From contig NZ_JAKZHU010000001.1 in the NCBI RefSeq assembly GCF_022568795.1, positions 558,001 to 622,000 of the forward strand: a stretch of 64,000 bases of DNA. The letters run 5' to 3'. The notes beneath the pieces were generated by a model. It searched no databases. It saw only the letters and a list, made by a program, of their open reading frames with translations, and was not told the DNA's origin. Below, one piece after another: positions 1-64,000 of this stretch. A program made the translations under genes and the position numbers. The DNA comes from Arsenicicoccus dermatophilus. GTDB lineage: Bacteria > Actinomycetota > Actinomycetes > Actinomycetales > Dermatophilaceae. Numbering within the stretch: the stretch's first letter is position 1; every line of letters starts with the position of its first letter.

Positions 1-1442
1 ATGCCGTAGACCACGTGCACCCCGTAGTGCTCGAGGCGGCGGGCCCAGGCGATGTTGTTGGACTCGTCGAAGCGCGCCTTGATCTCCACGACCGCGACGA
101 CCTGCTTGCCGGCCTCCGCCGCGGCGATCAGCGCGTCCACGATGGGGGAGTCGCCGGAGGTGCGGTAGAGCGTCTGCTTGATCGCCAGGACCTGGGGGTC
201 GGCCGCGGCCTGCTCGAGGAAGGCCTGCACCGAGGTGCTGAACGAGTCGAAGGGGTGGTGCAGCAGGACGTCCTGCTGCCGGATCGCGCTGAACACGTCG
301 CTGGCCTCGGAGCGCTCGCGCGGGGCGAGGTGGCCGTGGGTGCGCGCCCGGAAGGCCGGGTAGTGCAGCGACGAGCGGGACAGGTCGGCGACGGAGCCGA
401 GGCTGCGCAGGTCGAGGGGGTTGGGCAGGCGGTAGACCTCGTGCGGCTCGACGCCGAGCTCGCGCACCAGCAACCGCAGCACGTGGTCGTCGATCGCCTC
501 CTCGACCTCGAGGCGCACGGGCGGGCCGAAGCGGCGGCGGGTGAGCTCCTTCTCCAGGGCCTTGAGGAGGTTCTCGGCGTCGTCCTCCTCCACCTCCAGG
601 TCCTCGTTGCGGGTGACCCGGAACAAGTAGCTCTGCTGCACCTGCATGCCGGGGAAGAGCAGCTCCAGGTGCGCCGCGATGATGTCCTCGAGCGGGACGA
701 AGCGCACGTGGTAGAGGTCGACCTCGCCGGTCGTGGACACCTGGTGCAGGCGGGGCAGCAGGTCCGGGACCTTGATCCGCGCGAAGTGCTCGGCCTCGGT
801 GCGCGGGTTGCGGAGCGTCACCGCCAGGTTGAGCGACAGCCCGGAGATGTACGGGAAGGGGTGGGCGGGGTCCACCGCCAGCGGCGTCAGCACCGGGAAG
901 ATCTCGCTGCGGAAGACCTCGGACAGGTGCTCCTGCTCCTGCGGCGTCAGCTGGTCCCAGCGGACGATCTCGATGCCCTCCTCCCGTAGGGCAGGCTCGA
1001 CCTGCTCGTGCAGGATCCGCGCGGCCCGCATCATCAGGCCGTGGGCGGTGCGACTGATCTCGTCCTGCAGCTCGCGTGGCTCCAGCCCGGAGGCCGACCG
1101 GACGGCCAGGCCGGTGGCGATCCGTCGCTTGAGGCCGGCGACGCGCACCATGAAGAACTCGTCCAGGTTGCTCGCGAAGATCGTCAGGAAGCGGGTGCGC
1201 TCCAGCAGCGGGACGTCCGGGTCGGCGGCCAGCTGCAGCACGCGCTCGTTGAACTGCAGCCAGGACAGCTCACGGTCCAGGAAGCGGTCCTCGGGCAGGC
1301 CGTCGTCGGCGTCCAGGACCGTGCTGCGGGTGAATCTCCCGTCGGCGGAGCGGGGGCGGGCAGGGGCGGTCTGGCGCGCGTCCTCCCCCGGCTGCGCGGG
1401 ATCGGGGGCCGGGGGCGTCTGCTGCGCGTCGTCTGCCTGCAT
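1..1442 (-). CDS. ppk1: Polyphosphate kinase Ppk1, C-terminus beyond window edge
   Basis: Family role: reversible synthesis of polyphosphate from ATP. Read directly on the minus strand from the ATG at 1442-1440; about 480 residues are visible, whereas family members run to about 700. A Pro/Gln/Ala-rich leader (residues 1-40) precedes the N-terminal domain, with [15 protein letters not shown] near residue 55 and [15 protein letters not shown] near 90. [15 protein letters not shown] and [12 protein letters not shown] lie close to the edge. The autophosphorylated histidine should lie further on and cannot be checked. The gene starts 12 bases after the mshD stop on the same strand, so mshD-ppk1 is probably one transcript. 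The partner PhoU/SenX3/RegX3 genes are 15 kb away. Confidence 0.95.
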
Positions 1443-1454
1443 GGTCCTATCTTT

Positions 1455-2363
1455 TCATCGCGACGGCGCTGGTCGCGACCACCGGACGTCGGTGGCCACC
1501 GTCGAGAAACCCTGACGGGTGTATGTCGCCATCGCCGCTCGGTTGTCGGCCTCGACGTACAGCACGACGCGGGTCAGCCCGCGCGAGCGCAGGTGGTCCA
1601 GGCCGAGGCGGGTGACCAGGGCTCCCAGGCCGCGGCCCTGGTGGTCGGGGTCGACGGCCACGACGTAGACCTCGCCGGTGTGCTCGTCGTCGTCCGTGGG
1701 GTCCGCCTTGGTCCAGTGGAAGGCCGCGAGCCGCGGCGCCGCGCCCGAGACGTCCTCGACCATGATCAGGCCCTCCGGGTCGAACCAGGTCGAGCCCATC
1801 CGGTCCCGCAGCCCGGCCAGGTCCAGCGAGCCCTGCTCCGGGTGGTGGGCGAAGGCCCGGGCGTTGACCCGCAGGACCGCCTCCTCGTCCCCGGGGACGA
1901 AGTGGCGGACCGCCAGGCCCTCGGGCGCGACGGCCGGTTCGAGCTCGGACGCCGTGGGTGCGAGCGGCCGGCCGAGCTTGCGCAGGTCGCGCCCCGGCAG
2001 GAAGCCGCGCGAGGCCAGCAGCCGCCGGGCGGGCGGCAGGTCGCCGTGCGCCCACACGTGCACCTCCGCGTCCCCGAGGCCGGCCAGGGCGGCGTCCAGC
2101 AGCGCGCCGCCGAGGCCCTGCCCCCGGTGGGCGGGAGCGACCACGAGCTCCAGGCCGTCGGCGTCGCCGCCGGCATACGCCGCGACGTGCCCGCCGGACC
2201 GCACGACCAGGTGCCGGCCCGGCCGGCTCAGGTCGAGCCGAGCCTGCTCGGACAAGGGACCGACCCCGTCGACGTCCGTGGCCTCGGCGACGACGTGGCG
2301 CACCTCGTCGACCTCGGCGGGGGTGAGCTGGTGGAGCAGGTCGACCTGGGGCTGGCTGGGCAT
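1455..2363 (-). CDS. mshD: Mycothiol synthase MshD
   Basis: Acetylates Cys-GlcN-Ins with acetyl-CoA, the last step of mycothiol synthesis (family knowledge). The 302-residue protein is two GNAT domains in tandem, the usual MshD architecture and length. The first has VVAPAHRGQGLGGALLDAAL (about residues 75-94) as its acetyl-CoA loop. The second has VVAVDPDHQGRGLGALVTRL (about 235-254) and ends in a typical LYVEADNRAAMATYTRQGF. It sits between a GlnR-type regulator and ppk1 on the same strand, the order known from other actinobacteria. mshA lies 12 kb away, so both ends of the mycothiol pathway are in this window. Confidence 0.95.
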   Translation of the reverse strand: MPSQPQVDLLHQLTPAEVDEVRHVVAEATDVDGVGPLSEQARLDLSRPGRHLVVRSGGHVAAYAGGDADGLELVVAPAHRGQGLGGALLDAALAGLGDAEVHVWAHGDLPPARRLLASRGFLPGRDLRKLGRPLAPTASELEPAVAPEGLAVRHFVPGDEEAVLRVNARAFAHHPEQGSLDLAGLRDRMGSTWFDPEGLIMVEDVSGAAPRLAAFHWTKADPTDDDEHTGEVYVVAVDPDHQGRGLGALVTRLGLDHLRSRGLTRVVLYVEADNRAAMATYTRQGFSTVATDVRWSRPAPSR

Positions 2364-2396
2364 GCGCCCATTGCACCACGCAGGCCCGGGGGGTGC

Positions 2397-3155
2397 TCAG
2401 GCGCGACCCGCGCCCTCGGCCAGGTCGGAACCGCCCGCCGGTCCCTCCGCCGTGCCGGTCCCGTCGGCCGCCGGCTCGTCCGGCCCGGCCAGCTCGTCGA
2501 AGCGGTAGCCGACGTTGCGGACCGTCCCGATCGCCAGGTCGTGCTCCGGCCCGAGCTTGGCGCGCAGCCGTCGGACGTGCACGTCGACGGTGCGGGTGCC
2601 CCCGAAGTAGTCGTAGCCCCAGACCTCCTGAAGCAGCTGGGCGCGGGTGAAGACCCGGCCGGGGTGCTGGGCTAGGTGCTTGAGCAGCTCGAACTCCTTG
2701 TAGGTCAGGTCGAGGACCCGGTCGCCCAGTCGGGCGGTGTAGGCCGCCTCGTCGATGGTCAGCGAGCCGGAGCGGATCGGCTCGTCGGTCGGGTCCTCCT
2801 CGGCGCCACGACGGGTCCGTGCCAGCCGCAGCCGGGCCTCGACCTCCGCCGGCCCGGCCGTGTCCAGCAGGATCTCGTCCAGGCCCCACTCGGCGGTGAC
2901 CGCGACCAGCCCACCCTCGGTGAGCACCGCCACGAGCGGGGCCGTGGTCCCGGTCGCCCGCAGCACCCGGCACAGCCCACGGGCCGAGGCCAGGTCCCGG
3001 CGGGCGTCCACCAGCACGGCGTCGCACCGCGGGGCGTCCAGCAGCGCCGAGGCCTCGGCCGCCGAGGTGCGCACGTGGTGGGGCAGCAGCGCCAGCGCAG
3101 GCAGCACCTCGGCGCTCGCGGCGGGCGCGTCGGTGAGCAGGAGGAGCAGGGCCAT
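2397..3155 (-). CDS. glnR: GlnR-type orphan winged-helix response regulator
   Basis: OmpR/PhoB-type DNA-binding regulator, 252 residues. The N-terminal half is a degenerate receiver: the usual acidic pocket is missing at the start ([10 protein letters not shown]) and the Asp region reads [11 protein letters not shown]. The C-terminal winged helix (about residues 140-230) is well preserved, with [41 protein letters not shown] and [12 protein letters not shown] degenerate receiver with no partner kinase next to mshD is the typical GlnR setting. GlnR controls nitrogen assimilation in actinobacteria; that role is inferred from family and synteny. The C-terminus after about residue 230 is low-complexity Gly/Ala/Asp. 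ATG at 3155. Confidence 0.82.
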
Positions 3156-3239
3156 GGTCCGAGGAGCGTATGGCGACCGGCGCCGCTCGCGCGGGATGCG
3201 ACCATGGGGTGATCACCGTCCGCACGACCGAGGAGAGCC

Positions 3240-3500
3240 GTGGTCAGCGCGCACACCGTCGAGGTGAGGTACTGGGCCGGGGCCCGGGCCGCCGCCGGGG
3301 CACCGTCCGACACCCTGACCCTCGCCGCCGGCCGGCATACCGTCGCCGACGTGCTGGCCGCCGCGGTCGAGGCGCGACCCGCCCTCGCCCGGGTGCTCCC
3401 GGCCTGCAGCACCCTGCTGGGGGGCCGCGCGGTCGGCGCCGACGTCCCGGTGCCGTCCGGTGGCGTCGTCGAGGTGCTGCCGCCCTTCGCCGGCGGGTGA
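3240..3500 (+). CDS. MoaD/ThiS-family ubiquitin-like sulfur carrier
   Basis: Small beta-grasp protein of 86 residues ending in FAGG, the Gly-Gly tail that is adenylated and thiocarboxylated in MoaD and ThiS. VRYWAGARAAAG at the N-terminus and LNGR-like LLGGRAVGADVPVPSGGVVEVLPPFAGG at the end (only the pattern is meaningful) fit MoaD, the small subunit of molybdopterin synthase. No moaE or other molybdopterin gene is nearby, so the acceptor is unknown. The start is GTG at 3240, inside GAGAGCCGTGG with a weak AGGAGAG upstream. It is divergent from the GlnR-type gene. Confidence 0.8.
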   Translation: MVSAHTVEVRYWAGARAAAGAPSDTLTLAAGRHTVADVLAAAVEARPALARVLPACSTLLGGRAVGADVPVPSGGVVEVLPPFAGG

Positions 3501-3516
3501 TGGAAGGATGCGCGAC

Positions 3517-4350
3517 GTGATCTCACCCGACGCCTCCCGTCGCCTCGAGCTGAGGCAGCACGCGAGGCGGATCGCCCGCCCCACCACCGTGCGCGAGCTG
3601 CCCGCTCGCAGCCTGGTCGTCCTGGCCGCGGTCGCCCTCGCGGTCCTGCTCGCGGTGGCCGGGAGCGCCCGGGGAGCCGCGGGACCCGTGACCGTGGGCG
3701 CCGTCGCCGTGGCCTTCGCGGTGCTCACCGCAGGCTGGACCCGACTCGTCGGCCTGCCGAGCCGCAAGGGGACGGTCATCACCGTCGGCATCACCGCGGT
3801 GCTGCTCCTCGCCTCCGTGGCGCTGCCCAGGGACGGCGCCAGCCTGCGCTGGGTCCCGGCCGCCCTGGCGCTGGGGGTCGTGTCGGCCTTCCTGCACCAG
3901 CTGCTGCGTCGCGACGGTCGCCCGCGCGTGGTCACCTCGTTGTCGGGCACGCTGCTCGCCCTGGCCCTGCTCGCGTCCGGGGTCACCTGGGTGGCCGTCC
4001 CGGGCCTGCCCGGGGGAGAGCGGGGGGCGCAGGTCGCCGGCGCCGCCGTGGCGGTCACCGCTCTGGTCGAGTGGCTGCTCCACCGGGCGCGCCGGTGGCC
4101 GACGATCGTGCCCGGAGCCGTCGTCGCCGGCACCGGGACGGCGCTCGTGGTGGCCGTGCTCGTCGGTGCCCCCTTGCTGCCCGCGGGCCTGCTCGGGGTC
4201 GCCTGCTCCGGGCTCGGCCTCGCCACCCGGGCTCTGATGGCACCGCTGCCCACGCTGGTCGTCCACCGCGCCCAGCTGGTGAGCGGGGTGGCCTCGGTGC
4301 TGGTGTGCGGCCCGGCGGTCGAGATGGTCACGCGCCACCTGCTGGGCTGA
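3517..4350 (+). CDS. Multi-pass membrane protein, function unknown
   Basis: A 277-residue protein with a basic cytoplasmic N-terminus (RRLELRQHARRIARP) followed by about eight hydrophobic segments, for example LVVLAAVALAVLLAVAG, VTVGAVAVAFAVLTAGW and ALVVAVLVGAPLLPAGLLGV. I do not recognise a functional family. I chose GTG 3517 because GGAAGG at 3502-3507 sits at a normal distance from it, whereas the ATG at 3508 abuts that motif. It lies between a MoaD-like gene and a nitrobindin-like gene on the same strand. Confidence 0.7.
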   Translation: MISPDASRRLELRQHARRIARPTTVRELPARSLVVLAAVALAVLLAVAGSARGAAGPVTVGAVAVAFAVLTAGWTRLVGLPSRKGTVITVGITAVLLLASVALPRDGASLRWVPAALALGVVSAFLHQLLRRDGRPRVVTSLSGTLLALALLASGVTWVAVPGLPGGERGAQVAGAAVAVTALVEWLLHRARRWPTIVPGAVVAGTGTALVVAVLVGAPLLPAGLLGVACSGLGLATRALMAPLPTLVVHRAQLVSGVASVLVCGPAVEMVTRHLLG

Positions 4351-4370
4351 CCACCGACTAGCATCGGGCC

Positions 4371-4874
4371 GTGCCCTTCGAGATCCCCACGGACCTGCCC
4401 GCGCCGCTGCTGCCCCTCGCCTGGATGATCGGGCGGTGGGAGGGTGTCGGCCTGTTCTCCTATCCCACGATCAGCGAGGGCCGCTTCGGCCAGGAGCTCG
4501 AGATCACCCACGACGGGCGGCCGTTCCTGGAGTGGCACTCGCGCACCTGGGAGCTCGACGAGGAGGGGACCAAGGTCCGCCCGAGGGCCACCGAGGTCGG
4601 CTTCCTGCGCCCGACGGGCGAGGAGAGCAAGGAGTGCGAGCTGCTGCTGGCGCACCCCACCGGCATCGTGGAGATGTACTACGGGACCGTGGAGCCGGCC
4701 CGGCTGATGATGAAGACCGACGGCGTGCTGCGCTCCCCGGAGGCCAAGGACTACTCCGCCGGCTCGCGGATGTACGGCTACGTCAACGGCGAGCTGTTCT
4801 GGGCCATGGACATGGCTGCCGAGGGTCAGCCGCTGCAGACCCACCTGTCCGCCCAGCTCAAGCGGGTGTCGTGA
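4371..4874 (+). CDS. Nitrobindin-like heme-binding beta-barrel (FABP family)
   Basis: 167-residue protein of the actinobacterial FABP/nitrobindin family, thought to bind heme in a small beta-barrel and to react with nitric oxide or peroxynitrite (family knowledge). WMIGRWEGVGLFSYPT at residues 18-33 matches the GxWxGxG signature. The C-terminal QTHLSAQLKRVS carries the histidine at the place of the proximal heme ligand. The start is GTG 4371. The stop (4872-4874) overlaps the GTG of ygfZ, indicating translational coupling. Confidence 0.85.
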   Translation: MPFEIPTDLPAPLLPLAWMIGRWEGVGLFSYPTISEGRFGQELEITHDGRPFLEWHSRTWELDEEGTKVRPRATEVGFLRPTGEESKECELLLAHPTGIVEMYYGTVEPARLMMKTDGVLRSPEAKDYSAGSRMYGYVNGELFWAMDMAAEGQPLQTHLSAQLKRVS

Positions 4875-5911
4875 CCGCTGGGGCGGGGGCGCCCGGCCGC
4901 GGTGCCTCGCCGCTGCTGGAGCGCCCCGGCGCCGTCTCGGGCGAGCGGGAGGACGCGGGCGTCGCCGCGCACTACGGCGACCCGATGCGCGAGCAGCGCC
5001 TCCTCGTCGAGGGCCTCGCCGCCGTGGACCTGTCGCACCGCGGCGTCGTCACGGTGACCGGCCCGGACCGCCTGTCCTGGCTGCACTCGCTCACCACCCA
5101 GCAGCTCACCGGCCTGCCGCCCCGCACGTCGGTGGAGGACCTGGTGCTCAGCCCGACCGGGCACGTCGAGCACGCGCTGCACCTCGTCGACGACGGCGAG
5201 ACCGCCTGGGTCACCGTGGAGCCGGGCACCGCGCCGGCCCTGGTGGCCTGGCTGCACCGGATGCAGTTCCTGCTGCGGGTCGAGGTCACCGACGTGACCG
5301 AGGCGTATGCCGTGGTCGGCGAGCCCGTCGACGCCGAGGGCGCGGAGGGCGAGCCGCCCACCTGGCGCGACCCCTGGCCGCACCTGGGTCCGGACTCCGC
5401 GGCATACGGTCCGGTCGAGGGTCATCCCGGCGCCGACCGCCGCTGGCGCGAGGTGGTCGTGCCCCGTGCCGAGCTCGCCGACCGGCTGGCCGACCGCTCG
5501 CTCGCGGGCACCTGGGCCGCGGAGGCGCTGCGGATCGCCGCCTGGCGGCCCCGGCTCGGTCACGAGACGGACCACCGCACTATCGTGCACGAGGTGGACT
5601 GGCTGCGGACGGCGGTGCACCTGCACAAGGGCTGCTACCGCGGGCAGGAGACCGTGGCCCGGGTGCACAACCTCGGGCGGCCGCCGCGACGGCTGGCCTT
5701 CCTGCACCTGGACGGCTCGGGCCACGTGCTGCCCGAGCGGGACGCGCCGGTCGAGCTGGACGGGCGCGTGGTCGGTCGGCTCGGCTCCGTCGCTCGGCAC
5801 CACGAGGAGGGCCCGATCGGGCTGGCGGTGCTCAAGCGCTCCACGCCGGTGGAGGCAGACCTGACGATCTGCGGCATCGTGGCGGCCCAGACGGAGATCG
5901 TGGCTCGCTAG
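4871..5911 (+). CDS. ygfZ: YgfZ-like folate-binding protein (GcvT family)
   Basis: Tetrahydrofolate-binding protein of the GcvT fold that assists assembly or repair of iron-sulfur enzymes (family knowledge). The 346-residue product carries the diagnostic YgfZ motif HKGCYRGQETVARVHNLG (about residues 255-272), including the conserved Cys of KGCYxGQE. The N-terminal domain has VTVTGPDRLSWLHSLTTQQL. GTG 4871 overlaps the stop of the nitrobindin-like gene by GTGA, so I take it as the start; the open frame extends upstream only as a shadow of that gene. A heme protein coupled with an Fe-S helper suggests joint handling of iron cofactors or nitrosative damage (inference). Confidence 0.9.
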   Translation: MTAGAGAPGRGASPLLERPGAVSGEREDAGVAAHYGDPMREQRLLVEGLAAVDLSHRGVVTVTGPDRLSWLHSLTTQQLTGLPPRTSVEDLVLSPTGHVEHALHLVDDGETAWVTVEPGTAPALVAWLHRMQFLLRVEVTDVTEAYAVVGEPVDAEGAEGEPPTWRDPWPHLGPDSAAYGPVEGHPGADRRWREVVVPRAELADRLADRSLAGTWAAEALRIAAWRPRLGHETDHRTIVHEVDWLRTAVHLHKGCYRGQETVARVHNLGRPPRRLAFLHLDGSGHVLPERDAPVELDGRVVGRLGSVARHHEEGPIGLAVLKRSTPVEADLTICGIVAAQTEIVAR

Positions 5912-5955
5912 CCCCCTGGATCCGCAGGATCTGCGCCCTGTGCCACGATGGCGGC

Positions 5956-6795
5956 ATGTCTCAGTCCACCCTGATCACCGTGGCCGCGACGGGCGCGGAG
6001 TCCACCAAGGCCGACGTCCCCACCCTTCCGACGACGCTCGAGGAGCTCGTCGAGACCGCGCAGCGCTGCGAGGCGGCGGGGGCCGGCCTGATCCACGTGC
6101 ACATCCGCGACGATCGGCACGAGCCCACCCTCGACGTGGGTCGGCTGCGCGAGACCGTGGCGGCGCTGCGCGAGGCGACCGACCTGGTGGTGCAGCTGTC
6201 GACGGGCGGCGCCATCACCGATCCCTTCGAGGCCCGCCTGGCGGTCCTGGACGCGGACCCCGACTCCTGCTCGCTCACCTGCGGCAGCACCAACTTCGGC
6301 GACGGGATGTTCCTCAATCCCCATCCCTTCATGCGCGATCTCTACGTCCGAGCGCAGGAGCAGGAGGTCGTGCCGGAGTTCGAGATCTTCGACCTCGGCC
6401 ACGTGCACGCCCTGGGCCGGCTGATCGAGGAGTGCGGCCTGCCGTATGGCGGGAAGGTGCACTGCGACTTCGTCCTCGGCGTCCCGGGCGCCGCGCCGGC
6501 CACGCCGCAGGCCCTGCTCGCCTGCGTGGCCGCCCTGCCGGCCGAGGCCACCTCCTGGTCGGCGACGGGCATCGGGCGGGGTCACCTGCCGATCATGGCG
6601 ACCGCGGTCGCGGCAGGCGGTCACCTGCGGGTGGGGATGGAGGACAACCTCTTGCTCGCGCGCGGGGTCAAGGTCGAGCACAACGCCCAGCTGGTGGAGC
6701 GGGCGGCGCAGCTGGCCGAGCTGCTGCAGCGCCCGGCCATGTCGACGGCGGACGCCCGGGAGCTGTTGCAGGTCAAGGACAAACGCGCCCGCTGA
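5956..6795 (+). CDS. BKACE-family (DUF849) beta-keto acid cleavage enzyme
   Basis: 279-residue TIM-barrel enzyme of the BKACE family, which uses zinc and acetyl-CoA to cleave beta-keto acids; 3-keto-5-aminohexanoate is the founding substrate. AGLIHVHIRDD (about residues 45-55) holds the HxH zinc ligands. Further family segments are LVVQLSTGGA, SLTCGSTNFGDGMFLN and HLRVGMEDNLLL. No lysine-fermentation genes are nearby, so the true substrate is unknown. It stands alone between ygfZ and the XRE regulator. Confidence 0.85.
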   Translation: MSQSTLITVAATGAESTKADVPTLPTTLEELVETAQRCEAAGAGLIHVHIRDDRHEPTLDVGRLRETVAALREATDLVVQLSTGGAITDPFEARLAVLDADPDSCSLTCGSTNFGDGMFLNPHPFMRDLYVRAQEQEVVPEFEIFDLGHVHALGRLIEECGLPYGGKVHCDFVLGVPGAAPATPQALLACVAALPAEATSWSATGIGRGHLPIMATAVAAGGHLRVGMEDNLLLARGVKVEHNAQLVERAAQLAELLQRPAMSTADARELLQVKDKRAR

Positions 6796-6836
6796 CCTCA
6801 CGGAGCGGCGAGCGGGCGCGGTCCCGGCGCGAGCGG

Positions 6837-6873
6837 TTGACCTCTGCTTGCAATCGCAAGCAGACTGTCCGTC
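6837..6873 (+). promoter_or_regulatory. Leaderless promoter with palindromic operator of the XRE-HbhA pair
   Basis: TTGACC at 6837-6842 is followed, after 18 bases, by CAGACT (6861-6866). That puts the start of transcription almost on the ATG at 6874, and no ribosome-binding site is visible. A perfect inverted repeat fills the spacer and runs over the -10: arms TCTGCTTGC (6843-6851) and GCAAGCAGA (6856-6864) around AATC. The inference is a leaderless mRNA autorepressed by the XRE protein. Confidence 0.6.
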
Positions 6874-7365
6874 ATGGGACGGTTACCAGTGGCTCGGCTG
6901 CCCGGGTCGGACCTGGGTGCCTACCTGCGCGAGCAGCGGGTGGCCGCCCAGCTGAGCCTGCGGCAGCTGTCCGAGCTCGCGGGCGTCAGCAATCCCTATC
7001 TCTCCCAGATCGAGCGGGGGCTTCGCCGCCCCAGCGCGGAGATCCTCAACGCCCTGGCGACCGGGCTGCAGGTCTCGGCGGAGTCGCTCTACGTCCGCGC
7101 CGGCCTGCTGGACGACGAGGCCGTCCGGGCGCCGCGCTCCGACGTGGTCGCCGCGATCGAGGCGGACCCGGCCCTGTCCCCGCGCCAGCGGGCGGCGCTG
7201 GTGGACCGCTACCGCCAGATGGTCGATCCGTCGGGGTCGTCCGCCGGCCGAGCCCGCACCCAGGCCGCGGGCTCGGCGGACGGCTCGACCACGGCCCGGC
7301 CCGGCGCCCGCCGCCGCCCCACGTCTCGCAGCACCGTCACCACCACCCCGAGGAGCACGCCATGA
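6874..7365 (+). CDS. XRE-family helix-turn-helix regulator upstream of HbhA-like gene
   Basis: 163 residues. The N-terminal XRE domain (about 12-68) contains LGAYLREQRVAAQLSLRQL and GVSNPYLSQIERGLRRPS, a clear helix-turn-helix. The C-terminal half is short and low in complexity (Ser/Thr/Arg/Pro). Its stop overlaps the ATG of the next gene (ATGA at 7362-7365). The same pairing, XRE regulator then hbhA then a DUF2516 gene, is known from mycobacteria (Rv0474-Rv0476), so this is conserved synteny. It probably represses its own operon through the palindrome just upstream (inference). Confidence 0.88.
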   Translation: MGRLPVARLPGSDLGAYLREQRVAAQLSLRQLSELAGVSNPYLSQIERGLRRPSAEILNALATGLQVSAESLYVRAGLLDDEAVRAPRSDVVAAIEADPALSPRQRAALVDRYRQMVDPSGSSAGRARTQAAGSADGSTTARPGARRRPTSRSTVTTTPRSTP

Positions 7366-8207
7366 GCAAGAAGTCCACGGCCCGCAAGCAGCCTGCGGTC
7401 GCACCGGTCTACGCCGCCGTCGGAGCCGCCGACCTGGCGATCGAGCAGCTGAAGAAGACCCTCGCCCAGGTCGAGACCCTCGCCGACGCCATCCGCACGG
7501 ACCTCGAGGAGCGCATCGCGAAGGCCAACGAGGAGGCCCACGACGCGGCGGTCAAGGCCGGCAAGGTCGCCCACGGCGCCCCCGAGCAGGTGCTCAACCA
7601 GGGCCTGACCGTGGCCAGCCTGGCCTCCCACGCCTACACCGAGATGACCCAGCGCGGCCAGCGCGTCGTGGGCCGCAGCGTGGAGGAGATCCGCGAGGAC
7701 AAGCGCGTCAAGGCCGCCGCCGAGCGCGCCGAGGCCACCGTCAGGGCCGCCGCGTCCGTGCGGGGCCTGGCCGACAAGGCGCTCGGTCGCGACGAGGACG
7801 CCGCCGCGGTCACCGTCAAGGGCGCCGTCGTGGAGGGCGAGGGCGCCCAGACGGCGCCGGTCAAGAACGTCCGGGCCGTCGCCAAGGACGACAAGGCCGA
7901 GACCCCCCGCCCGCCGCGCAAGCGCACCGCGAAGCGTGCCACCACGATCGAGGACGTCGAGACCACCCCGGCCAAGGCGACCAAGCGGCCCTCCCGCGCC
8001 TCGGTCGCGGGCAAGGCCACCGCGATGCGGTCCGCCACCACGGCGGCCGACCTCGAGGAGGGCACGCAGGCGGACACCCCGGCGGTCACGAAGGCCGCCC
8101 GCGCGCCGCGCCGTCCCCGCACGGCCAAGGCCGACGTCCCGCCCGCCACCGGCGGCACCTCCTCCGCCGAGGTCGGGGCCTCGGTGGCGCAGGCCGCCAC
8201 CGAGTGA
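7362..8207 (+). CDS. HbhA-like coiled-coil protein with Lys/Ala/Thr-rich tail
   Basis: 281 residues. Residues 15-150 are helical and heptad-rich (VYAAVGAADLAIEQLKK, AIRTDLEERIAKANEEA), like mycobacterial heparin-binding hemagglutinin, which starts with a similar AVGATDLA block. The tail (about 175-270) is basic and rich in Lys, Ala, Pro and Thr (RPPRKRTAKRATTIED, KATKRPSRASVAGKAT), as in HbhA and histone-like proteins. It could act at the surface or on DNA; the sequence does not decide. No signal peptide is present. The ATG overlaps the upstream XRE stop, and a strong hairpin follows the stop codon. Confidence 0.8.
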   Translation: MSKKSTARKQPAVAPVYAAVGAADLAIEQLKKTLAQVETLADAIRTDLEERIAKANEEAHDAAVKAGKVAHGAPEQVLNQGLTVASLASHAYTEMTQRGQRVVGRSVEEIREDKRVKAAAERAEATVRAAASVRGLADKALGRDEDAAAVTVKGAVVEGEGAQTAPVKNVRAVAKDDKAETPRPPRKRTAKRATTIEDVETTPAKATKRPSRASVAGKATAMRSATTAADLEEGTQADTPAVTKAARAPRRPRTAKADVPPATGGTSSAEVGASVAQAATE

Positions 8208-8212
8208 CCTGC

Positions 8213-8253
8213 CGAGTAGGGTCGGAGGGCTGACCGCCCTCCGACCCTACTCG
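8213..8253 (+). terminator. Hairpin terminator after HbhA-like gene
   Basis: Perfect 18-bp inverted repeat (8213-8230 with 8236-8253) around the 5-base loop TGACC, starting six bases after the stop codon. No T-run follows, as is usual in GC-rich actinobacteria. Confidence 0.8.
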
Positions 8254-8270
8254 CCATACCAGGAGCTGCC

Positions 8271-8696
8271 GTGCGCGCCGTCATCACCCGAGTCACCGCT
8301 GCCAGCGTGGTCGTGGCGGGTGAGGTGGTCGGTCAGATCACCTCACCCGGGCTCCTGGTCCTGCTGGGCGTCACCCACGACGACGGGCCGGACCAGGTCG
8401 CGGCGATGGCCCGCAAGATCACCGAGCTGCGGATCCTCGACGAGGAGCGCAGCGTCCTCGACATCGGCGCCCCGGTGCTGGTGGTCAGCCAGTTCACGGT
8501 GTACGGCGACACGCGCAAGGGCCGTCGTCCGTCCTGGTCGGCGGCCGCCCCCGGCCCGGTCGCGCAGCCGCTCGTCGACGCCGTCGTGGCCGCGGTCCGC
8601 GAGCGCGGGATCCACGTGGAGACGGGCCGTTTCGGCGCGACGATGGATGTCGCGTCGGTCAACGACGGCCCGTTCACCGTGATCGTGGACGTCTGA
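8271..8696 (+). CDS. dtd: D-aminoacyl-tRNA deacylase Dtd
   Basis: Hydrolyses D-aminoacyl-tRNA (and Gly-tRNA-Ala), a translation quality step. 141 residues, the usual length. It begins [15 protein letters not shown], carries the active-site motif SQFTVYGD (about 79-86; SQFTLYGD in most) and the C-terminal [11 protein letters not shown], whose Gly-Pro forms the substrate-rejecting loop. GTG 8271 is preceded by AGGAG at 8261-8265. Confidence 0.95.
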
Positions 8697-8712
8697 CGGC
8701 TACGCTGCCGGG

Positions 8713-9033
8713 GTGCTCGCCGATCTCTCCTTCACCCTCCAGGGCCTGATCACCTCGGCCCTGATGCTCGCCGCCGTGGTCGGCGCCCTCGTCGGCCTGG
8801 TCCAGGTCCTGCGCATCCGCGAGGACGCCTTCCGCGCCGCGGGCAAGCTCACCAAGGCCGGGTGGGGGGCCATCCTCGGCGGCTCCGCCCTCGTGGTCTT
8901 CGCCTTCGGCCCGCTCAGCCTGCCTGGCCTGATCGCGGTCGTGGCGATCATCGTCTACTGGGTCGACGTGCGGCCCGCGCTGCGCGCGGTGCTGGGCGCG
9001 GGCCGGTCGGACGGCCCCTACGGCCCGTGGTGA
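8713..9033 (+). CDS. DUF2516 small membrane protein
   Basis: 106 residues with three hydrophobic helices: ITSALMLAAVVGALVGLVQ, GWGAILGGSALVVFAF and LIAVVAIIVYWV, ending in a soluble tail. It matches the actinobacterial DUF2516 family by pattern and by position, following hbhA as Rv0476 does. Function is unknown. GTG 8713 starts it. The stop overlaps the GTG of the hydrolase by four bases. Confidence 0.8.
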   Translation: MLADLSFTLQGLITSALMLAAVVGALVGLVQVLRIREDAFRAAGKLTKAGWGAILGGSALVVFAFGPLSLPGLIAVVAIIVYWVDVRPALRAVLGAGRSDGPYGPW

Positions 9034-9872
9034 CGACCTCCGTCGAGGGTCCGGCCGGACCGCTGGAGGTCCTGACCGTCGGGCGCGGCGCCCCGTCCAC
9101 GGTGTTCGCCCACGGGGTGGGGGCGGCCATCGAGTCCACCCGTCCCTTCGCGTCGGGAGTCCGGGGGGCCCGTACCTTCTTCCACTTCCGCGGGCACGGG
9201 TCCTCGGTCACGCCGGACCTGCCGTGGACCTATGACGACCTTGCCGACGAGCTGCGCGCGGTGGCCGACCACGTCGGCGCCGGCCGGGCCCTGGGCGTGT
9301 CGATGGGGGCAGCCGCGATCCTGCGGCTGCTGACGCGGACCCCCGACCGGTTCGAGCGGGTGGCGCTCGTGCTGCCGCCCACCCTGGACGAGCCGCGCCG
9401 CGGGACGGCCGTCCACGAGGTGCACCGGCTGGCCCGTCGGCTGGAGGAAGGCGACGTGTCCGCCGCCTACGAGCTCTTCGCCGGTGACACGGGTGCCGGG
9501 GCGGGGGCGGGTGGCGCCGCGGATGCCGCCGACCGGTGGGCCCGGTCCATGGGCGACGCCGTCGCCGACGGCCGGATCAACCGCCTCGGCCTGGCACGCG
9601 CGCTGGCCTCGATGCCCGGCCAGGCCGCCGTCGGGTCCGCCGCCGACCTGGCCGACGTGACCTGCCCGATCCTCGTGCTGGCCCAGGAGGGCGACGAGGT
9701 GCATCCCGCCCAGGTGGCCCGCCGCATCGGCGAGGTCCTCCCGCAGGCCCAGGTGCACGTGCTCCCGCCGGGCGGTCTGCTCTGGGCGCACCGCGACGAG
9801 GTCCGCCGCCTCGTGAGCGGATTCCTAGGTGTAACTCGGCAGGACGTTGTTGACGCTGGTTTTGGGGCGTGA
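9030..9872 (+). CDS. Alpha/beta hydrolase with IS-derived last residues
   Basis: Alpha/beta-hydrolase fold with the nucleophile elbow GVSMGAA (about residues 90-96), an oxyanion region VFAHGVGAAIE and a C-terminal EGDEVHPAQVARR carrying the acid. The substrate is unknown. GTG 9030 overlaps the DUF2516 stop. The last true codons are TTC CTA GG at 9822-9829; an IS481-type element then enters and adds VTRQDVVDAGFGA before a stop. Joining the frame to 10965 across the insertion gives FLGG and TGA at 10969-10971, so the ancestral protein ended there and only one residue is changed. It is probably still functional. Confidence 0.8.
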   Translation: MTTSVEGPAGPLEVLTVGRGAPSTVFAHGVGAAIESTRPFASGVRGARTFFHFRGHGSSVTPDLPWTYDDLADELRAVADHVGAGRALGVSMGAAAILRLLTRTPDRFERVALVLPPTLDEPRRGTAVHEVHRLARRLEEGDVSAAYELFAGDTGAGAGAGGAADAADRWARSMGDAVADGRINRLGLARALASMPGQAAVGSAADLADVTCPILVLAQEGDEVHPAQVARRIGEVLPQAQVHVLPPGGLLWAHRDEVRRLVSGFLGVTRQDVVDAGFGA

Positions 9873-10841
9873 GGCTGGGGGCTTGCCGCCAGCGGCTGTG
9901 TGGGGGCGATGGTAGTTGTAGTGGTTGACCCACCCGGCGATGCCGTTGCGACGTTGCTGCTCGCTGGTCCAGGGGCGGGCGTAAAGGACCTCGCTGCTCA
10001 TCAGGCCTTGGTAGCGCTCGACCTTGCCGTTGTGCTTAGGCGTGTAGGGGCGGATCCGTTGATGGCGTGAGGCGAACGAGGCGGCGTGACGGGCGAAGTG
10101 CTTGGACGTGTAGGCGGGCCCGTTGTCGGTGACGATCCGCGTGTAGCGGGTGATGCCGTGGGCGCGGAAGAACACTCGGGCGCGGGACAGGAACGCGACC
10201 ACGGTGGCGGCGGTCTCGTCGTCGTGGCACTCGGTGTAGGCCAGGCGGGAGAACCCGTCAACGGCGGAGTGGATGTACGTGTACCCGGCACGGGTGCCCT
10301 TCCTGCCGGTGGCGCGGGCGGCGCGGTCGGCTGCTTTGTCTTGCTCGCTGCCGCGTCCGTGGACCCGCCAGCCGCCACCGTCGGGGATGCGGGCGGCTTT
10401 CTTCACGTCGAGATGGATCATGTGTCCGGGGTAGCGGGCGGTGATCGTGCCGGGCGCGCGGAGGGGTTCGCCGTCGGCGTCGAGCCATGACAGGCGAGGC
10501 AGCCCGACTCGGTGCAGGATCCGGGAGACCGTGCACGCGGCGATCGTGACGCCCTCGGCGGCGAGGTCGGCGGCGATCCGCGTGGCCGAGCGCTTCTTCT
10601 TGCGCAGCTCGATGACCCGGTCCACGACGTTCTGAGGCGTCTGGGTGGGGCGCCGGTGGGGTGCGCTGGAGCGGTCGAGCAGTCCGGCCTGCCCGTACTC
10701 GCGGTAGCGGTTCACCCACCTCGACAGGCACTGGCGTGACACGCCTGCTTCCGCGGCGACGTGGGCGATGGGGCGGTGCTGACAACGCAGCACGAGCCGG
10801 TGACGACCCTCGGGTGTCAGGGGCGCGTTACGGTGGGGCAC
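9825..10841 (-). CDS. IS481-family transposase
   Basis: 338-residue DDE transposase. Helix-turn-helix segments (VAAEAGVSRQCLSRWVNRYR; ATRIAADLAAEGVTIAACTV) precede the rve core with MIHLDVKK, RIVTDNGPAYTS and KHNGKVERYQG as the three acidic blocks. GTG at 10841. The stop codon TAG lies in the CCTAGG target duplication: the element carries no stop of its own and borrows it from the CTAG target, a known IS481 trick. The gene looks intact. Confidence 0.93.
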   Translation of the reverse strand: MPHRNAPLTPEGRHRLVLRCQHRPIAHVAAEAGVSRQCLSRWVNRYREYGQAGLLDRSSAPHRRPTQTPQNVVDRVIELRKKKRSATRIAADLAAEGVTIAACTVSRILHRVGLPRLSWLDADGEPLRAPGTITARYPGHMIHLDVKKAARIPDGGGWRVHGRGSEQDKAADRAARATGRKGTRAGYTYIHSAVDGFSRLAYTECHDDETAATVVAFLSRARVFFRAHGITRYTRIVTDNGPAYTSKHFARHAASFASRHQRIRPYTPKHNGKVERYQGLMSSEVLYARPWTSEQQRRNGIAGWVNHYNYHRPHTAAGGKPPASRPKTSVNNVLPSYT

Positions 10842-10958
10842 AGGGCAGGTCCTTCGAGATCGGCTATACGAGTTGCTTGGTCGCTACTCATGGTGCCGCC
10901 GACGGACCTGCCCGTCCTCAACCCCGGCCCCGCGTCAACAACCTCCTGCACCGCAACA
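9830..10958 (-). mobile_element. IS481-family insertion sequence, complete, with 6-bp target duplication
   Basis: 1,129 bp bounded by TGT...ACA. The ends are inverted repeats (both contain GTTGTTGACGC read inward). CCTAGG is duplicated at 9824-9829 and 10959-10964. IS481 is known to insert at NCTAGN and duplicate it, which fits exactly. It holds one transposase gene on the minus strand. It landed where the stop codons of a plus-strand hydrolase and a minus-strand MFS gene overlap. Confidence 0.92.
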
Positions 10959-10959
10959 C

Positions 10960-12165
10960 CTAGGCGGCTGACGCCTCCTGGCCCGAGGTCTCCTCGCGGG
11001 TCGCGGGCACCAGGGCGAGCGCGAGGACCGCGAGCGCCCCCACGAGCAGCAGGGAGTGCAGCACCCCCACCCGGTTGCCCAGGGAGCCCAGGAAGGGCGG
11101 TCCGGCCAGGAAGGCGAGGTAGCCGATCGTGGACACGACGCTGACCCGGGCGGCCGAGCGGTGCGGATCGTCGGACGCCGCGGACATGCCCACCGGGAAG
11201 CCGAGGCTCGCCCCCACGCCCCAGATCGCTGCCCCGACGTACGCCAGGACGGGGCCGCCGAAGACCACCAGGAGCGAGCCCACGGCCGCCAGGACGAAGA
11301 GCACCCGCAGCACCGCCACCCGCCCGTGCCGGTCCAGGGCGGCGGTGCCGAGCAGCCGACCCACCGTCATGGCGGTCAGGAAGACCGCGAAGCCCAGCAC
11401 CCCGGCCCACCGCGGCAGCTCGTAGCCGTCGACGAAGGCCACCGCCACCCAGTCGTTGGCGGTGCCCTCGGTGAGGGCCGCCACGAGCACGACCACGCCG
11501 ATGAGCAGGGTCCGCGGCTCGCGCCAGGCCGACGCCGCGGAAGGACGCTTCTCGTGGTGCTCGGCGTCGGCGCCCGGCACGAAGCCCCGCACCGCCAGCG
11601 CCCCGAGCACCGGCCAGGCGACCGCCACGGCGAGCAGGTGGGTCCACACCGGGACGTGCAGGTAGGACAGGCCTGCCGTGACCAGCGCCATCAGGACCGT
11701 GCCCGCGGAGAAGGCCGCGTGGAACCACGGCATGATCGCGCGGCCCAGGTGCTGCTCGACGGCGGCGCCCTCGATGTTCATGGCGACGTCCCAGCCGCCG
11801 ATCCCCAGGCCGATGAGCGCGAAGCCCACCCCGGCGAGGGGAGCCTGGGGCAGCAGATCGGTCGCGACGCCGAGGGTGGCCAGTCCGACGACGAAGACCG
11901 CCAGGCCGGCGAGCACGGTCCGGGCCGCGCCGATCCGGCTCGTGACCGCGCCGGCGAGCGGCAGCCCCACCAGCGAGCCCACCGAGCCGCACATGAGCAG
12001 GGCGCCCAGCGTGGCGGGATCGAGGCGGAGGGCGGCCTTGATCGCGGGGATCTGCGAGGACCAGGTGGCGAAGCCCATGCCGTTGACGGCGAAGACGGCG
12101 GCGACCGCCCAGGCGGCGCGGCGGGCGGAGGCAGGGGTGACGGTGGTGGCGCGGCTGCTGGGCAC
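10960..12165 (-). CDS. MFS transporter (YbjJ/fucose-permease-like)
   Basis: About 401 residues with 12 predicted membrane helices. The N-terminal VNGMGFATWSSQIPAIKAAL is typical of the YbjJ branch of the major facilitator superfamily; the loop 2-3 motif reads GAVTSRIGAARTVL. The substrate is not known. I take GTG 12165, preceded by GAGAGGA at a proper distance, over upstream ATGs in the open frame. The TAG stop (10962-10960) falls inside the IS481 target duplication, so the insertion left the protein intact. Confidence 0.88.
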   Translation of the reverse strand: MPSSRATTVTPASARRAAWAVAAVFAVNGMGFATWSSQIPAIKAALRLDPATLGALLMCGSVGSLVGLPLAGAVTSRIGAARTVLAGLAVFVVGLATLGVATDLLPQAPLAGVGFALIGLGIGGWDVAMNIEGAAVEQHLGRAIMPWFHAAFSAGTVLMALVTAGLSYLHVPVWTHLLAVAVAWPVLGALAVRGFVPGADAEHHEKRPSAASAWREPRTLLIGVVVLVAALTEGTANDWVAVAFVDGYELPRWAGVLGFAVFLTAMTVGRLLGTAALDRHGRVAVLRVLFVLAAVGSLLVVFGGPVLAYVGAAIWGVGASLGFPVGMSAASDDPHRSAARVSVVSTIGYLAFLAGPPFLGSLGNRVGVLHSLLLVGALAVLALALVPATREETSGQEASAA

Positions 12166-12320
12166 GGTGTCCTCTCGAACGGGTGGTGAGCCCAACCTAA
12201 CGAACTCCCCGGTGCCTCCCGGCCTGCTCGAAGCCTCCACCCAGAGGGGCGTCCTAGGTTCTGCGGAAAGTCGGAAAGCATCGACCGGGGCGAGGGCCCC
12301 GGTGCAAGGGGGGAACCAGC

Positions 12321-13091
12321 ATGAATCCACGACCTGTCGGCCGGCTGCTCGCCGTGATCGCCGTCTACTACGCCATCAGCGCAGCCGGCTTCTCGCTCCT
12401 GTCACGAGCGGGGATCGAGTACACCGACCCGCGCATCACCTGGGCGGCACTCCCGCAGATGCTCGTCCTGGCCGGGCTCGTCTGGTGGGTGCAGCGGGAC
12501 TCGTGGCCGCCGGTGCGGTCGCTGCTGCGCCGCGGCCCTGACAGCACGCTGGAGCACCTGCTGCCGCTGACGGCCGTCCTGACCGTGGTCGTGGTGTGGG
12601 TGGAGGCCCTGGTCCGGGGGATGTTCGCCCCGGTGCTGCTGAGCTCCACGGTGCTCGCGTTGCTCATCGGCTTCGCCGAGGAGGGGATGTTCCGCAAGTA
12701 TCTCCTCGACGCGGCCGGGCCGACCTGGCGCTCGCTGGTCGGGTGCACCGTCCTGTCCGTGATCAGCTTCGGAGCGGTCCACCTGGTCAACGTGACCAGC
12801 GGTATGTCGCTGTCGGCGGCCCTGGGCCAGTCGGTCGGAGCCATGGGCTTCGGGGCCTGCTTCGCGGTGCTCTATCTCGCCACCCGCAGCATCTGGGCCC
12901 TGGTCGCCTGGCACGCCACCGTGGACTTCGGCCTGTTCGCCGCTCACGCGGGCGACCTCTACAGCCCGGGGGTGATCGGGCTGCTGGTCGACGCGGTCGT
13001 GATCATCTCCCTGCTGATGCTCGTCCTGCGGGCCTGGCGGCACCGGGCGACCTGGCGCTCGTGGCCGGCGCTGGCGGCCGCCCGGCGCTGA
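12321..13091 (+). CDS. CPBP-family intramembrane metalloprotease
   Basis: 256-residue membrane protein with about seven helices. It has the Abi/CPBP (Rce1-like) motifs: [13 protein letters not shown] (EExxxR, about residue 116), SFGAVHLVN (FxxxH, about 152) and [11 protein letters not shown] (HxxxD, about 197). These form the catalytic site of CAAX-protease relatives, some of which give self-immunity to bacteriocins. No bacteriocin gene is near. ATG 12321 follows GGGGGGAA. Confidence 0.88.
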
Positions 13092-13105
13092 CGCTCGGGC
13101 GGCCT

Positions 13106-13121
13106 GGGCCGGCCCCGGCCC
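13106..13121. terminator. Possible bidirectional hairpin between convergent genes
   Basis: GGGCCGG (13106-13112) and CCGGCCC (13115-13121) form a short GC stem between the convergent CPBP and methyltransferase genes. The loop is only two bases in this pairing. Confidence 0.35.
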
Positions 13122-13141
13122 GGCGTCGCGGGCCGTCGCCC

Positions 13142-13930
13142 TCAGGAGGGGGCGACGGCCTCCCACGCCACCGTCAGCTCGCCGAGCCGCCATCGCGCCG
13201 GGCCGTCGAGCACCGGCCAGCCCTGGTCGCGGAGCGCGCCCGCGGTCGCGAGGAAGCGCTGGCGCGCGCCGTACGACGCGAGCGGTGCCTGCCGGGCCCA
13301 CTCCGTGTCCACCGCGGCGAGCCACCGGTGCACCCGCTCGCCGGGGACGTTGCGGTGGATCAGCGCCTTGGGCAGCCGCTCGGCCACGACACCGGGTCGC
13401 TCCAGGCCCCGCAGGTGCCAGGAGCAGGTGAGCGAGAGCGGGCCGGAGCGGGCCAGGGCGACCCAGGACGCGAGCCGCCCGATCTCGTCGCAGGTCCCGT
13501 CCACGAGCACCCCTGCGGGCGTGAGCCGCTCGCGCAGCCGCGCCCAGGCCGCGGGCACATCGGACTCGTCATACTGGCGCAGCACGTTGAAGGCCCGGAT
13601 GACGGTGGCGGACTCGCCGTCCAGCGGCACCTCGAAGCCGCCGAGCCGGAAGCTCAGGCCTGGCCGCTCCAGCGGGAGGGCCTGAGCGACGCGCGCCGGG
13701 TCGATCTCGATCCCCACGACGCGCACGTCCGCCCGCACCCGGGTCAGCCGCGCGTGCAGCTCGACCGCCGTGACGGGGGAGGCGCCATACCCCAGGTCGA
13801 CCGCCACCGGTGCCGGCGCGGACCGCAGTCGCCACGCGGCCGGCCCGGCCAGCCAACGGTCGCTGCGGCGCAGGCGGTTGGGGTTGGTCGTCCCGCGGGT
13901 GACGGTGCCGATGGGGGAGTGCCTGACCAC
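13142..13930 (-). CDS. Class I SAM-dependent methyltransferase, substrate unknown
   Basis: 262 residues. [17 protein letters not shown] (about 42-58) is the SAM-binding motif I and [11 protein letters not shown] (about 71) supplies the acidic residue of motif [15 protein letters not shown] may be the catalytic block. The C-terminal half is family-specific. In other actinobacteria a similar methyltransferase lies next to mshA, as here (divergent). No clue to its substrate is visible. Confidence 0.75.
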
Positions 13931-14029
13931 CGCGCCAGCCTAGGCGGACGACCCGGGCGGACGGGCTCGTCGGGAATACCTCCGCGCAGGTCGGCGGTTT
14001 CCGTCGGTGCACCGACCCACGGAGGACCC

Positions 14030-15301
14030 ATGTCGCAGCTGCACCGGATCGCGATGCTGAGCGTCCACACCTCGCCGCTGGCGACGCCTGGCAGCGGGGA
14101 CGCGGGGGGGATGAACGTCTACGTCGCCGAGACCGCCCGCCGCATCGCGCGCCGCGGCATCGAGGTCGACATCTTCACCCGCGCCACCAGCGGCCGGATC
14201 CCGGTCTGCGCCCCCCTCGACGACGGCGTGACGGTGCGTCACGTGACAGCGGGCCCCTTCGAGGGGTTGGGCAAGCTCGACCTGCCGGGGCAGCTGTGCG
14301 CCTTCACGGCGGGCGTGATGCGGGCCGAGGCGATGGCGCCGGAGGGGCACTACGACCTGATCCACTCGCACTACTGGCTGTCCGGGCAGGTGGGCTGGCT
14401 CGCGGCCGAGCGGTGGCAGGTGCCGCTGGTGCACACCATGCACACCATGGCCAAGGTCAAGAACCGCTCGCTGGCGCAGGGGGACTCGCCCGAGCCCCCG
14501 GGTCGTGAGATCGGCGAGGAGCAGGTCGTCGCCGTCGCGGACGAGCTGGTGGCCAACACCGAGACCGAGCGGCGCGAGCTGGTCGAGCTCTACGACGCCG
14601 ACCCCGCCCGGGTCGCGGTGGTCCCGCCCGGCGTCGACCTGGAGACCTTCCACCCGGCGCCGCAGCCCGGGGCCCGGGCCCGGCTGCGCGCCCTGGGCCA
14701 GGACCTGCCCGACGACGCCGTGCTGCTGCTCTTCGTCGGACGGATCCAGCCGCTGAAGGCGCCGGACGTGCTCGTGCGGGCCGCGGCCGAGCTGCTGCGC
14801 CGGCGGCCCGAGCTGCGGCCGCGCCTGCGGGTGGCGATCCTCGGCGGGGACAGCGCCGGAGGGTATGGCGACCCGGACCACCTGCGGCGCCTCGCGGGCG
14901 ACCTGGGGGTCGCCGACCGGATGATCTGGCACCACCAGGCCACGCGCCAGGAGCTGGCCGACTGGTTCCGCGCCGCCGACGTGGTCACCGTGCCGAGCCA
15001 CAACGAGTCCTTCGGGCTGGTGGCGATCGAGGCGTTGGCGTGCGGCGCGCCGCTGGCGGCGACCCGGGTCGGTGGTCTGCCCACCGCCGTGGGCGACGCC
15101 GGGCTGCTGGTCCCGGGCCACGAGCCGGCCGCCTGGGCAGACGCCGTCGCCGCGCTGCTGGACCACCCCGACCTGCCGGGCGTGCGGGCCCGGGCCGCGG
15201 CCCACGCCCGAGGCTTCTCCTGGGAGCGCAGCGTGGACCGGCTGCTCGAGGTCTACGCCGACGCCGTCGGGTCCCACCAGCGCCGTACCCTGGCTTCATG
15301 A
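14030..15301 (+). CDS. mshA: D-inositol-3-phosphate glycosyltransferase MshA
   Basis: Transfers GlcNAc from UDP-GlcNAc to inositol 3-phosphate, the first step of mycothiol synthesis. 423-residue GT-B, family 4 glycosyltransferase. N-terminal [16 protein letters not shown] and [13 protein letters not shown] bind inositol phosphate; [14 protein letters not shown] and [15 protein letters not shown] are MshA hallmarks; [14 protein letters not shown] and [14 protein letters not shown] (EX7E) bind the sugar nucleotide. ATG 14030 follows GGAGGA. The stop overlaps the next start (ATGA at 15298). Confidence 0.96.
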
Positions 15302-15867
15302 CCGACGCCCCGTGCACCCCGGCCGCCGTCCTCGCCGTCGTCGAGCGGTTCTGCGAGGAGCAGGCGCTGGAACACGAGGCGGGCGCCCGCGAGGGCGAGC
15401 TCGTCGTGACCCTGCCGGGGGAGCGCAAGCTGCGGACGGTGCTGTCGCTGCTGGTGGGCTCGCGGGGGATGACGGGCAGCGCCTTCGTCATCCGCAACCC
15501 CGACGAGGCCCACGAGGCGTTCTACCGCACCCTGCTGCGGCGCAACCTGCGGCTGCGCGGTCTGGCCTACTCGATCGACGCGAGCGGCGACGTCTACGTC
15601 ACCTCCCAGGTCCCGCTCGGCGCCGTGGACGAGACCTACCTGGACCAGCTCTTCGGCGCGGTGCTGGAGGCGGCCGACCGGCCCTTCGACGAGCTGCTGG
15701 AGATCGGCTTCGCCACGAGCATCCGCAAGGAGTGGGCGTGGCGGCTCAAGCACGGCGAGCCGACGCACAACCTGGCGGCCTTCGCGCACCTGCGGCCTGC
15801 GGACGCGCCGGACCCGGGAGGCCAGGGGGAGGACGCCCAGGGGGAGAGGTCGCAGCCCACCCGATAG
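15298..15867 (+). CDS. YbjN-domain protein
   Basis: 189 residues, matching the YbjN family (related to class I type III secretion chaperone folds; no established activity). Typical blocks are [40 protein letters not shown] and [17 protein letters not shown]. The ATG overlaps the mshA stop, so it is translationally coupled to mshA, as in many actinobacteria. The C-terminal 25 residues are Asp/Gly/Gln-rich and disordered. Confidence 0.85.
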
Positions 15868-15876
15868 GGTCGGGGC

Positions 15877-16620
15877 ATGACCTACACGCTGATTCTGCTC
15901 CGCCACGGCGAGAGCGAGTGGAACGCCAAGAACCTGTTCACCGGCTGGGTCGACGTCGAGCTGTCCGACAAGGGCCGCTCCGAGGCGGTCCGCGGCGGCG
16001 AGCAGATGCGCGACGCCGACCTGCTCCCGGACATCGTCCACACGTCGCTGCTGCGCCGCGCGATCAACACCGCGCACACCGCGCTCAACGCGTGCGACCG
16101 CCACTGGATCCCGGTCAAGCGCGACTGGCGCCTCAACGAGCGTCACTACGGCGACCTGCAGGGCAAGGACAAGAAGCAGACCAAGGAGCAGTACGGCGAG
16201 GAGCAGTTCATGCTGTGGCGCCGTTCCTACGACACCCCCCCGCCGGAGATCGCCGACGACAACGAGTGGTCCCAGGCCGGCGACGCGCGCTACGCCGAGC
16301 TCGGCGACGCGATGCCCAAGACCGAGTGCCTCAAGGACGTCGTCGCCCGCATGGTGCCCTACTGGGAGTCCGACATCGTCCCGGACCTCAGGGCCGGCAA
16401 GACCGTCCTGGTGGCCGCGCACGGCAACTCGCTGCGCGCCCTGGTCAAGCACCTCGACGGCATCTCCGACGAGGACATCGCGGGGCTGAACATCCCGACC
16501 GGCATGCCGCTGGTCTACCGCCTCGACGACTCGATGAGGCCCACCGTCCCCGGTGGCGAGTACCTCGACCCGGAGGCCGCCAAGGCCGCTGCCGAGGCGG
16601 TGGCCAACCAGGGCAAGTGA
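15877..16620 (+). CDS. gpmA: 2,3-bisphosphoglycerate-dependent phosphoglycerate mutase
   Basis: Interconverts 2- and 3-phosphoglycerate in glycolysis. 247 residues. [18 protein letters not shown] (7-24) has the phosphohistidine. [15 protein letters not shown] holds the catalytic acid. [14 protein letters not shown] has the second histidine. It is the last gene of the mshA-ybjN-gpmA run and a strong hairpin follows it. Confidence 0.97.
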
Positions 16621-16627
16621 TCCCGGT

Positions 16628-16672
16628 ACGACGAAGCCGCGCACCTCGACGTGAGGTGCGCGGCTTCGTCGT
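16628..16672 (+). terminator. Terminator between gpmA and phoU
   Basis: A perfect 20-bp stem (16628-16647 with 16653-16672) and a five-base loop GACGT, eight bases after the gpmA stop. It lies between convergent genes and could serve both. Confidence 0.85.
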
Positions 16673-16708
16673 GAGCCCGGCTGGGTGCGGGGCGCGCCGT
16701 GGCTCGGG

Positions 16709-17392
16709 TCAGTCGTCGTCGCCCGCGTCGACGCCGAGCAGGTCGGTGCTGGAGTGCCACTCGCCGGTGACGAGGTAGACCACGCGCCGGGACACCGAGA
16801 CCGCGTGGTCGGCGAACCGCTCGTAGTAGCGGCCGACGAGGGTGATGTCGACGGCGGCCTGCACGCCGTGGGTCCAGTCGCCGCCGAGCAGGTGCTCGAA
16901 GACCTGACGGTGCAGGGCGTCCATCTCGTCGTCCGCGGTCTCCAGGGAGAGGGCCGACTGGACGTCCTTCCCGGCGATGATCGAGCCGGTCTGGGCGACG
17001 ATCTTCTCGGCGGCGTGGCCCATCTGCGTGATGGTGGCGCGCAGCTCGGCCGGCACGGCGGACTCGGGGTAGCGCAGGCGCGCGACCTTGGCGACGTGGC
17101 GGGCGAGGTCACCCATGCGCTCGAGGTCGGCGCTCATGCGCATCGCGGTCACGACCATGCGCAGGTCGGTGGCCACCGGCTGCTGGCGGGCGAGGAGGTC
17201 GACCGCGCTGTCGTCGAGCTCGCGGCGGATCGCGTCGATGGCCTCGTCGGCCTCGATGACGGACTCGGCGAGCTTGAGGTCGCCGTCGAGCAGGGCGGTG
17301 GTGGCGCGGCTGATGGCCGATCCGGTGAGGCGGGACATCTCGACGAGGCGGTCGGAGATCCTGTCGAGCTCCTCGTGGAACTGGTCGCGCAT
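16709..17392 (-). CDS. phoU: Phosphate signalling protein PhoU
   Basis: 227-residue all-helical protein, usual length. Two PhoU repeats are visible: VIEADEAIDAIRRELDDSA with ATDLRMVVTAMRMSADLERMGD, then LETADDEMDALHRQVFEHL with VGRYYERFADHAVSVSRRVVY; both contain the E/D-rich metal-binding patches. It transmits phosphate status from the Pst transporter to the kinase. ATG 17392 follows GAGAGGA. It is divergent from senX3-regX3 and shares a control region that contains PHO-box-like repeats. Confidence 0.95.
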   Translation of the reverse strand: MRDQFHEELDRISDRLVEMSRLTGSAISRATTALLDGDLKLAESVIEADEAIDAIRRELDDSAVDLLARQQPVATDLRMVVTAMRMSADLERMGDLARHVAKVARLRYPESAVPAELRATITQMGHAAEKIVAQTGSIIAGKDVQSALSLETADDEMDALHRQVFEHLLGGDWTHGVQAAVDITLVGRYYERFADHAVSVSRRVVYLVTGEWHSSTDLLGVDAGDDD

Positions 17393-17802
17393 GGGTTCCT
17401 CTCGATGCTGCTGGTTGGGTGCCCACGGCCGAGGTCCGGCTGCGTGACGGGGGGGGTTGGGGGACCGATCGTAGTCCGCGGGGGTCCGCGCACGTCAGAC
17501 CGCCACGGCGGTCCAGGGCCGACGGTGCCATCCCCGTCCGCGCGCCACCCCCAGCGGCGCGTGAACGAGCCGAGGACCGCACGTGAACTCTTGGCGATCA
17601 GGCGGCGAGGAAGTCCGCTCCGGGTGCGTGCGGGTGACCTCGGGCAGGCATGCTCGTCCGGGACCGGCTCGCCCAGGCAACCGGTCTGCGTATTCTCGAC
17701 CGCGTGGATCCCGTCGCGTCTGGCACCAGCCCCTGGGGGGCGGTGCTGCACCGGATCGTCCCGCACGCGCTCCGCAGCGACCCACGGAAGGCACCCGAGG
17801 AC
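17393..17802. other. phoU-senX3 divergent intergenic region
   Basis: About 410 bases without a gene I trust. It holds a PHO-box-like repeat array (17561-17604) and a TATTCT at 17691-17696 that could be a -10 for senX3. Open frames through 17583-17800 use rare codons and look non-coding. Confidence 0.6.
17561..17604 (-). promoter_or_regulatory. PHO-box-like direct repeats (RegX3/PhoP type)
   Basis: On the minus strand two GTTCAC units lie 22 bases apart (plus-strand GTGAAC at 17561 and 17583). Weaker units are in phase at 17572 and 17594, giving an 11-base period. Actinobacterial PHO boxes consist of 11-base direct repeats beginning GTTCAC or GGTCAC. This suggests autoregulation of the phoU/senX3-regX3 locus. 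Confidence 0.6.
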
Positions 17803-18888
17803 ATGACCCCCCGCCGCAGCACCGCTGCCGACGGAGACGAGCTGCAGCCCGGCGTGGAGAACGTCCTGGCGGTGCTGCGCTCCATCGGCATCGTGCTGGA
17901 CGACTCGGACGCGGTGGTCCGCTCCACGCAGGCGGCCGTGCAGCACGGCCTGGTCCGCGAGGGCGAGCTGGTGCACCGCGCGCTGCTGGAGATCGCCCGC
18001 GAGGTCCGGGTGAGCGGTCGGATCCACGAGTCCGAGCTCGACCTGCCCCGGGGCCCGCTCGGCCGCGGCCGCATGGTCGTCCTGGTCCGCGCCGCCCGCC
18101 TCGCGACGGGGCACGTGCTGCTGCTGGTCGAGGACCGCACCCACGCCAACCGCGTGGACGAGGTGCGTCGCGACTTCGTCGCGAACGTCTCTCACGAGCT
18201 CAAGACGCCCGTCGGCGGCCTGGTCCTGCTGGCCGAGGCCGTGCAGGACGCGTGCGACGACCCGCCGGCGGTGCACCGCTTCGCCAGCCGGATGAAGGTC
18301 GAGGCCGAGCGGCTCACCCAGCTGGTCAAGGAGATCGTGGACCTGTCCCGGCTCCAGGTGGCCGACACCCTCACCGAACCGGTGCTCGTCGACGTCAGCG
18401 GTGCGGCCCAGGACGCGGCGGACCGGTGCCGGCTGGTCGCCGAGGCCAAGGACATCACCATCGAGGTCACCGCACCGCGCCCGGCCATGGTCTTCGGCGA
18501 CCGGGAGCTCATCGTCACCGCCATCCGCAACCTCGTGGACAACGCCGTGGCCTACTCCGCCGAGGGCAGCCCGGTGCGCGTCGTCGTCGAGCGCAACCGC
18601 GAGCTCGTCGAGGTGATCGTCAGCGACCTGGGAGCCGGCATCCCGGCCGACGAGCAGGACCGCGTCTTCGAGCGGTTCTACCGCGTGGACCCGGCCCGCT
18701 CGCGCTCCACGGGCGGCACCGGGCTGGGCCTGTCCATCGTCAAGCACGTGGCAGCCAACCACGGCGGCGAGGTGCGGCTGTGGAGCCAGGAGGGGCAGGG
18801 GTCGACGTTCACGCTTGCCCTGCCCTCCGCCGGCCTGTCCGACCTGACCGAGTCCTCGCCCCCGGCGCCCGGACCGGTCGGCCCCTAG
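17803..18888 (+). CDS. senX3: SenX3-like sensor histidine kinase without membrane anchor
   Basis: Sensor kinase partner of RegX3. A PAS-like domain (GVENVLAVLRSIGIVLDDSD) leads to the H-box FVANVSHELKTPVGGL, the N-box IVTAIRNLVDNAVAYS, G1 SDLGAGIPADEQ and G2 STGGTGLGLSIVKHV. All catalytic motifs are intact. Typical SenX3 has two N-terminal membrane helices; none is found here, whether translation starts at ATG 17803 (GGAAGG upstream), GTG 17704 or ATG 17650, and a stop at 17635 blocks further extension. I prefer 17803 because upstream codons are atypical. The regX3 gene follows 38 bases later. Confidence 0.9.
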   Translation: MTPRRSTAADGDELQPGVENVLAVLRSIGIVLDDSDAVVRSTQAAVQHGLVREGELVHRALLEIAREVRVSGRIHESELDLPRGPLGRGRMVVLVRAARLATGHVLLLVEDRTHANRVDEVRRDFVANVSHELKTPVGGLVLLAEAVQDACDDPPAVHRFASRMKVEAERLTQLVKEIVDLSRLQVADTLTEPVLVDVSGAAQDAADRCRLVAEAKDITIEVTAPRPAMVFGDRELIVTAIRNLVDNAVAYSAEGSPVRVVVERNRELVEVIVSDLGAGIPADEQDRVFERFYRVDPARSRSTGGTGLGLSIVKHVAANHGGEVRLWSQEGQGSTFTLALPSAGLSDLTESSPPAPGPVGP

Positions 18889-18926
18889 GATCGAGAGCGC
18901 CGTCAGGCGAACGAGGAAGGCACACC

Positions 18927-19607
18927 ATGACCCGCATCCTGGTCGTCGAGGACGAGGAGTCGATCTCCGACCCCTTGTCCTATCTCCTGCGCAGGGAGGG
19001 CTACGACGTGGCCGTCGCCGCGACGGGCCCCGAGGCGCTGTCCCACTTCGACCGGGTCGGCACCGACCTGGTGCTGCTGGACCTGATGCTCCCGGGCGTC
19101 TCCGGCGTGGACGTCTGCCGCACGATCCGGCAGAAGTCCGCGGTGCCGATCATCATGCTGACCGCCAAGGACAGCGAGATCGACAAGGTCGTCGGGCTCG
19201 AGCTCGGCGCCGACGACTACGTCACCAAGCCCTACTCCAGCCGGGAGCTGCTGGCCCGCATCAAGGCCGTCCTGCGGCGTATGACGGAGACCGACGAGCT
19301 CGTGCCCGCCAGCCTGGAGGTGGGGCCGGTGCGCATGGACGTGGAGCGGCACACCGTGGCCGTCGGGGGTGAGCCGACCGCCCTGCCGCTCAAGGAGTTC
19401 GAGCTGCTGGAGATGCTGCTGCGCAATGCCGGTCGGGTCCTGACCCGGATGCAGCTGATCGACCGGGTCTGGGGCAGCGACTACGTCGGGGACACCAAGA
19501 CCCTCGACGTCCACATCAAGCGGCTGCGCGCCAAGATCGAGCCGGACCCGGGCCAGCCGGTGCACATCGTCACGGTGCGTGGGCTGGGCTACAAGTTCGA
19601 GGTCTGA
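18927..19607 (+). CDS. regX3: Response regulator RegX3
   Basis: 226-residue OmpR/PhoB-type regulator. The receiver (1-120) has EDEE for metal binding, phosphoacceptor Asp in LVLLDLMLPGVSG, the Thr in IIMLTAKDS and the Lys in YVTKPYSSRELL. The winged helix (about 130-226) ends in VWGSDYVGDTKTLDVHIKRL and TVRGLGYKFEV. It answers phosphate limitation with SenX3. GAGGAAGG precedes the ATG, and a long hairpin follows the stop. Confidence 0.96.
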   Translation: MTRILVVEDEESISDPLSYLLRREGYDVAVAATGPEALSHFDRVGTDLVLLDLMLPGVSGVDVCRTIRQKSAVPIIMLTAKDSEIDKVVGLELGADDYVTKPYSSRELLARIKAVLRRMTETDELVPASLEVGPVRMDVERHTVAVGGEPTALPLKEFELLEMLLRNAGRVLTRMQLIDRVWGSDYVGDTKTLDVHIKRLRAKIEPDPGQPVHIVTVRGLGYKFEV

Positions 19608-19618
19608 CGTACCGGCGG

Positions 19619-19666
19619 CGACGGGGGAGGGCCCCAGCTCCACGGAGCTGGGGCCCTCCCCCGTCG
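19619..19666. terminator. Long bidirectional terminator after regX3
   Basis: A nearly continuous 23-bp inverted repeat with arms 19619-19641 and 19644-19666 and a tiny loop, between convergent regX3 and the lipoprotein gene. In plus orientation the 3' arm is rich in C and T. Confidence 0.85.
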
Positions 19667-19704
19667 TGCCTGCCGGCCGGATCGGGCGGCAGGACGCTCG
19701 GCCG

Positions 19705-20295
19705 TCAGGGGGTCGCCGGGGTGGCGCTCGTGGTCGGCGCGGTGGTCACGGTCGCGGTGGCCGTGGTCGAGGCGGTGCCGGAGGCCGTCGCGGTGCCGGT
19801 CATCGCGGCGTAGGGGCCGATCGGGGCCAGCACCGGGACGAGCGGCTGGGCGTCGCCGCCGCCCCGGGAGGACACCACGAGGTTGGTCATGGCGCCGGGT
19901 GCCACCGGGACCTTGGGCAGCGCGACCTTGCGCTCGGTCAGGGTCACGGAGGAGCCCGGGTCCACCGTGACCGACACCGGCGCCGGCCCCTGGGGGAAGG
20001 AGAAGCTCACGGCAGCGGCCTGCTGCCCCTCGTTGACGACGAGCCCGTTGACGTAGCCGGTCGAGTCCTTCGCCGAGGCCACCACGGCCAGGTTGCGCAC
20101 CTGGAGCTGGCCCACGGACATGTCGATCCCGTCGGCAGGGGCGTACGAATGATCGGTGGTCTGGGGCGACATCTTGTTGCAGGCCGTCAGGCTCACGGCG
20201 GTCAGCGCGGCGGCGGCCAGGGCCAGGGCGGCGCGGGGGACCGAGGTGGTGCGAGGCCGGCGGGTCGCCGTGGGGGTCGAGTCGTCGCGGATCAC
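19705..20295 (-). CDS. Secreted lipoprotein of unknown function
   Basis: 196 residues. A basic N-terminus and the hydrophobic ALALAAAALTAVSLTAC give a lipobox LTAC (Cys about residue 39). The mature domain (GQLQVRNLAVVASAKDSTGYVNGLVVN then SVTLTERKVALPKVPV) resembles a small beta-sandwich. The last 35 residues are a Thr/Ala/Ser-rich linker-like tail. A lipoprotein at this spot, between regX3 and carD, is seen in other actinobacteria. The start is GTG at 20295. Confidence 0.75.
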   Translation of the reverse strand: MIRDDSTPTATRRPRTTSVPRAALALAAAALTAVSLTACNKMSPQTTDHSYAPADGIDMSVGQLQVRNLAVVASAKDSTGYVNGLVVNEGQQAAAVSFSFPQGPAPVSVTVDPGSSVTLTERKVALPKVPVAPGAMTNLVVSSRGGGDAQPLVPVLAPIGPYAAMTGTATASGTASTTATATVTTAPTTSATPATP

Positions 20296-20539
20296 GGGGT
20301 CACCATATCCTCTGCCGCCAGGGTCGGCTCGCGGGCGCGCGCGTTCGGTCCTGCGCCGCGCCGGGGGTCGGTGCGCGGCGTCGTGCCAGGTCGGGGGCGG
20401 TCGGCCACCTGCCGCGGTCCACCGAGGCCCTGGCCTTTAACGCGTGCCAGAGCCTTCGTCAAGAGCTCTTGAACGTTCCCAGGAGGGATTTCTCACTCCC
20501 GTCAAGGCCCCTGACCTGCGGAAACGCTGGCGTCCCGAC

Positions 20540-20568
20540 TTCTCCGCACCCCTGGGACGTGATAGGAT
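20540..20568 (+). promoter_or_regulatory. Probable carD promoter
   Basis: TAGGAT at 20563-20568 is a good -10; TTCTCC at 20540-20545 is a poor -35 with a 17-base spacer. Transcription would start about 20 bases before ATG 20595, leaving room for AAAGGGG as ribosome-binding site. Confidence 0.5.
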
Positions 20569-20594
20569 GAAGACCGCGAAAGGGGCTTGACTAC

Positions 20595-21077
20595 ATGGCG
20601 TTCAAGGTTGGAGAGACCGTCGTCTACCCGCATCACGGGGCGGCGCTCATCGAGGAGATCAACACCCGCACCATCAAGGGCGTGGACAAGATCTACCTGA
20701 AGCTCAAGGTGTCCCAAGGTGACCTGACCATCGAGGTCCCCGCCGAGAACTGCGACCTCGTGGGTGTCCGCGACGTCGTGGGCCAGGAGGGCCTGGACCG
20801 CGTGTTCGAGGTGCTCCGCGCGCAGCAGGCCGAGGAGCCGACCAACTGGTCCCGGCGCTACAAGGCCAATCTCGAGAAGCTCGCCTCCGGCGACGTGATC
20901 AAGGTCGCCGAGGTCGTCCGGGACCTGTGGCGTCGCGACAAGGACCGGGGCCTGTCCGCGGGCGAGAAGCGCATGCTCGCCAAGGCCCGTCAGATCCTGG
21001 TGTCCGAGCTCGCCCTGGCGGAGAAGACCGACGAGACCAAGGCCGAGACCATCCTCGACGAGGTTCTCGCCTCCTGA
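20595..21077 (+). CDS. carD: CarD, RNA polymerase-binding transcription factor
   Basis: 160 residues. The N-terminal Tudor-like domain ([20 protein letters not shown] to about residue 55) binds the RNA polymerase beta subunit. The C-terminal helical domain (from about 65) contains [19 protein letters not shown] and the conserved Trp of [20 protein letters not shown], which contacts the upstream edge of the bubble. CarD stabilises open complexes and supports rRNA transcription in mycobacteria. It precedes ispD as usual. Confidence 0.97.
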
Positions 21078-21110
21078 GGCCAGCCTGCTGAGCCTGGCTC
21101 ACCCCGTCAT

Positions 21111-21140
21111 CGAGGCCCGCACCGGTTGGTGCGGGCCTCG
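21111..21140 (+). terminator. Hairpin after carD
   Basis: A 13-bp perfect stem (21111-21123 with 21128-21140) and loop GGTT, 33 bases after the carD stop. Confidence 0.8.
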
Positions 21141-21187
21141 CCGCGTCCCCGCCCGGTGCCGCGGCCTCCGGTCGCTAGGGTGGCCGC

Positions 21188-22069
21188 GTGAGCGTCGCCG
21201 TCATCATCGTGGCCGCCGGGAGCGGCAGCCGTCTGGGAGCGGACCGGCCCAAGGCCCTCGTCGAGGTCGCCGGCCGCAGCATCCTCGAGCACAGCCTGCG
21301 TACGGCGCTGCAGACCGCCGGGCTCGCCCAGGTCGTCGTGGTCGCTCCGGCCGGCCACCTGGCCGAGGTGGGCGAGCTGGTCGAGCGGGTGCAGCCGTCG
21401 GTCGCGGTGACCGTGGTGGCGGGGGGTGCGGACCGGACCGCGAGCGTCGCGGCGGGGCTGGCCGCGCTGACCGAGGAGCCCGCGCCCGGCGGGGACGTGG
21501 ACGGTGGCGACCTGAGCGGCCGGCCCGACCCCGACGGCAGGGACGACACCGACGGTCTCCGGGGCGACGGCCCGAGAGAGGACGACCTCGACGACGCCGA
21601 CGTGCTGACCGGGGCCGACACGCCGGGCCCGGCGCAACCGCGTGCCCGCGAGGGCGCGAGCGGGCAGGTCGTCCTGGTGCACGACGCCGCCCGCTGCTTC
21701 ACCCCGGTCGAGGTCTACGACCGGGTGGCGGGCGCGGTGCGGGACGGGTGGGTGGCCGTGGTCCCGGCCCTGCCCGTGGTCGACACCGTCAAGGTGGTGG
21801 ACGCGCGGGGGGTGGTCACCGCTACCCCGGACCGCGCGAGCCTGCGGGCGGTGCAGACGCCGCAGGGCTTCCTGCGGGCGGAGCTGGAGGCCGCCCACGC
21901 GACCGGCACCTCCGCCACCGACGACGCCGCCCTCCTCGAGGCGCTCGGGCACCAGGTGCTCGTCGTCGAGGGCGACCCCGCGGCCCTCAAGGTGACGGTG
22001 CCGGACGACCTGGAGCGGGCCGCACGGTTCGCCATACCCGATGGACCGAGCGAGGGGGAGCTGCGATGA
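21188..22069 (+). CDS. ispD: IspD with a large acidic insertion
   Basis: 2-C-methyl-D-erythritol 4-phosphate cytidylyltransferase of the MEP isoprenoid pathway. [20 protein letters not shown] binds [26 protein letters not shown] and [15 protein letters not shown] complete the active site. It has 293 residues against about 230 for the family. The excess is one block (about residues 98-155) of Asp, Gly, Pro and Arg between [10 protein letters not shown] and [10 protein letters not shown], where others have a short loop. The frame stays open and GC-rich, so the block is coding. The stop overlaps the ispF start. Confidence 0.95.
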
Positions 22070-22560
22070 GCGAGCGTCCGATCGTGCCGCGCGTGGGGAT
22101 CGGCACCGACATCCATGCGTATGCCGAGCCGGGCAGCGGGCGCCCGATGTGGCTCGCCGGACTGCTGTGGGAGGGCGAGGTCGGGCTCGAGGGGCACTCG
22201 GACGCCGACGTCGTCGCGCACGCGGCGTGCAACGCGATCTTCTCGGCGGCGGGGATGGGAGACCTGGGCCGGCACTTCGGCACCGGCCGTCCGCACTGGG
22301 CCGGGGCGAGCGGAGTGACCCTGCTGACCGAGGCCTGCCGGATCGTGCGCGACGCAGGCTGGGAGATCGGCAACGTCGCCGTCCAGGTGATCGGCCCGCG
22401 CCCCAAGGTCGGGCGGCGCCGCGCGGAGGCGGAGGCGCTGCTGAGCGAGGTCGTGGGCGCCCCCGTGTCGGTGAGCGGGGCGACGAGCGACGGGCTCGGC
22501 TTCCCGGGGCGCGAGGAGGGCCTGGTCGGCATCGCGACGGCGCTGGTCCACCGGGCCTGA
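22066..22560 (+). CDS. ispF: IspF, MEcPP synthase
   Basis: 2-C-methyl-D-erythritol 2,4-cyclodiphosphate synthase, next MEP step after IspD/IspE. 164 residues. [10 protein letters not shown] supplies the DxH zinc ligands, [17 protein letters not shown] the third His and surrounding loop, and [16 protein letters not shown] the C-terminal catalytic loop. ATG 22066 overlaps the ispD stop (ATGA), the usual ispD-ispF coupling. Confidence 0.96.
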
Positions 22561-22742
22561 GACCGCTCCGGCGGGCGGCGCGGACGAGGCCGACGACAGC
22601 CCGCCCCGCGAGCCCGGCAGGGACGGCGCGAGGGGGCCGCGGGGGCTGCTCCCGAGGGCCTCTCGTTCTCAGAGGTGCCCCAGAGAGTGACGAACGGTGG
22701 ACGACGGAGAGGCGAACCCGGGATCACCGGCACACTGGACGC

Positions 22743-23624
22743 ATGACGACATCTACGCACCGTCACTCGGTGTCACGCCTGGTCCTCGCGACGGCTCTCG
22801 CCGTGACCGGGGCCGGCCTCGCGGGGTGCGCCGTCGAGGAGGCCCCCACCGGCCCGGAGACGTCCGCCGCGGCCCCGGTGGCTGCTGCTCCGGTGGCTCC
22901 GGACCAGGTGACCGCGACCCCGCTGGCCGTGGCGCCGGTCGCCGCCACCAGGCCTCGCCCGCTCGCCGGCACCACGATCGTCGTCGACCCCGGGCACAAC
23001 GGCGGCAACGCGGCCCACCCGCGCGCCCTCAACCGCAAGGTGTATGCCGGGAACGGGATCTGGAAGCCCTGCAACACCACCGGCACCCGCACCGTCCGCG
23101 GCTACCCCGAGCACGCCCAGGTGTGGGACGTCGCGACCCGGCTGGCCGCGGTGCTGCGGGCCCAGGGCGCCAGGGTGGTCCTCACCCGCGCGAGCGACCG
23201 CGGCTTCGGCCCGTGCATCGACCAGCGGGCCGCCATCGGCAACCGCGCCCGCGCCACCCTGGTGGTCTCGATCCACGACGACGGCAACGTCTCCCGCAGG
23301 GCCCGCGGCTTCCACGTCATCCACTCGACGCGGATGGTGGGCGGCACGGTCGCCCAGCAGCGCTCGGCCCGACTGGCCGTGGCCGTGCGCGATGCCTTCC
23401 AGCGGGGCACCGGCATGCCGCGCTCGACCTACCTCGGCCGGGGCACCGCCCTGACCCCGCGCACGGACATCGGGGGCCTCAACCTCTCCCGCGTCCCCGC
23501 GATCATGGTCGAGGCGGGCAACATGCGGCACCCCACCGACGCCGCGCTCCTCGGCACCCCGGCCTTCCGGCAGCGGGAGGCGGTCGCGCTGGCCACCGGG
23601 ATACGCCGCTATCTCGGACGTTGA
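22743..23624 (+). CDS. N-acetylmuramoyl-L-alanine amidase, lipoprotein (Amidase_3)
   Basis: 293 residues. [17 protein letters not shown] is a lipoprotein signal with lipobox LAGC. An Ala/Pro/Val linker leads to the zinc amidase: VVDPGHNGG (first His), [15 protein letters not shown] (Glu), VSIHDDGN (second His) and [13 protein letters not shown] (catalytic Glu). It resembles mycobacterial Rv3717-type amidases, which cleave the stem peptide from glycan strands. ATG 22743; the ribosome-binding site is weak. It lies alone between ispF and cysS. Confidence 0.88.
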
Positions 23625-23655
23625 CCCGCACCGCGTCCCGGATAGGATCCCCCGC

Positions 23656-25095
23656 GTGAGCCTCCACATCTTTGACAGCGCCACGCGCGAGCTGCGTGAG
23701 TTCCAGCCCCTGCACGAGGGGAGGGTCGGCATCTACATCTGCGGGCTCACGACCCAGGGCCTGCCCCACATCGGGCACGTGCGCTTCGCCGTCGCGTTCG
23801 ACATCCTGCGGCGGTGGCTGACCGCCGGGCACGGCTACGACGTCACCCTGATCCGCAACGTCACCGACATCGACGACAAGATCCTGCGCAAGTCCGCGGA
23901 GAACGACGCCGAGTGGTGGGCCTGGTCCTACGAGCACGAGCGGCAGACGGCCGCGGCGCTGGACCTGCTGGGCGTGCTGCCCGCGACCTACGAGCCGCGC
24001 GCCACCGGGCACATCCCCGAGATGGTCTCCCTCATGGACACCCTCGTCGAGCGTGGCCATGCCTATCCGGCGCCGGACGGCTCCGGCGACGTCTACTTCG
24101 ACGTGCGGTCCTTCCCGGCCTACGGCGAGCTGACCCGGCAGTCCATCGAGGACATGGAGGCCGCCGAGGACGCCGACCCACGGGGCAAGCGCGACCCCCG
24201 CGACTTCGCCCTGTGGAAGGGCGCCAAGGCGCAGGAGCCGGCCACCGCGCACTGGCCCTCGCCGTACGGTCCCGGTCGTCCCGGCTGGCACCTGGAGTGC
24301 TCGGCGATGGTTCGCAAGTACCTCGGCGACACCTTCGACATCCACGGCGGCGGCGTCGACCTGCGCTTCCCGCACCACGAGAACGAGCAGGCCCAGTCCC
24401 GCGCCGCCGGGTTCGGCTTCGCGCGCTACTGGATGCACAACGCCTGGGTGACCGTGCAGGGCGAGAAGATGTCCAAGTCGCTGGGCAACTCCCTGGTCGT
24501 CACGGAGATCGCCCGCCACAGCAGGCCGCTCGCGCTGCGCTACTACCTCGGGTCGGCGCACTACCGCTCCACCATCGAGTTCCACGAGGGCTCGCTGCGC
24601 GAGGCCGAGGCTGCGGTCGACCGGATCGAGGGCTTCCTGCGGCGCGCCGTCGAGCACGGCGAGCCCGAGGCGGTGGCCGGGGACGGCTTCCCCGAGGCCT
24701 TCCGTACGGCGATGGACGACGACCTGGGCGTCTCCGGCGCCCTCGCCGTGATCCACGACACCGTGCGGGCCGGCAACACCGCCCTCGACGACGGCGACCG
24801 CGCGCTCGCCCGCACCCTGGCCGGCCAGGTCGTCGCCATGACCGACGTGCTCGGCGTCAACCCGCTCGACCCCCGCTGGGGGAGCGCGGGCGGCGACAGC
24901 GACCCTGCCCGCGAGGCGTTGGACGCGCTCGTGCAGGCGCAGCTGGAGCGGCGTGCGGCGGCGCGCAAGGAGCGCGACTTCGCGACGGCCGACGCCATCC
25001 GTGACGACCTGGCCGCGGCCGGCATCGCCGTCGAGGACTCTCCGTCCGGCGCCCGCTGGAGCCTGGCCCATCCCACCCCCGGCAGCGAGGACTGA
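23656..25095 (+). CDS. cysS: Cysteinyl-tRNA synthetase
   Basis: 479-residue class I synthetase. [17 protein letters not shown] has the zinc Cys and HIGH motif; GWHLECSAM and [11 protein letters not shown] complete the zinc/cysteine site; [10 protein letters not shown] is the KMSKS loop. The DALR-type C-terminal domain (from about residue 345) is present, so this is CysS and not the shorter mycothiol ligase MshC. GTG 23656. rlmB follows after three bases. Confidence 0.95.
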
Positions 25096-25098
25096 CAC

Positions 25099-26103
25099 AT
25101 GCCCGGCAACTCCCAGCGCCGAGGCGCCACGCGAAAGGGCTCGTCCCGCAAGGGATCGGTCGTCGGCAGCGGCGGTCAGCGGCGGCGTGGCCTCGAGGGC
25201 AGGGGGCCCACGCCCAAGGCCGAGGACCGGCCCTATCACAAGGCCCACAAGGCCGCGAAGCGCGCCGAGAAGGCCGCCGACGGGCGCGGCCCGGGTGCGG
25301 GCGGCGGTCGCGTCGCGGGCTCGCGGCCCGGCGGCGACCGGCGGCGGACCCGCCAGTCCACCGAGATGGTGGCGGGCCGCAACTCCGTGCTCGAGGCGCT
25401 GCGCGCCGACATACCCGCCACGACGCTGTACGTCGCCAACCGGATCGACTCCGACGACCGGGTCCGCGAGGCGCTCAAGATCGCCACCGAGCGGGGGATC
25501 GCCCTGCTCGAGACCCCGCGCGGCGAGCTCGACCGGCTGACCGACGGCGCCGTCCACCAGGGCCTGGCGCTGCAGGTGCCGCCCTACGACTACGCCCACC
25601 CCGCCGAGCTGGTCGACCCGCAGTCGCCGGGCATCCCGCTCGTGGTGGCGCTTGACGGCATCACCGACCCCCGCAACCTCGGGGCGATCATCCGTTCCGT
25701 CGGCGCCTTCGGCGGGCACGGCATCGTGGTGCCCGAGCGGCGCAGCGCCGGCATGACCGCCTCGGCGTGGAAGACCAGCGCCGGCGCGGCCTCCCGTGTC
25801 CCGGTCGCCCAGGCCACCAACCTCACCCGCACGCTGCAGGAGTTCCGCAAGGACGGCTACTTCGTGATCGGGCTGGACATGGACGGCGACGTCGAGCTGC
25901 CCGACCTGGACCTGGCCGACCAGCCCCTCGTGGTCGTCGTCGGCTCCGAGGGCAAGGGCCTGTCCCGCCTCGTCGGTGAGCAGTGCGACCAGATCGTGTC
26001 GATCCCGATGGCGAGCGGCAACGAGTCGCTCAACGCCGGGATCGCGACGGGCGTGACGCTCTACGAGATCGCCCGCCAGCGGGGCACCGGCCGCCGCTCC
26101 TGA
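25099..26103 (+). CDS. rlmB: 23S rRNA 2'-O-ribose methyltransferase RlmB
   Basis: 334 residues. A basic extension (1-85: many Arg, Lys, Gly) precedes the substrate-binding domain ([20 protein letters not shown]) and the SPOUT knot with [40 protein letters not shown] and [19 protein letters not shown]. It methylates G2251 (E. coli numbering) in the peptidyl-transferase P-loop. It is an operon partner of cysS. Confidence 0.94.
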
Positions 26104-26137
26104 CCCGCCCCGGGCAGCCCCCGGGCAGTCGGGTCCG
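26102..26137. terminator. Likely bidirectional hairpin between rlmB and the DUF4032 gene
   Basis: ACCCG (26103-26107) pairs with CGGGT further on, enclosing CCCGGGCAGCCCCCGGG, an additional stem. It lies between convergent genes. Confidence 0.45.
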
Positions 26138-26143
26138 CGGGGC

Positions 26144-27388
26144 TCAGCCGTCCCAGGCGACGACCGGCATCTCGACGGTGTCCACGCCGACGATGGTCCT
26201 CTCGCGCGGCTTGGTCGGCAGGATCCGCATGATGTAGTCCGCCATCGCCTGGCCGATCGGCATGTCGTGACCGTTGTGCTCGCTGAGGTACCACCGGTGC
26301 TCGAGGATCTCGTGGAACATCTCGGCGGGCTCCAGCTTGCCGCGCAGGTCGTCGGGGATGGCGCGGGTGACGGGCAGGTAGATCTCGTTGAGCCAGCGCG
26401 TCGCCGTGATCGCCTCGTCCTCACCCTGCACGTCGGTCGCGGCGCGATAGGCGTCCAGGTCGTTGAGCAGGCGCCGGGCCTGGTTCTCCTCCACGTCCAG
26501 GCCGGTCAGGCGCAGCAGCCGGCGGGAGTGGTGGCCGGCGTCGACGACCTTGGGCTGGATCCGCAGGGTCGTGCCGTCGATGTCGGTGGAGATCGCGAGC
26601 TCGTCGACGTCGAAGCCGATCTCGTTGAGTCGCCGGATCCGCTCGTCGACCCGCCAGCGCTCGCCCACGGTGAAGGTCTCCAGCCCGGTGAGCTCCTGCC
26701 AGAGGGCGCGGTAACGCTGCATGATCTGGTCGGACACCTCGACCGGGTCGTTGCCCTCGGGCAGGACACCACCCGCCTCCAGGTCCATCAGCTCGCCGGC
26801 GATGTTGATCCGGGCGATGTCCAGATCGTGCTCGCGCTGGCCGTTGCTCAGCTCGTCGCGCAGCTCACCGGTCTCGGCGTCCACGAGATAGGCCGCGAAG
26901 GCGCCTGCGTCCCGGCGGAACAGCGCGTTGGACAGGGACACGTCGCCCCACCAGAAGCCCTGCAGGTGCAGCCGCACGAGCAGGACCGCGAGCGCGTCGA
27001 TGAGGCGGGTGGCGGTGTCCGGGCGCAGGGACTGGCTGAACAGCGCGCGGAAGGGGAGCGAGAACTGCAGGTGATGGGTGAGCAGGCAGGCGTCCAGGGG
27101 CGTGCCGTCCTCGGTGACCCGGCCGCTGACGACGCCGTACGGCCGGACGGCGGGGATCTGCAACCGGTTGAGGGCGCGGAGCATGTGGTACTCCCGCCAG
27201 GCGATCTCGTCCTTGATCTCCTTGATGGCGACCACGCCGGCGGGCACCCGCACGAACCGCACCGTGTGGCGGGAGATCCCACGGGGGAGGGCGGCCAGGA
27301 TCGACTCGGGCCACTCCTCCAGCGGGGTGGTCCAGGGCAGGTCGAGCAGGGCCGGGTCTGGACGGGCTGCGGTGATCTCGAGCGCCAT
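26144..27388 (-). CDS. DUF4032 protein with degenerate kinase-like N-terminus
   Basis: 414 residues. The N-terminal half resembles a lipopolysaccharide-kinase-type fold: GVVAIKEIKDEIAWREYHML (Lys and Glu of the nucleotide site), GFWWGDVSLSNALFRRD (a catalytic-loop-like GD..N) and AYLVDAETGELRDE (a DFG-like acid). The DUF4032 region (about 210-400) follows, with YLSEHNGHDMPIGQAMADYI. It is common in actinobacteria beside sugar ABC ATPase genes; function unknown. ATG 27388. Confidence 0.82.
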   Translation of the reverse strand: MALEITAARPDPALLDLPWTTPLEEWPESILAALPRGISRHTVRFVRVPAGVVAIKEIKDEIAWREYHMLRALNRLQIPAVRPYGVVSGRVTEDGTPLDACLLTHHLQFSLPFRALFSQSLRPDTATRLIDALAVLLVRLHLQGFWWGDVSLSNALFRRDAGAFAAYLVDAETGELRDELSNGQREHDLDIARINIAGELMDLEAGGVLPEGNDPVEVSDQIMQRYRALWQELTGLETFTVGERWRVDERIRRLNEIGFDVDELAISTDIDGTTLRIQPKVVDAGHHSRRLLRLTGLDVEENQARRLLNDLDAYRAATDVQGEDEAITATRWLNEIYLPVTRAIPDDLRGKLEPAEMFHEILEHRWYLSEHNGHDMPIGQAMADYIMRILPTKPRERTIVGVDTVEMPVVAWDG

Positions 27389-27432
27389 CTGCTCATCGTC
27401 CCAGACCAGCGCGAGCAGACGGGTGCACGACG

Positions 27433-27486
27433 ACGGGAGCGCCCGCCGTGCCGCCCTGGTGGGCGGGCGACGGCGGGCGCTCCCGT
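27433..27486 (-). terminator. Nested hairpin downstream of msiK
   Basis: A 16-bp perfect stem (27433-27448 with 27471-27486) encloses a smaller stem CCGCCC/GGGCGG. It begins 14 bases after the msiK stop. Confidence 0.8.
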
Positions 27487-27499
27487 GCAGGCTGCAGGG

Positions 27500-28579
<1,080 letters not shown>

Positions 28580-28949
28580 GGGGATGCCTTTCCTTCACCG
28601 GCAGGAACGTGCCGGACGATCCGTCGTAAAGGGATCGCGCCCCGGGCGGGGCGCTGCGGCGCAGACGCCGGCCGGCGGGTCCGGGCTGCCGGGGGTGCGC
28701 GGCTGGGTCGACATCGTCGTCGCTACGTCGAGTATGCAACAGATGTCAGGAGGGTGCGGTCAGGCGCGACCGCATCGGGTCGGAGGGCTGCCACCTGCTG
28801 ACCTCGTGGGCTATCGCATCGTCCTCACCTGGTGCTCGGGTGACCGGAGATGCGTCGATGATCCGCACGCCGCGCCACGGCGCCTACGGTGGGACCCTCC
28901 GCCACTGCCTTCCGCCATACCTGCTGCCGCAAGACCGAGGACCCGCCCG
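28580..28949. promoter_or_regulatory. msiK-lacI divergent control region with candidate operator
   Basis: 370 bases between divergent genes. TGCGGTC (28755-28761) and GACCGCA (28768-28774) form a 20-bp imperfect palindrome near the middle, a candidate site for the adjacent LacI regulator. CGGCA/TGCCG at 28600-28615 is a smaller one. No other gene is seen. Confidence 0.45.
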
Positions 28950-29969
28950 ATGCGCCCTCCGCGACTCGTCGACGTCGCCGCCCACGCCAAGGTGAGCGAG
29001 GCGACGGTCAGCCGCGTCCTCAACGGCAAGCCCAACGTCGCCGAGTCGACCCGCCAGGCGGTGCTGACCGCCCTCGACGTCCTCGGGTACGACCAGCCCC
29101 ACCGGCTGCGGCGCGCCGCCACCGGGCTCGTCGGCCTGATCTGCCCCGCGCTGGACACCCCGATCGTCCCCGCGCTCAGCCAGGTCATCGTGACCTCGCT
29201 CGCCGGGCGCGGCTACACCGCCGTGCTGTGCCCCCGGACGCCGGGCGGCAGGCACGAGGACGCCTGCACCCGGATGCTGCTGGACCGCGGCGTCGCCGGG
29301 ATCATCGTCATCGGCGGGCAGCACGCCGACACGACCACCTCGCCCGACCGCTACCTGCGGCTGCGGGAGGGCGGGCTGCCGCTGGTGCTGCTGGACGGCT
29401 ACCACCCGGGCATCGACGCGCCCGTGGTGTCCACCGACGACGCCGCCTCGATGGACCTCGCGCTCACCCACCTGATCCAGCTGGGGCACACCGAGATCGG
29501 GCTCGCCGCAGGGCCGGAGCGCCAGGTCCCGGTGATCCGCAGGATCCAGGCCTATCGCGAGACCATGGCCCGGCTCCTCGACCGGCGTGACCCCGACGCC
29601 CTCGTGGAGACGACGACGTTCACCGTGGAGGGCGGCGCCGCAGCCGCGACCCGGCTGCTGTCCCGCGGATGCACGGCCGTGGTGTGCGACTCGGACCTGA
29701 TGGCGCTCGGTGCGATCCGGGCGGCGCGGGCGCTGGGCCGGCAGGTCCCGCAAGACGTCTCGGTGGTCGGCCACGACGACTCGGTGCTGATGGCCTTCAC
29801 CGATCCGCCGCTGACGACGGTGCGCCAGGACGTGGCCTCGATCGGCGAGACGGCGGTGCGGTGCCTGCTGGACGAGATCGACGGGCGCCCCGGGCCGCGC
29901 GACGAGCTGGTGTTCCGCCCGGAGCTGGTGGTGCGCGCGTCGACGGCGCCGGTCCCCACCCGCCGCTGA
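28950..29969 (+). CDS. LacI-family transcriptional regulator
   Basis: 339 residues. The N-terminal helix-turn-helix RLVDVAAHAKVSEATVSRVL and hinge are followed by a periplasmic-binding-protein-like sensor (VGLICPALDTPIVPALSQVI, ... SVVGHDDSVLMAFTDPPLTT). ATG 28950 follows CCGAGGA. It is divergent from msiK, so sugar-responsive control of msiK and of itself is likely (inference from context). The effector is not predictable. Confidence 0.9.
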   Translation: MRPPRLVDVAAHAKVSEATVSRVLNGKPNVAESTRQAVLTALDVLGYDQPHRLRRAATGLVGLICPALDTPIVPALSQVIVTSLAGRGYTAVLCPRTPGGRHEDACTRMLLDRGVAGIIVIGGQHADTTTSPDRYLRLREGGLPLVLLDGYHPGIDAPVVSTDDAASMDLALTHLIQLGHTEIGLAAGPERQVPVIRRIQAYRETMARLLDRRDPDALVETTTFTVEGGAAAATRLLSRGCTAVVCDSDLMALGAIRAARALGRQVPQDVSVVGHDDSVLMAFTDPPLTTVRQDVASIGETAVRCLLDEIDGRPGPRDELVFRPELVVRASTAPVPTRR

Positions 29970-30020
29970 CCCGGCCTGCCCCGTCCGACCTGGCGCCGCA
30001 CGTCCCATCCGGTTCTCCTG

Positions 30021-30125
30021 CCCTACGCCCTACGCCCTACGCCCTACGCCCTACGCCCTACGCCCTACGCCCTACGCCCTACGCCCTACGCCCTACGCCC
30101 TACGCCCTACGCCCTACGCCCTACG
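30021..30125. repeat. Fifteen perfect copies of a 7-bp tandem repeat
   Basis: CCCTACG repeated 15 times without a mismatch, with a decayed copy (GGCCTACGC) just after. It lies between convergent lacI and the DUF559 gene, beside a palindromic element. Not coding. Confidence 0.97.
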
Positions 30126-30145
30126 CCGTGGGGCCTACGCCAGGG

Positions 30146-30213
30146 GGGCCAGGCTGGCCCCGTGGCACGTTCAAAGAGGGGCCTTTGCGTACCGATCGGG
30201 GCCAGCCTGGCCC
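30146..30213. repeat. 68-bp palindromic element, copy 1
   Basis: Outer arms of 16 bp (30146-30161 and 30198-30213) are a perfect inverted repeat. Inside is a second small stem CAAAG/CTTTG. An identical copy is at 31337-31404. It lies in the convergent gap after lacI and could end transcription. Confidence 0.93.
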
Positions 30214-30241
30214 GAGGCAGGCCTCCGGCGGACGTATGCCG

Positions 30242-31177
30242 TCAGACCGGCGCGGGAAGCCCGAGCAGCACCGCCTGCTCACGCAGCGCCCGCACCACGC
30301 GTGCCACCAGCTCGTCGGGCCGCGCGAGGTCTTCCTTGGTGAGCTCCTCCACCCGTTGCCCGTGGTCCCGCAGCCCGCGCACCCGGTGGATGTCGTCCCG
30401 GCGCTGCTGATCCGTGGCGAAGTGGTGGATGCCGTAGTACTCGACGACGAGTCGATAACGAGGCCAGTAGAGGTCGACGAAGGCCAGCCATCGCCCGTCG
30501 ACCACCACCGGCACGTTGAGCTGCGGCTCGGGCACCCCCGCGCCGGTCAGCAGGAGGCGGGTGCGGGTCTCGGCGACCGAGTTGGCATCCTCCCGGACCA
30601 GCTCCAGCGCCCGACGTGCCTGCACCACCCCGGGCAGGCCCGCCTGCGCGGCCGTCTCGAGGTGGTGCTTGCGCCAAGGGCTGCGCCATCCGACCACGGC
30701 GTCGCCGAGGACGACCAGGTCGAGCAGGCTGAGCTGGGGCGCCAGCTCCACGAAGACGTGGGGCGGCGTGACCACCCGGTGCGTGAGACCTTCCCCGGCA
30801 CGAACCCCGATGTGCTGCCGACCGGGTCGGTGGGCGCGGATGGTCGCGGCCTTGGGGCGGCTTCGGCCGCGCACCACCACGTCGATCGGCGGACGGACGC
30901 TCGGCTCCCAGCGCTGGGGAAGCGGCAGGTGCTGAAGCCGCGCGGCCGTCTCGTGGCTGAAGGCGGCGTGCCCGGGGAGGATCAGTTCCGCGGCCTGGGC
31001 GTCCTCGAGCACCGAGATCGGCATACGCAGGCCGTAGACGCCCGGGTGGGGTCGCGCGAGCCGAGCGCGCTGGCGAGAGGTGAGCCCGAGGGCGTCCAGG
31101 TCGCGTCGGGCGAACCAGCAGCCCTCGGCGAGCCGGCTGGGCAGGGGGTCGGGGTTTCTCATGGAGGGAGCGTCCAC
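30242..31177 (-). CDS. AbiEi-like N-terminus plus DUF559 nuclease-like protein
   Basis: 311 residues. The N-terminal part (CWFARRDLDALGLTSRQRARL ... VLEDAQAAELILPGHAAFSH) resembles the winged-helix of AbiEi-type antitoxins. The C-terminal 90 residues contain FVDLYWPRYRLVVEYYGIHH and RRDDIHRVRGLRDHGQRVEE, as in DUF559 (very-short-patch-repair-like endonuclease fold). Such proteins are frequent in actinobacteria; function unknown. The start is GTG 31177 or, equally possible, ATG 31162. A 68-bp palindromic element flanks it on each side. Confidence 0.75.
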   Translation of the reverse strand: MDAPSMRNPDPLPSRLAEGCWFARRDLDALGLTSRQRARLARPHPGVYGLRMPISVLEDAQAAELILPGHAAFSHETAARLQHLPLPQRWEPSVRPPIDVVVRGRSRPKAATIRAHRPGRQHIGVRAGEGLTHRVVTPPHVFVELAPQLSLLDLVVLGDAVVGWRSPWRKHHLETAAQAGLPGVVQARRALELVREDANSVAETRTRLLLTGAGVPEPQLNVPVVVDGRWLAFVDLYWPRYRLVVEYYGIHHFATDQQRRDDIHRVRGLRDHGQRVEELTKEDLARPDELVARVVRALREQAVLLGLPAPV

Positions 31178-31336
31178 CCGCCGTGGACTCGGCCCGCGTG
31201 GTCATCCACAGGCGTTGCAAGAGTCCTTGCACCATCCACAGGACGGCGGCGGGGCGGAGGCTCTTACGGGGCACGGAACGGGGACGGCTCCGGGGGTTCT
31301 CGCGACGGCTCGGGCAGTTCCTGCAGCGGCTCCTTG

Positions 31337-31404
31337 GGGCCAGGCTGGCCCCGTGGCACGTTCAAAGAGGGGCCTTTGCGTACCGATCGGGGCCAGCCTG
31401 GCCC
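31337..31404. repeat. 68-bp palindromic element, copy 2
   Basis: Identical base for base to 30146-30213, same orientation, including the spacer of 36 bases between the 16-bp arms (31337-31352, 31389-31404). One flanking G on the left is also shared. Confidence 0.93.
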
Positions 31405-31514
31405 ATGGTGGCGCGGGCGGGCGGGCGGTGAGGAAAGGGTCGGGGGCGGTGAGGGACGCACGGTGCCGGGGCGCTGGGGTGGGGGGAGGCGCCCGGCACG
31501 AGGGCGGGCAGCGC

Positions 31515-31547
31515 GCGGCCCCGAGGAGTCGAGCTCCTCGGGGCCGC
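31515..31547 (-). terminator. otsB terminator
   Basis: Perfect 14-bp stem (31515-31528 with 31534-31547), loop TCGAG, 11 bases past the otsB stop. Confidence 0.8.
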
Positions 31548-31558
31548 GGGTCGTCGGA

Positions 31559-32359
31559 TCAGGCGGTGGTATGCCGAGAACGTGCCTCGGTCAGGGCGAG
31601 CAGCACCTCGGCGGCGTCCTCGGGGGAGTCCACGCGGTGGCGCGCGGCTGTGTCGCCCGGGCCGACCTTGAGCGTCAGGTCGCCCTCTCGCCCGTCGGAC
31701 GCCATGGCGGCGAAGGCCCGCTCGTCGGTCACGTCGTCGCCGGCGTAGTAGACCGCCGTCGCCCCGCACCAGCTCGCGAGGTCCCTGATGGCGGAGCCCT
31801 TGTCGGCGTCCACGACGGACAGCTCGACGACGCACTTGCCGGGCATGACGTGGGCCTTGGAGTGCCCGGCGGCCATGGCGACGGTGGCGGCGGTGGCGGC
31901 GTTGGCGACCGGCTGGTCCACCCCGCGGGTGTGCAGCACGACCGCGGCGGGCTTGCGCTCGATGCGGGTGCCGGGGTGGGCCGCGACGATCGCGGTGAGT
32001 GCCTCGTCGAGGGCGGCGAGGGCGACCGCCTGGGGCTCGGACAGCTCGTGCCCACCGCCCACCTCGGGGTCGGAGACCTGGGCGCCGTGCGAGCCGACGA
32101 GCACGATGCTTTCGCCCTCGTCGACGGTGCCGAGGCCAGAGAGGTGGCCGAGGGTGCCGAGGTCACGTCCGGAGACGGCGGCGACGGTGGTGCCCGGCAT
32201 ACGGCTCAGCGCGCGCAGCGCCTCGACGGTCCCCGGCAGGGGCCGCGAGGACATCGGGTCGTCGACGAGCGGCGCGAGGACCCCGTCGAAGTCCGTTGCC
32301 ACGAGCAGGCTCTCGGCCGCGGCGAGGGCGTCGACGGCGGCCCGCAGGTCGTCCCGCAT
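31559..32359 (-). CDS. otsB: Trehalose-6-phosphate phosphatase
   Basis: Removes phosphate from trehalose 6-phosphate. 266 residues of the HAD superfamily: VATDFDGVLAPLVDDP (nucleophile DxD, about 21-36), TVAAVSGRDL, KPAAVVLHTRGVD (cap) and YYAGDDVTDERAF (motif IV). Its ATG overlaps the otsA stop (ATGA), so it is coupled to otsA. Confidence 0.94.
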   Translation of the reverse strand: MRDDLRAAVDALAAAESLLVATDFDGVLAPLVDDPMSSRPLPGTVEALRALSRMPGTTVAAVSGRDLGTLGHLSGLGTVDEGESIVLVGSHGAQVSDPEVGGGHELSEPQAVALAALDEALTAIVAAHPGTRIERKPAAVVLHTRGVDQPVANAATAATVAMAAGHSKAHVMPGKCVVELSVVDADKGSAIRDLASWCGATAVYYAGDDVTDERAFAAMASDGREGDLTLKVGPGDTAARHRVDSPEDAAEVLLALTEARSRHTTA

Positions 32360-33903
32360 CACGCCTCCTCGTCGGTCGCGTGGGCTTCGTCCTCCTGGGC
32401 GTCCAGCTGGCGCTGGTGCTCGAGGGCGTCGACGCGGCCCTCCCGCTCCTCGCGCTCCAGGGTCGCCGGGCGGGTGTGGCGCGCGGGGCGACCCGGCGCG
32501 GCCTCGAGCTGCTCGAGGAAGCTGGCGGCCCAGTGCTGCACGTCGTTGCGGCGGACCCGGCGGCGCAGCGCCTTCATCCGTCGGGAGCGTTCGGCGGGGC
32601 TGGCGCCGATGGCGTCCATGATGGTGCGCTTCAGGCCGACCGTGTCGTGCGGGTTGACGAGGTAGGCCTCCTTGAGCTCCTCGGCGGCACCGGTGAACTC
32701 GGACAGCACCAGGGCGCCGCCGTTGTCGTGGCGGCAGGAGACGTACTCCTTGGCGACGAGGTTCATCCCGTCGCGCAGCGGGGTGACGAGCATGATGTCG
32801 GCGGCGAGGTAGAGCGCCGCGAGCTCCTCGCGCGGGTGGGACTGGTGGAGGTACTCCATCGCGGGGGAGCCGATGTCGGAGTACTCGCCGTTGATCCGCC
32901 CGACCGCGCTCTCGACGTGCTCGCGCAGGTCGATGTAGGCGTCGATCCGCTCGCGCGAGGGGGTCGCGATCTGGACGAAGGTGGTGTCCGACCCGTCGAG
33001 GTGGCCGTCGCGCAGCAGCTCCTCGTAGGCCTTGAGCCGGTGCCGGATGCCCTTGGTGTAGTCGAGGCGGTCGATGCCGAGCAGCAGGACGCTGGGGTCG
33101 CCCAGCGACGCGCGGATCTCCTTGGCCCGGCGGCGGACCTCGGGCCGGCGGGCGAGCTCGTCCATCGACGAGAAGTCCACGGAGATCGGCACCGACGCGG
33201 CGCGGACGTCGTGCCCGCCGGTGGTCTTCCCGACGTGGACCACGTCGCCCTTCACCGTCATACCGAGGTGGCGCCGGCAGGCGCGCAGGAAGTTCTCGGC
33301 GTCCCCGGGGCGCTGGAAGCCCAGGAAGTCCGCGCCCAGCAGACCCTCGAGGATCGCCGCGCGCCAGGGCAGCTGGCCGAAGAGCTCGACGGGCGGGAAG
33401 GGGATGTGGTCGAACCAGCCGATCCGCACGTCGGAGCGCAGCTGGCGCAGCAGGGCCGGGACGAGCTGGAGCTGGTAGTCGTGGACCCAGACCGTCGCGC
33501 CCTCGGCGGCGACGTCGGCCAGGGCCTGCGCGAAGCGCTCGTTGACCTCGCGGTAGAGCTGCCACCACTTGCGGTGAAACTGCGCCGGCACGATGACGTC
33601 GTGGTAGATGGGCCACAGGGTGTCGTTGCTGAAGCCTTCGTAGTAGCCCGCGACCTCCTCCTCGGACAGGGGCACCGGGTGCAGCCGCATGCCGCCCTCG
33701 TCGAAGGGCGCGGGGGCCTCTCCGGCCTCGCCGGCCCACCCGACCCAGACGCCGTCGCGCTCGGACATGACCGACTCCATCGCGGTCACGAGCCCGCCTG
33801 GGGAGCGGTGCCACTCGACGTTGCCGTCCGCGTCCACCACCCGGTCCACGGGCAGCCGGTTGGCGGCGATGACGAAGTCGAAGCGCTGGGTGCTGTCAGC
33901 CAT
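32359..33903 (-). CDS. otsA: Trehalose-6-phosphate synthase
   Basis: Glycosyltransferase family 20 enzyme joining UDP-glucose and glucose 6-phosphate. 514 residues. [12 protein letters not shown] and [13 protein letters not shown] bind UDP-glucose; [16 protein letters not shown] and WFDHIPFPP shape the acceptor site; [17 protein letters not shown] has the conserved Arg and Lys; [16 protein letters not shown] and [12 protein letters not shown] close it. The last 45 residues are a charged Glu/Arg/Asp tail. otsB follows directly. Confidence 0.96.
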
Positions 33904-34102
33904 GTGAGGCCTCTCCTGTGAGCTCGGGCGTCCGTGGTGGCGTCCGGTTCATCCTAGGCACGGCCGGTATGTCGGGAAGGGGCGGCGTGGGCTCCCGTGA
34001 TCCTGGCCACCCACGACGCCGTCCACGGATCCGGCGCCCCGGCGCCACCCGCACGGGCGTGGCCCCTCCCCGCGCCCGGCCCCGGCCCCTACCGTGGTGC
34101 GC

Positions 34103-36010
34103 ATGAGCGAGTCGAGCACGCAGCCCGGGGGACCGCAGCCCGACGACGACGCCGTCGGGGTCGACACGATCGGGCCCTATCGCGTCGTGGGCAGGCTGGG
34201 GGAGGGCGGCATGGGGGTCGTGCACCTCGGGCTGGACCGGGTGGGGCGGGCGGTCGCGATCAAGGTGCTGCGCGACCACGTCGCCGCCGACCCGGGGGCG
34301 CGGGCGCGCCTGGCTCGGGAGGTCGCGACGCTGGGGCGGGTGCGGCACCCGCGGGTGGCGCCGGTGCTGGACGCCGACCCGGACGGTGAGCGTCCTTATG
34401 TCGTCACGAAGTACGTCCCCGGGCCGCCGCTCGACGACTACGTCGGGAAGCACGGTCCGCTGCGGGGCGACGAGCTGGTGAGCTTCGCGGGCAACCTGGT
34501 GGAGGCGCTGGAGGCGATCCACGCGGCGGGGGTGATCCACCGCGACCTCAAGCCCGGCAACGTCCTCGTCGTGGACGGGGCCCCGGTGGTCATCGACTTC
34601 GGGATCGCCCACGTCGCCGACGACGTGCGGCTCACCTCGACCGGGCTCGTCATGGGGACGCCGGGCTATCTCGCCCCGGAGATCCTCGCGGGTGCGCCGG
34701 TGAGCGAGTCCACCGACTGGTGGGGGTGGGCGGCGACGCTGGCCTTCGCGGCGACGGGGCGCTCGCCCTTCGGGTCCGGGCGGGTCGACGCGGTCCTCGA
34801 CCGGGTGCGGCACGGGCGGCACGACCTCAGCAGCGTGGACGTGCGCCTGCAGCCCCTGCTCGCGGCGGCCCTCGCGCCGGAGCCCGCCGTGCGCCCCGCG
34901 GCCCGCACGGTCGTGGCGTCGTTGGAGCAGGTCGTGCGCGGCGACACCCCGCTGCTCGGGATCGGTACGTCCGGCCGGACCGAGCTGCTGCCCCAGCAGC
35001 TCGGGAGCAGGTATGCCGCAGACCGCGCCGCGGCCACCGCCTCCGTGGCCGGCCGCACCCTCCCGGTGGGCCCGCCGACCGAGCGCGTCCCGCCCCCGTC
35101 CGACCCGGCACACCGCTCGGCCGTCCCGCCTGCGCCGTCCTCCGCCCAGCCTGCGCCGTCCTCCGCCCAGCCTGCGCCGTCCTCCGCCCAGCCTGCGCCG
35201 TCCTCCGCGCAGTCGGCGGCGTCGCGGGCCGCGGCCACCCCGCCGACCTCGGTGATGGGGTCGACGGCGCCGCAGCCGGCCGTCTCCGCGGCATACACCC
35301 CCTCCGGCATCCCCGGCGGCACCGCTCGACCCGTCGCCGGCCCGACGAATCCCCCTGCCGCCCGGCCCGACCCGGACCCGGAGCGGCGCGAGGAGGAGCG
35401 TCCGCTCTCTCCGGCCCGCACCGCCCAGCTCGTCGGGCTCGTGGCCGCCCTCGCGGCGCTCGCCGCCGCCTGGCCCCTCGTCGCCCTCGCCGTCGCCCTC
35501 ACCTGGTCCGTGCTCGCCCGCACCGTGGACCGCTCGGTCACCGCCACGGTGCTGCGCCGGCACGAGGCGGGTGGCGCTCGCGGCACGGACCTCGTGGTGG
35601 CGGTGGTGCGCAGCCCCTTCGAGCTGGTCGCGGCGACGCTCAGCACGCTCGTGACCGGGCTGCTGGGCCTGCTGGTCGTCGCCGCCTCGGCGTTCGCCGC
35701 CACCCTGGTGCTCCGCCTCGGGGGCGCCGGCGACACGGTGCCCACCGGAGCCGTCCCGCTCGCGGTGGGTGCGCTCGCGGGCAGCTGGACGGCCTGGTGG
35801 GGGCCGAAGGGCCTGGGCCTGCGGCGGGGTTCGCGGGTGGTGATGCGCGCCCTGACGCCCGCGCGGCGGGCCGGCGACGTGGTCACCGGCGTGCTGGTGG
35901 CGCTGGCGGTCGCGCTGACGATCTGGACGGCGCTGCGTCACGGGGTGCCGGCGTGGTGGCCGCTGCCGAGCGACCCGACGGTGCAGGGGTCGGTGCCCTG
36001 GCAGTTCTGA
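34103..36010 (+). CDS. Membrane Ser/Thr protein kinase with Pro/Ala/Ser linker repeats
   Basis: 635 residues. The kinase domain (about 22-280) is complete: GRLGEGGMGVVHLG, VAIKVL, VIHRDLKPGNVLVV, VIDFGIAH, GTPGYLAPEI. The linker (about 300-440) is rich in Pro, Ala and Ser and has four tandem PAPSSAQ units encoded by a 21-base repeat (35128-35211). The C-terminal 190 residues carry four or more membrane helices and no PASTA or sensor domain. ATG 34103 is taken; ATG/GTG 34094 is possible. Divergent from otsA. The kinase substrate is unknown. Confidence 0.9.
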   Translation: MSESSTQPGGPQPDDDAVGVDTIGPYRVVGRLGEGGMGVVHLGLDRVGRAVAIKVLRDHVAADPGARARLAREVATLGRVRHPRVAPVLDADPDGERPYVVTKYVPGPPLDDYVGKHGPLRGDELVSFAGNLVEALEAIHAAGVIHRDLKPGNVLVVDGAPVVIDFGIAHVADDVRLTSTGLVMGTPGYLAPEILAGAPVSESTDWWGWAATLAFAATGRSPFGSGRVDAVLDRVRHGRHDLSSVDVRLQPLLAAALAPEPAVRPAARTVVASLEQVVRGDTPLLGIGTSGRTELLPQQLGSRYAADRAAATASVAGRTLPVGPPTERVPPPSDPAHRSAVPPAPSSAQPAPSSAQPAPSSAQPAPSSAQSAASRAAATPPTSVMGSTAPQPAVSAAYTPSGIPGGTARPVAGPTNPPAARPDPDPERREEERPLSPARTAQLVGLVAALAALAAAWPLVALAVALTWSVLARTVDRSVTATVLRRHEAGGARGTDLVVAVVRSPFELVAATLSTLVTGLLGLLVVAASAFAATLVLRLGGAGDTVPTGAVPLAVGALAGSWTAWWGPKGLGLRRGSRVVMRALTPARRAGDVVTGVLVALAVALTIWTALRHGVPAWWPLPSDPTVQGSVPWQF

Positions 36011-36161
36011 CGGAGGTCTCCGGGCGGGTCCGCGGGCTGTCCCTGATGCGCGGATCTGCCGGAAATCAGGCGGATTACAGGCACGACAGACGACTCTCAG
36101 GGTCGGGGGGCCGCGTTGCCCCAGGCAGGCGGAGATCCGTGCTCGGCGGCGGCCTCGGGTT

Positions 36162-36191
36162 TGAGGCCCCGCCGGAGCCCGTGCTTATGGT
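36162..36191 (+). promoter_or_regulatory. Candidate promoter of rpf gene 1
   Basis: TTGAGG (36162-36167), 18-base spacer, TATGGT (36186-36191). It would give a 5' leader of about 290 bases, enough to hold the riboswitch. Confidence 0.45.
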
Positions 36192-36351
36192 CGTACCGGT
36201 CGGTAGGACCCCCCTGGTCCGGCCGCCCTCACGAGGCACCCGCCTCGTCTCGGGGGACATCACTTCTGTCCCAACAGCTAGACCTGGCGCGACCGTTCGC
36301 CGAGCAGCACCCGCGGTCGCCACACGCCGCGACCACCCTGGTCCGGGCCGC

Positions 36352-36472
36352 AGGGTGCTGGTGGAGGACCCACCTTCGGCCGTGCCGCCGCGCACGGCCT
36401 CGGGGTGAAGCCGCCCAGCGGCCGGGCACCTGACACGCCCGAACCCGACAGCTCACTTCACAGGCGATGTCA
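36352..36472 (+). ncRNA. ydaO-type c-di-AMP riboswitch, copy 1
   Basis: The leader has the conserved blocks of the actinobacterial ydaO/yuaA class: CTCGGGGTGAAGCCGC at 36399-36414, then CCCGAACCCGACAGCTCAC at 36438-36456 and CACAGGCG just after. The same blocks, similarly spaced, recur before the second rpf gene. Family knowledge: c-di-AMP binding lowers expression of cell-wall hydrolase genes in Streptomyces (rpfA). Outer limits are approximate. Confidence 0.88.
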
Positions 36473-36486
36473 GGAAAGGACGCTCC

Positions 36487-37257
36487 ATGCTCAGCACCAC
36501 CATGCCCACCCGTTGGCTGGCCACCGGCCTGGCCACCGCCACCCTCGCCGTCGGCGGGGTCGCCACCTCCACCTCGGCCCAGGCCGCGGGTGGGGACGTC
36601 TGGGACCGCGTCGCCGCGTGCGAGTCCGGCGGCAACTGGAACATCAACACCGGCAACGGCTTCTCCGGCGGCCTGCAGTTCACCGCCAGCACCTGGCGTG
36701 CGTATGGCGGCACCGGCTCGGCCCAGAACGCCTCCAAGGCCGAGCAGATCGCGGTCGCCAAGCGCGTCCTCGCCGGTCAGGGCCCGGGCGCCTGGCCCGT
36801 CTGCTCCCGCAAGGCCGGCCTGACCCGCGGCAACGGTGGCGCCTCCGCCGGCACCGCGGACGGCTCGCGCTCCTCGCGCTCGACCGAGCGCCGCGTCGTC
36901 GAGCACGCCCCGCGCGCCACCAAGGCGCACAAGGCGTCGAAGCACGTCGTCGAGGTCCGCGCCACCAAGGCCACCCGCCCCGCCGCTCCGGCTCGCCGGG
37001 CCACGGCCTCGAACCTGGCCTTCCCCGGCCGCGACGCCTTCGTGCTCGGCCACCGCGACCCGGCCGTCACCCTGCTCGGCAAGCAGCTCGTGAAGCGCGG
37101 CTTCGGCAGCCACTACAAGGTCGGCCCCGGCCCGGTCTTCACCGAGGCCGACCGCGCCGCCGTGGCGGACTTCCAGCGCGCGCTGGGCTGGACCGGCTCG
37201 GACGCGAACGGCTACCCCGGCCCGCGCACCTGGGCGCTGCTCTTCTCCGCTCGCTGA
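36487..37257 (+). CDS. Secreted Rpf-domain transglycosylase with C-terminal peptidoglycan-binding-like domain
   Basis: 256 residues. Signal peptide about 1-36 (WLATGLATATLAVGGVATST...AQA). The Rpf domain follows (37-112): VWDRVAACESGGNWNINTGN holds the catalytic Glu, then FSGGLQFTASTWRAYGG and [10 protein letters not shown] basic/Ala-rich linker (115-180) leads to a domain with GKQLVKRGFGSHYKVGPGPV and AVADFQRALGWTGSDANGYP, a PGRP-type peptidoglycan-binding repeat. It cleaves cell-wall glycan and can promote resuscitation and growth. It is controlled by the riboswitch just upstream. Confidence 0.9.
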   Translation: MLSTTMPTRWLATGLATATLAVGGVATSTSAQAAGGDVWDRVAACESGGNWNINTGNGFSGGLQFTASTWRAYGGTGSAQNASKAEQIAVAKRVLAGQGPGAWPVCSRKAGLTRGNGGASAGTADGSRSSRSTERRVVEHAPRATKAHKASKHVVEVRATKATRPAAPARRATASNLAFPGRDAFVLGHRDPAVTLLGKQLVKRGFGSHYKVGPGPVFTEADRAAVADFQRALGWTGSDANGYPGPRTWALLFSAR

Positions 37258-37411
37258 GCGAGTGAGCTGATGCGTCGAGCGCCACCAGGACTCGCGGCAT
37301 ACCGCGCCTGGTGACGCTCGGCGCCTCGTCGGGGGTCGGCCTGCTGGCCGACCCCCGACGGTCGTCCTCGACCTGCCGGGTGGCCCGCTCGGGCATCCGA
37401 CGACGACCAAC

Positions 37412-37427
37412 TGTGATCGAGGCCACA
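37412..37427. promoter_or_regulatory. CRP/GlxR-type binding site
   Basis: TGTGATCGAGGCCACA matches TGTGA-N6-TCACA at nine of ten defined positions. In mycobacteria and corynebacteria CRP/GlxR controls rpf genes, so this is a plausible cAMP input. Confidence 0.55.
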
Positions 37428-37540
37428 AAAACTACACAAGGTAGTCGGACTTACCCCCTAGATCAGGGCGAATCGCGAGTCGGATGGGCGTGTCTGTCAC
37501 AGCGTGCACCCGTCGCCCGGACTCTCCCGCGGTCAGACGT

Positions 37541-37570
37541 TTGTCTCGGCTCGATCACGGCCCCTAGTGT
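37541..37570 (+). promoter_or_regulatory. Candidate promoter of rpf gene 2
   Basis: TTGTCT (37541-37546), 18-base spacer, TAGTGT (37565-37570), about 300 bases before the start codon; the leader would include the riboswitch. The CRP-like site is 115 bases upstream of the -35, so another promoter nearer to it is possible. Confidence 0.45.
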
Positions 37571-37744
37571 GTTCGAGCACCCCGCGCCGACCCCCAAACG
37601 GCACGGAGCCTCACCGGGCGCCCGTCGGCCCCGCCGACCGGGTCCTGGTGGGACACAACTGCATAGACCTGGAACTTTCACACGCGCATGTCCCCACGCC
37701 GAACGTCGTCCGGGGGCATCTCGCCGGTCATCGTGACCGGGCGT

Positions 37745-38438
<694 letters not shown>

Positions 38439-38441
38439 TCG

Positions 38442-38509
38442 CGGGCGCCGCGGCGCCCGACCCAGCAGCCCACCGAGGGCCGGACTCCCACCCGGGAGCC
38501 CGGCCCTCG
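38442..38509 (+). terminator. Two hairpins after rpf gene 2
   Basis: An 18-bp perfect palindrome (38442-38459) lies three bases after the stop, and a longer imperfect stem (38474-38509) follows. Confidence 0.65.
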
Positions 38510-38715
38510 CGCTGCGTCCCCACCCGCGCCAGCCCGCGTCCCTCCCTCGCGCGCCAGTAGGGGCAAGTGGCGGCGAACGCATGGCGTGTCGCGGCCACTC
38601 GTGGCATCTCGGCGGCTGGCGAGTGGTGCATCACGGGTTCGTGCCGGGCAGCGGGCGGAGGCTAGGATCAACGGCACGTATGACGGGACCCCGCCCGAGC
38701 GGCGCCCCGTCACCC

Positions 38716-38788
38716 GCTGGAGTGGCGCAATCGGTAGCGCACCTGTCTTGTAAACAGGTGGTTGAGGGTTCGAGTCCCTTCTCCAGCT
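38716..38788 (+). tRNA. tRNA-Thr, anticodon TGT
   Basis: 73 bases fold as a cloverleaf. The acceptor stem is GCTGGAG (38716-38722) with CTCCAGC (38781-38787) and discriminator T. The anticodon loop is CTTGTAA with TGT at 38749-38751, and the T-arm contains GGTTCGAGTCC. CCA is not encoded. A TAGGAT about 50 bases upstream may be its -10. The 3' half is the attachment site of the integrative element that follows. Confidence 0.95.
38753..38774 (+). repeat. attL core in tRNA-Thr
   Basis: 22 bases from the anticodon loop to the T-loop of tRNA-Thr (begins AACAGGTGGTTGA) recur at 50462-50483 with one mismatch (A to C at position 13). Confidence 0.85.
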
Positions 38789-38808
38789 CTGTGAACTGCG
38801 GGTTCATC

Positions 38809-40029
38809 TCAGCGGCCGATGCCGGGACGACGTGATCCATCGTTTTGCCCATCTTTTTGCGGTGGAGTGGGGGTGGAGGGGTCGATCGCCTGGAGTGCGG
38901 CGACCACGCGGGGGTCGACGGTCCGGCGGCCGAGGTAGACGTCCTGGGTCATGGAGATGCGCGAGTGGCCGAGCTGGTCGGCAATCGCGCGTGCGGACAG
39001 GCCCGAGCCGTCGAGGATGCTGGCGGTGGTCTTGCGCCAGGAGTGACTGGTGACCCAGTCGAGGCCGGCCTTATTGCGGGCGGCCTGGATCCAGCGGCTG
39101 ACGTTGCGGGGGTCGCGGTAGCCGCCGTCGAGCGTTCCAAAGACGGGTTCATGTGGGCTGACGCCGATTGCATGCCGCCGGCGGAGGATGTCCGTGCACC
39201 ACTCAGGCAACACGAGGGGCCGTTGGCTGGCGTCGGACTTCGTGTCCTTACGGATGAGGCCCTGACCCTTGACGCGGATGATCGTCGACGTGACGTCGAT
39301 GAGGCCGCGGTCGAGATCGACCTCGCTCCACAGCAGCCCTAGGGTCTCGCCGATTCGTAGGCCGGTCGCGAGCATGAAGGCGGACATATCGACGATGTCG
39401 CGTCGGATGGCCTGCGGGTCGTTCTCCAGAGCGGCGAACCATGTGGCGCGCTCCTCCTCCGTGAGGGCGCGGGGTGGCTTCTTGGGCGTGGACCGAAGGC
39501 GCTGCACATCGCGCGTCGGGTTGCTCGGCGCCGCACCCTCGCGGACCGCTCGACCCATGGCGCCGGAGATGATCGCGCGCGCCGTCCTGGCGGTGCCGTA
39601 GCCGACCCGCTCATGCAGGTCGCGCAGGAAGCGGTCGACGACGGGCGTCGTGACCTGGTTGATCCGCAGTGCGCCGAGGCCGGGGGAGACGTGCGACTCC
39701 CACTGGAAGCGGTAGGTCTGGGTGGTACCGGGCGACCGCTCGCCGATGCGGACGAGCTGCTCGAGGTCGCTGAGCCACAGCGTGATGGCGGTGTCGAGTG
39801 TGTCGCGTGGCGTGAGGACGGCGTGCTGGCGCGACTGCAGCTCGGTCAGCGACTCGGTGAGCAGCGTAAGGGCCTGGTGCTTGGTGGGAGCGGATCGCTC
39901 GACGAGGCGTACGCGGCCGTCGTAGTCGCGGAAGCGGACACGGCAGCGGTATCCGGTGCCGCGGGCGAGCTTCACGCGCGTGGTGGTGATGTCGCCCCAC
40001 TCGCCGGGCTCCAGTGCTTGGCGGGCCAT
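38809..40029 (-). CDS. Tyrosine recombinase (integrase)
   Basis: 406 residues. The N-terminal AP2/SAM-like binding domains (GYRCRVRFRDYDGRVRLVER and SPGTTQTYRFQWESHVSPGL) precede the catalytic domain. Catalytic residues seen: Arg in LATGLRIGETLGLLW, Lys in RKDTKSDASQRPL, His-x-x-Arg in SHSWRKTTAS, His in LGHSRISM and Tyr in QDVYLGRR. The 3' end of the gene encodes the repeated KDGQNDG over the arm-type sites at 38837-38860. It is the typical placement beside the tRNA att site. Confidence 0.95.
   Translation of the reverse strand: MARQALEPGEWGDITTTRVKLARGTGYRCRVRFRDYDGRVRLVERSAPTKHQALTLLTESLTELQSRQHAVLTPRDTLDTAITLWLSDLEQLVRIGERSPGTTQTYRFQWESHVSPGLGALRINQVTTPVVDRFLRDLHERVGYGTARTARAIISGAMGRAVREGAAPSNPTRDVQRLRSTPKKPPRALTEEERATWFAALENDPQAIRRDIVDMSAFMLATGLRIGETLGLLWSEVDLDRGLIDVTSTIIRVKGQGLIRKDTKSDASQRPLVLPEWCTDILRRRHAIGVSPHEPVFGTLDGGYRDPRNVSRWIQAARNKAGLDWVTSHSWRKTTASILDGSGLSARAIADQLGHSRISMTQDVYLGRRTVDPRVVAALQAIDPSTPTPPQKDGQNDGSRRPGIGR
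38837..38860 (+). repeat. Left arm-type sites: two tandem 12-mers
   Basis: CCATCGTTTTGC (38837-38848) and CCATCTTTTTGC (38849-38860) in tandem inside the 3' end of the integrase gene, 63 bases from the att core. The second recurs exactly near the other end of the element (50325). Confidence 0.65.
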
Positions 40030-40032
40030 CGG

Positions 40033-40218
40033 TCAGGCCGCCTGCTGCTCGAGCCAGGCCATGATGTCGCTCTGGCGGAACCGCAGGTGACGGCCGACCT
40101 TGATGCCCTGGGGGCCGGCGTGCTTCCAGCGCCAGTCGTAGACGGTCTGCAGGGGGACGCCGAGGTAGTCGGCGAGGTCCTTGGCGGTCCACAGCGGGTC
40201 GATGCGGTGCGAGTTCAT
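40033..40218 (-). CDS. AlpA/Xis-like excisionase
   Basis: 61 residues forming a winged helix: PLWTAKDLADYLGVPLQTVY, then GIKVGRHLRFRQSDIMAWLE, the usual MerR/AlpA-like excisionase. I take ATG 40218, preceded by AAAGGG; the open frame continues upstream without need. It lies just before the integrase on the same strand and presumably directs excision. Confidence 0.85.
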   Translation of the reverse strand: MNSHRIDPLWTAKDLADYLGVPLQTVYDWRWKHAGPQGIKVGRHLRFRQSDIMAWLEQQAA

Positions 40219-40441
40219 GACGTGCCCTTTCGAGACGATGAGCGGTGACGGCGAAAAGTTGCCGTCACTCACCCATCGCTCGCAGAGCGCCGAAGCGGAC
40301 ACGAGATGGCCGTCTGGGCCCAAGTTCCACTCGAATGATGCATGTACGAGTCGGTTAGTCACGGGTCATGAGCAAGGAGATAGGGGGTCTGTCGGTACCT
40401 GCCTCTAGCCTGTGTATCCCTCAACACAGAAAGGCGACACC

Positions 40442-40738
40442 ATGACGAACTATCACGTCACTCCGCGCGACGACGGCTGGGCTGCGCACAAGGAAGGAGC
40501 CCAGCGGGCTTCGTCATTGCACCGAACGCAGGCCGAGGCCATTGACGCTGCACGCTCGTACGCATCCAGCCAGGGTGGGGGCGAGCTGAACATCCATGGA
40601 CGAGACGGCGGGATCCGCGCCAAGGACACGATCGCCCCGGCGCGGGATCCGCGATCGAGCAAGGGGGTCAAGTCCCGTGGGGTGGTGTTGTTTCAGGTGG
40701 TGATGGCGGTTGGGATGTTCTCGGTGGTGAGCGTGTAG
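40442..40738 (+). CDS. DUF2188 protein with IS-derived C-terminus
   Basis: The first 75 residues are a standard DUF2188: YHVTPRDDGWAAHKEGAQRA, ASSLHRTQAEAIDAARSYAS and GGGELNIHGRDGGIRAKDT. Family members end soon after DPRSSKG. Here the frame runs on into the IS256 end (from about 40672), adding SRGVVLFQVVMAVGMFSVVSV. The function of DUF2188 is unknown; it is frequent in mobile and stress loci. Confidence 0.75.
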   Translation: MTNYHVTPRDDGWAAHKEGAQRASSLHRTQAEAIDAARSYASSQGGGELNIHGRDGGIRAKDTIAPARDPRSSKGVKSRGVVLFQVVMAVGMFSVVSV

Positions 40739-42061
40739 AGCAGTCGTCGCATGCTGGTGTCTGACAGGTAGCGGCGTTCGCCGTACTGCCATTCCTCGTG
40801 CTGCTCGAGGAGGACGGCGCCGACGAGGCGGGTGACGCTGTCGCGGTTGGGGAAGACCTGGACGACGTCGGCGCGGCGTTTGATCTCGCCGTTGCAGCGT
40901 TCGACGGGGTTGTTCGACCAGATCTTCTTCCAGTGCTCGGTGGGGAACGCGGCGAACGCGGTCAGGTCGGCCTCGGCGTCGGCGAGCATGGCCGCGAGCT
41001 GGGGGAAGGAGGCCTGCAGGGACGCGGTGACCTGGTGATAGGTCTCCCGGACGGCCTCGGGGCTGGTCTGGGCGAAGATCGTGCTGACCAGGGCGTTAAC
41101 AGGCTTGGACCGGGCGGACCCGAGGACCTGGGTGATGTTGCGGGCGAAGTGGACCCGGCAGCGTTGCCACGCGGCGCCGGGCAGCACGGCCTTGACCGCG
41201 GCCTTCAGCCCGGCGTGGGCGTCGCTGATGACCAGGGCCACGCCCTGGGGGTGGGCCGGTGTGGAGGGCGTCAGGCCGCGGGTGCGCAGGGATCGTAGGA
41301 ACTCGGTCCAGAAGTCGGTGGACTCGCTGTCGCCGATGGCCATGCCGAGGATCTCGCGGCGCCCGGCGGCGGAGACCGCGATCGCGGTGACCACGGCCTG
41401 GGAGACGACCCGGCCGCCGTGACGGACGTCCAGATAGGTCGCGTCGAGGTACAGGTACGGGAACCACGTGTGGTCCAGGGACCGGGTCAGGAAGGCGTGG
41501 ACGGAGTCGTCGATGTCGGCGCAGATCCGGGACACGGTCGACCTGCTGATGCCGGTGTCGTTGCCCAGGGCCTTGACCAGGTCGTCGACCTTACGGGTGG
41601 AGACCCCGTCGATCCATGCGGTGCAGATCACGGCGTACAGGGCCTTGTCGACGCGTCGGCGTGGGTGCAGCAGGGAGGGGAAGAACGAGCCCTCGCGCAG
41701 CTTGGGGATGGCCAGGGTCAGCTCCCCGGCCGGGGTCGCCACGGTCTTGGGGCGGGTGCCGTTGCGGCGGGTCGTGCGATCTGGGGTCCGCTCGTAGCGG
41801 CCGGCGCCGATCTTGGCGGTAGCCTCGGCGTCGACGAGGTCTTGCAACCCGGCCTGCAGCAGCCGGCGGAACACGTCGTCGCGGGCCAGGTCAGGATCGG
41901 CGAGGAGTTCACCGACGAGCGCGGACAGGGCAGACTGGGGACGGGTCATCGCGGGTCCTTGGAGTTCTTGGCGGAATCCTGGAAGTACCCGCGATGACCC
42001 CCCTGAACAGCAGCAGCACCATCGCGGCGACCAGCGCGGGAATGCCACCACGCTATGGGAC
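40672..42061 (-). mobile_element. IS256-family insertion sequence
   Basis: About 1,390 bp. The ends show imperfect inverted repeats starting GTCCCGTGGGGTGGTG (40672) and GTCCCATAGCGTGGTG (inward from 42061). No 8-9-bp target duplication is found, which suggests deletion or rearrangement beside it. Encodes one transposase. Confidence 0.8.
40693..41949 (-). CDS. IS256-family transposase
   Basis: 418-residue DDE transposase of the MULE/IS256 type: YLYLDATYLDVRHGGRVVSQ (first Asp), ALVISDAHAGLKAAVKAVLP (second Asp), HWKKIWSNNPVERCNGEIKR (Glu) and the C/H motif WQRCRVHFARNI. ATG 41949 gives the normal length. It appears intact. Confidence 0.93.
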   Translation of the reverse strand: MTRPQSALSALVGELLADPDLARDDVFRRLLQAGLQDLVDAEATAKIGAGRYERTPDRTTRRNGTRPKTVATPAGELTLAIPKLREGSFFPSLLHPRRRVDKALYAVICTAWIDGVSTRKVDDLVKALGNDTGISRSTVSRICADIDDSVHAFLTRSLDHTWFPYLYLDATYLDVRHGGRVVSQAVVTAIAVSAAGRREILGMAIGDSESTDFWTEFLRSLRTRGLTPSTPAHPQGVALVISDAHAGLKAAVKAVLPGAAWQRCRVHFARNITQVLGSARSKPVNALVSTIFAQTSPEAVRETYHQVTASLQASFPQLAAMLADAEADLTAFAAFPTEHWKKIWSNNPVERCNGEIKRRADVVQVFPNRDSVTRLVGAVLLEQHEEWQYGERRYLSDTSMRRLLYTLTTENIPTAITT

Positions 42062-42383
42062 GCACCCTCCCCACCTGTGGTGACGGCGTCGTCGGGGGCC
42101 ATACGGTGATCCTCCCGGCGGCCTCGCGGACCGTCAAGTTTCGTCCCAACGAAACAATCGTCTCCAAATGCAAGAGGTGTGTCGGAATCGGGGAAGTTCT
42201 CGTGAGGCCAGCGCTGGGGTCGGGGAAATTGCGGGAGCAGTGGTGATGACAGGGCTGGAGTGGTGCGGTGGGTCGTGGGGATGCGCGAACGGGTGACGTC
42301 GCTCAGGCGCTTGGCTGAGGCAGGCCGAGGCTAGCTAACGTCGTGCGGACAAGGGGGAGTGCGGGGCGAGTAGGAGGGGCTGC
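42062..42383. other. Gap with a palindromic operator candidate and a cut ORF start
   Basis: 322 bases. GTTTCGT (42138-42144) and ACGAAAC (42149-42155) form an inverted repeat. On the minus strand an ATG at 42173 opens a frame (MHLETIVSLGRNLTVREAAG...) that runs into the IS256 after 37 codons and may be a truncated gene. Nothing else is seen. Confidence 0.45.
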
Positions 42384-42944
42384 ATGACGATCGGGAAGTT
42401 CTCGGCGGCGGCGCGAGAGGCGCTGGTGACCGCGTCGTCGCTGACGTGCGTCGACGTCGTCCAGGCGGCGCAGCCGGGGTTGTACGCCGTGCATGCGACG
42501 GTTGCCGCGCGACGCCAGCTCGGCATCGACGCCGACGCACCCCTGGTCTACCTCGGCAAGTCAGAGTCGAGCGTGCTGACGCGCGACGTGGGCTCTCACT
42601 TCGCGACAGGCCGCACCGGCCAGTCGACCCTGCGGCGCAGCCTCGCCGCGTTGCTGGCGGAGGACCTCGGGCTGGTGCCGGTGCCCCGGGGCGCGGGCAA
42701 GAATGCCGCGACGAACTACGCGCTGGCGCCCGATGGCGACGCCGCGTTGACGGAGTGGATGCGCGAGCACCTCACCCTCGCCATATGGCCCAAGCCTGTG
42801 GGCTGCCCACCGCTTGCTGAGGTAGAGCGGGAACTTCTGCGCGAGCTGGAGCCGGCCCTGAACCTCACCCACGTACCCCGGCCCTGGCGGGAGCTCAAGT
42901 CAGCGCGAGCGGCCATGGCCGCCCGGGCAAGGAAGGGATCCTGA
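42384..42944 (+). CDS. GIY-YIG-like nuclease family protein
   Basis: 186 residues. PGLYAVHATVAARRQLG and APLVYLGKSESSVLTRDVGS correspond to the GIY and YIG strands; HFATGRTGQSTLRRSLAALL continues the fold; the catalytic Glu may be in ELEPALNLTH near the end. Restriction, repair or mobile-element functions are possible. Its stop overlaps the start of a truncated ORF that meets the IS3 end. Confidence 0.7.
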   Translation: MTIGKFSAAAREALVTASSLTCVDVVQAAQPGLYAVHATVAARRQLGIDADAPLVYLGKSESSVLTRDVGSHFATGRTGQSTLRRSLAALLAEDLGLVPVPRGAGKNAATNYALAPDGDAALTEWMREHLTLAIWPKPVGCPPLAEVERELLRELEPALNLTHVPRPWRELKSARAAMAARARKGS

Positions 42945-43026
42945 TGACCGCAGACGAGACCGTGTGGCTGCCCGACGGAGGCGCTGCGGCGCGCGCCGTG
43001 GCAATCACCCTCCAAGGGGACTGCTG
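42943..43026 (+). pseudogene. 5' remnant of a gene cut by the IS3 element
   Basis: ATG 42943 overlaps the stop of the GIY-YIG gene (coupled start). The frame reads MTADETVWLPDGGAAARAVA and hits a stop just inside the IS3 left end. The rest of the gene is not found on the other side of the IS. Confidence 0.5.
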
Positions 43027-43084
43027 AAGATTTGGTTGACAGTCGACTTGTGGGGCCTTCGGGCCCTGCTGGAAGGATGTCAGC

Positions 43085-43384
43085 ATGCCTGCACCACACC
43101 CCAAGGAGTTCCGTGACGACGTGATCGCGGTCGCGCGTCGGGGCGAGGCGCCGATCGCTCAGATTGCGAAGGACTTCGGGATCAGCGAGTCATGTCTACG
43201 CCAGTGGCTTGCGAAGGCCTACGTGGAGGCCGGTGTCCGTCCCGGTACGACCGCGGCGGAGAACGCTGAGCTGAAGGAAGCTCGCCGCAAGATCCGCCTG
43301 CTGGAGCAGGAGAACGAGGTCCTGCGCCGCGCGGCCGCGTACCTGTCACAGGCGAACCTGAGGCTGGGCCAGTCCCCAAAATGA
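43085..43384 (+). CDS. IS3 transposase OrfA
   Basis: 99 residues: helix-turn-helix EAPIAQIAKDFGISESCLRQ and a leucine zipper (ELKEARRKIRLLEQENEVLR). Its stop overlaps the orfB ATG (ATGA at 43381). Confidence 0.92.
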   Translation: MPAPHPKEFRDDVIAVARRGEAPIAQIAKDFGISESCLRQWLAKAYVEAGVRPGTTAAENAELKEARRKIRLLEQENEVLRRAAAYLSQANLRLGQSPK

Positions 43385-43974
43385 TGTTCCCGCTGGTCAC
43401 CGACCTCGCCGCCGATGGCGTCCCGGTCGCGGTGTCCTGCGGGGTGCTGAAGTTCTCCCGCCAGGCCTACTACGCCTGGCTCGCGGACCCGGTCAGTGAC
43501 AGGGACCTGGTCGACGCGTACGCGATCAACGCGGCCCTGGACGTCCACGCCGATGACCCGGGGCTCGGGTACCGGTTCATCGCCGACGAGCTCGCCGCGG
43601 CCGGCCACCAGGTGTCCGAGCGACGGGTGTGGCGCCTGTGCAGCCAGGCGCGCATCACCAGCGCGCACTCGCGCAAGCGAGGCCGGGCGGCTCGTCCGGG
43701 ACCACCGGTCCATGACGACCTGGTCGAGCGTGACTTCACTGCGGACGCCCCGAACCGGTTGTGGCTCACCGATATCACTGAGCACCCCACCGGCGAGGGG
43801 AAGCTGTACCTGTGCGCGGTCAAGGACGTGTGGTCACGCCGGATCGTCGGGTACTCGATCAGCGACCGCATGACCACCAGCCTCGCTGTGGACGCCCTGA
43901 CCATGGCGGTCACGCGCAGGGGCGGCACTCGTGCCGTGACCGGCTGCACCATCCACTCGGACCGCGGCAGCCAG

Positions 43975-45473
43975 GGCGGATTCAACTGGTCGTCGCAACA
44001 CCCTGAGCAGGAGGGTGGTGCGGGTCGTGGCGACCGGGCATTGGAGCATGAGGACCGGCGATGTGCCCGAGGGGGTGCGTCGGCAGTGGCGTGCTGATCG
44101 GGCGTTGCGGCCGCCGATGCGTTCCCCGGGCCGTCCGCAGCCGTCGCGGGCGGTGCAGCGGGAGTTCTGGCGGGTGATCGCGACGGGGGTCACGACCGCG
44201 CAGGCCGCGTTGGTGGTGGGCGTGTCCGTGCCGGTGGGGATGCGGTGGTTTCGTCACGCTGGGGGGATGCCACCGCTGAGTCTTGGTGCCCCGTCCGGGC
44301 GGTATCTGTCGTTCGAGGAACGTGAGGAGATCGCGATCCTGCGTGCCCAGGGGGCGGGGGTGCGCTCGATCGCCCGACAGCTTCAGCGCGACCCGGGCAC
44401 GATCAGTCGTGAGCTGCGCCGCAACGCCGTTACCCGTGGTCATCGGTTGGAGTACCGGGCTGTCGTGGCGCAGTGGAAGGCTCAGGAAGCGGCCAAGCGG
44501 CCGAAGGTCGCGAAGATGGTCACGAACCCGCGGCTGCGCGCCTACGTCCAGGACCGGCTCGCCGGGCAGGTCTGCCACCCGGACGGCACGGTCGTGGCCG
44601 GCCCGGACGCCGGCGAGTGGAAAGGGTTGAACAAGCCCCGACGCGCTGACCGGCGCTGGTCGAGGGCGTGGAGCCCCGAGCAGATCAGCCAACGGTTGTC
44701 GATCGACTTCCCCGATGATGAAGGCATGCGCATCAGCCACGAGGCGATCTACCAGGCGTTGTACATCGAGGGTCGTGGCGCGCTCAGACGCGAGCTGGTG
44801 GCCTGCCTGCGTACCGGCCGAGCGCTGCGTCACCCGCGCGAGCGGTCCCGGAACAAGGCCCAGGGACACGTCACCCCCGACGTCGTCCTCAGCCAGCGGC
44901 CGCCTGAGGCCGCCGACCGGGCCGTGCCGGGGCACTGGGAAGGCGACCTGATCATCGGGACGGGCCGCTCGGCGATCGGGACGCTGGTCGAGCGGCACAG
45001 TCGCGCCACGATCCTGGTCCACCTACCCCGGCTGGAAGGGTGGGGCGAGCAGCCCCCGGCCAAGAACGGCACCTCACTGGGCGGGTACGGCGCCGTCGCG
45101 ATGAACCAGGCCCTCACGGCCGCGATCAGCGACCTGCCGCAGCAGCTGCGCACGACGATCACCTGGGACCGCGGCAAGGAGCTGTCCGGGCACGCCGCGT
45201 TCACGATGGCGACCGGCACCCGGGTGTTCTTCGCCGACCCACACTCGCCCTGGCAGCGGCCCACGAACGAGAACACCAACGGGCTGCTGCGCCAGTACTT
45301 CCCCAAGGGCACCGACCTGTCCCGCTGGACCGCGACCGACCTACAGGCCATCGCGTACACCCTGAACAACCGGCCCCGCAAGGTCCTCGGATGGAAGACA
45401 CCCGCAGAAGTGCTCGGCGAGCACTTACGATCGCTGGAACAAGCCGGTGTTGCATCGACCGGTTGAACCCGCC
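43975..45473 (+). mobile_element. IS30-family insertion sequence
   Basis: 1,499 bp with inverted ends of about 28 bp (GGCGGATTCAAC at the left, GGCGGGTTCAAC inward from the right). The target CAG is duplicated (43972-43974, 45474-45476). It sits inside IS3 orfB. Confidence 0.93.
44015..45466 (+). CDS. IS30-family transposase
   Basis: 483 residues. N-terminal helix-turn-helix parts (SFEEREEIAILRAQGAGVRS, LQRDPGTISRELRRN) and the DDE core with GHWEGDLIIGTGRSAIGTLV, ITWDRGKELSGHAAF and SPWQRPTNENTNGLLRQYFP. Intact from GTG 44015. Confidence 0.94.
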   Translation: MVRVVATGHWSMRTGDVPEGVRRQWRADRALRPPMRSPGRPQPSRAVQREFWRVIATGVTTAQAALVVGVSVPVGMRWFRHAGGMPPLSLGAPSGRYLSFEEREEIAILRAQGAGVRSIARQLQRDPGTISRELRRNAVTRGHRLEYRAVVAQWKAQEAAKRPKVAKMVTNPRLRAYVQDRLAGQVCHPDGTVVAGPDAGEWKGLNKPRRADRRWSRAWSPEQISQRLSIDFPDDEGMRISHEAIYQALYIEGRGALRRELVACLRTGRALRHPRERSRNKAQGHVTPDVVLSQRPPEAADRAVPGHWEGDLIIGTGRSAIGTLVERHSRATILVHLPRLEGWGEQPPAKNGTSLGGYGAVAMNQALTAAISDLPQQLRTTITWDRGKELSGHAAFTMATGTRVFFADPHSPWQRPTNENTNGLLRQYFPKGTDLSRWTATDLQAIAYTLNNRPRKVLGWKTPAEVLGEHLRSLEQAGVASTG

Positions 45474-45745
45474 CAGTTTCGTGCCCGCACCTACGTGTCC
45501 GCGCTGACAGCGCACGGCCTGACCGGGTCGATGGGGCGGGTCGGGACGAGCGCGGACAACGCCGCCATGGAGTCGTTCTTCGCCCTGCTGCAGAAGAACG
45601 TCCTCAACCAGCAGCGGTGGGCTACCCGTGACCAGCTACGCCTGGCCATCGTCACCTGGATCGAGAAGACCTACCACCGCCGACGCCGGCAGCGAGCCCT
45701 CGGCAAGTTCACCCCCATCGAGTTTGAGACCATCAACCAGACCGC

Positions 45746-46045
45746 TCACGCGGCCTGAAACACCACACCACCACCGTCAACCAGAACGACAGCAGTCCCG
45801 GTGAACGGGCGGATGAGGGTGGCAACGTATTTGAGACGTTCTTCGTCGACGCCCTCCAGCTCGTGGATGAACGCTGAGGTCCCGTCGCTGCGCATGCGGA
45901 GTGCGATTCGCATGCCCATCGATATGGCGGCCTCGGCTTGTGCCAGGTGGGACCCGAGAACCTTTCTGGTGCGCTCATCGGCAAGCACGATCCGGCGCGC
46001 GTGGCCGTCGTCCGTGTCGGGGAGGGGTTGGGTCTTGCGTGCCAT
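45746..46045 (-). pseudogene. Hypothetical gene truncated by IS3
   Basis: From ATG 46045 the frame gives MARKTQPLPDTDDGHARRIV and a helical domain to about ATLIRPFTGT. It then runs into the IS3 end, which supplies the last 15 residues. I do not recognise the family. The XRE gene lies 67 bases upstream on the same strand and may form an operon with it. Confidence 0.55.
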
Positions 46046-46111
46046 CGTTGACCTACTCGGATAGGGCGCCGGCGGCGATGGCCGTCGCAGACGACGTGTG
46101 GCTGGTCGCTG

Positions 46112-46408
46112 TCAGGTGAGGCTCGGCGAGATGACGCCTCCCCGGGCGTCGGTGGTGGCGTCGAGGAGTTCGGAGGCGGATGTCTCGAGCACGACGGCGA
46201 GATCGTCCAAGCGCTCGAACAGGACACCGCGTCGGCCGTGCTCCAGCTCGATGAGCTGGTTGCGGCTGAGCCCCGACTCCAGGGCCAGGGCCTCCTGGGT
46301 CAGCCCCAGCTCCTGACGGCGACGCCGCACATTCGCGCCCACCCGGATGCGCGCCTGTGCCCATCGCCGCTGGCGCTCTGGGTCGGCATCGTTTCGTCTC
46401 GCGGGCAC
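46112..46408 (-). CDS. XRE-family regulator of the element
   Basis: 98 residues with a classical helix-turn-helix: VGANVRRRRQELGLTQEALA, LESGLSRNQLIELEHGRRGV. It is divergent from the zinc-ribbon gene. A 14-bp palindrome over the start of that gene (46460-46473) is a likely operator, so it may be the element's repressor. Confidence 0.85.
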   Translation of the reverse strand: MPARRNDADPERQRRWAQARIRVGANVRRRRQELGLTQEALALESGLSRNQLIELEHGRRGVLFERLDDLAVVLETSASELLDATTDARGGVISPSLT

Positions 46409-46459
46409 CCAACGATGTCACGGTAACTGGGCTCAGAAGTCTGCCCCACTAGTAGTGCA

Positions 46460-46473
46460 TCATGAATTCATGA
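46460..46473. promoter_or_regulatory. Perfect palindrome over the zinc-ribbon start codon
   Basis: TCATGAATTCATGA, a full 14-bp palindrome, contains the ATG (46470-46472). It lies in the divergent region of the XRE gene. A bound repressor would block initiation. Confidence 0.5.
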
Positions 46474-46982
46474 GCGATGGTCCTCCGTCAGGGGCGGTGC
46501 GATTCGGGATCAAGGCCCGCTTCTCGGGTGTCTGCAGTCTGTGCGGCGAGCCGATCGAGGTGGGCGAGCGCATCTACCGGCTACCGAAGAAGAGGGCCGG
46601 CGCCGCCAGCGGGTGGGTCTGCGTTGCATGCCGCTTCCCTGATCCGGATCGCGTCGTGGATCTCGAGTTCGTCATCCGCAAGGTTGAGCACCGGCACGTG
46701 CGTGGGCCCTGTTACACGCCACGCATGGCCGAAGTCGACGTCATCGTGGATGCCTTCGACCGCGCTGGGCTGCTGACGACCGACGAACTGGTGCTGGGCG
46801 AGACGTTCGCGCAAGCGCGGATCAGCCGGCAATGCCCGGCCCTCGGACGCGCCAAGATGGCGACGCTGCTCGCTGTGCTCCGCCGTGCTGGCAGTAAGCC
46901 TGAGCGCGAGGCCGAGTGGGGGCTCAAGGCGGATCCCTGGCCTAGGCATGGGCTCTGTGCTGATTGGGAGCCGCCGCTGTAG
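46470..46982 (+). CDS. Zinc-ribbon protein of unknown function
   Basis: 170 residues. SGVCSLCGEPIEVGERIYRL and SGWVCVACRF supply two CxxC pairs, a small zinc ribbon. The rest (VDVIVDAFDRAGLLTTDELV, ISRQCPALGRAKMATLLAVL) is helical and not recognised. No ribosome-binding site is visible. The stop codon TAG (46980-46982) lies inside the first of three tandem 30-bp repeats. Confidence 0.7.
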   Translation: MSDGPPSGAVRFGIKARFSGVCSLCGEPIEVGERIYRLPKKRAGAASGWVCVACRFPDPDRVVDLEFVIRKVEHRHVRGPCYTPRMAEVDVIVDAFDRAGLLTTDELVLGETFAQARISRQCPALGRAKMATLLAVLRRAGSKPEREAEWGLKADPWPRHGLCADWEPPL

Positions 46983-47055
46983 AACCCGGCGGTTTGGGAG
47001 CCGCCGCTGTAGAACCCGGCGGTTTGGGAGCCGCCGCTGTAGAACCCGGCGGTCC
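46966..47055. repeat. Three tandem 30-bp repeats, each a hairpin
   Basis: Units at 46966, 46996 and 47026 begin GGGAGCCGCCGCTGTAGAAC and are identical apart from the last two bases of the third. Each has CCGCCG/CGGCGG arms around ten bases. They start in the 3' end of the zinc-ribbon gene and precede the DUF1016 gene. Confidence 0.95.
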
Positions 47056-47180
47056 CCGCCGCCACCGCGCCGATGGTGGCGCCACCTGCGGTCTTACCAT
47101 CCGAGTGCTCCTCGTGGAGGCCCACCGCTGGGCCGACGGCCGCTGAGGAGTGCGAGTGTGTCGAGGCCTAGGATCACGCC

Positions 47181-48230
47181 ATGTCGTCGCTGGAGCGGGA
47201 GCCGCAGGGATACGGGGATGTCCTCGCACGGGTGAAAGGTGAGATCCGTGCTGCCCGCACGCGTGCGCAGCGGGTCGTGAACACGCAGCTGCTGGAGCTG
47301 TACTGGGTCATCGGCCACTCCATCCTGGAGCGTCAGGAGAGCGAGGGCTGGGGGAGCAAGGTCGTAGACCGGTTCTCCGACGACCTGCGCGCGGAGTTCC
47401 CCGACATGAAGGGTCTTGGGCGGGCGAACGTGCACTCCATGCGGCGGTTCGCTGCGGCGTGGACTCGTGAGCAGATTGTCCAACAGGCTGTTGGACAACT
47501 CCCATGGGGGCACGTTGTAGAGCTCCTCACCCGGGTGCCCGACCCGGTCGTTCGGGACTGGTACGCCGAACAAGCTGTCTTGAACGTCTGGTCTCGGGCC
47601 GTGCTGCACCACCAGATTGCCACGCGCCTGCACGAACGGCTGGGCGCGGCGCTGGTGAACTTCGATCGCCGCCTTGACGAGGGTGACTCGGCTCGCGCCA
47701 CCCAGATCATCAAGGACCCGTACGTCTTCGACTTCCTCGCCCTGGACACGCGCGCCACCGAGCGCGACCTCGAGCAGGCCCTTATGGACCGCATCACGGA
47801 CACCCTGCTCGAGCTGGGCCGCGGGTTCGCCTTCGTCGGCCGGCAGGTCCACTTCGACGTCGATGGCAACGACTTTTACGCCGACCTGGTCTTCTTCCAC
47901 GTCGAACAGCTGCGGTACGTCGTGGTCGAGCTCAAGATCGACCACTTCCGGCCCGAGCACGCCGGCCAACTGGGTTTCTACGTCGCTCTCGTCGACGACA
48001 AGCTTCGCAACCCGGACTTGCACGCACCCACGATCGGGCTGTTGCTGTGCGCGACTCGGTCAGACGCGGTGGTCCGGTATGCCCTGGCCAACAGCAGCGC
48101 CCCCATGGCGGTGGCGGACTACACCACCCAACCCAGTGCTGCGTCCCAGATGCGCCTGCCTAGCCCTGAGGAGCTCGAAGCCATCGTCGACGCCACCCTC
48201 GACGCTACGCCCGAGGCAGCCTCCGAGTGA
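47181..48230 (+). CDS. DUF1016 (YhcG) PD-(D/E)XK nuclease-like protein
   Basis: 349 residues. The N-terminal DUF1016 domain (VVNTQLLELYWVIGHSILER, FPDMKGLGRANVHSMRRFAA, QLPWGHVVELL) is followed by the nuclease domain (from about 185) with FAFVGRQVHFDVDGNDFYAD, LVFFHVEQLRYVVVELKIDH and GQLGFYVALVDDKLR, which holds the D...ExK core. YhcG proteins travel with mobile elements; function unproven, with defence or partner-modulating roles proposed. ATG 47181. Confidence 0.92.
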   Translation: MSSLEREPQGYGDVLARVKGEIRAARTRAQRVVNTQLLELYWVIGHSILERQESEGWGSKVVDRFSDDLRAEFPDMKGLGRANVHSMRRFAAAWTREQIVQQAVGQLPWGHVVELLTRVPDPVVRDWYAEQAVLNVWSRAVLHHQIATRLHERLGAALVNFDRRLDEGDSARATQIIKDPYVFDFLALDTRATERDLEQALMDRITDTLLELGRGFAFVGRQVHFDVDGNDFYADLVFFHVEQLRYVVVELKIDHFRPEHAGQLGFYVALVDDKLRNPDLHAPTIGLLLCATRSDAVVRYALANSSAPMAVADYTTQPSAASQMRLPSPEELEAIVDATLDATPEAASE

Positions 48231-48303
48231 CGTTCTGCCGCGGGGGCAGTCCGTAGCCGGCGGGCAGTGCCCGGAGAGCGGCGGGCGGCTCGACCGCTGT
48301 AGG

Positions 48304-50286
48304 TCACGTGTGCGTGGAGGAGGTGCCGGGCGGTCGATTGCCTCCTCGGATTGGGGCCAGTACCGTTGCCGTACTCGCTCGCACGTTTCGTCGTGCGAGA
48401 TCGGGGCCGGGTGCGCACGTGCCCGGCCCTTTGTCATGTGCCGTCCAGTCCTCACCCGGGCGGCGGACAGCCAACCCGTGGCCTGACGATGCCGCAGGTC
48501 GGCGATGCCCCTCGCCGCGCGGTGGAGCGGCCAGGCGGGCGCCCGGGCGCCGGGCCGGCCGGGTGGATGCCCGGCGGGACGCTGCACGGGTCGTAGTCCC
48601 GCGGTAGCGGAGCCGCTCGGCGGAGACGGCTGCGCTCCTGACGGCGTGAACTCGCTCGCTCTCGGCGCGTGCGGTCTCGTTCGGTGTGAGCAGGCGCAGC
48701 CACGTGCCGTCTGGGAGGCACTGGGCGAATCCGGCGGCGGCGAGTGCGCGCAAGGCGTGGACGAGGGTGCGCCGCTGGCTGGTGGTCAGGGGGGTCTCGG
48801 GGGAGTGGGTCACCTGGGCGGCGTGCGCCAGTGCCTCGAGGTCCAGCGGGGCGTCGAGGCTGAGGGCCCGCAGCACCATGTACGTGATGCGCGGGCTGCC
48901 CTGGGGGACCTTGCGGGCGAGGGGGGTGAGATAGAAACGAGGTGGAGGGATTTCCGTCACCCCTCGCAGGTCCACCGAGGCGATCGAAAACTCGTAGCTC
49001 GAGCTGTCGGGGGCGCCGACCGGGTCGAAGCAGTCGGTGTGGAGCGTGCCGACGACGCCGTCGAGGGTGCGTAGGTGCTTCGCGATGGTCTTCCGGTCAG
49101 TGATGCCGGTGTCCAGGACGATGTCGCGCTGCGGCACGGGAACGCGAAGGGAGCCCGTGCGCTCGATGCGGTCGAGGACGGTGTGGCCGATCGTCAGCAA
49201 TGCCGGCCGCTCCCGGGTCGACGTGGACCACGCGAGGCTCTGCAGCCGCATCCTTGCCTGCTCGACGGCCACCCGGACCTCGGCGGACGGCTCGTCGCGC
49301 GGCCTCGTCCGCTTCATCGGGTCGGCCTGTGCTCGCCAGACGGTGTCCGTCTCGACGGCCTTGTTCCACTGCCATCGCACCCACCAGGCGGGGTTACGAC
49401 GGGCGTGCGACATCGCCTCCGGGTGGGCGGTCGCGATGGCCTCACGCGCGTCGTCGACCGTGTAGCCGGCACGGACCATCGCAGCGGTGGCCATCAGCTC
49501 GTAGGTGGAGTTCGACGAGTCGACGCTCTCGTCAAGCATCTTGTCCCACAACGGCTTTCGACCGGTGGCGAGGTAGGTCGCCCACTGGTCGTCGAGGGCG
49601 CGGCGTCGACGGGCGGTCGGCACCAGAGGTGCGTCCGTGTCGAGGATGCTGCGCTGCACGCCGGTCAGCCGGCTCCGTGAGCGGGTTCTCTTTCCGGTGC
49701 CCGCCTTGTGGCGAGAGCTCCCGCGGCGATGGCGGCTCGTCGGGGCTCCAGCTCGCGCCCACGGGTGGTTGGTGAGCTCGTCGAGCAGTCGAGCAGGGTC
49801 GCCGAAGGGCCGGTGCATGACGCCGGTGCGGTGCGGCGCGCTCAGCGGTCGCACCCACTCGCGCACATCGATTGTGGACCTCGAGGCGCCGAGGCTCCTT
49901 CGCCAGTCGCTGAGGAAGGCCTCCAGCTCGTCGCGGCATCGCCCCGCCGTGACGAAGACGTGGCCACGGCCGGCGGCGCCCCCGGACTCACGGCTCAGGT
50001 GCCACAGCCCCCGGTCGGTGGCCCACCGGGTCACGGCATCCATGACGGCGTAGCCGGCGTGTCCCGGCAGGTCGACGTCGACGGCAACGACCTCAGCCCG
50101 CAGGCAGCCGACGATCGACGCCACCCGGCCCTGGCCCGCCAACGCCAAGCCGGCACCGAGGGAGGTGACCACCACGCCGGGCACCCGCTTGTTGTCCGCG
50201 TCCAGCGCGAACCAGTCGCGGGCGTCGAAGAGCACCTCGTCGAGAGCACTCCACGGCGTCCCGACGACGGCACCGCGCGCGGTCAC
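48304..50286 (-). CDS. Primase-like replication protein of the element
   Basis: 660 residues. The N-terminus (about 60-130) contains AEVVAVDVDLPGHAGYAVMD with a DxD pair and RESGGAAGRGHVFVTAG, the pattern of archaeo-eukaryotic-type primase (bifunctional primase-polymerase). The middle (about 330-530) has winged-helix features (VPQRDIVLDTGITDRKTIAK; LEALAHAAQVTHSPETPLTT). The last 110 residues are Arg/Pro/Gly-rich and probably disordered. It likely starts replication of the excised element. GTG 50286 is the start used; no clear ribosome-binding site. No helicase motif was noticed. Confidence 0.7.
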   Translation of the reverse strand: MTARGAVVGTPWSALDEVLFDARDWFALDADNKRVPGVVVTSLGAGLALAGQGRVASIVGCLRAEVVAVDVDLPGHAGYAVMDAVTRWATDRGLWHLSRESGGAAGRGHVFVTAGRCRDELEAFLSDWRRSLGASRSTIDVREWVRPLSAPHRTGVMHRPFGDPARLLDELTNHPWARAGAPTSRHRRGSSRHKAGTGKRTRSRSRLTGVQRSILDTDAPLVPTARRRRALDDQWATYLATGRKPLWDKMLDESVDSSNSTYELMATAAMVRAGYTVDDAREAIATAHPEAMSHARRNPAWWVRWQWNKAVETDTVWRAQADPMKRTRPRDEPSAEVRVAVEQARMRLQSLAWSTSTRERPALLTIGHTVLDRIERTGSLRVPVPQRDIVLDTGITDRKTIAKHLRTLDGVVGTLHTDCFDPVGAPDSSSYEFSIASVDLRGVTEIPPPRFYLTPLARKVPQGSPRITYMVLRALSLDAPLDLEALAHAAQVTHSPETPLTTSQRRTLVHALRALAAAGFAQCLPDGTWLRLLTPNETARAESERVHAVRSAAVSAERLRYRGTTTRAASRRASTRPARRPGARLAAPPRGEGHRRPAASSGHGLAVRRPGEDWTAHDKGPGTCAPGPDLARRNVRASTATVLAPIRGGNRPPGTSSTHT

Positions 50287-50324
50287 GCCGCGGGCGGGAT
50301 CGGCGGGGTGTCTTCACCTCGCAT

Positions 50325-50348
50325 CCATCTTTTTGCCCACCTCTTTGA
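50325..50348 (+). repeat. Right arm-type sites
   Basis: CCATCTTTTTGC (50325-50336), identical to the left arm site at 38849, followed in tandem by a diverged copy CCACCTCTTTGA. The T-runs stand out in this GC-rich DNA. It is 126 bases inside attR. Confidence 0.65.
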
Positions 50349-50461
50349 GCCCGAGGTGGTCGGATCGCATCCGAGGCCGGGCGAGATGATCAGAGAAAGA
50401 CGCGCAGGTGAGACGGGATTTTCGGGAGCCAGCCGAACTTCGCCGAAGCTCGGCTCTGAAT

Positions 50462-50483
50462 AACAGGTGGTTGCGGGTTCGAG
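50462..50483 (+). repeat. attR core
   Basis: 21 of 22 bases equal the tRNA-Thr segment 38753-38774. The flanking tRNA sequence is not continued, so this is the displaced remnant. Confidence 0.85.
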
Positions 50484-50544
50484 GTCTTCCGGCGGCCACA
50501 CGCCCTCAACCTGCTTGCGCGCCGGGCGTCCGCTGACCAGCGGG

Positions 50545-52055
50545 TCACCAGACGCGGTAGCTCGCCCTCGCCAGCCGCAGGCCGTGCGGGCCGTCCTTGC
50601 ACTCGACGTACGACGTCGTGGACGTGCAGGTGGCCGTGCCCAGGACGCGGGACTGGCCGTACGGCAGCACCACTCCCCGCGGAGCCGGAGTCGCGGGCGG
50701 GCAGGTGAGGGCGGCCGGACGGTTGTGGATCATCTCGACCGTGCTGCCCCAGCGCTTCGCGGCCCGGCAGGCCGCAGGTGCCGCCGGCGCCCGGTAGTCG
50801 TGCTCGGTGATGGTGCACCGGACTCCGGACCCCGTGCCCCAGCAGGTGATGTTGCCCGAGGGCATGGTGAGGGCGGCAGGTGGAGCCGCACCCGCCGACG
50901 GCGACGACGTCGGCGTCTGCGACGAGGTGCTTGACAGGGTGCTCACGCCCCGCCAGATCGCGGCCACGGAGGGGGCGACCACCGCGAGGAGCACCAGGGC
51001 GATGACGGCGAGCAGGCAACCCCGACCGGTCCGGCCGAGGACGGCACCGCGCCGCGGGGCGGCTGCGGAGGACGGCGCCGGCGGGACGGGAGCGGAGGAG
51101 GGCGCCGGCGGGACGGGAGCGGAGGAGGGCGCCGGCGGGGCGGGAGGGAGGGTGATCGGGACGGTGGCGCTCGACGCCGGCTGGGACGAGGCCGGCGGGG
51201 TCGGGGGCACCGCGGCGGCGGGTCGCGTCGGCGCTGCGGCCGTGGGTGGGGGTGGCGCGACCGGCTGCCTCGGCCCCGGCGCCGGCTGCACCGGCTCGAT
51301 CGGCTGCACCGGCAGCGGCTGCGTGCGGCTCGGGCGCTCGGCCGCCACCGAGGCGCGCACGCAGGATCGCGGCTCGAACCCCTCGGCCCGCAGTGCCTCC
51401 TCGCTCGGGCGCACGCCGGCCGGCAGGCCGATGATGTCGCAGAAGGTCGCCACCGACTCCAGGTCCCAGTCCCGGTTTCGCCGGTCTCGGCCGAGCGCGT
51501 GGAAGTAGCCGCGCAGGGGGCCGACGTTCGCGCCGTGGTCGCTGCTGCTGCTGGGGACGTACGGCCGATGGGCCACGACGGTGACCTGGTGCCGGTCCTC
51601 GGCGAAGTCGAGGGAGCCGGGAGGGGGAGACGCAGCGTGGAGGCCGGCGCCTTCGCGTGCTGGGACAGGACGATCAGCGCGGGGATGAAGGCGGACGGCA
51701 GCGGCGTGGTCGGGTGCTCGCGCAGCATCCCGCCCAGCTGCTTGGCGTAGCCCTCCGCCTGGCCGATGGGGTTGATCTCTCCCTCGCGCAGGAACAGGTC
51801 CATCGGGCGCCCGTCCGCGGTCCAGGGGCCCTGCAGCGGAGCCTCGACGAGACCACCCGTGTCGCCCCGAATCCCCTTGACCTCCAACACGACGCAGCCG
51901 TGCGGGGTGAGCACCAGGAGGTCGACGTGGGCGGGTTTGTTCGGCCCGACGAGCATGAGGCCCCGGATCGGCTCTGCCCCCGGGCGGTCCTTGAGGGCGG
52001 CGGCGACACGGCGCTCGGCGTCGCTCTCCGGCAGACGGATCGGTATGACGAGCAT
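50545..52055 (-). pseudogene. NERD-domain membrane protein gene with one frameshift
   Basis: ATG 52055 opens a NERD nuclease-related domain: LVGPNKPAHVDLLVLTPHGC, VVLEVKGIRGDTGG, INPIGQAEGYAKQLGGML. Near 51621-51627 (a C run on this strand) the frame is lost. The next frame supplies the expected continuation GSLDFAEDRHQVTVVAHRPY and runs to 50545 through a Pro/Ala/Ser linker, a membrane helix (GCLLAVIALVLLAVVAP) and a secreted-type domain with four Cys. Adding one base restores a 503-residue protein. It is a true mutation or a sequencing error in a homopolymer. Confidence 0.82.
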
Positions 52056-52095
52056 GCGGTCACCGTAGGGCGTCCCCTGCGTGACGCCGTCATCG

Positions 52096-52117
52096 GGTCA
52101 CCGAAAGGTCATCCGCA
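52096..52117 (+). promoter_or_regulatory. PHO-box-like direct repeat, proximal to NERD gene
   Basis: GGTCACCGAAA then GGTCATCCGCA: two 11-base units. The second fits the actinobacterial PHO unit G(G/T)TCAYYYR(G/C)G at ten of eleven positions, the first at eight. It is 41 bases upstream of the NERD start. Confidence 0.5.
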
Positions 52118-52233
52118 TCAACGGTGTTCGACGTCAGGGATCGGGGTTGCGGCGAGCGGTCGACGACGCCGAGGAGCCTCCGGGGCGAGGGCTGCGACCG
52201 ACCGCGGCCGGGACGCTGACGTCGTGGCCCAGA

Positions 52234-52255
52234 GTTCACCCATTGTTCACCCAGG
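52234..52255 (+). promoter_or_regulatory. PHO-box direct repeat upstream of the NAS-like gene
   Basis: GTTCACCCATT then GTTCACCCAGG, 11 bases apart. The second unit fits the published PHO consensus at all eleven positions and the first at nine. It lies about 216 bases before ATG 52472. Confidence 0.68.
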
Positions 52256-52471
52256 GGAGGAGGTCGGGCAGGACCTCCGGTGCTAGACGGCCCTGGCCGA
52301 AGATCTTGCGTATCGTTGCCGTAGGGCCCCAGCAGTATTTTCGGCATTCGTCAGGTAACTGCTCAGCGAACGCACAGACTTGTGCACGACAGGCCCGAAA
52401 GGCATGACCTCTATCACAGAGCGCACCTCTCGGCGCGAGCGCCGGGGCGCTTCTCCGTACGGTCCCGAGAC

Positions 52472-53368
52472 ATGAGCCCTCAGCGATACATCAACCGGAT
52501 CAGCACGATTCGACGTGAGCTGCATCGGACGGACCTGCGCCCCAGCCCCACCGTCGACGCCCTCTTCTCCGAGCTGGTGGACATGGTCCTCACGGCACCA
52601 CCCGGACTCTTCCCCGCGGTGCACGAAGGTCTCGGGCCGGCCGCCGTCGACGACCTGCGTGAGCTGTGCGGCCGCGGGGAGACCCGGCTGGAGACAGCCT
52701 GGGCCCGGCGCCTGCTCGAGGCGCGCGACCCCTTCGAGACGCTCGAGGAGTTCCCCTACCTCGACAACTACCGCCGGCTGACGCGTCTGGAGCTGTCCGC
52801 CCTGCATGCGGCAGGCTCGCGCGTCCGCTCCGTGACGATGATCGGCTCCGGCCCGCTCCCGCTGACCGCGGTGGTGCTCGCCATGGAGCTCGGCATCACC
52901 GTCACCGTCGTGGACCGGGATCCGCACAGCCTGGCCTACGGCCACGACGTGATCCGGGCCCTCGGCCTGGGCCGCCAGATCACCTCGCACCTGGGCGACG
53001 CCACCGCCGGCCACCTGCCCGTCGGCGGCAGCGACGCGGTGATCCTCGCGGCGCTCGTCGGCGCCGACGCCGAGGCCAAGGCCAAGATCATGACGGCCAC
53101 CGCCCGGGCCATGGCGGCCGACAGCCACCTGCTCGTCCGCTCGGCGGCCGGGATGCGGGCCCTGCTCTACTGCCCCTTCGACCTGCACGAGGAGGGGATC
53201 CCCGCCATCGGGACCGCCCTGACCCCCGTCCTCGAGGTGCATCCCCACGACGACGTGGTCAACTCCGTGGTCGTCTTCCGGCGCGCCGCGCACGCGACGT
53301 CGGGGGAGCCCTCAGGCGCGCCGGAGCGGGATCTCGAGGTGGACCGTCGACAGGCGCGGATCGCCTGA
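52472..53368 (+). CDS. Nicotianamine synthase-family protein (CntL-like)
   Basis: Joins aminobutyrate units from S-adenosylmethionine to make nicotianamine-type metallophores (plant NAS, bacterial CntL). 298 residues with the family pattern: LRPSPTVDALFSELVDMVL, CGRGETRLETAWARRLL, LEEFPYLDNYRRLTRLELSA and the SAM-binding VRSVTMIGSGPLPLTAVVLA. The last is the most diagnostic. ATG 52472 is preceded by a frame that continues upstream without support. It overlaps the convergent GNAT gene by 57 bases. No histidine racemase (CntK) or opine dehydrogenase (CntM) gene is nearby, so the product may be a nicotianamine-like compound without the opine step (inference). Confidence 0.82.
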   Translation: MSPQRYINRISTIRRELHRTDLRPSPTVDALFSELVDMVLTAPPGLFPAVHEGLGPAAVDDLRELCGRGETRLETAWARRLLEARDPFETLEEFPYLDNYRRLTRLELSALHAAGSRVRSVTMIGSGPLPLTAVVLAMELGITVTVVDRDPHSLAYGHDVIRALGLGRQITSHLGDATAGHLPVGGSDAVILAALVGADAEAKAKIMTATARAMAADSHLLVRSAAGMRALLYCPFDLHEEGIPAIGTALTPVLEVHPHDDVVNSVVVFRRAAHATSGEPSGAPERDLEVDRRQARIA

Positions 53369-53863
53369 GGTGTCCCGCTCGTCGAGGACCACCCGCCCCC
53401 CGAGGGCCGTCCAGAAGTCGACGGCCCCGGGGTACCGCGCGTTCGTGTGCAGGTAGAGCACGCTCGCCTCGTGGTCCCGTCGTGCCGCGTCGATCAGCTG
53501 CTCGACGACCCTGCGAGCAAGCCCCTGACGGCGGGCCCGGGGGTCCGTGGCCACGCGGACGACCTGGAGCACGCGCCGAGGGTCCGGGTAGCGCTGTCGG
53601 AGCGGGAGGCAGGTCTGCGGGAAGCCCACCCGGAGGCCGCCGCAGGCGAGCACCTGACCGTCGGCGACAGCGACCAGCATGAGGTTGCGGCGGGTCAGCA
53701 CATAGGTCTCGTAGGCGAGGTCGAGGTCACGGTGCCACACCGGGTCGTAGCCGTAGCCCAGGTCCTGCAGGTTGACCCGGTGCACGAGGCTGCGAGCGGC
53801 GTGGATCTCGGCGGGGGTGGTGGCGACACGGATCTGCGTGGTCGTGTCGGCGACTGCGGTCAT
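53312..53863 (-). CDS. GNAT-family acetyltransferase
   Basis: 183 residues. The acetyl-CoA loop is QVVRVATDPRARRQGLARRV (about 98-117), with LYLHTNARYPGAVDFWTALG for the C-terminal strand/helix. Its 3' end overlaps the NAS-like gene on the opposite strand. The substrate is unknown; acting on a metallophore is possible only by proximity. Confidence 0.85.
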   Translation of the reverse strand: MTAVADTTTQIRVATTPAEIHAARSLVHRVNLQDLGYGYDPVWHRDLDLAYETYVLTRRNLMLVAVADGQVLACGGLRVGFPQTCLPLRQRYPDPRRVLQVVRVATDPRARRQGLARRVVEQLIDAARRDHEASVLYLHTNARYPGAVDFWTALGGRVVLDERDTSGDPRLSTVHLEIPLRRA

Positions 53864-53923
53864 GCGGCCTCACAGTAGTGCAGTGGGTGCCCCTGAGGGG
53901 CTCTGGCTCAAGGGATTTCGTCG

Positions 53924-55381
53924 TCACGAGGGTATGGCGACGTACTTCGTCTCGACATACTCCTCGATGCCCTCGGCGCCGCCCTCGCGCCCGAAGCCGG
54001 AGGCCTTGACCCCGCCGAAGGGCGCCGCGGGGTTGGAGATGACGCCCGCGTTGACGCCGACCATGCCGTAGTCCAACCGCTCGGCGACCCGCATCGCCCG
54101 GGCCAGGTCGCGGGTGTAGAAGTAGGAGGCCAGACCGTACTCCGTGGCGTTGGCGCGCCCGATGACCTCGTCCTCGTCGTCGAAGGACTGGATCGCCGCC
54201 ACCGGGCCGAAGATCTCCTCGCGCACCAGCGCCGCGTCCCGGGGCACGTCCACCAGCACCGTCGGCGCCACGAAGTTCCCCACCTCGGGCACCGGCTCGT
54301 GGCCGCAGAGCAGCCGCGCCCCGCCCGCCACGGCCGAGGACACCAGCCCGCGGACCGTGTCGGCCGCCGCCGCGGTGATCAGCGGCCCCACCTCGACGCC
54401 GTCGTCCAGCCCGTCGCCAACCCGCAGCGCCCGCATCCGCTCCGCCAGCCGCTGGGCGAACGACGCGGCCACCGAGCGGTGGACGTAGATCCGGTTGGCC
54501 GCCGTGCACGCCTCGCCGATGTTGCGCATCTTGGCCGCCAGGCAGCCCTCGACCGCGGCGTCCAGGTCGGCGTCGTCGAAGACGACGAACGGCGCGTTGC
54601 CGCCCAGCTCCATGGACACCCGCAGCAGCTGCTGGGCGGACTGCTCGACGAGCGCGCGCCCCACTGCCGTGGATCCGGTGAAGGTGAGCTTGCGCGCCCG
54701 CGGGTCGCGGATCAGCGGCTCCATGACCTCGCCCGCCCGCGAGGTGGTCACCAGGTTGACCACGCCGGCCGGCACCCCGACCTCCTCCAGGAGGGCGACG
54801 AGCGCGTGCATGGTCAGCGGGGTCTGCGCGGCGGGCTTGACGACCATCGTGCAGCCGGCGGCCAGGGCCGGTCCGATCTTGCGGGTCCCCATGGCCAGCG
54901 GGAAGTTCCACGGCGTGATCATCAGGCAGGGCCCGACCGGCTGCCGCATCGTCAGCAGCCGCATCCCACCCGCGGGCGCCACCGTGAACGACCCGGAGAT
55001 CCGCACCGCCTCCTCCGCGAACCACCGGAAGAACTCCGTGGCATAGGCCACCTCGCCGCGCGCCTCCGCGAGCGGCTTGCCCATCTCCAGGGTCATCAGC
55101 GCCGCGAAGTCCTCGGTGCGCTCCACCAGCAGCTCGTATGCCGATCGGAGGATCTCGGACCGCTCCCGCGGGGGAGTGGTCGCCCACGACTCCTGCGCCG
55201 AGGCGGCGGCCCCGAGGGCGGCGTCCCCGTCGGCGGGGGAGGCGTCCGCGACCCGGGCCAGCGTCTGACCGGTGGCGGGGTTGGTGACCTCGAGGGTGCG
55301 CCCGCCGGTAGCGGCCCGCCACTCGCCACCGACATGCAGCTCGCGGGGGACGCGCGCGAGCAGTGCTGGCACGTCGACCAT
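53924..55381 (-). CDS. gabD: NAD(P)-dependent succinate-semialdehyde-type dehydrogenase
   Basis: 485-residue aldehyde dehydrogenase. PWNFPLAMGTRKIGPALAAG and TFTGSTAVGRALVEQSA bind the cofactor. VSMELGGNAPFVVFDDADLD has the general-base Glu, and NIGEACTAANRIYVHRSVA has the nucleophile Cys. The sequence most resembles GabD enzymes, which oxidise succinate semialdehyde, but related substrates are possible. ATG 55381 follows AAGGAGG. Confidence 0.88.
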   Translation of the reverse strand: MVDVPALLARVPRELHVGGEWRAATGGRTLEVTNPATGQTLARVADASPADGDAALGAAASAQESWATTPPRERSEILRSAYELLVERTEDFAALMTLEMGKPLAEARGEVAYATEFFRWFAEEAVRISGSFTVAPAGGMRLLTMRQPVGPCLMITPWNFPLAMGTRKIGPALAAGCTMVVKPAAQTPLTMHALVALLEEVGVPAGVVNLVTTSRAGEVMEPLIRDPRARKLTFTGSTAVGRALVEQSAQQLLRVSMELGGNAPFVVFDDADLDAAVEGCLAAKMRNIGEACTAANRIYVHRSVAASFAQRLAERMRALRVGDGLDDGVEVGPLITAAAADTVRGLVSSAVAGGARLLCGHEPVPEVGNFVAPTVLVDVPRDAALVREEIFGPVAAIQSFDDEDEVIGRANATEYGLASYFYTRDLARAMRVAERLDYGMVGVNAGVISNPAAPFGGVKASGFGREGGAEGIEEYVETKYVAIPS

Positions 55382-55611
55382 CTGGTCCTCCTTCGCCGGG
55401 ATCCGGATCTCGATGGTGCCCCCGCCGGCGGGGGTCCGTCCAGGCGGCCGGAGCGCGTGCGCGGGGAGGGTCGGCGCCATCGGGGCAGGTCGGCAGGGAC
55501 GGGGGCGACGGCGACCCGCCCTTCGCCGGCGCCGGGGTCGGCGACGGCGACCGGCGGGTCCCCCGGACGGTCCACACCCGGACGGCGCGGGTCCCGGAAA
55601 CCCATGGCACC

Positions 55612-57237
55612 ATGAAGGTCCGACCGACCCCCGAGCCGAGAGACACCGTGACCCGAGGACGTGCCGCCACCTGGATCCAGCGGCACTTCGGCCTGCCCGG
55701 CCGTGCCTGGGCGCCCTCGCGTGCCGCCGGCCGGCTGGGCCTGGTCGGGCTGGGCGTGCTGATCCTCGCCGTCTGGCTCCTGGGGCCCTGGCTCACGACG
55801 ATCGTGTCGTCCGACCTGGCGGCGGCCGCCGCGGCACTCGGGCTGGTGTGGTGGGCCGTCGCGCACCCGCTGCCGCTGCGCACGGCGGGGGTGCGGACCC
55901 ATGCCGTCCTCGACTCCGGCGTGCTGATCGTCCTGCTGACGTCGTACGGCGTGGTGCCGGGCATGGGGCTCTGGCTGCTGATCACGGTGGCCGTCGAGCT
56001 GGCCCGCAAGCACTTCGTCGCGATGGCGCTCGCCAACACCGGGATCTCGCTGCTCGCCTCCGCCGTCGCCGCGGTGGTCTCGGGGTGGCTCCTCGGGTGG
56101 GGGCCGGTCTGGACCGGCGTCGATGTGAACCGGCTGGTGGTCGTCGGGGCCACCGTGGGGGCCGTGCACATGCTCAGCGAGGCCGGGATCACCGAGCTCG
56201 CGGTGCGCCACGTCGCCGACTCCCACCCGCCGACCCGCTTCCGCCGCGCCGGGCTGCTCCTCCCGCTGGGGGCGGGCGCCGGTGCGCTGGCGGCCATGTG
56301 CACCTACTCCGACGCGCCCGCCGTCGCCCTGGTCGGCCTGTCCGTCCCGATGCTGCTGCTGGTCACCCTCGCCCACACCCGCGCGCAGCGACGCACCGCG
56401 CTCGCCCGCGACCGGATCCTGGTGCAGGCGCTCACCGAGCTGGCCCGCACCGACGACGCCGCCGGCATCGACGCGATCCTGCTGCAGGCGGTGCCCGAGC
56501 TCGCCCCCTCCGTAGCCTGCGAGCTCACGGTGGAGCCGCCGAGCCGGGGGCGACGCTCGACGTGGTTCGCCATCGGGGGCACGGGCGACGGCACCGACCC
56601 CGCCACCGACGACCGGTGGATCCGCGCCGACCTGCTGCCCGCCGAGGTCTACCTGCCCGGCGCGGAGGCCAGCGCGCTGCGGTCGCTCGCCGCCGTGGCG
56701 CGCGCCGCCGCGGGGCGTATCCGCGAGCGCTCGCAGATGGCCTGGGAGGCCGAGCACGACCCGCTCACCGGGCTGCTCAACCGCAACGGCTACTGGCAGC
56801 GTCAGGTCGACCGCGACGACGAGGCAGGTGGGCCCTTGGCCGTGGTCGTCGCCGATCTGGACGGCTTCAAGGGGGTCAACGACGCCTTCGGTCATGTCCG
56901 CGGCGACGAGCTGCTGCTCGTCGTGGCGCGGGCGATCCACCTCACCGCCCCGATGGACGCGACGGTGGCCCGCTGGGGCGGCGACGAGTTCGTCATCCGC
57001 TTGGAGGGGCCGCGCTCGGAGGTCGACGTCGCCGAGCTGGGCCGAGCCCTGGTCGCGGCCGTCGAGCGCTCCGCGCTGGAGGTCGTCCCGCCTGGCCTGG
57101 TGTCCGCGAGCGTGGGCTACGCCCTGACCGACGACACGGCCCGGGTCGACCCCTTCGACCTGCTCCACCACGCCGACGAGTGCATGTATGCCGCCAAGCG
57201 GGCGGGCAAGGCCACCGTCCGCGGCCGCGCCGCCTGA
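55612..57237 (+). CDS. Membrane GGDEF diguanylate cyclase
   Basis: 541 residues. About eight membrane helices (45-270) are followed by a GAF-like stretch and a GGDEF domain (about 375-540): EAEHDPLTGLLNRNGYWQRQ, VVADLDGFKGVNDAFGHVRG, ARWGGDEFVIRL. The active-site GGDEF is exact. The inhibitory RxxD site five residues before it is absent. No EAL domain. It should make cyclic di-GMP from GTP. ATG 55612. Confidence 0.9.
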   Translation: MKVRPTPEPRDTVTRGRAATWIQRHFGLPGRAWAPSRAAGRLGLVGLGVLILAVWLLGPWLTTIVSSDLAAAAAALGLVWWAVAHPLPLRTAGVRTHAVLDSGVLIVLLTSYGVVPGMGLWLLITVAVELARKHFVAMALANTGISLLASAVAAVVSGWLLGWGPVWTGVDVNRLVVVGATVGAVHMLSEAGITELAVRHVADSHPPTRFRRAGLLLPLGAGAGALAAMCTYSDAPAVALVGLSVPMLLLVTLAHTRAQRRTALARDRILVQALTELARTDDAAGIDAILLQAVPELAPSVACELTVEPPSRGRRSTWFAIGGTGDGTDPATDDRWIRADLLPAEVYLPGAEASALRSLAAVARAAAGRIRERSQMAWEAEHDPLTGLLNRNGYWQRQVDRDDEAGGPLAVVVADLDGFKGVNDAFGHVRGDELLLVVARAIHLTAPMDATVARWGGDEFVIRLEGPRSEVDVAELGRALVAAVERSALEVVPPGLVSASVGYALTDDTARVDPFDLLHHADECMYAAKRAGKATVRGRAA

Positions 57238-57249
57238 GGCTGTCGACGG

Positions 57250-59115
57250 TCAGCGCTCGGCGTAGGCGTTGAGGTAGGAATCCTCGCCGCGACGCTGCAG
57301 CCGCAGCAGCTCGGCATACACCCCGTCGGTCGTCGCGAGCTGCGCGGGCGAGCCGATCTCGTCGACCAGACCGTCCTTGATCGTCACGATCCGGTCGACA
57401 CCGGCGATGGTGGACAGCCGGTGCGCGATCACCAGCGAGGTGCGGCCGCGCATCAGCTCCTCCAGGCCGGCCTGCACCAGCCGCTCGGAGCGGGTGTCGA
57501 GCGCCGACGTGGCCTCGTCCAGCACCAGCACCGACGCGTCCTTGAGCATGGCCCGCGCCACGGCGATGCGCTGCTTCTGGCCGCCGGACAGCTTGAGGCC
57601 GCGCTCGCCGATCAGCGCGTCGTAGCCGCCGTCGAGCCGCCCGACGAAGTCGCTGGCGTTGGCCCGGTCGGCGGCCAGCGCCACCTCGGCGGCCGTCGCG
57701 TGCTCCGCGCCGTAGCGGATGTTCTCGCCCACCGTGTCGGAGAACAACGAGGGGTCCTGGAAGACGATGGACACCTTGCGCCGCAGCTCGACCGGGTCGA
57801 GCGTGGCGATGTCCACCCCGTCGACCCGGATCTGCCCGGCCCGCAGCGGATAGAGCCCGAGGAGCAGGTTGACCAGGGTGGTCTTGCCGCCCCCGGACTC
57901 GCTGACCAGAGCCACCCGCTCGCCCCGGCGCACGTCGAAGGTCACGTCCCGCAGCACGTCCGGCCCGTCGCCATACCCGAACCGCACGTCGTCGAACTCG
58001 ATCACCGCGGGCGCCTCCGGCAGGTCCACCAGGACCGTGGGGTGCGCCACCGGCTCGGGCGGCGCGACCGCGGCCGGCACCCGCGCCGGGACCTCCGCGG
58101 CCGCCATCACGCGGAAGTAGTCCCGCGACCCCGCCACCGCCCGCTGGCCGGCGTCGATGACCCAGCTCATCATCTCGACGGGCATCCGGGCCATGGTGAT
58201 CAGCTGGATCAGCAGCACCAGCTCGCCGACGCTGAAGCGCCCCCGCACGGTCTGCCAGAAGATCAGCAGGTACATCATCGCGAAGGTCACGTTGAGCACC
58301 GCGCGCCGCAGCACGTCCATGGCGTGCCAGTGCCGGGCCTGCGCCCGCGTCGTGTCGTAGGTGTGGTCGAAGTGCTCGGTGAAGGTCGCCAGCTCGTGGC
58401 GCTCGCGGGTGAACGACCGCACCACCCGGATCTGGCTGACGACCTCCGCGAACCGCCCGCCGGCGGTGTCGATGTGGGCGTTCTTGTCGCCCTCGTGGGC
58501 CTGCCAGCGCCGTGACGTGAGCCCGGTCAGCCAGACATAGGTGGGGAAGACGACGACCAGGAGCACGGCGAGCGGCCAGTAGTAGATCGCGCTGATCACG
58601 AGCACCGCGGTGGTCTGGACCAGCAGGGTGATGAAGGTGTTGGACAGCGACTTGGCGAACTGGCTGATCTCGGTGATCGAGCGGTTGAGCCGGCTGACGA
58701 TGGTGCCGGTCATCTCCTCGTCGAACCAGCTCTGCGGCAGCCGGAGCAGCTTGTCCAGGTAGCGCGTCGACAAGATCGCGCGGATCTGGTTGGACAGCAC
58801 GTCACCGTGGTAGCCGCCGACGTTGGACACCACCGTGCTGACGAGCTCGCTGGCGAGGATGCCGAGCGCGAACCACACCAGCGTCGGCATGGCGTCGGTG
58901 CCCCGGTGGTCGCGCACCGCCGTGACGATGGTGTCGGTCGCCCGCCCCACGAGGAAGGGCGTCGCGATGCCGGCCGCCGCGGTCACCAGGGCGCACAGCG
59001 CCACCACGGCGTAGTACGGCCGCAGCTCGCGGGTGAAGCGGACGATCCTGGTCAGGCTCGCGACGGTGCCGGGCTCGCCGGCCTCCTGCGGGCGCGGCGC
59101 AGCTGCTGGGTTCAC
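57250..59115 (-). CDS. ABC exporter, fused membrane and ATPase domains
   Basis: 621 residues. Six helices in the N-terminal 330 residues; the ATPase has Walker A SESGGGKTTLVNLLLG (the first Gly of GxxGxGK is Ser), signature LKLSGGQKQRIAVARA, Walker B VLVLDEATSALD and His LVIAHRLSTI. Type IV exporter, homo- or heterodimer. The Walker A change is mild and family-known variants exist. The cargo is unknown. Confidence 0.9.
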   Translation of the reverse strand: MNPAAAPRPQEAGEPGTVASLTRIVRFTRELRPYYAVVALCALVTAAAGIATPFLVGRATDTIVTAVRDHRGTDAMPTLVWFALGILASELVSTVVSNVGGYHGDVLSNQIRAILSTRYLDKLLRLPQSWFDEEMTGTIVSRLNRSITEISQFAKSLSNTFITLLVQTTAVLVISAIYYWPLAVLLVVVFPTYVWLTGLTSRRWQAHEGDKNAHIDTAGGRFAEVVSQIRVVRSFTRERHELATFTEHFDHTYDTTRAQARHWHAMDVLRRAVLNVTFAMMYLLIFWQTVRGRFSVGELVLLIQLITMARMPVEMMSWVIDAGQRAVAGSRDYFRVMAAAEVPARVPAAVAPPEPVAHPTVLVDLPEAPAVIEFDDVRFGYGDGPDVLRDVTFDVRRGERVALVSESGGGKTTLVNLLLGLYPLRAGQIRVDGVDIATLDPVELRRKVSIVFQDPSLFSDTVGENIRYGAEHATAAEVALAADRANASDFVGRLDGGYDALIGERGLKLSGGQKQRIAVARAMLKDASVLVLDEATSALDTRSERLVQAGLEELMRGRTSLVIAHRLSTIAGVDRIVTIKDGLVDEIGSPAQLATTDGVYAELLRLQRRGEDSYLNAYAER

Positions 59116-59205
59116 GGGGTCTCCTCCTGGTGGTCCGCAGGAGCCAACGTCGCGCGGCCGGGTCTGCTTCCCGTATGCCGGAGAACGACGCCGGGCGCTC
59201 CCGGG

Positions 59206-59664
59206 TCAGCTGCGACGGCGGGACCGGCCGATGTCCGGACCGTCGAGCGCGTGGTCGACGGAGATCTCGCCCGGGCTGGTCACCGCCAGCAGCGCCGCGG
59301 CCACCCCGAGCGCGGCCACCAGCTCCCAGCCGCCCCGGTCGACGAGGACCCCGTGGCCGCGGTGCACGAGCAGGTAGGCCCCGAGCATGTCCACCGCCAC
59401 CGCGACGCACGCCACCCAGGTGAACGCCCCGAAGAGGATGCAGATCCCGCCGACCAGCTCGACGGCGGCGGCGAGGAAGGCCGAGACGGCGGGCACGGGG
59501 ACGCCGAGCCGGGTGAACTGCGCCGTGACGGCGTCCAGCCCGAGCACCGAGAACTTCTCCCACCCGTGGGCGATGAGGACCAGCGCGAGCAGCGTGCGGC
59601 AGCCGAGCAGCAGCGCGGCGCGGGTCGGGTTCTCGGCGAAGGGCGTCTGGGTCCAGCGGGACAT
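59206..59664 (-). CDS. DoxX-family membrane protein
   Basis: 152 residues, four helices: TLLALVLIAHGWEKFSVLG, AVSAFLAAAVELVGGICILF and WELVAALGVAAALLAVTS. In mycobacteria DoxX works with superoxide dismutase and thiosulfate-handling proteins at the membrane. It lies 90 bases upstream of the ABC exporter on the same strand. ATG 59664. Confidence 0.85.
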   Translation of the reverse strand: MSRWTQTPFAENPTRAALLLGCRTLLALVLIAHGWEKFSVLGLDAVTAQFTRLGVPVPAVSAFLAAAVELVGGICILFGAFTWVACVAVAVDMLGAYLLVHRGHGVLVDRGGWELVAALGVAAALLAVTSPGEISVDHALDGPDIGRSRRRS

Positions 59665-59729
59665 GGCGGCCTCCGGGTCGGGAACGGTTCCGACCACTGT
59701 AGGTGCCACGTCCGCCCAGGTCGGGGAGG

Positions 59730-60842
59730 TCAGGGCTCGCGCCAGATCCCTTCGTCCAGCGCCCGCTCGAAGGTCGGCCGCCACCGGTCGACGTCGAGCC
59801 CCCGGCCGTCCAGCCACTCCCGGGAGTAGTACGTGTCGGCGTAGCGCCCGCCGCCGTCGCACAGCAGCGTCACCACCGACCCCTCCTCGCCGCGCTCGCG
59901 CATCTCGCACACGAGCTTGAGGGCGCCGAAGAGGTTGGTGCCGGTGGAGCCTCCGGCATACAGCCCGGTCCGGTCCTGCAGCACGTGGATGCCCGCGATC
60001 GAGGCCGCGTCGGGCACCGCGATCATCCGGTCGACCACGGACGGCACGAAGCTCGGCTCCACGCGCGGACGGCCGATGCCCTCGATCCGGGAGCCGACAC
60101 AGGTGGTGACCAGCGGGTCGGACTCGCACCAGCCGTCGAAGAACGCGGAGTTCTCCGGGTCGGTGACGCACAGCCGGGTCAGGTGGCCGCCGTAGCGCAG
60201 GTGCCGGCCGATCGTCGCGGAGGTGCCACCGGTGCCGGCGGCGGTGACGATCCAGGTGGGGTCCGGGTGCGGCTCGAGGGCCAGCTGGCTGAAGATCGAC
60301 TCGGCGATGTTGTTGTTGCCGCGCCAGTCGGTGGCCCGCTCGGCATAGGTGAACTGGTCCATGTAGTGCCCGCCCAGCTGCTGCGCGAGCTCGATGGCGC
60401 GGGGATAGAGCTCGGCCGGGTCGTCGACGTACTCGCACCGGCCGCCGTTGAACTCGATGAGCGCGACCTTGGCGTGGCTGGTCGACCGCGGCATCACGGC
60501 GATGAACTCCAGCCCCAGCAGCCGCGCGAAGTAGGCCTCGGACACGGCCGTCGACCCGCTGGACGCCTCGATGATCGGGGTGTGCGGACCGACCCACCCG
60601 TTGCACAGGGAGTACAGGAACAGCGACCGCGCCAGCCGGTGCTTGAGCGAGCCGGAGGGATGCGTCGACTCGTCCTTGAGGTAGAGCTGGATGCCCCACT
60701 CGGGTGGGAGCCGCACCGGCAGCAGGTGGGTGTCGGCCGAGCGGTTGCCATCGGCCTGGACGGCCTTGATGGCGCGGGCGACCCAGGCGCGCACCTGCGG
60801 GTCGTGGTGGTCGACGTCGCGGGGCTGCACGTGCTCTGTCAT
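59730..60842 (-). CDS. cds1: PLP-dependent Cds1-type L-cysteine desulfhydrase
   Basis: 370 residues, cysteine synthase fold. [15 protein letters not shown] holds the PLP Lys, [13 protein letters not shown] is the substrate loop, [17 protein letters not shown] binds the phosphate. It follows mycobacterial Cds1, which turns cysteine into pyruvate, ammonia and H2S, more than CysK. The physiological direction is inferred. ATG 60842. Confidence 0.82.
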
Positions 60843-60967
60843 GCGTCGAGGGTATCCACCTGCCTAGGGTGGGTCGTGGGCAGGATCCACCAGGATCCCC
60901 GACCGGGCCGATGACCAGGCACGTCGCCTCGGGCCGGCGACCACCACGAGGATCACCAGGAGACGGT

Positions 60968-61999
60968 ATGGCGCTGCGGATCGGGTACAAGGCCTCGGCG
61001 GAGCAGTTCGCCCCGCGCGACCTCGCGGACCTCGCGGTGCTCGCCGAGCAGCTCGGCCTGGACAGCGTCTTCGTCGCCGACCACGTGCAGCCCTGGCGGC
61101 ACACCGGCGGCCACGCGCCGGCGTCGATCCCCTGGCTCGCCCACGTCGCCGCCCGCACCGAGCGCGTCGTCCTGGGCACCTCGGTGCTCACGCCGTCGTT
61201 CCGCTACAACCCCGCCGTCCTGGCCCAGTCCTTCGCGACCCTCGCGTGCCTGGCTCCCGGCCGGATCGTCCTGGGCGTCGGTTCCGGGGAGGCGCTCAAC
61301 GAGGTCGCCGTCGGCTCCGTCGACGGGTGGCCGGAGTTCAAGGAGCGCTTCGCCCGGCTGCGCGAGGCCGTCGACCTGATGCGGCAGCTGTGGTCGGGGG
61401 AGCGGGTGACCTTCGAGGGCGCCTACTACCGCACCGCCGACGCGACGATCTACGACCGCCCCGACGAGCCCGTGCCGGTGTACGTCGCCGCGGGCGGCCC
61501 CATGGTCGCGCGCTACGCGGGGCGCAAGGGCGACGGGCTGATCTGCACCTCCGGCAAGGGCAGGGAGCTGTATGCCGACCAGCTCGTCCCCGCGCTCGTC
61601 GAGGGCGCCGGCAAGGTCGGCCGGTCGGCGACGGACCTGGACCGGATGATCGAGATCAAGCTGTCCTACGACACCGATCCCGCTGCGGCGCTGGAGAACT
61701 GCCGCTTCTGGGCGCCGCTGTCCCTCGCCCCCGAGCAGAAGCACTCGCTGCACGACCCGACCGAGATGGAGCGCGCCGCCGACGAGCTGCCGATCGAGCA
61801 GGTCGCCCGCCGCTGGATCGTCGCATCCACCCCGGAGGAGGTGGTCGAGCAGGTGCGGGCCTACACCGACCTCGGCTTCGACCACCTGGTCCTCCACGCG
61901 CCGGGGCACGACCAGGAGCGCTTCCTGCGGCTCTTCGCCGAGCAGGTGGCACCGGCGGTGCGCGAGCTCGAGGTGGGGGCGCTGCCGGCGGTGTCCTGA
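60968..61999 (+). CDS. fgd: F420-dependent glucose-6-phosphate dehydrogenase
   Basis: 343-residue bacterial luciferase-like TIM barrel that reduces F420 with glucose 6-phosphate. [36 protein letters not shown] and [13 protein letters not shown] are hallmarks, including the active-site His and Trp, and IKLSYDTDP is family-typical. It tells that the organism makes F420. ATG 60968. Confidence 0.93.
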
Positions 62000-62145
62000 T
62001 CCGGCGCCCTGGACGGGGTCTCGCGTCCTCCCTGGCGCCGCTCCCGCCGAGGTCGCCCTGGCGTCTGGCTCCGGGCGAGGGCGTCGCCGGTTGCCGGGCG
62101 AGCCGGACCGTGCGGCGGCGACGCGGGGGTCGAGACGCGGGGGGC

Positions 62146-62885
62146 TTAGTCCGGCAGGGCGGCGAGCAACCGACGCAGGACGTCCGCGGGGTCCTCGGCG
62201 CGCATCACCTCACCCATCACGGCGACCCCGTGCGCGCCGGCGTCGACCGCCTCGGCCGCGGTGTCGGGCGAGATGCCGCCCAGGGCAAGCACTCCCGGTC
62301 GTGGAGCCCCGTCGGCGGCCCAGCCCGCCCCGGCGAGAGCCGCCCGCACCCCGGCGGCCCCGAGCGCGGGACCGTAGCCCGGCTTGGACCGCGTCTCGGC
62401 ATACGGGGAGAGCGTGACGTAGTCCAGCCGCTCCGCCGCCGCCCGGCGCAGCTCGGCCGTGTCGTGGCAGGACCGACCCGTCAACCGGGGCTGCGACCGA
62501 AGCCCGTCGGGAGCAGGATCGTGCGCGCGCAGGTGGACACCGTCGATCGTCCCGCCCCCGAGCGACTCGGGTGCCGGGGCAGCCGCGACGAGCAGGCCAC
62601 CGACCGGGTGCAGCAGCTCGGCGAGCTCGGTGGCCAGCTCGGCCCGGTCGTCCGCGGGCAGATCTCGCTCGCGCAGGCACACCCAGCGCAGCCCGGCCTC
62701 GACGCCGGCGGCGACCTGGTCCCGCAGCGTCCGGCCCGACGGCAGCTGGGCGCGGTCGGTCAGCACCAGCAGCCGCGGACAGGCCGGCCCGGGGACGCCG
62801 GAGCCGCAGGCGGACCGGCCCGGACCCGGCGACTCCCCGGGCGGGGCTCCGCCGGGCCTCCCGGGCGTGCCTCCCGGACCGGGCA

Positions 62886-62886
<1 letters not shown>
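62146..62886 (-). CDS. thiE: Thiamine-phosphate synthase ThiE
   Basis: 246 residues. A Pro/Gly-rich leader (1-35) precedes the TIM barrel: LLVLTDRAQLPSGRTL, WVCLRERDLPADDRAELA, LTGRSCHDTAELRRAAAERL, YVTLSPYAETRSKPGYGP and GVLALGGISPDT. It joins HMP-PP and the thiazole phosphate. ATG overlaps the thiG stop. Confidence 0.9.
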
Positions 62887-63689
<803 letters not shown>

Positions 63690-63890
63690 TCAGCCTCCCT
63701 GCATGGCGGTGACGACCTCGACGCGGGTGCCCGCCTCGAGGGTGCGCCCGGACCACCGGGCGCGGGGCACGACGGCCTGGTCCACGGCGACGGCGATCCC
63801 GTCGGGGCTCAGGCCGAGCGCGGCGACGAGGGCGGCGACGTCGCAGCCCTCCGGGACCTCGCGCGGCTCACCGTTGACGGTGACGGTCAT
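63690..63890 (-). CDS. thiS: ThiS sulfur carrier
   Basis: 66 residues from ATG 63890 (AGGAGT six bases upstream), ending in MQGG for thiocarboxylation. MTVTVNGEPREVPEGCDVAA and GIAVAVDQAVVPRARW are typical. ATG 63908 would add six residues. It donates sulfur to ThiG. Confidence 0.93.
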   Translation of the reverse strand: MTVTVNGEPREVPEGCDVAALVAALGLSPDGIAVAVDQAVVPRARWSGRTLEAGTRVEVVTAMQGG

Positions 63891-63904
63891 GGCTGGACTC
63901 CTGG

Positions 63905-64000
63905 TCATCGCTGACTCCTGCTGGGGACGGGGCGGTGGCCGCGGCGGACCGCAGCCGCCGCGGAGGGCTCGGTGGGCGCGACCGGGGACGCGACCGGGGA
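63905..64000 (-). CDS. C-terminal end of a gene upstream of thiS, possibly thiO
   Basis: The minus-strand frame ends at TGA 63907-63905, overlapping a possible thiS ATG (63908). The visible 31 residues (PTEPSAAAAVRRGHRPVPSR...) are a low-complexity tail. In other actinobacteria thiO (glycine oxidase) precedes thiS; position is the only support. Confidence 0.35.
   Translation of the reverse strand, partial: SPVASPVAPTEPSAAAAVRRGHRPVPSRSQR

Follow-up and report, generated by a model that had tools for sequence, protein, structure and literature searches.

A stand-alone nicotianamine synthase gene of Arsenicicoccus dermatophilus lies downstream of a PHO-type box and may be under phosphate control

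The window analysed here, a 64,000-nt stretch of Arsenicicoccus dermatophilus DNA (contig NZ_JAKZHU010000001.1, positions 558,001 to 622,000), carries a nicotianamine synthase (NAS) gene with a PHO-type box in its upstream region. We tentatively propose that this stand-alone, acquired NAS has been put under the phosphate two-component regulator and is made at phosphate shortage, a reading that we consider quite possible and just short of probable. A phosphate-controlled NAS had been suggested by the initial annotation; the PHO-type box and the fold and active site of the enzyme are sustained by the present analysis, which did not find the box upstream of the homologues examined. NAS genes and PHO boxes are each of a known kind; searches of the open-licence literature, in the portions available, showed no combination of the two in a bacterium.

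The NAS gene occupies 52472–53368 on the forward strand and encodes 298 residues from a start refined to the ATG at 52472, near which the alignment of homologues begins. The protein, initially annotated on a NAS signature, matches PF03059 with 163.9 bits (cut-off 27.1) over profile positions 8–273 of 276, and combines a helical N-terminal domain with a Rossmann domain that binds S-adenosylmethionine (SAM), as in the NAS fold. Its Glu74 and Tyr100, invariant in 43 sequences, align with Glu81 and Tyr107 of MtNAS, an enzyme from what we take to be Methanothermobacter; Glu81 is named as catalytic by the E81Q structure entries, and Tyr107 is presumably catalytic too. The NAS active site that was looked for is present together with the fold and, on family, fold and active-site residues, the window protein is a NAS. 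It would make a nicotianamine-type product from SAM, the exact nature of which we infer. The codon use of the gene is well adapted (GC3 of 0.92), which speaks for a live gene. A 23-codon ORF at 52404–52475 (+) ends in a TGA that overlaps the NAS ATG (ATGA), with no well-spaced ribosome site in front, and translational coupling between the two is possible. At its 3' end, NAS overlaps by 57 nt a convergent GNAT acetyltransferase gene (53312–53863, −; PF00583, 47.4 bits).

The PHO box GTTCACCCATTGTTCACC lies at 52234–52251 (+) and is composed of two 11-nt direct repeat units, with the exact 8-mer GTTCACCC at 52234 and 52245. Two 11-nt GTTCACC-type units upstream of the gene on its coding strand are the mark of a Pho-regulon box, and GTTCACC is the PHO core published for Streptomyces (PMC4415409, in the part available). 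A second, weaker 11-nt pair, GGTCACCGAAAGGTCAT, stands at 52096–52112 (+), with GGTCAC and GGTCAT at 52096 and 52107; both pairs were recovered exactly where the initial annotation had placed them. The exact pattern GTTCACCN4GTTCACC occurs twice in the genome (3.52 Mb, 11 contigs), against no occurrence of the reversed pattern, and is present in 3 of 8 family genomes searched; allowing up to two mismatches gives 44 sites, compared with 4 in the reversed control. Neither the exact box nor two loose pairs on the forward strand arose in any of 20,000 Markov-1 resamplings of the 416-nt upstream region. The loose form GTTCACN5GTTCAC (at most two mismatches) is found six times in the window, against 2.73 ± 1.47 expected, and as many matches were reached in 4 of 100 shuffles; loose matches within the window alone are thus not clearly in excess, so that the exact pair carries the weight of the box evidence. 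The box repeats are directed towards NAS and lie 220 nt from its ATG, the corresponding distances elsewhere, measured to ORF starts as called, being about 76 nt for pstS, 94 nt for phoX, 59 nt for ppk2 and 163 nt for phoU. The orientation of the box favours NAS as its target; the distance does not. No sigma-70 consensus promoter was found in 52056–53400.

Fourteen of the 44 loose matches were opened, representing 13 distinct places, one of which is the NAS site. Three of the 12 others are plain phosphate genes with the box upstream on the same strand, namely pstS (L090; TIGR00975, 279 bits), the phosphatase gene phoX, which is preceded by three repeat units (L082/L097; PF05787, 348 bits), and the polyphosphate kinase 2 gene ppk2 (L084; TIGR03707, 364 bits); the remaining places show no obvious phosphate gene. 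The genome's other exact box (L078) falls within the 3'-terminal part of a DUF1501 gene and precedes, by 115 nt, a same-strand ORF of 199 aa; given this position, a box by itself is no proof of a target. Within the window, a PHO-like array of three 11-mers (GTTCACGTGCG, GTCCTCGGCTC and GTTCACGCGCC) lies at 17556–17588 (−), upstream of phoU (16709–17392, −; TIGR02135, 193.2 bits, cut-off 130.25), with GTTCAC 11-mers at 17588 and 17566 and a weaker unit between them. The occurrence of the same boxes at pstS, phoX and ppk2, together with the 11-mers of phoU, bears out the earlier description of the NAS box as PHO-type.

Beside phoU, the window encodes a senX3-like histidine kinase of the PhoR/PnpS group (17650–18888, +), whose best NCBIfam matches, PnpS with 246.7 bits and PhoR with 235 bits, are both below the equivalog cut-offs, and a regX3-like response regulator of the OmpR/PhoB type (18927–19607, +), matched by the YycF, MtrA and PhoB models with 235–254 bits, again all below the equivalog cut-offs. 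Since the scores fall under these cut-offs, the names senX3 and regX3 rest on the gene order beside phoU, and it is this position that points to SenX3–RegX3 as the phosphate regulator. The regX3-like protein is the likely reader of the NAS box. We regard as improbable that the box drives NAS but is read by some other regulator, such as an oxygen-responding PolR-like or an MtrA- or GlnR-like protein of the OmpR type, in response to a signal that is not phosphate. The response regulator PolR of Microlunatus does footprint on GTTCACnnnnnGTTCaC (excerpts of PMC6754071), and the window contains a second OmpR-type winged-helix regulator (2397–3155, −) whose receiver part is unusual and which looks GlnR-like by eye; however, pstS, phoX and ppk2 have the same box upstream in this genome, and the senX3–regX3–phoU set is present in the window. 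A further alternative concerns the NERD-domain gene (50943–52055, −; PF08378, 39.9 bits), which is divergent from NAS and has its upstream region in common with it. The box could belong to NERD, or to no gene in use, with NAS transcribed from an ordinary or metal-controlled promoter nearer to its start. We consider this unlikely but worth keeping in view, as the box stands between the two genes, at 178 nt from the NERD start, the weaker pair is at only 41–57 nt from the latter, and the NAS homologues examined have no PHO box. Against it, the repeats read towards NAS, in the same way as the pstS, phoX and ppk2 boxes are all on the coding strand; NERD is apparently frameshifted near 51.6 kb, with an N-terminal part at 50943–52055 and a protein-like continuation in another frame at 50545–51576; and no NERD gene was found in the 10 relatives searched. 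The two parts together span 50545–52055 (−); the continuation is rich in proline and alanine, and 27-nt repeats lie at 51054–51146.

A search for the same box upstream of homologues, the check put forward in the initial annotation, gave none with at most two mismatches, neither in 33 upstream regions nor in a set of 49 taken from named loci, the best match being at three mismatches in both sets; the test itself is passed by 1 of 490 random 500-mers. The first set left out the partial or weak L004, L018, L019, L040 and L041 and the duplicate L016, and the second comprises 49 of 51 named loci; the sets overlap, several genomes of the first being also among the named loci (L166 is the same gene as L039). 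Start codons in the homologues were chosen by rule, so that upstream ends are approximate, and L005 and L127 contributed 177 nt only. As no full-length NAS was found in any other family genome searched, the lack of the box in homologues marks the wiring as local and is no demonstration that the box is inert. Bacterial nicotianamine-like metallophores are generally thought to be metal-controlled. Zur-type palindromes, for which we take the consensus to be TGAAAATGATTTTCA, were found with at most two mismatches upstream of NAS in 4 of the 49 named loci (Nocardiopsis salina, N. coralli, Allosalinactinospora and Tamaricihabitans) and in 1 of the 33 regions (Nocardiopsaceae, L039/L166), against 2 of 490 random 500-mers from the 49 named loci. 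By these tests, most NAS relatives show neither a PHO nor a Zur box, and some of them look metal-controlled. The window NAS has no Zur-type box in 52056–52480, where the best match has seven mismatches; elsewhere in the genome, Zur/Fur-type boxes give 12 matches at 10 places (at most three mismatches) against none in the control, and some of the six places opened adjoin CobW-, FecCD- and ABC-transporter genes.

Several observations were made on the starts of NAS genes in the relatives. The Jiangellaceae motif TGAACATGAATCTCA, considered as a Zur box with three mismatches, was rejected, being the coding start of MNMNLI or MNMSLT. In Phytoactinopolyspora (L123, L126, L128, L138 and L144), NAS is preceded by an out-of-frame leader of 25–52 codons that starts with MNMNLI and whose TGA overlaps, in all five loci, an ATG or GTG that is in frame with NAS, and in Jiangella and its kin the MNMSLT start is fused in frame to NAS. 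A perfect palindrome, CCTTATTGCGACTCAGTCGCAATAAGG, lies directly upstream of NAS in a Micrococcales MAG (L003/L162).

With regard to its distribution, a full-length match to NAS was obtained in the own genome only among 186 genomes of the family, up to 12 candidates being scored per genome. Twelve other family genomes match the window NAS weakly, with at most 24.8 bits over 64–94 residues. Pfam models, applied at 10 of these 12 places, identified seven zinc-type dehydrogenases, two ribosomal L11 proteins and one methyltransferase-like protein, none of which passed the NAS cut-off, and the weak matches L184 and L188, outside the Pfam scan, resemble dehydrogenases by eye. This methyltransferase-like protein, of genome G006 (L004, 1216–2223, −) scores 23.4 bits against the NAS cut-off of 27.1, and is perhaps a very distant NAS-like enzyme. 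Full-length NAS is present in 15 of 396 genomes of the order and 22 of 394 of the class, own genome included, each sample being drawn evenly from the larger group. A contig scan with the single NAS protein gave no relatives, and with the alignment as query it gave the 51 named loci, including Jiangella, Phytoactinopolyspora, Nocardiopsis, Kineosporia, Promicromonospora and Sorangium; among plasmids, six records (Halocatena and Arsenophonus) match at 30–36% identity. The highest identity to the window NAS is 45% over aligned rows and 47% for the best tblastn segment. In a tree of 46 rows, built without L116, L126, L138 and part of the Promicromonospora rows, no starred clade includes the window protein, which ends a branch of 1.13 and has no firm place. 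On these comparisons, NAS is rare and probably horizontally acquired, and the NAS tree of PMC12454661, in the portion available, is rooted in Actinobacteria.

The gene order around NAS was compared with eight stretches from six relatives, in which the only plausible counterparts of the neighbours are the GNAT gene (42–45% identity, two stretches) and an aldehyde dehydrogenase gene (57–71%, six stretches), the two not being adjacent; all other matches are apparently paralogous. Upstream of the NAS region, an island at tRNA-Thr (38716–38789) extends over 38716–50483, with an integrase-like gene at 38809–40029 (−) recognised by eye, transposase-like genes at 40693–45758 seen by eye in the ORF lists and, as its right end, a 22-nt copy of the tRNA-Thr end at 50462–50483 with one mismatch. 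That NAS is cargo of this island was rejected as the simplest reading, the right end being about 2 kb before NAS.

The neighbourhoods of NAS in the relatives are diverse. An Opp-type ATPase, a family-5 solute-binding protein and an MFS pump are encoded near NAS in 5 of the 51 named loci, which belong to four Nocardiopsaceae and one Saccharopolyspora. An ATP-grasp L-amino-acid-ligase-like gene directly follows NAS in Pyxidicoccus and in 14 named loci of Jiangella, Phytoactinopolyspora, Haloactinopolyspora and the related MAG L136, Pfam having been run on four of the ligase-bearing loci (L116–L119, L123, L126, L128, L129, L136, L138, L139, L141, L144, L151 and L153); from this gene order, the product in the Jiangellaceae-type and Pyxidicoccus loci is perhaps an aminoacylated nicotianamine. 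In Sorangium cellulosum So ce26 (L137, 7052–10010), NAS is flanked on the same strand by genes for a PhyH dioxygenase and a class I/II aminotransferase, as if these were to tailor its product, for which the synthesis of mugineic acid in grasses offers a comparison. In another relative (G068 contig), the NAS neighbour at 4043–4918 of L051 has DUF1980 domains, and DUF1980 genes are often under Zur control. Neighbour genes were obtained with a home-made caller, which missed NAS itself in 3 of 20 stretches and sometimes called antisense frames. Neither the ligase nor the transporter set is seen beside NAS in the window: no such ATP-grasp ligase was found in the window, the nearest ABC-transporter-like gene (57250–59115) is 3.9 kb away from NAS, and the ATPase, pump and binding protein of Nocardiopsis, used as tblastn queries, matched there only a distant ATPase at 27893–28555.

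The absence of cntK and cntM partners had led the initial annotation to suggest a perhaps new pathway, a suggestion that the comparison does not support. In 72 loci (the window, 20 stretches of 11–20 kb and the 51 named loci of up to 17 kb), a single CntM yardstick protein found no CntM-like sequence better than E 2.8, and none was detected by tblastn in the window; the CntM model PF10100 has no match in the own genome and likewise none in 14 control genomes. Among the relatives retrieved, NAS usually stands alone, with no CntM in its vicinity. Archaeal NAS functions in the absence of CntM. So does that of plants and mosses (PMC12454661, in part). The zincophore map of PMC7438024, as described in the available portion, was built from CntM and finds only zincophores that need a CntM homologue, and the window NAS is the kind of gene that such a map leaves out.

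We propose the following mechanism. The horizontally acquired NAS would join aminobutyrate units from SAM into a nicotianamine-type chelator, and its promoter would have come, in this lineage, under SenX3–RegX3 or an equivalent reader of the GTTCACC repeats. At low phosphate, RegX3 would bind the box and activate NAS, not NERD, together with PstS, PhoX and polyphosphate kinase 2. With the depletion of phosphate and polyphosphate, both of them metal binders, metals would be freed, and nicotianamine would act as an internal metal buffer. By analogy, we take this buffer to be the most likely purpose, the supply of metals to phosphatases, PhoX included, being the main alternative; that no transporter stands directly beside NAS fits an internal role and is no proof of it. 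Passages of PMC4411997 describe phosphate as a very efficient iron chelator and report for Arabidopsis that phosphate starvation induces NAS3, to a lesser degree in phr1 phl1, the induction of NAS3 and of the ferritin gene FER1 passing through PHR1 or PHR1/PHL1. In Streptomyces, according to the available part of PMC9739823, 11 coelichelin siderophore proteins were detected in S. lividans and were more abundant at low phosphate; the coelibactin zincophore proteins of S. coelicolor and S. lividans reached a higher abundance at high phosphate than at low, a result that runs counter to the phosphate control proposed for NAS. The long distance from box to start, the lack of box conservation and the boxes elsewhere without a phosphate gene also stand against the proposal.

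Two alternatives bear on the product. It is possible, if less than probable, that it is not an internal buffer but a secreted metallophore, serving to acquire zinc or iron for phosphatases or to release the phosphate bound in metal phosphates. The transporter genes of the four Nocardiopsaceae and the Saccharopolyspora, the Zur-type boxes of Nocardiopsaceae and Tamaricihabitans, and the PHO box of phoX in the own genome are in line with secretion; the lack of such a transporter set beside the window NAS and the tblastn result speak against it. Rather unlikely, in our view, is that the enzyme makes an aminobutyryl compound other than nicotianamine, for example with a different acceptor. NAS relatives do vary in this respect, since thermonicotianamine was present in crystals of MtNAS and CntL acts as a D-histidine aminobutanoyltransferase, and the ligase-like gene of the Jiangellaceae-type and Pyxidicoccus loci points in the same direction. 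That ligase, however, is absent from the window, and Tyr100, at the place of MtNAS Tyr107, is kept here and not in CntL. Moreover, moss NAS genes of fungal or bacterial origin are associated with the same metabolite as in flowering plants (PMC12454661, in part), which supports nicotianamine as the product without proving it for the window enzyme.

If the proposed phosphate control of NAS holds, it would link the phosphorus and trace-metal economies in bacteria, as in plants, in a simple, testable system of one gene, one box and one regulator, and the purpose of stand-alone actinobacterial NAS enzymes would become directly testable. Among known systems, the thermonicotianamine synthase MtNAS (PDB 3FPE and 3FPJ) has 25% identity to the window NAS, and no report of its control by phosphate was found. 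CntL of staphylopine synthesis (PDB 7C9M) has 17% identity in the fold alignment; the window protein, in which Tyr100 is kept, scores 29.1 bits against the cut-off of 350 for the CntL model NF033601, which places it outside that equivalog, and the window has no match to the CntM partner. The NAS of Nocardiopsaceae (Nocardiopsis salina and others) is of the same family, with 40–42% identity and likewise no CntM-like match nearby, but has its own importer ATPases, solute-binding protein, MFS pump and Zur-type boxes, whereas the window NAS is an orphan with a PHO box. This box, with two exact GTTCACC units at 11-nt spacing, is like those of Streptomyces PhoP and Microlunatus PolR, the known targets of which are, in the sources as available, phosphate and polyphosphate genes; NAS did not appear as a target in the literature searched. 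The closest parallel in wiring is Arabidopsis NAS3 under PHR1/PHL1, which is alike in tying a NAS gene to phosphate starvation, as proposed for the window NAS, and different in having a plant regulator in place of a two-component system, so that the resemblance would be convergent. A broader hypothesis, which we hold to be doubtful, is that bacteria independently wired nicotianamine synthesis into the phosphate-starvation response, as a metal buffer for times of exhausted phosphate and polyphosphate and by promoter capture after horizontal transfer of a gene that in some relatives stands behind Zur-type boxes, in the manner of the PHR1-dependent NAS3.
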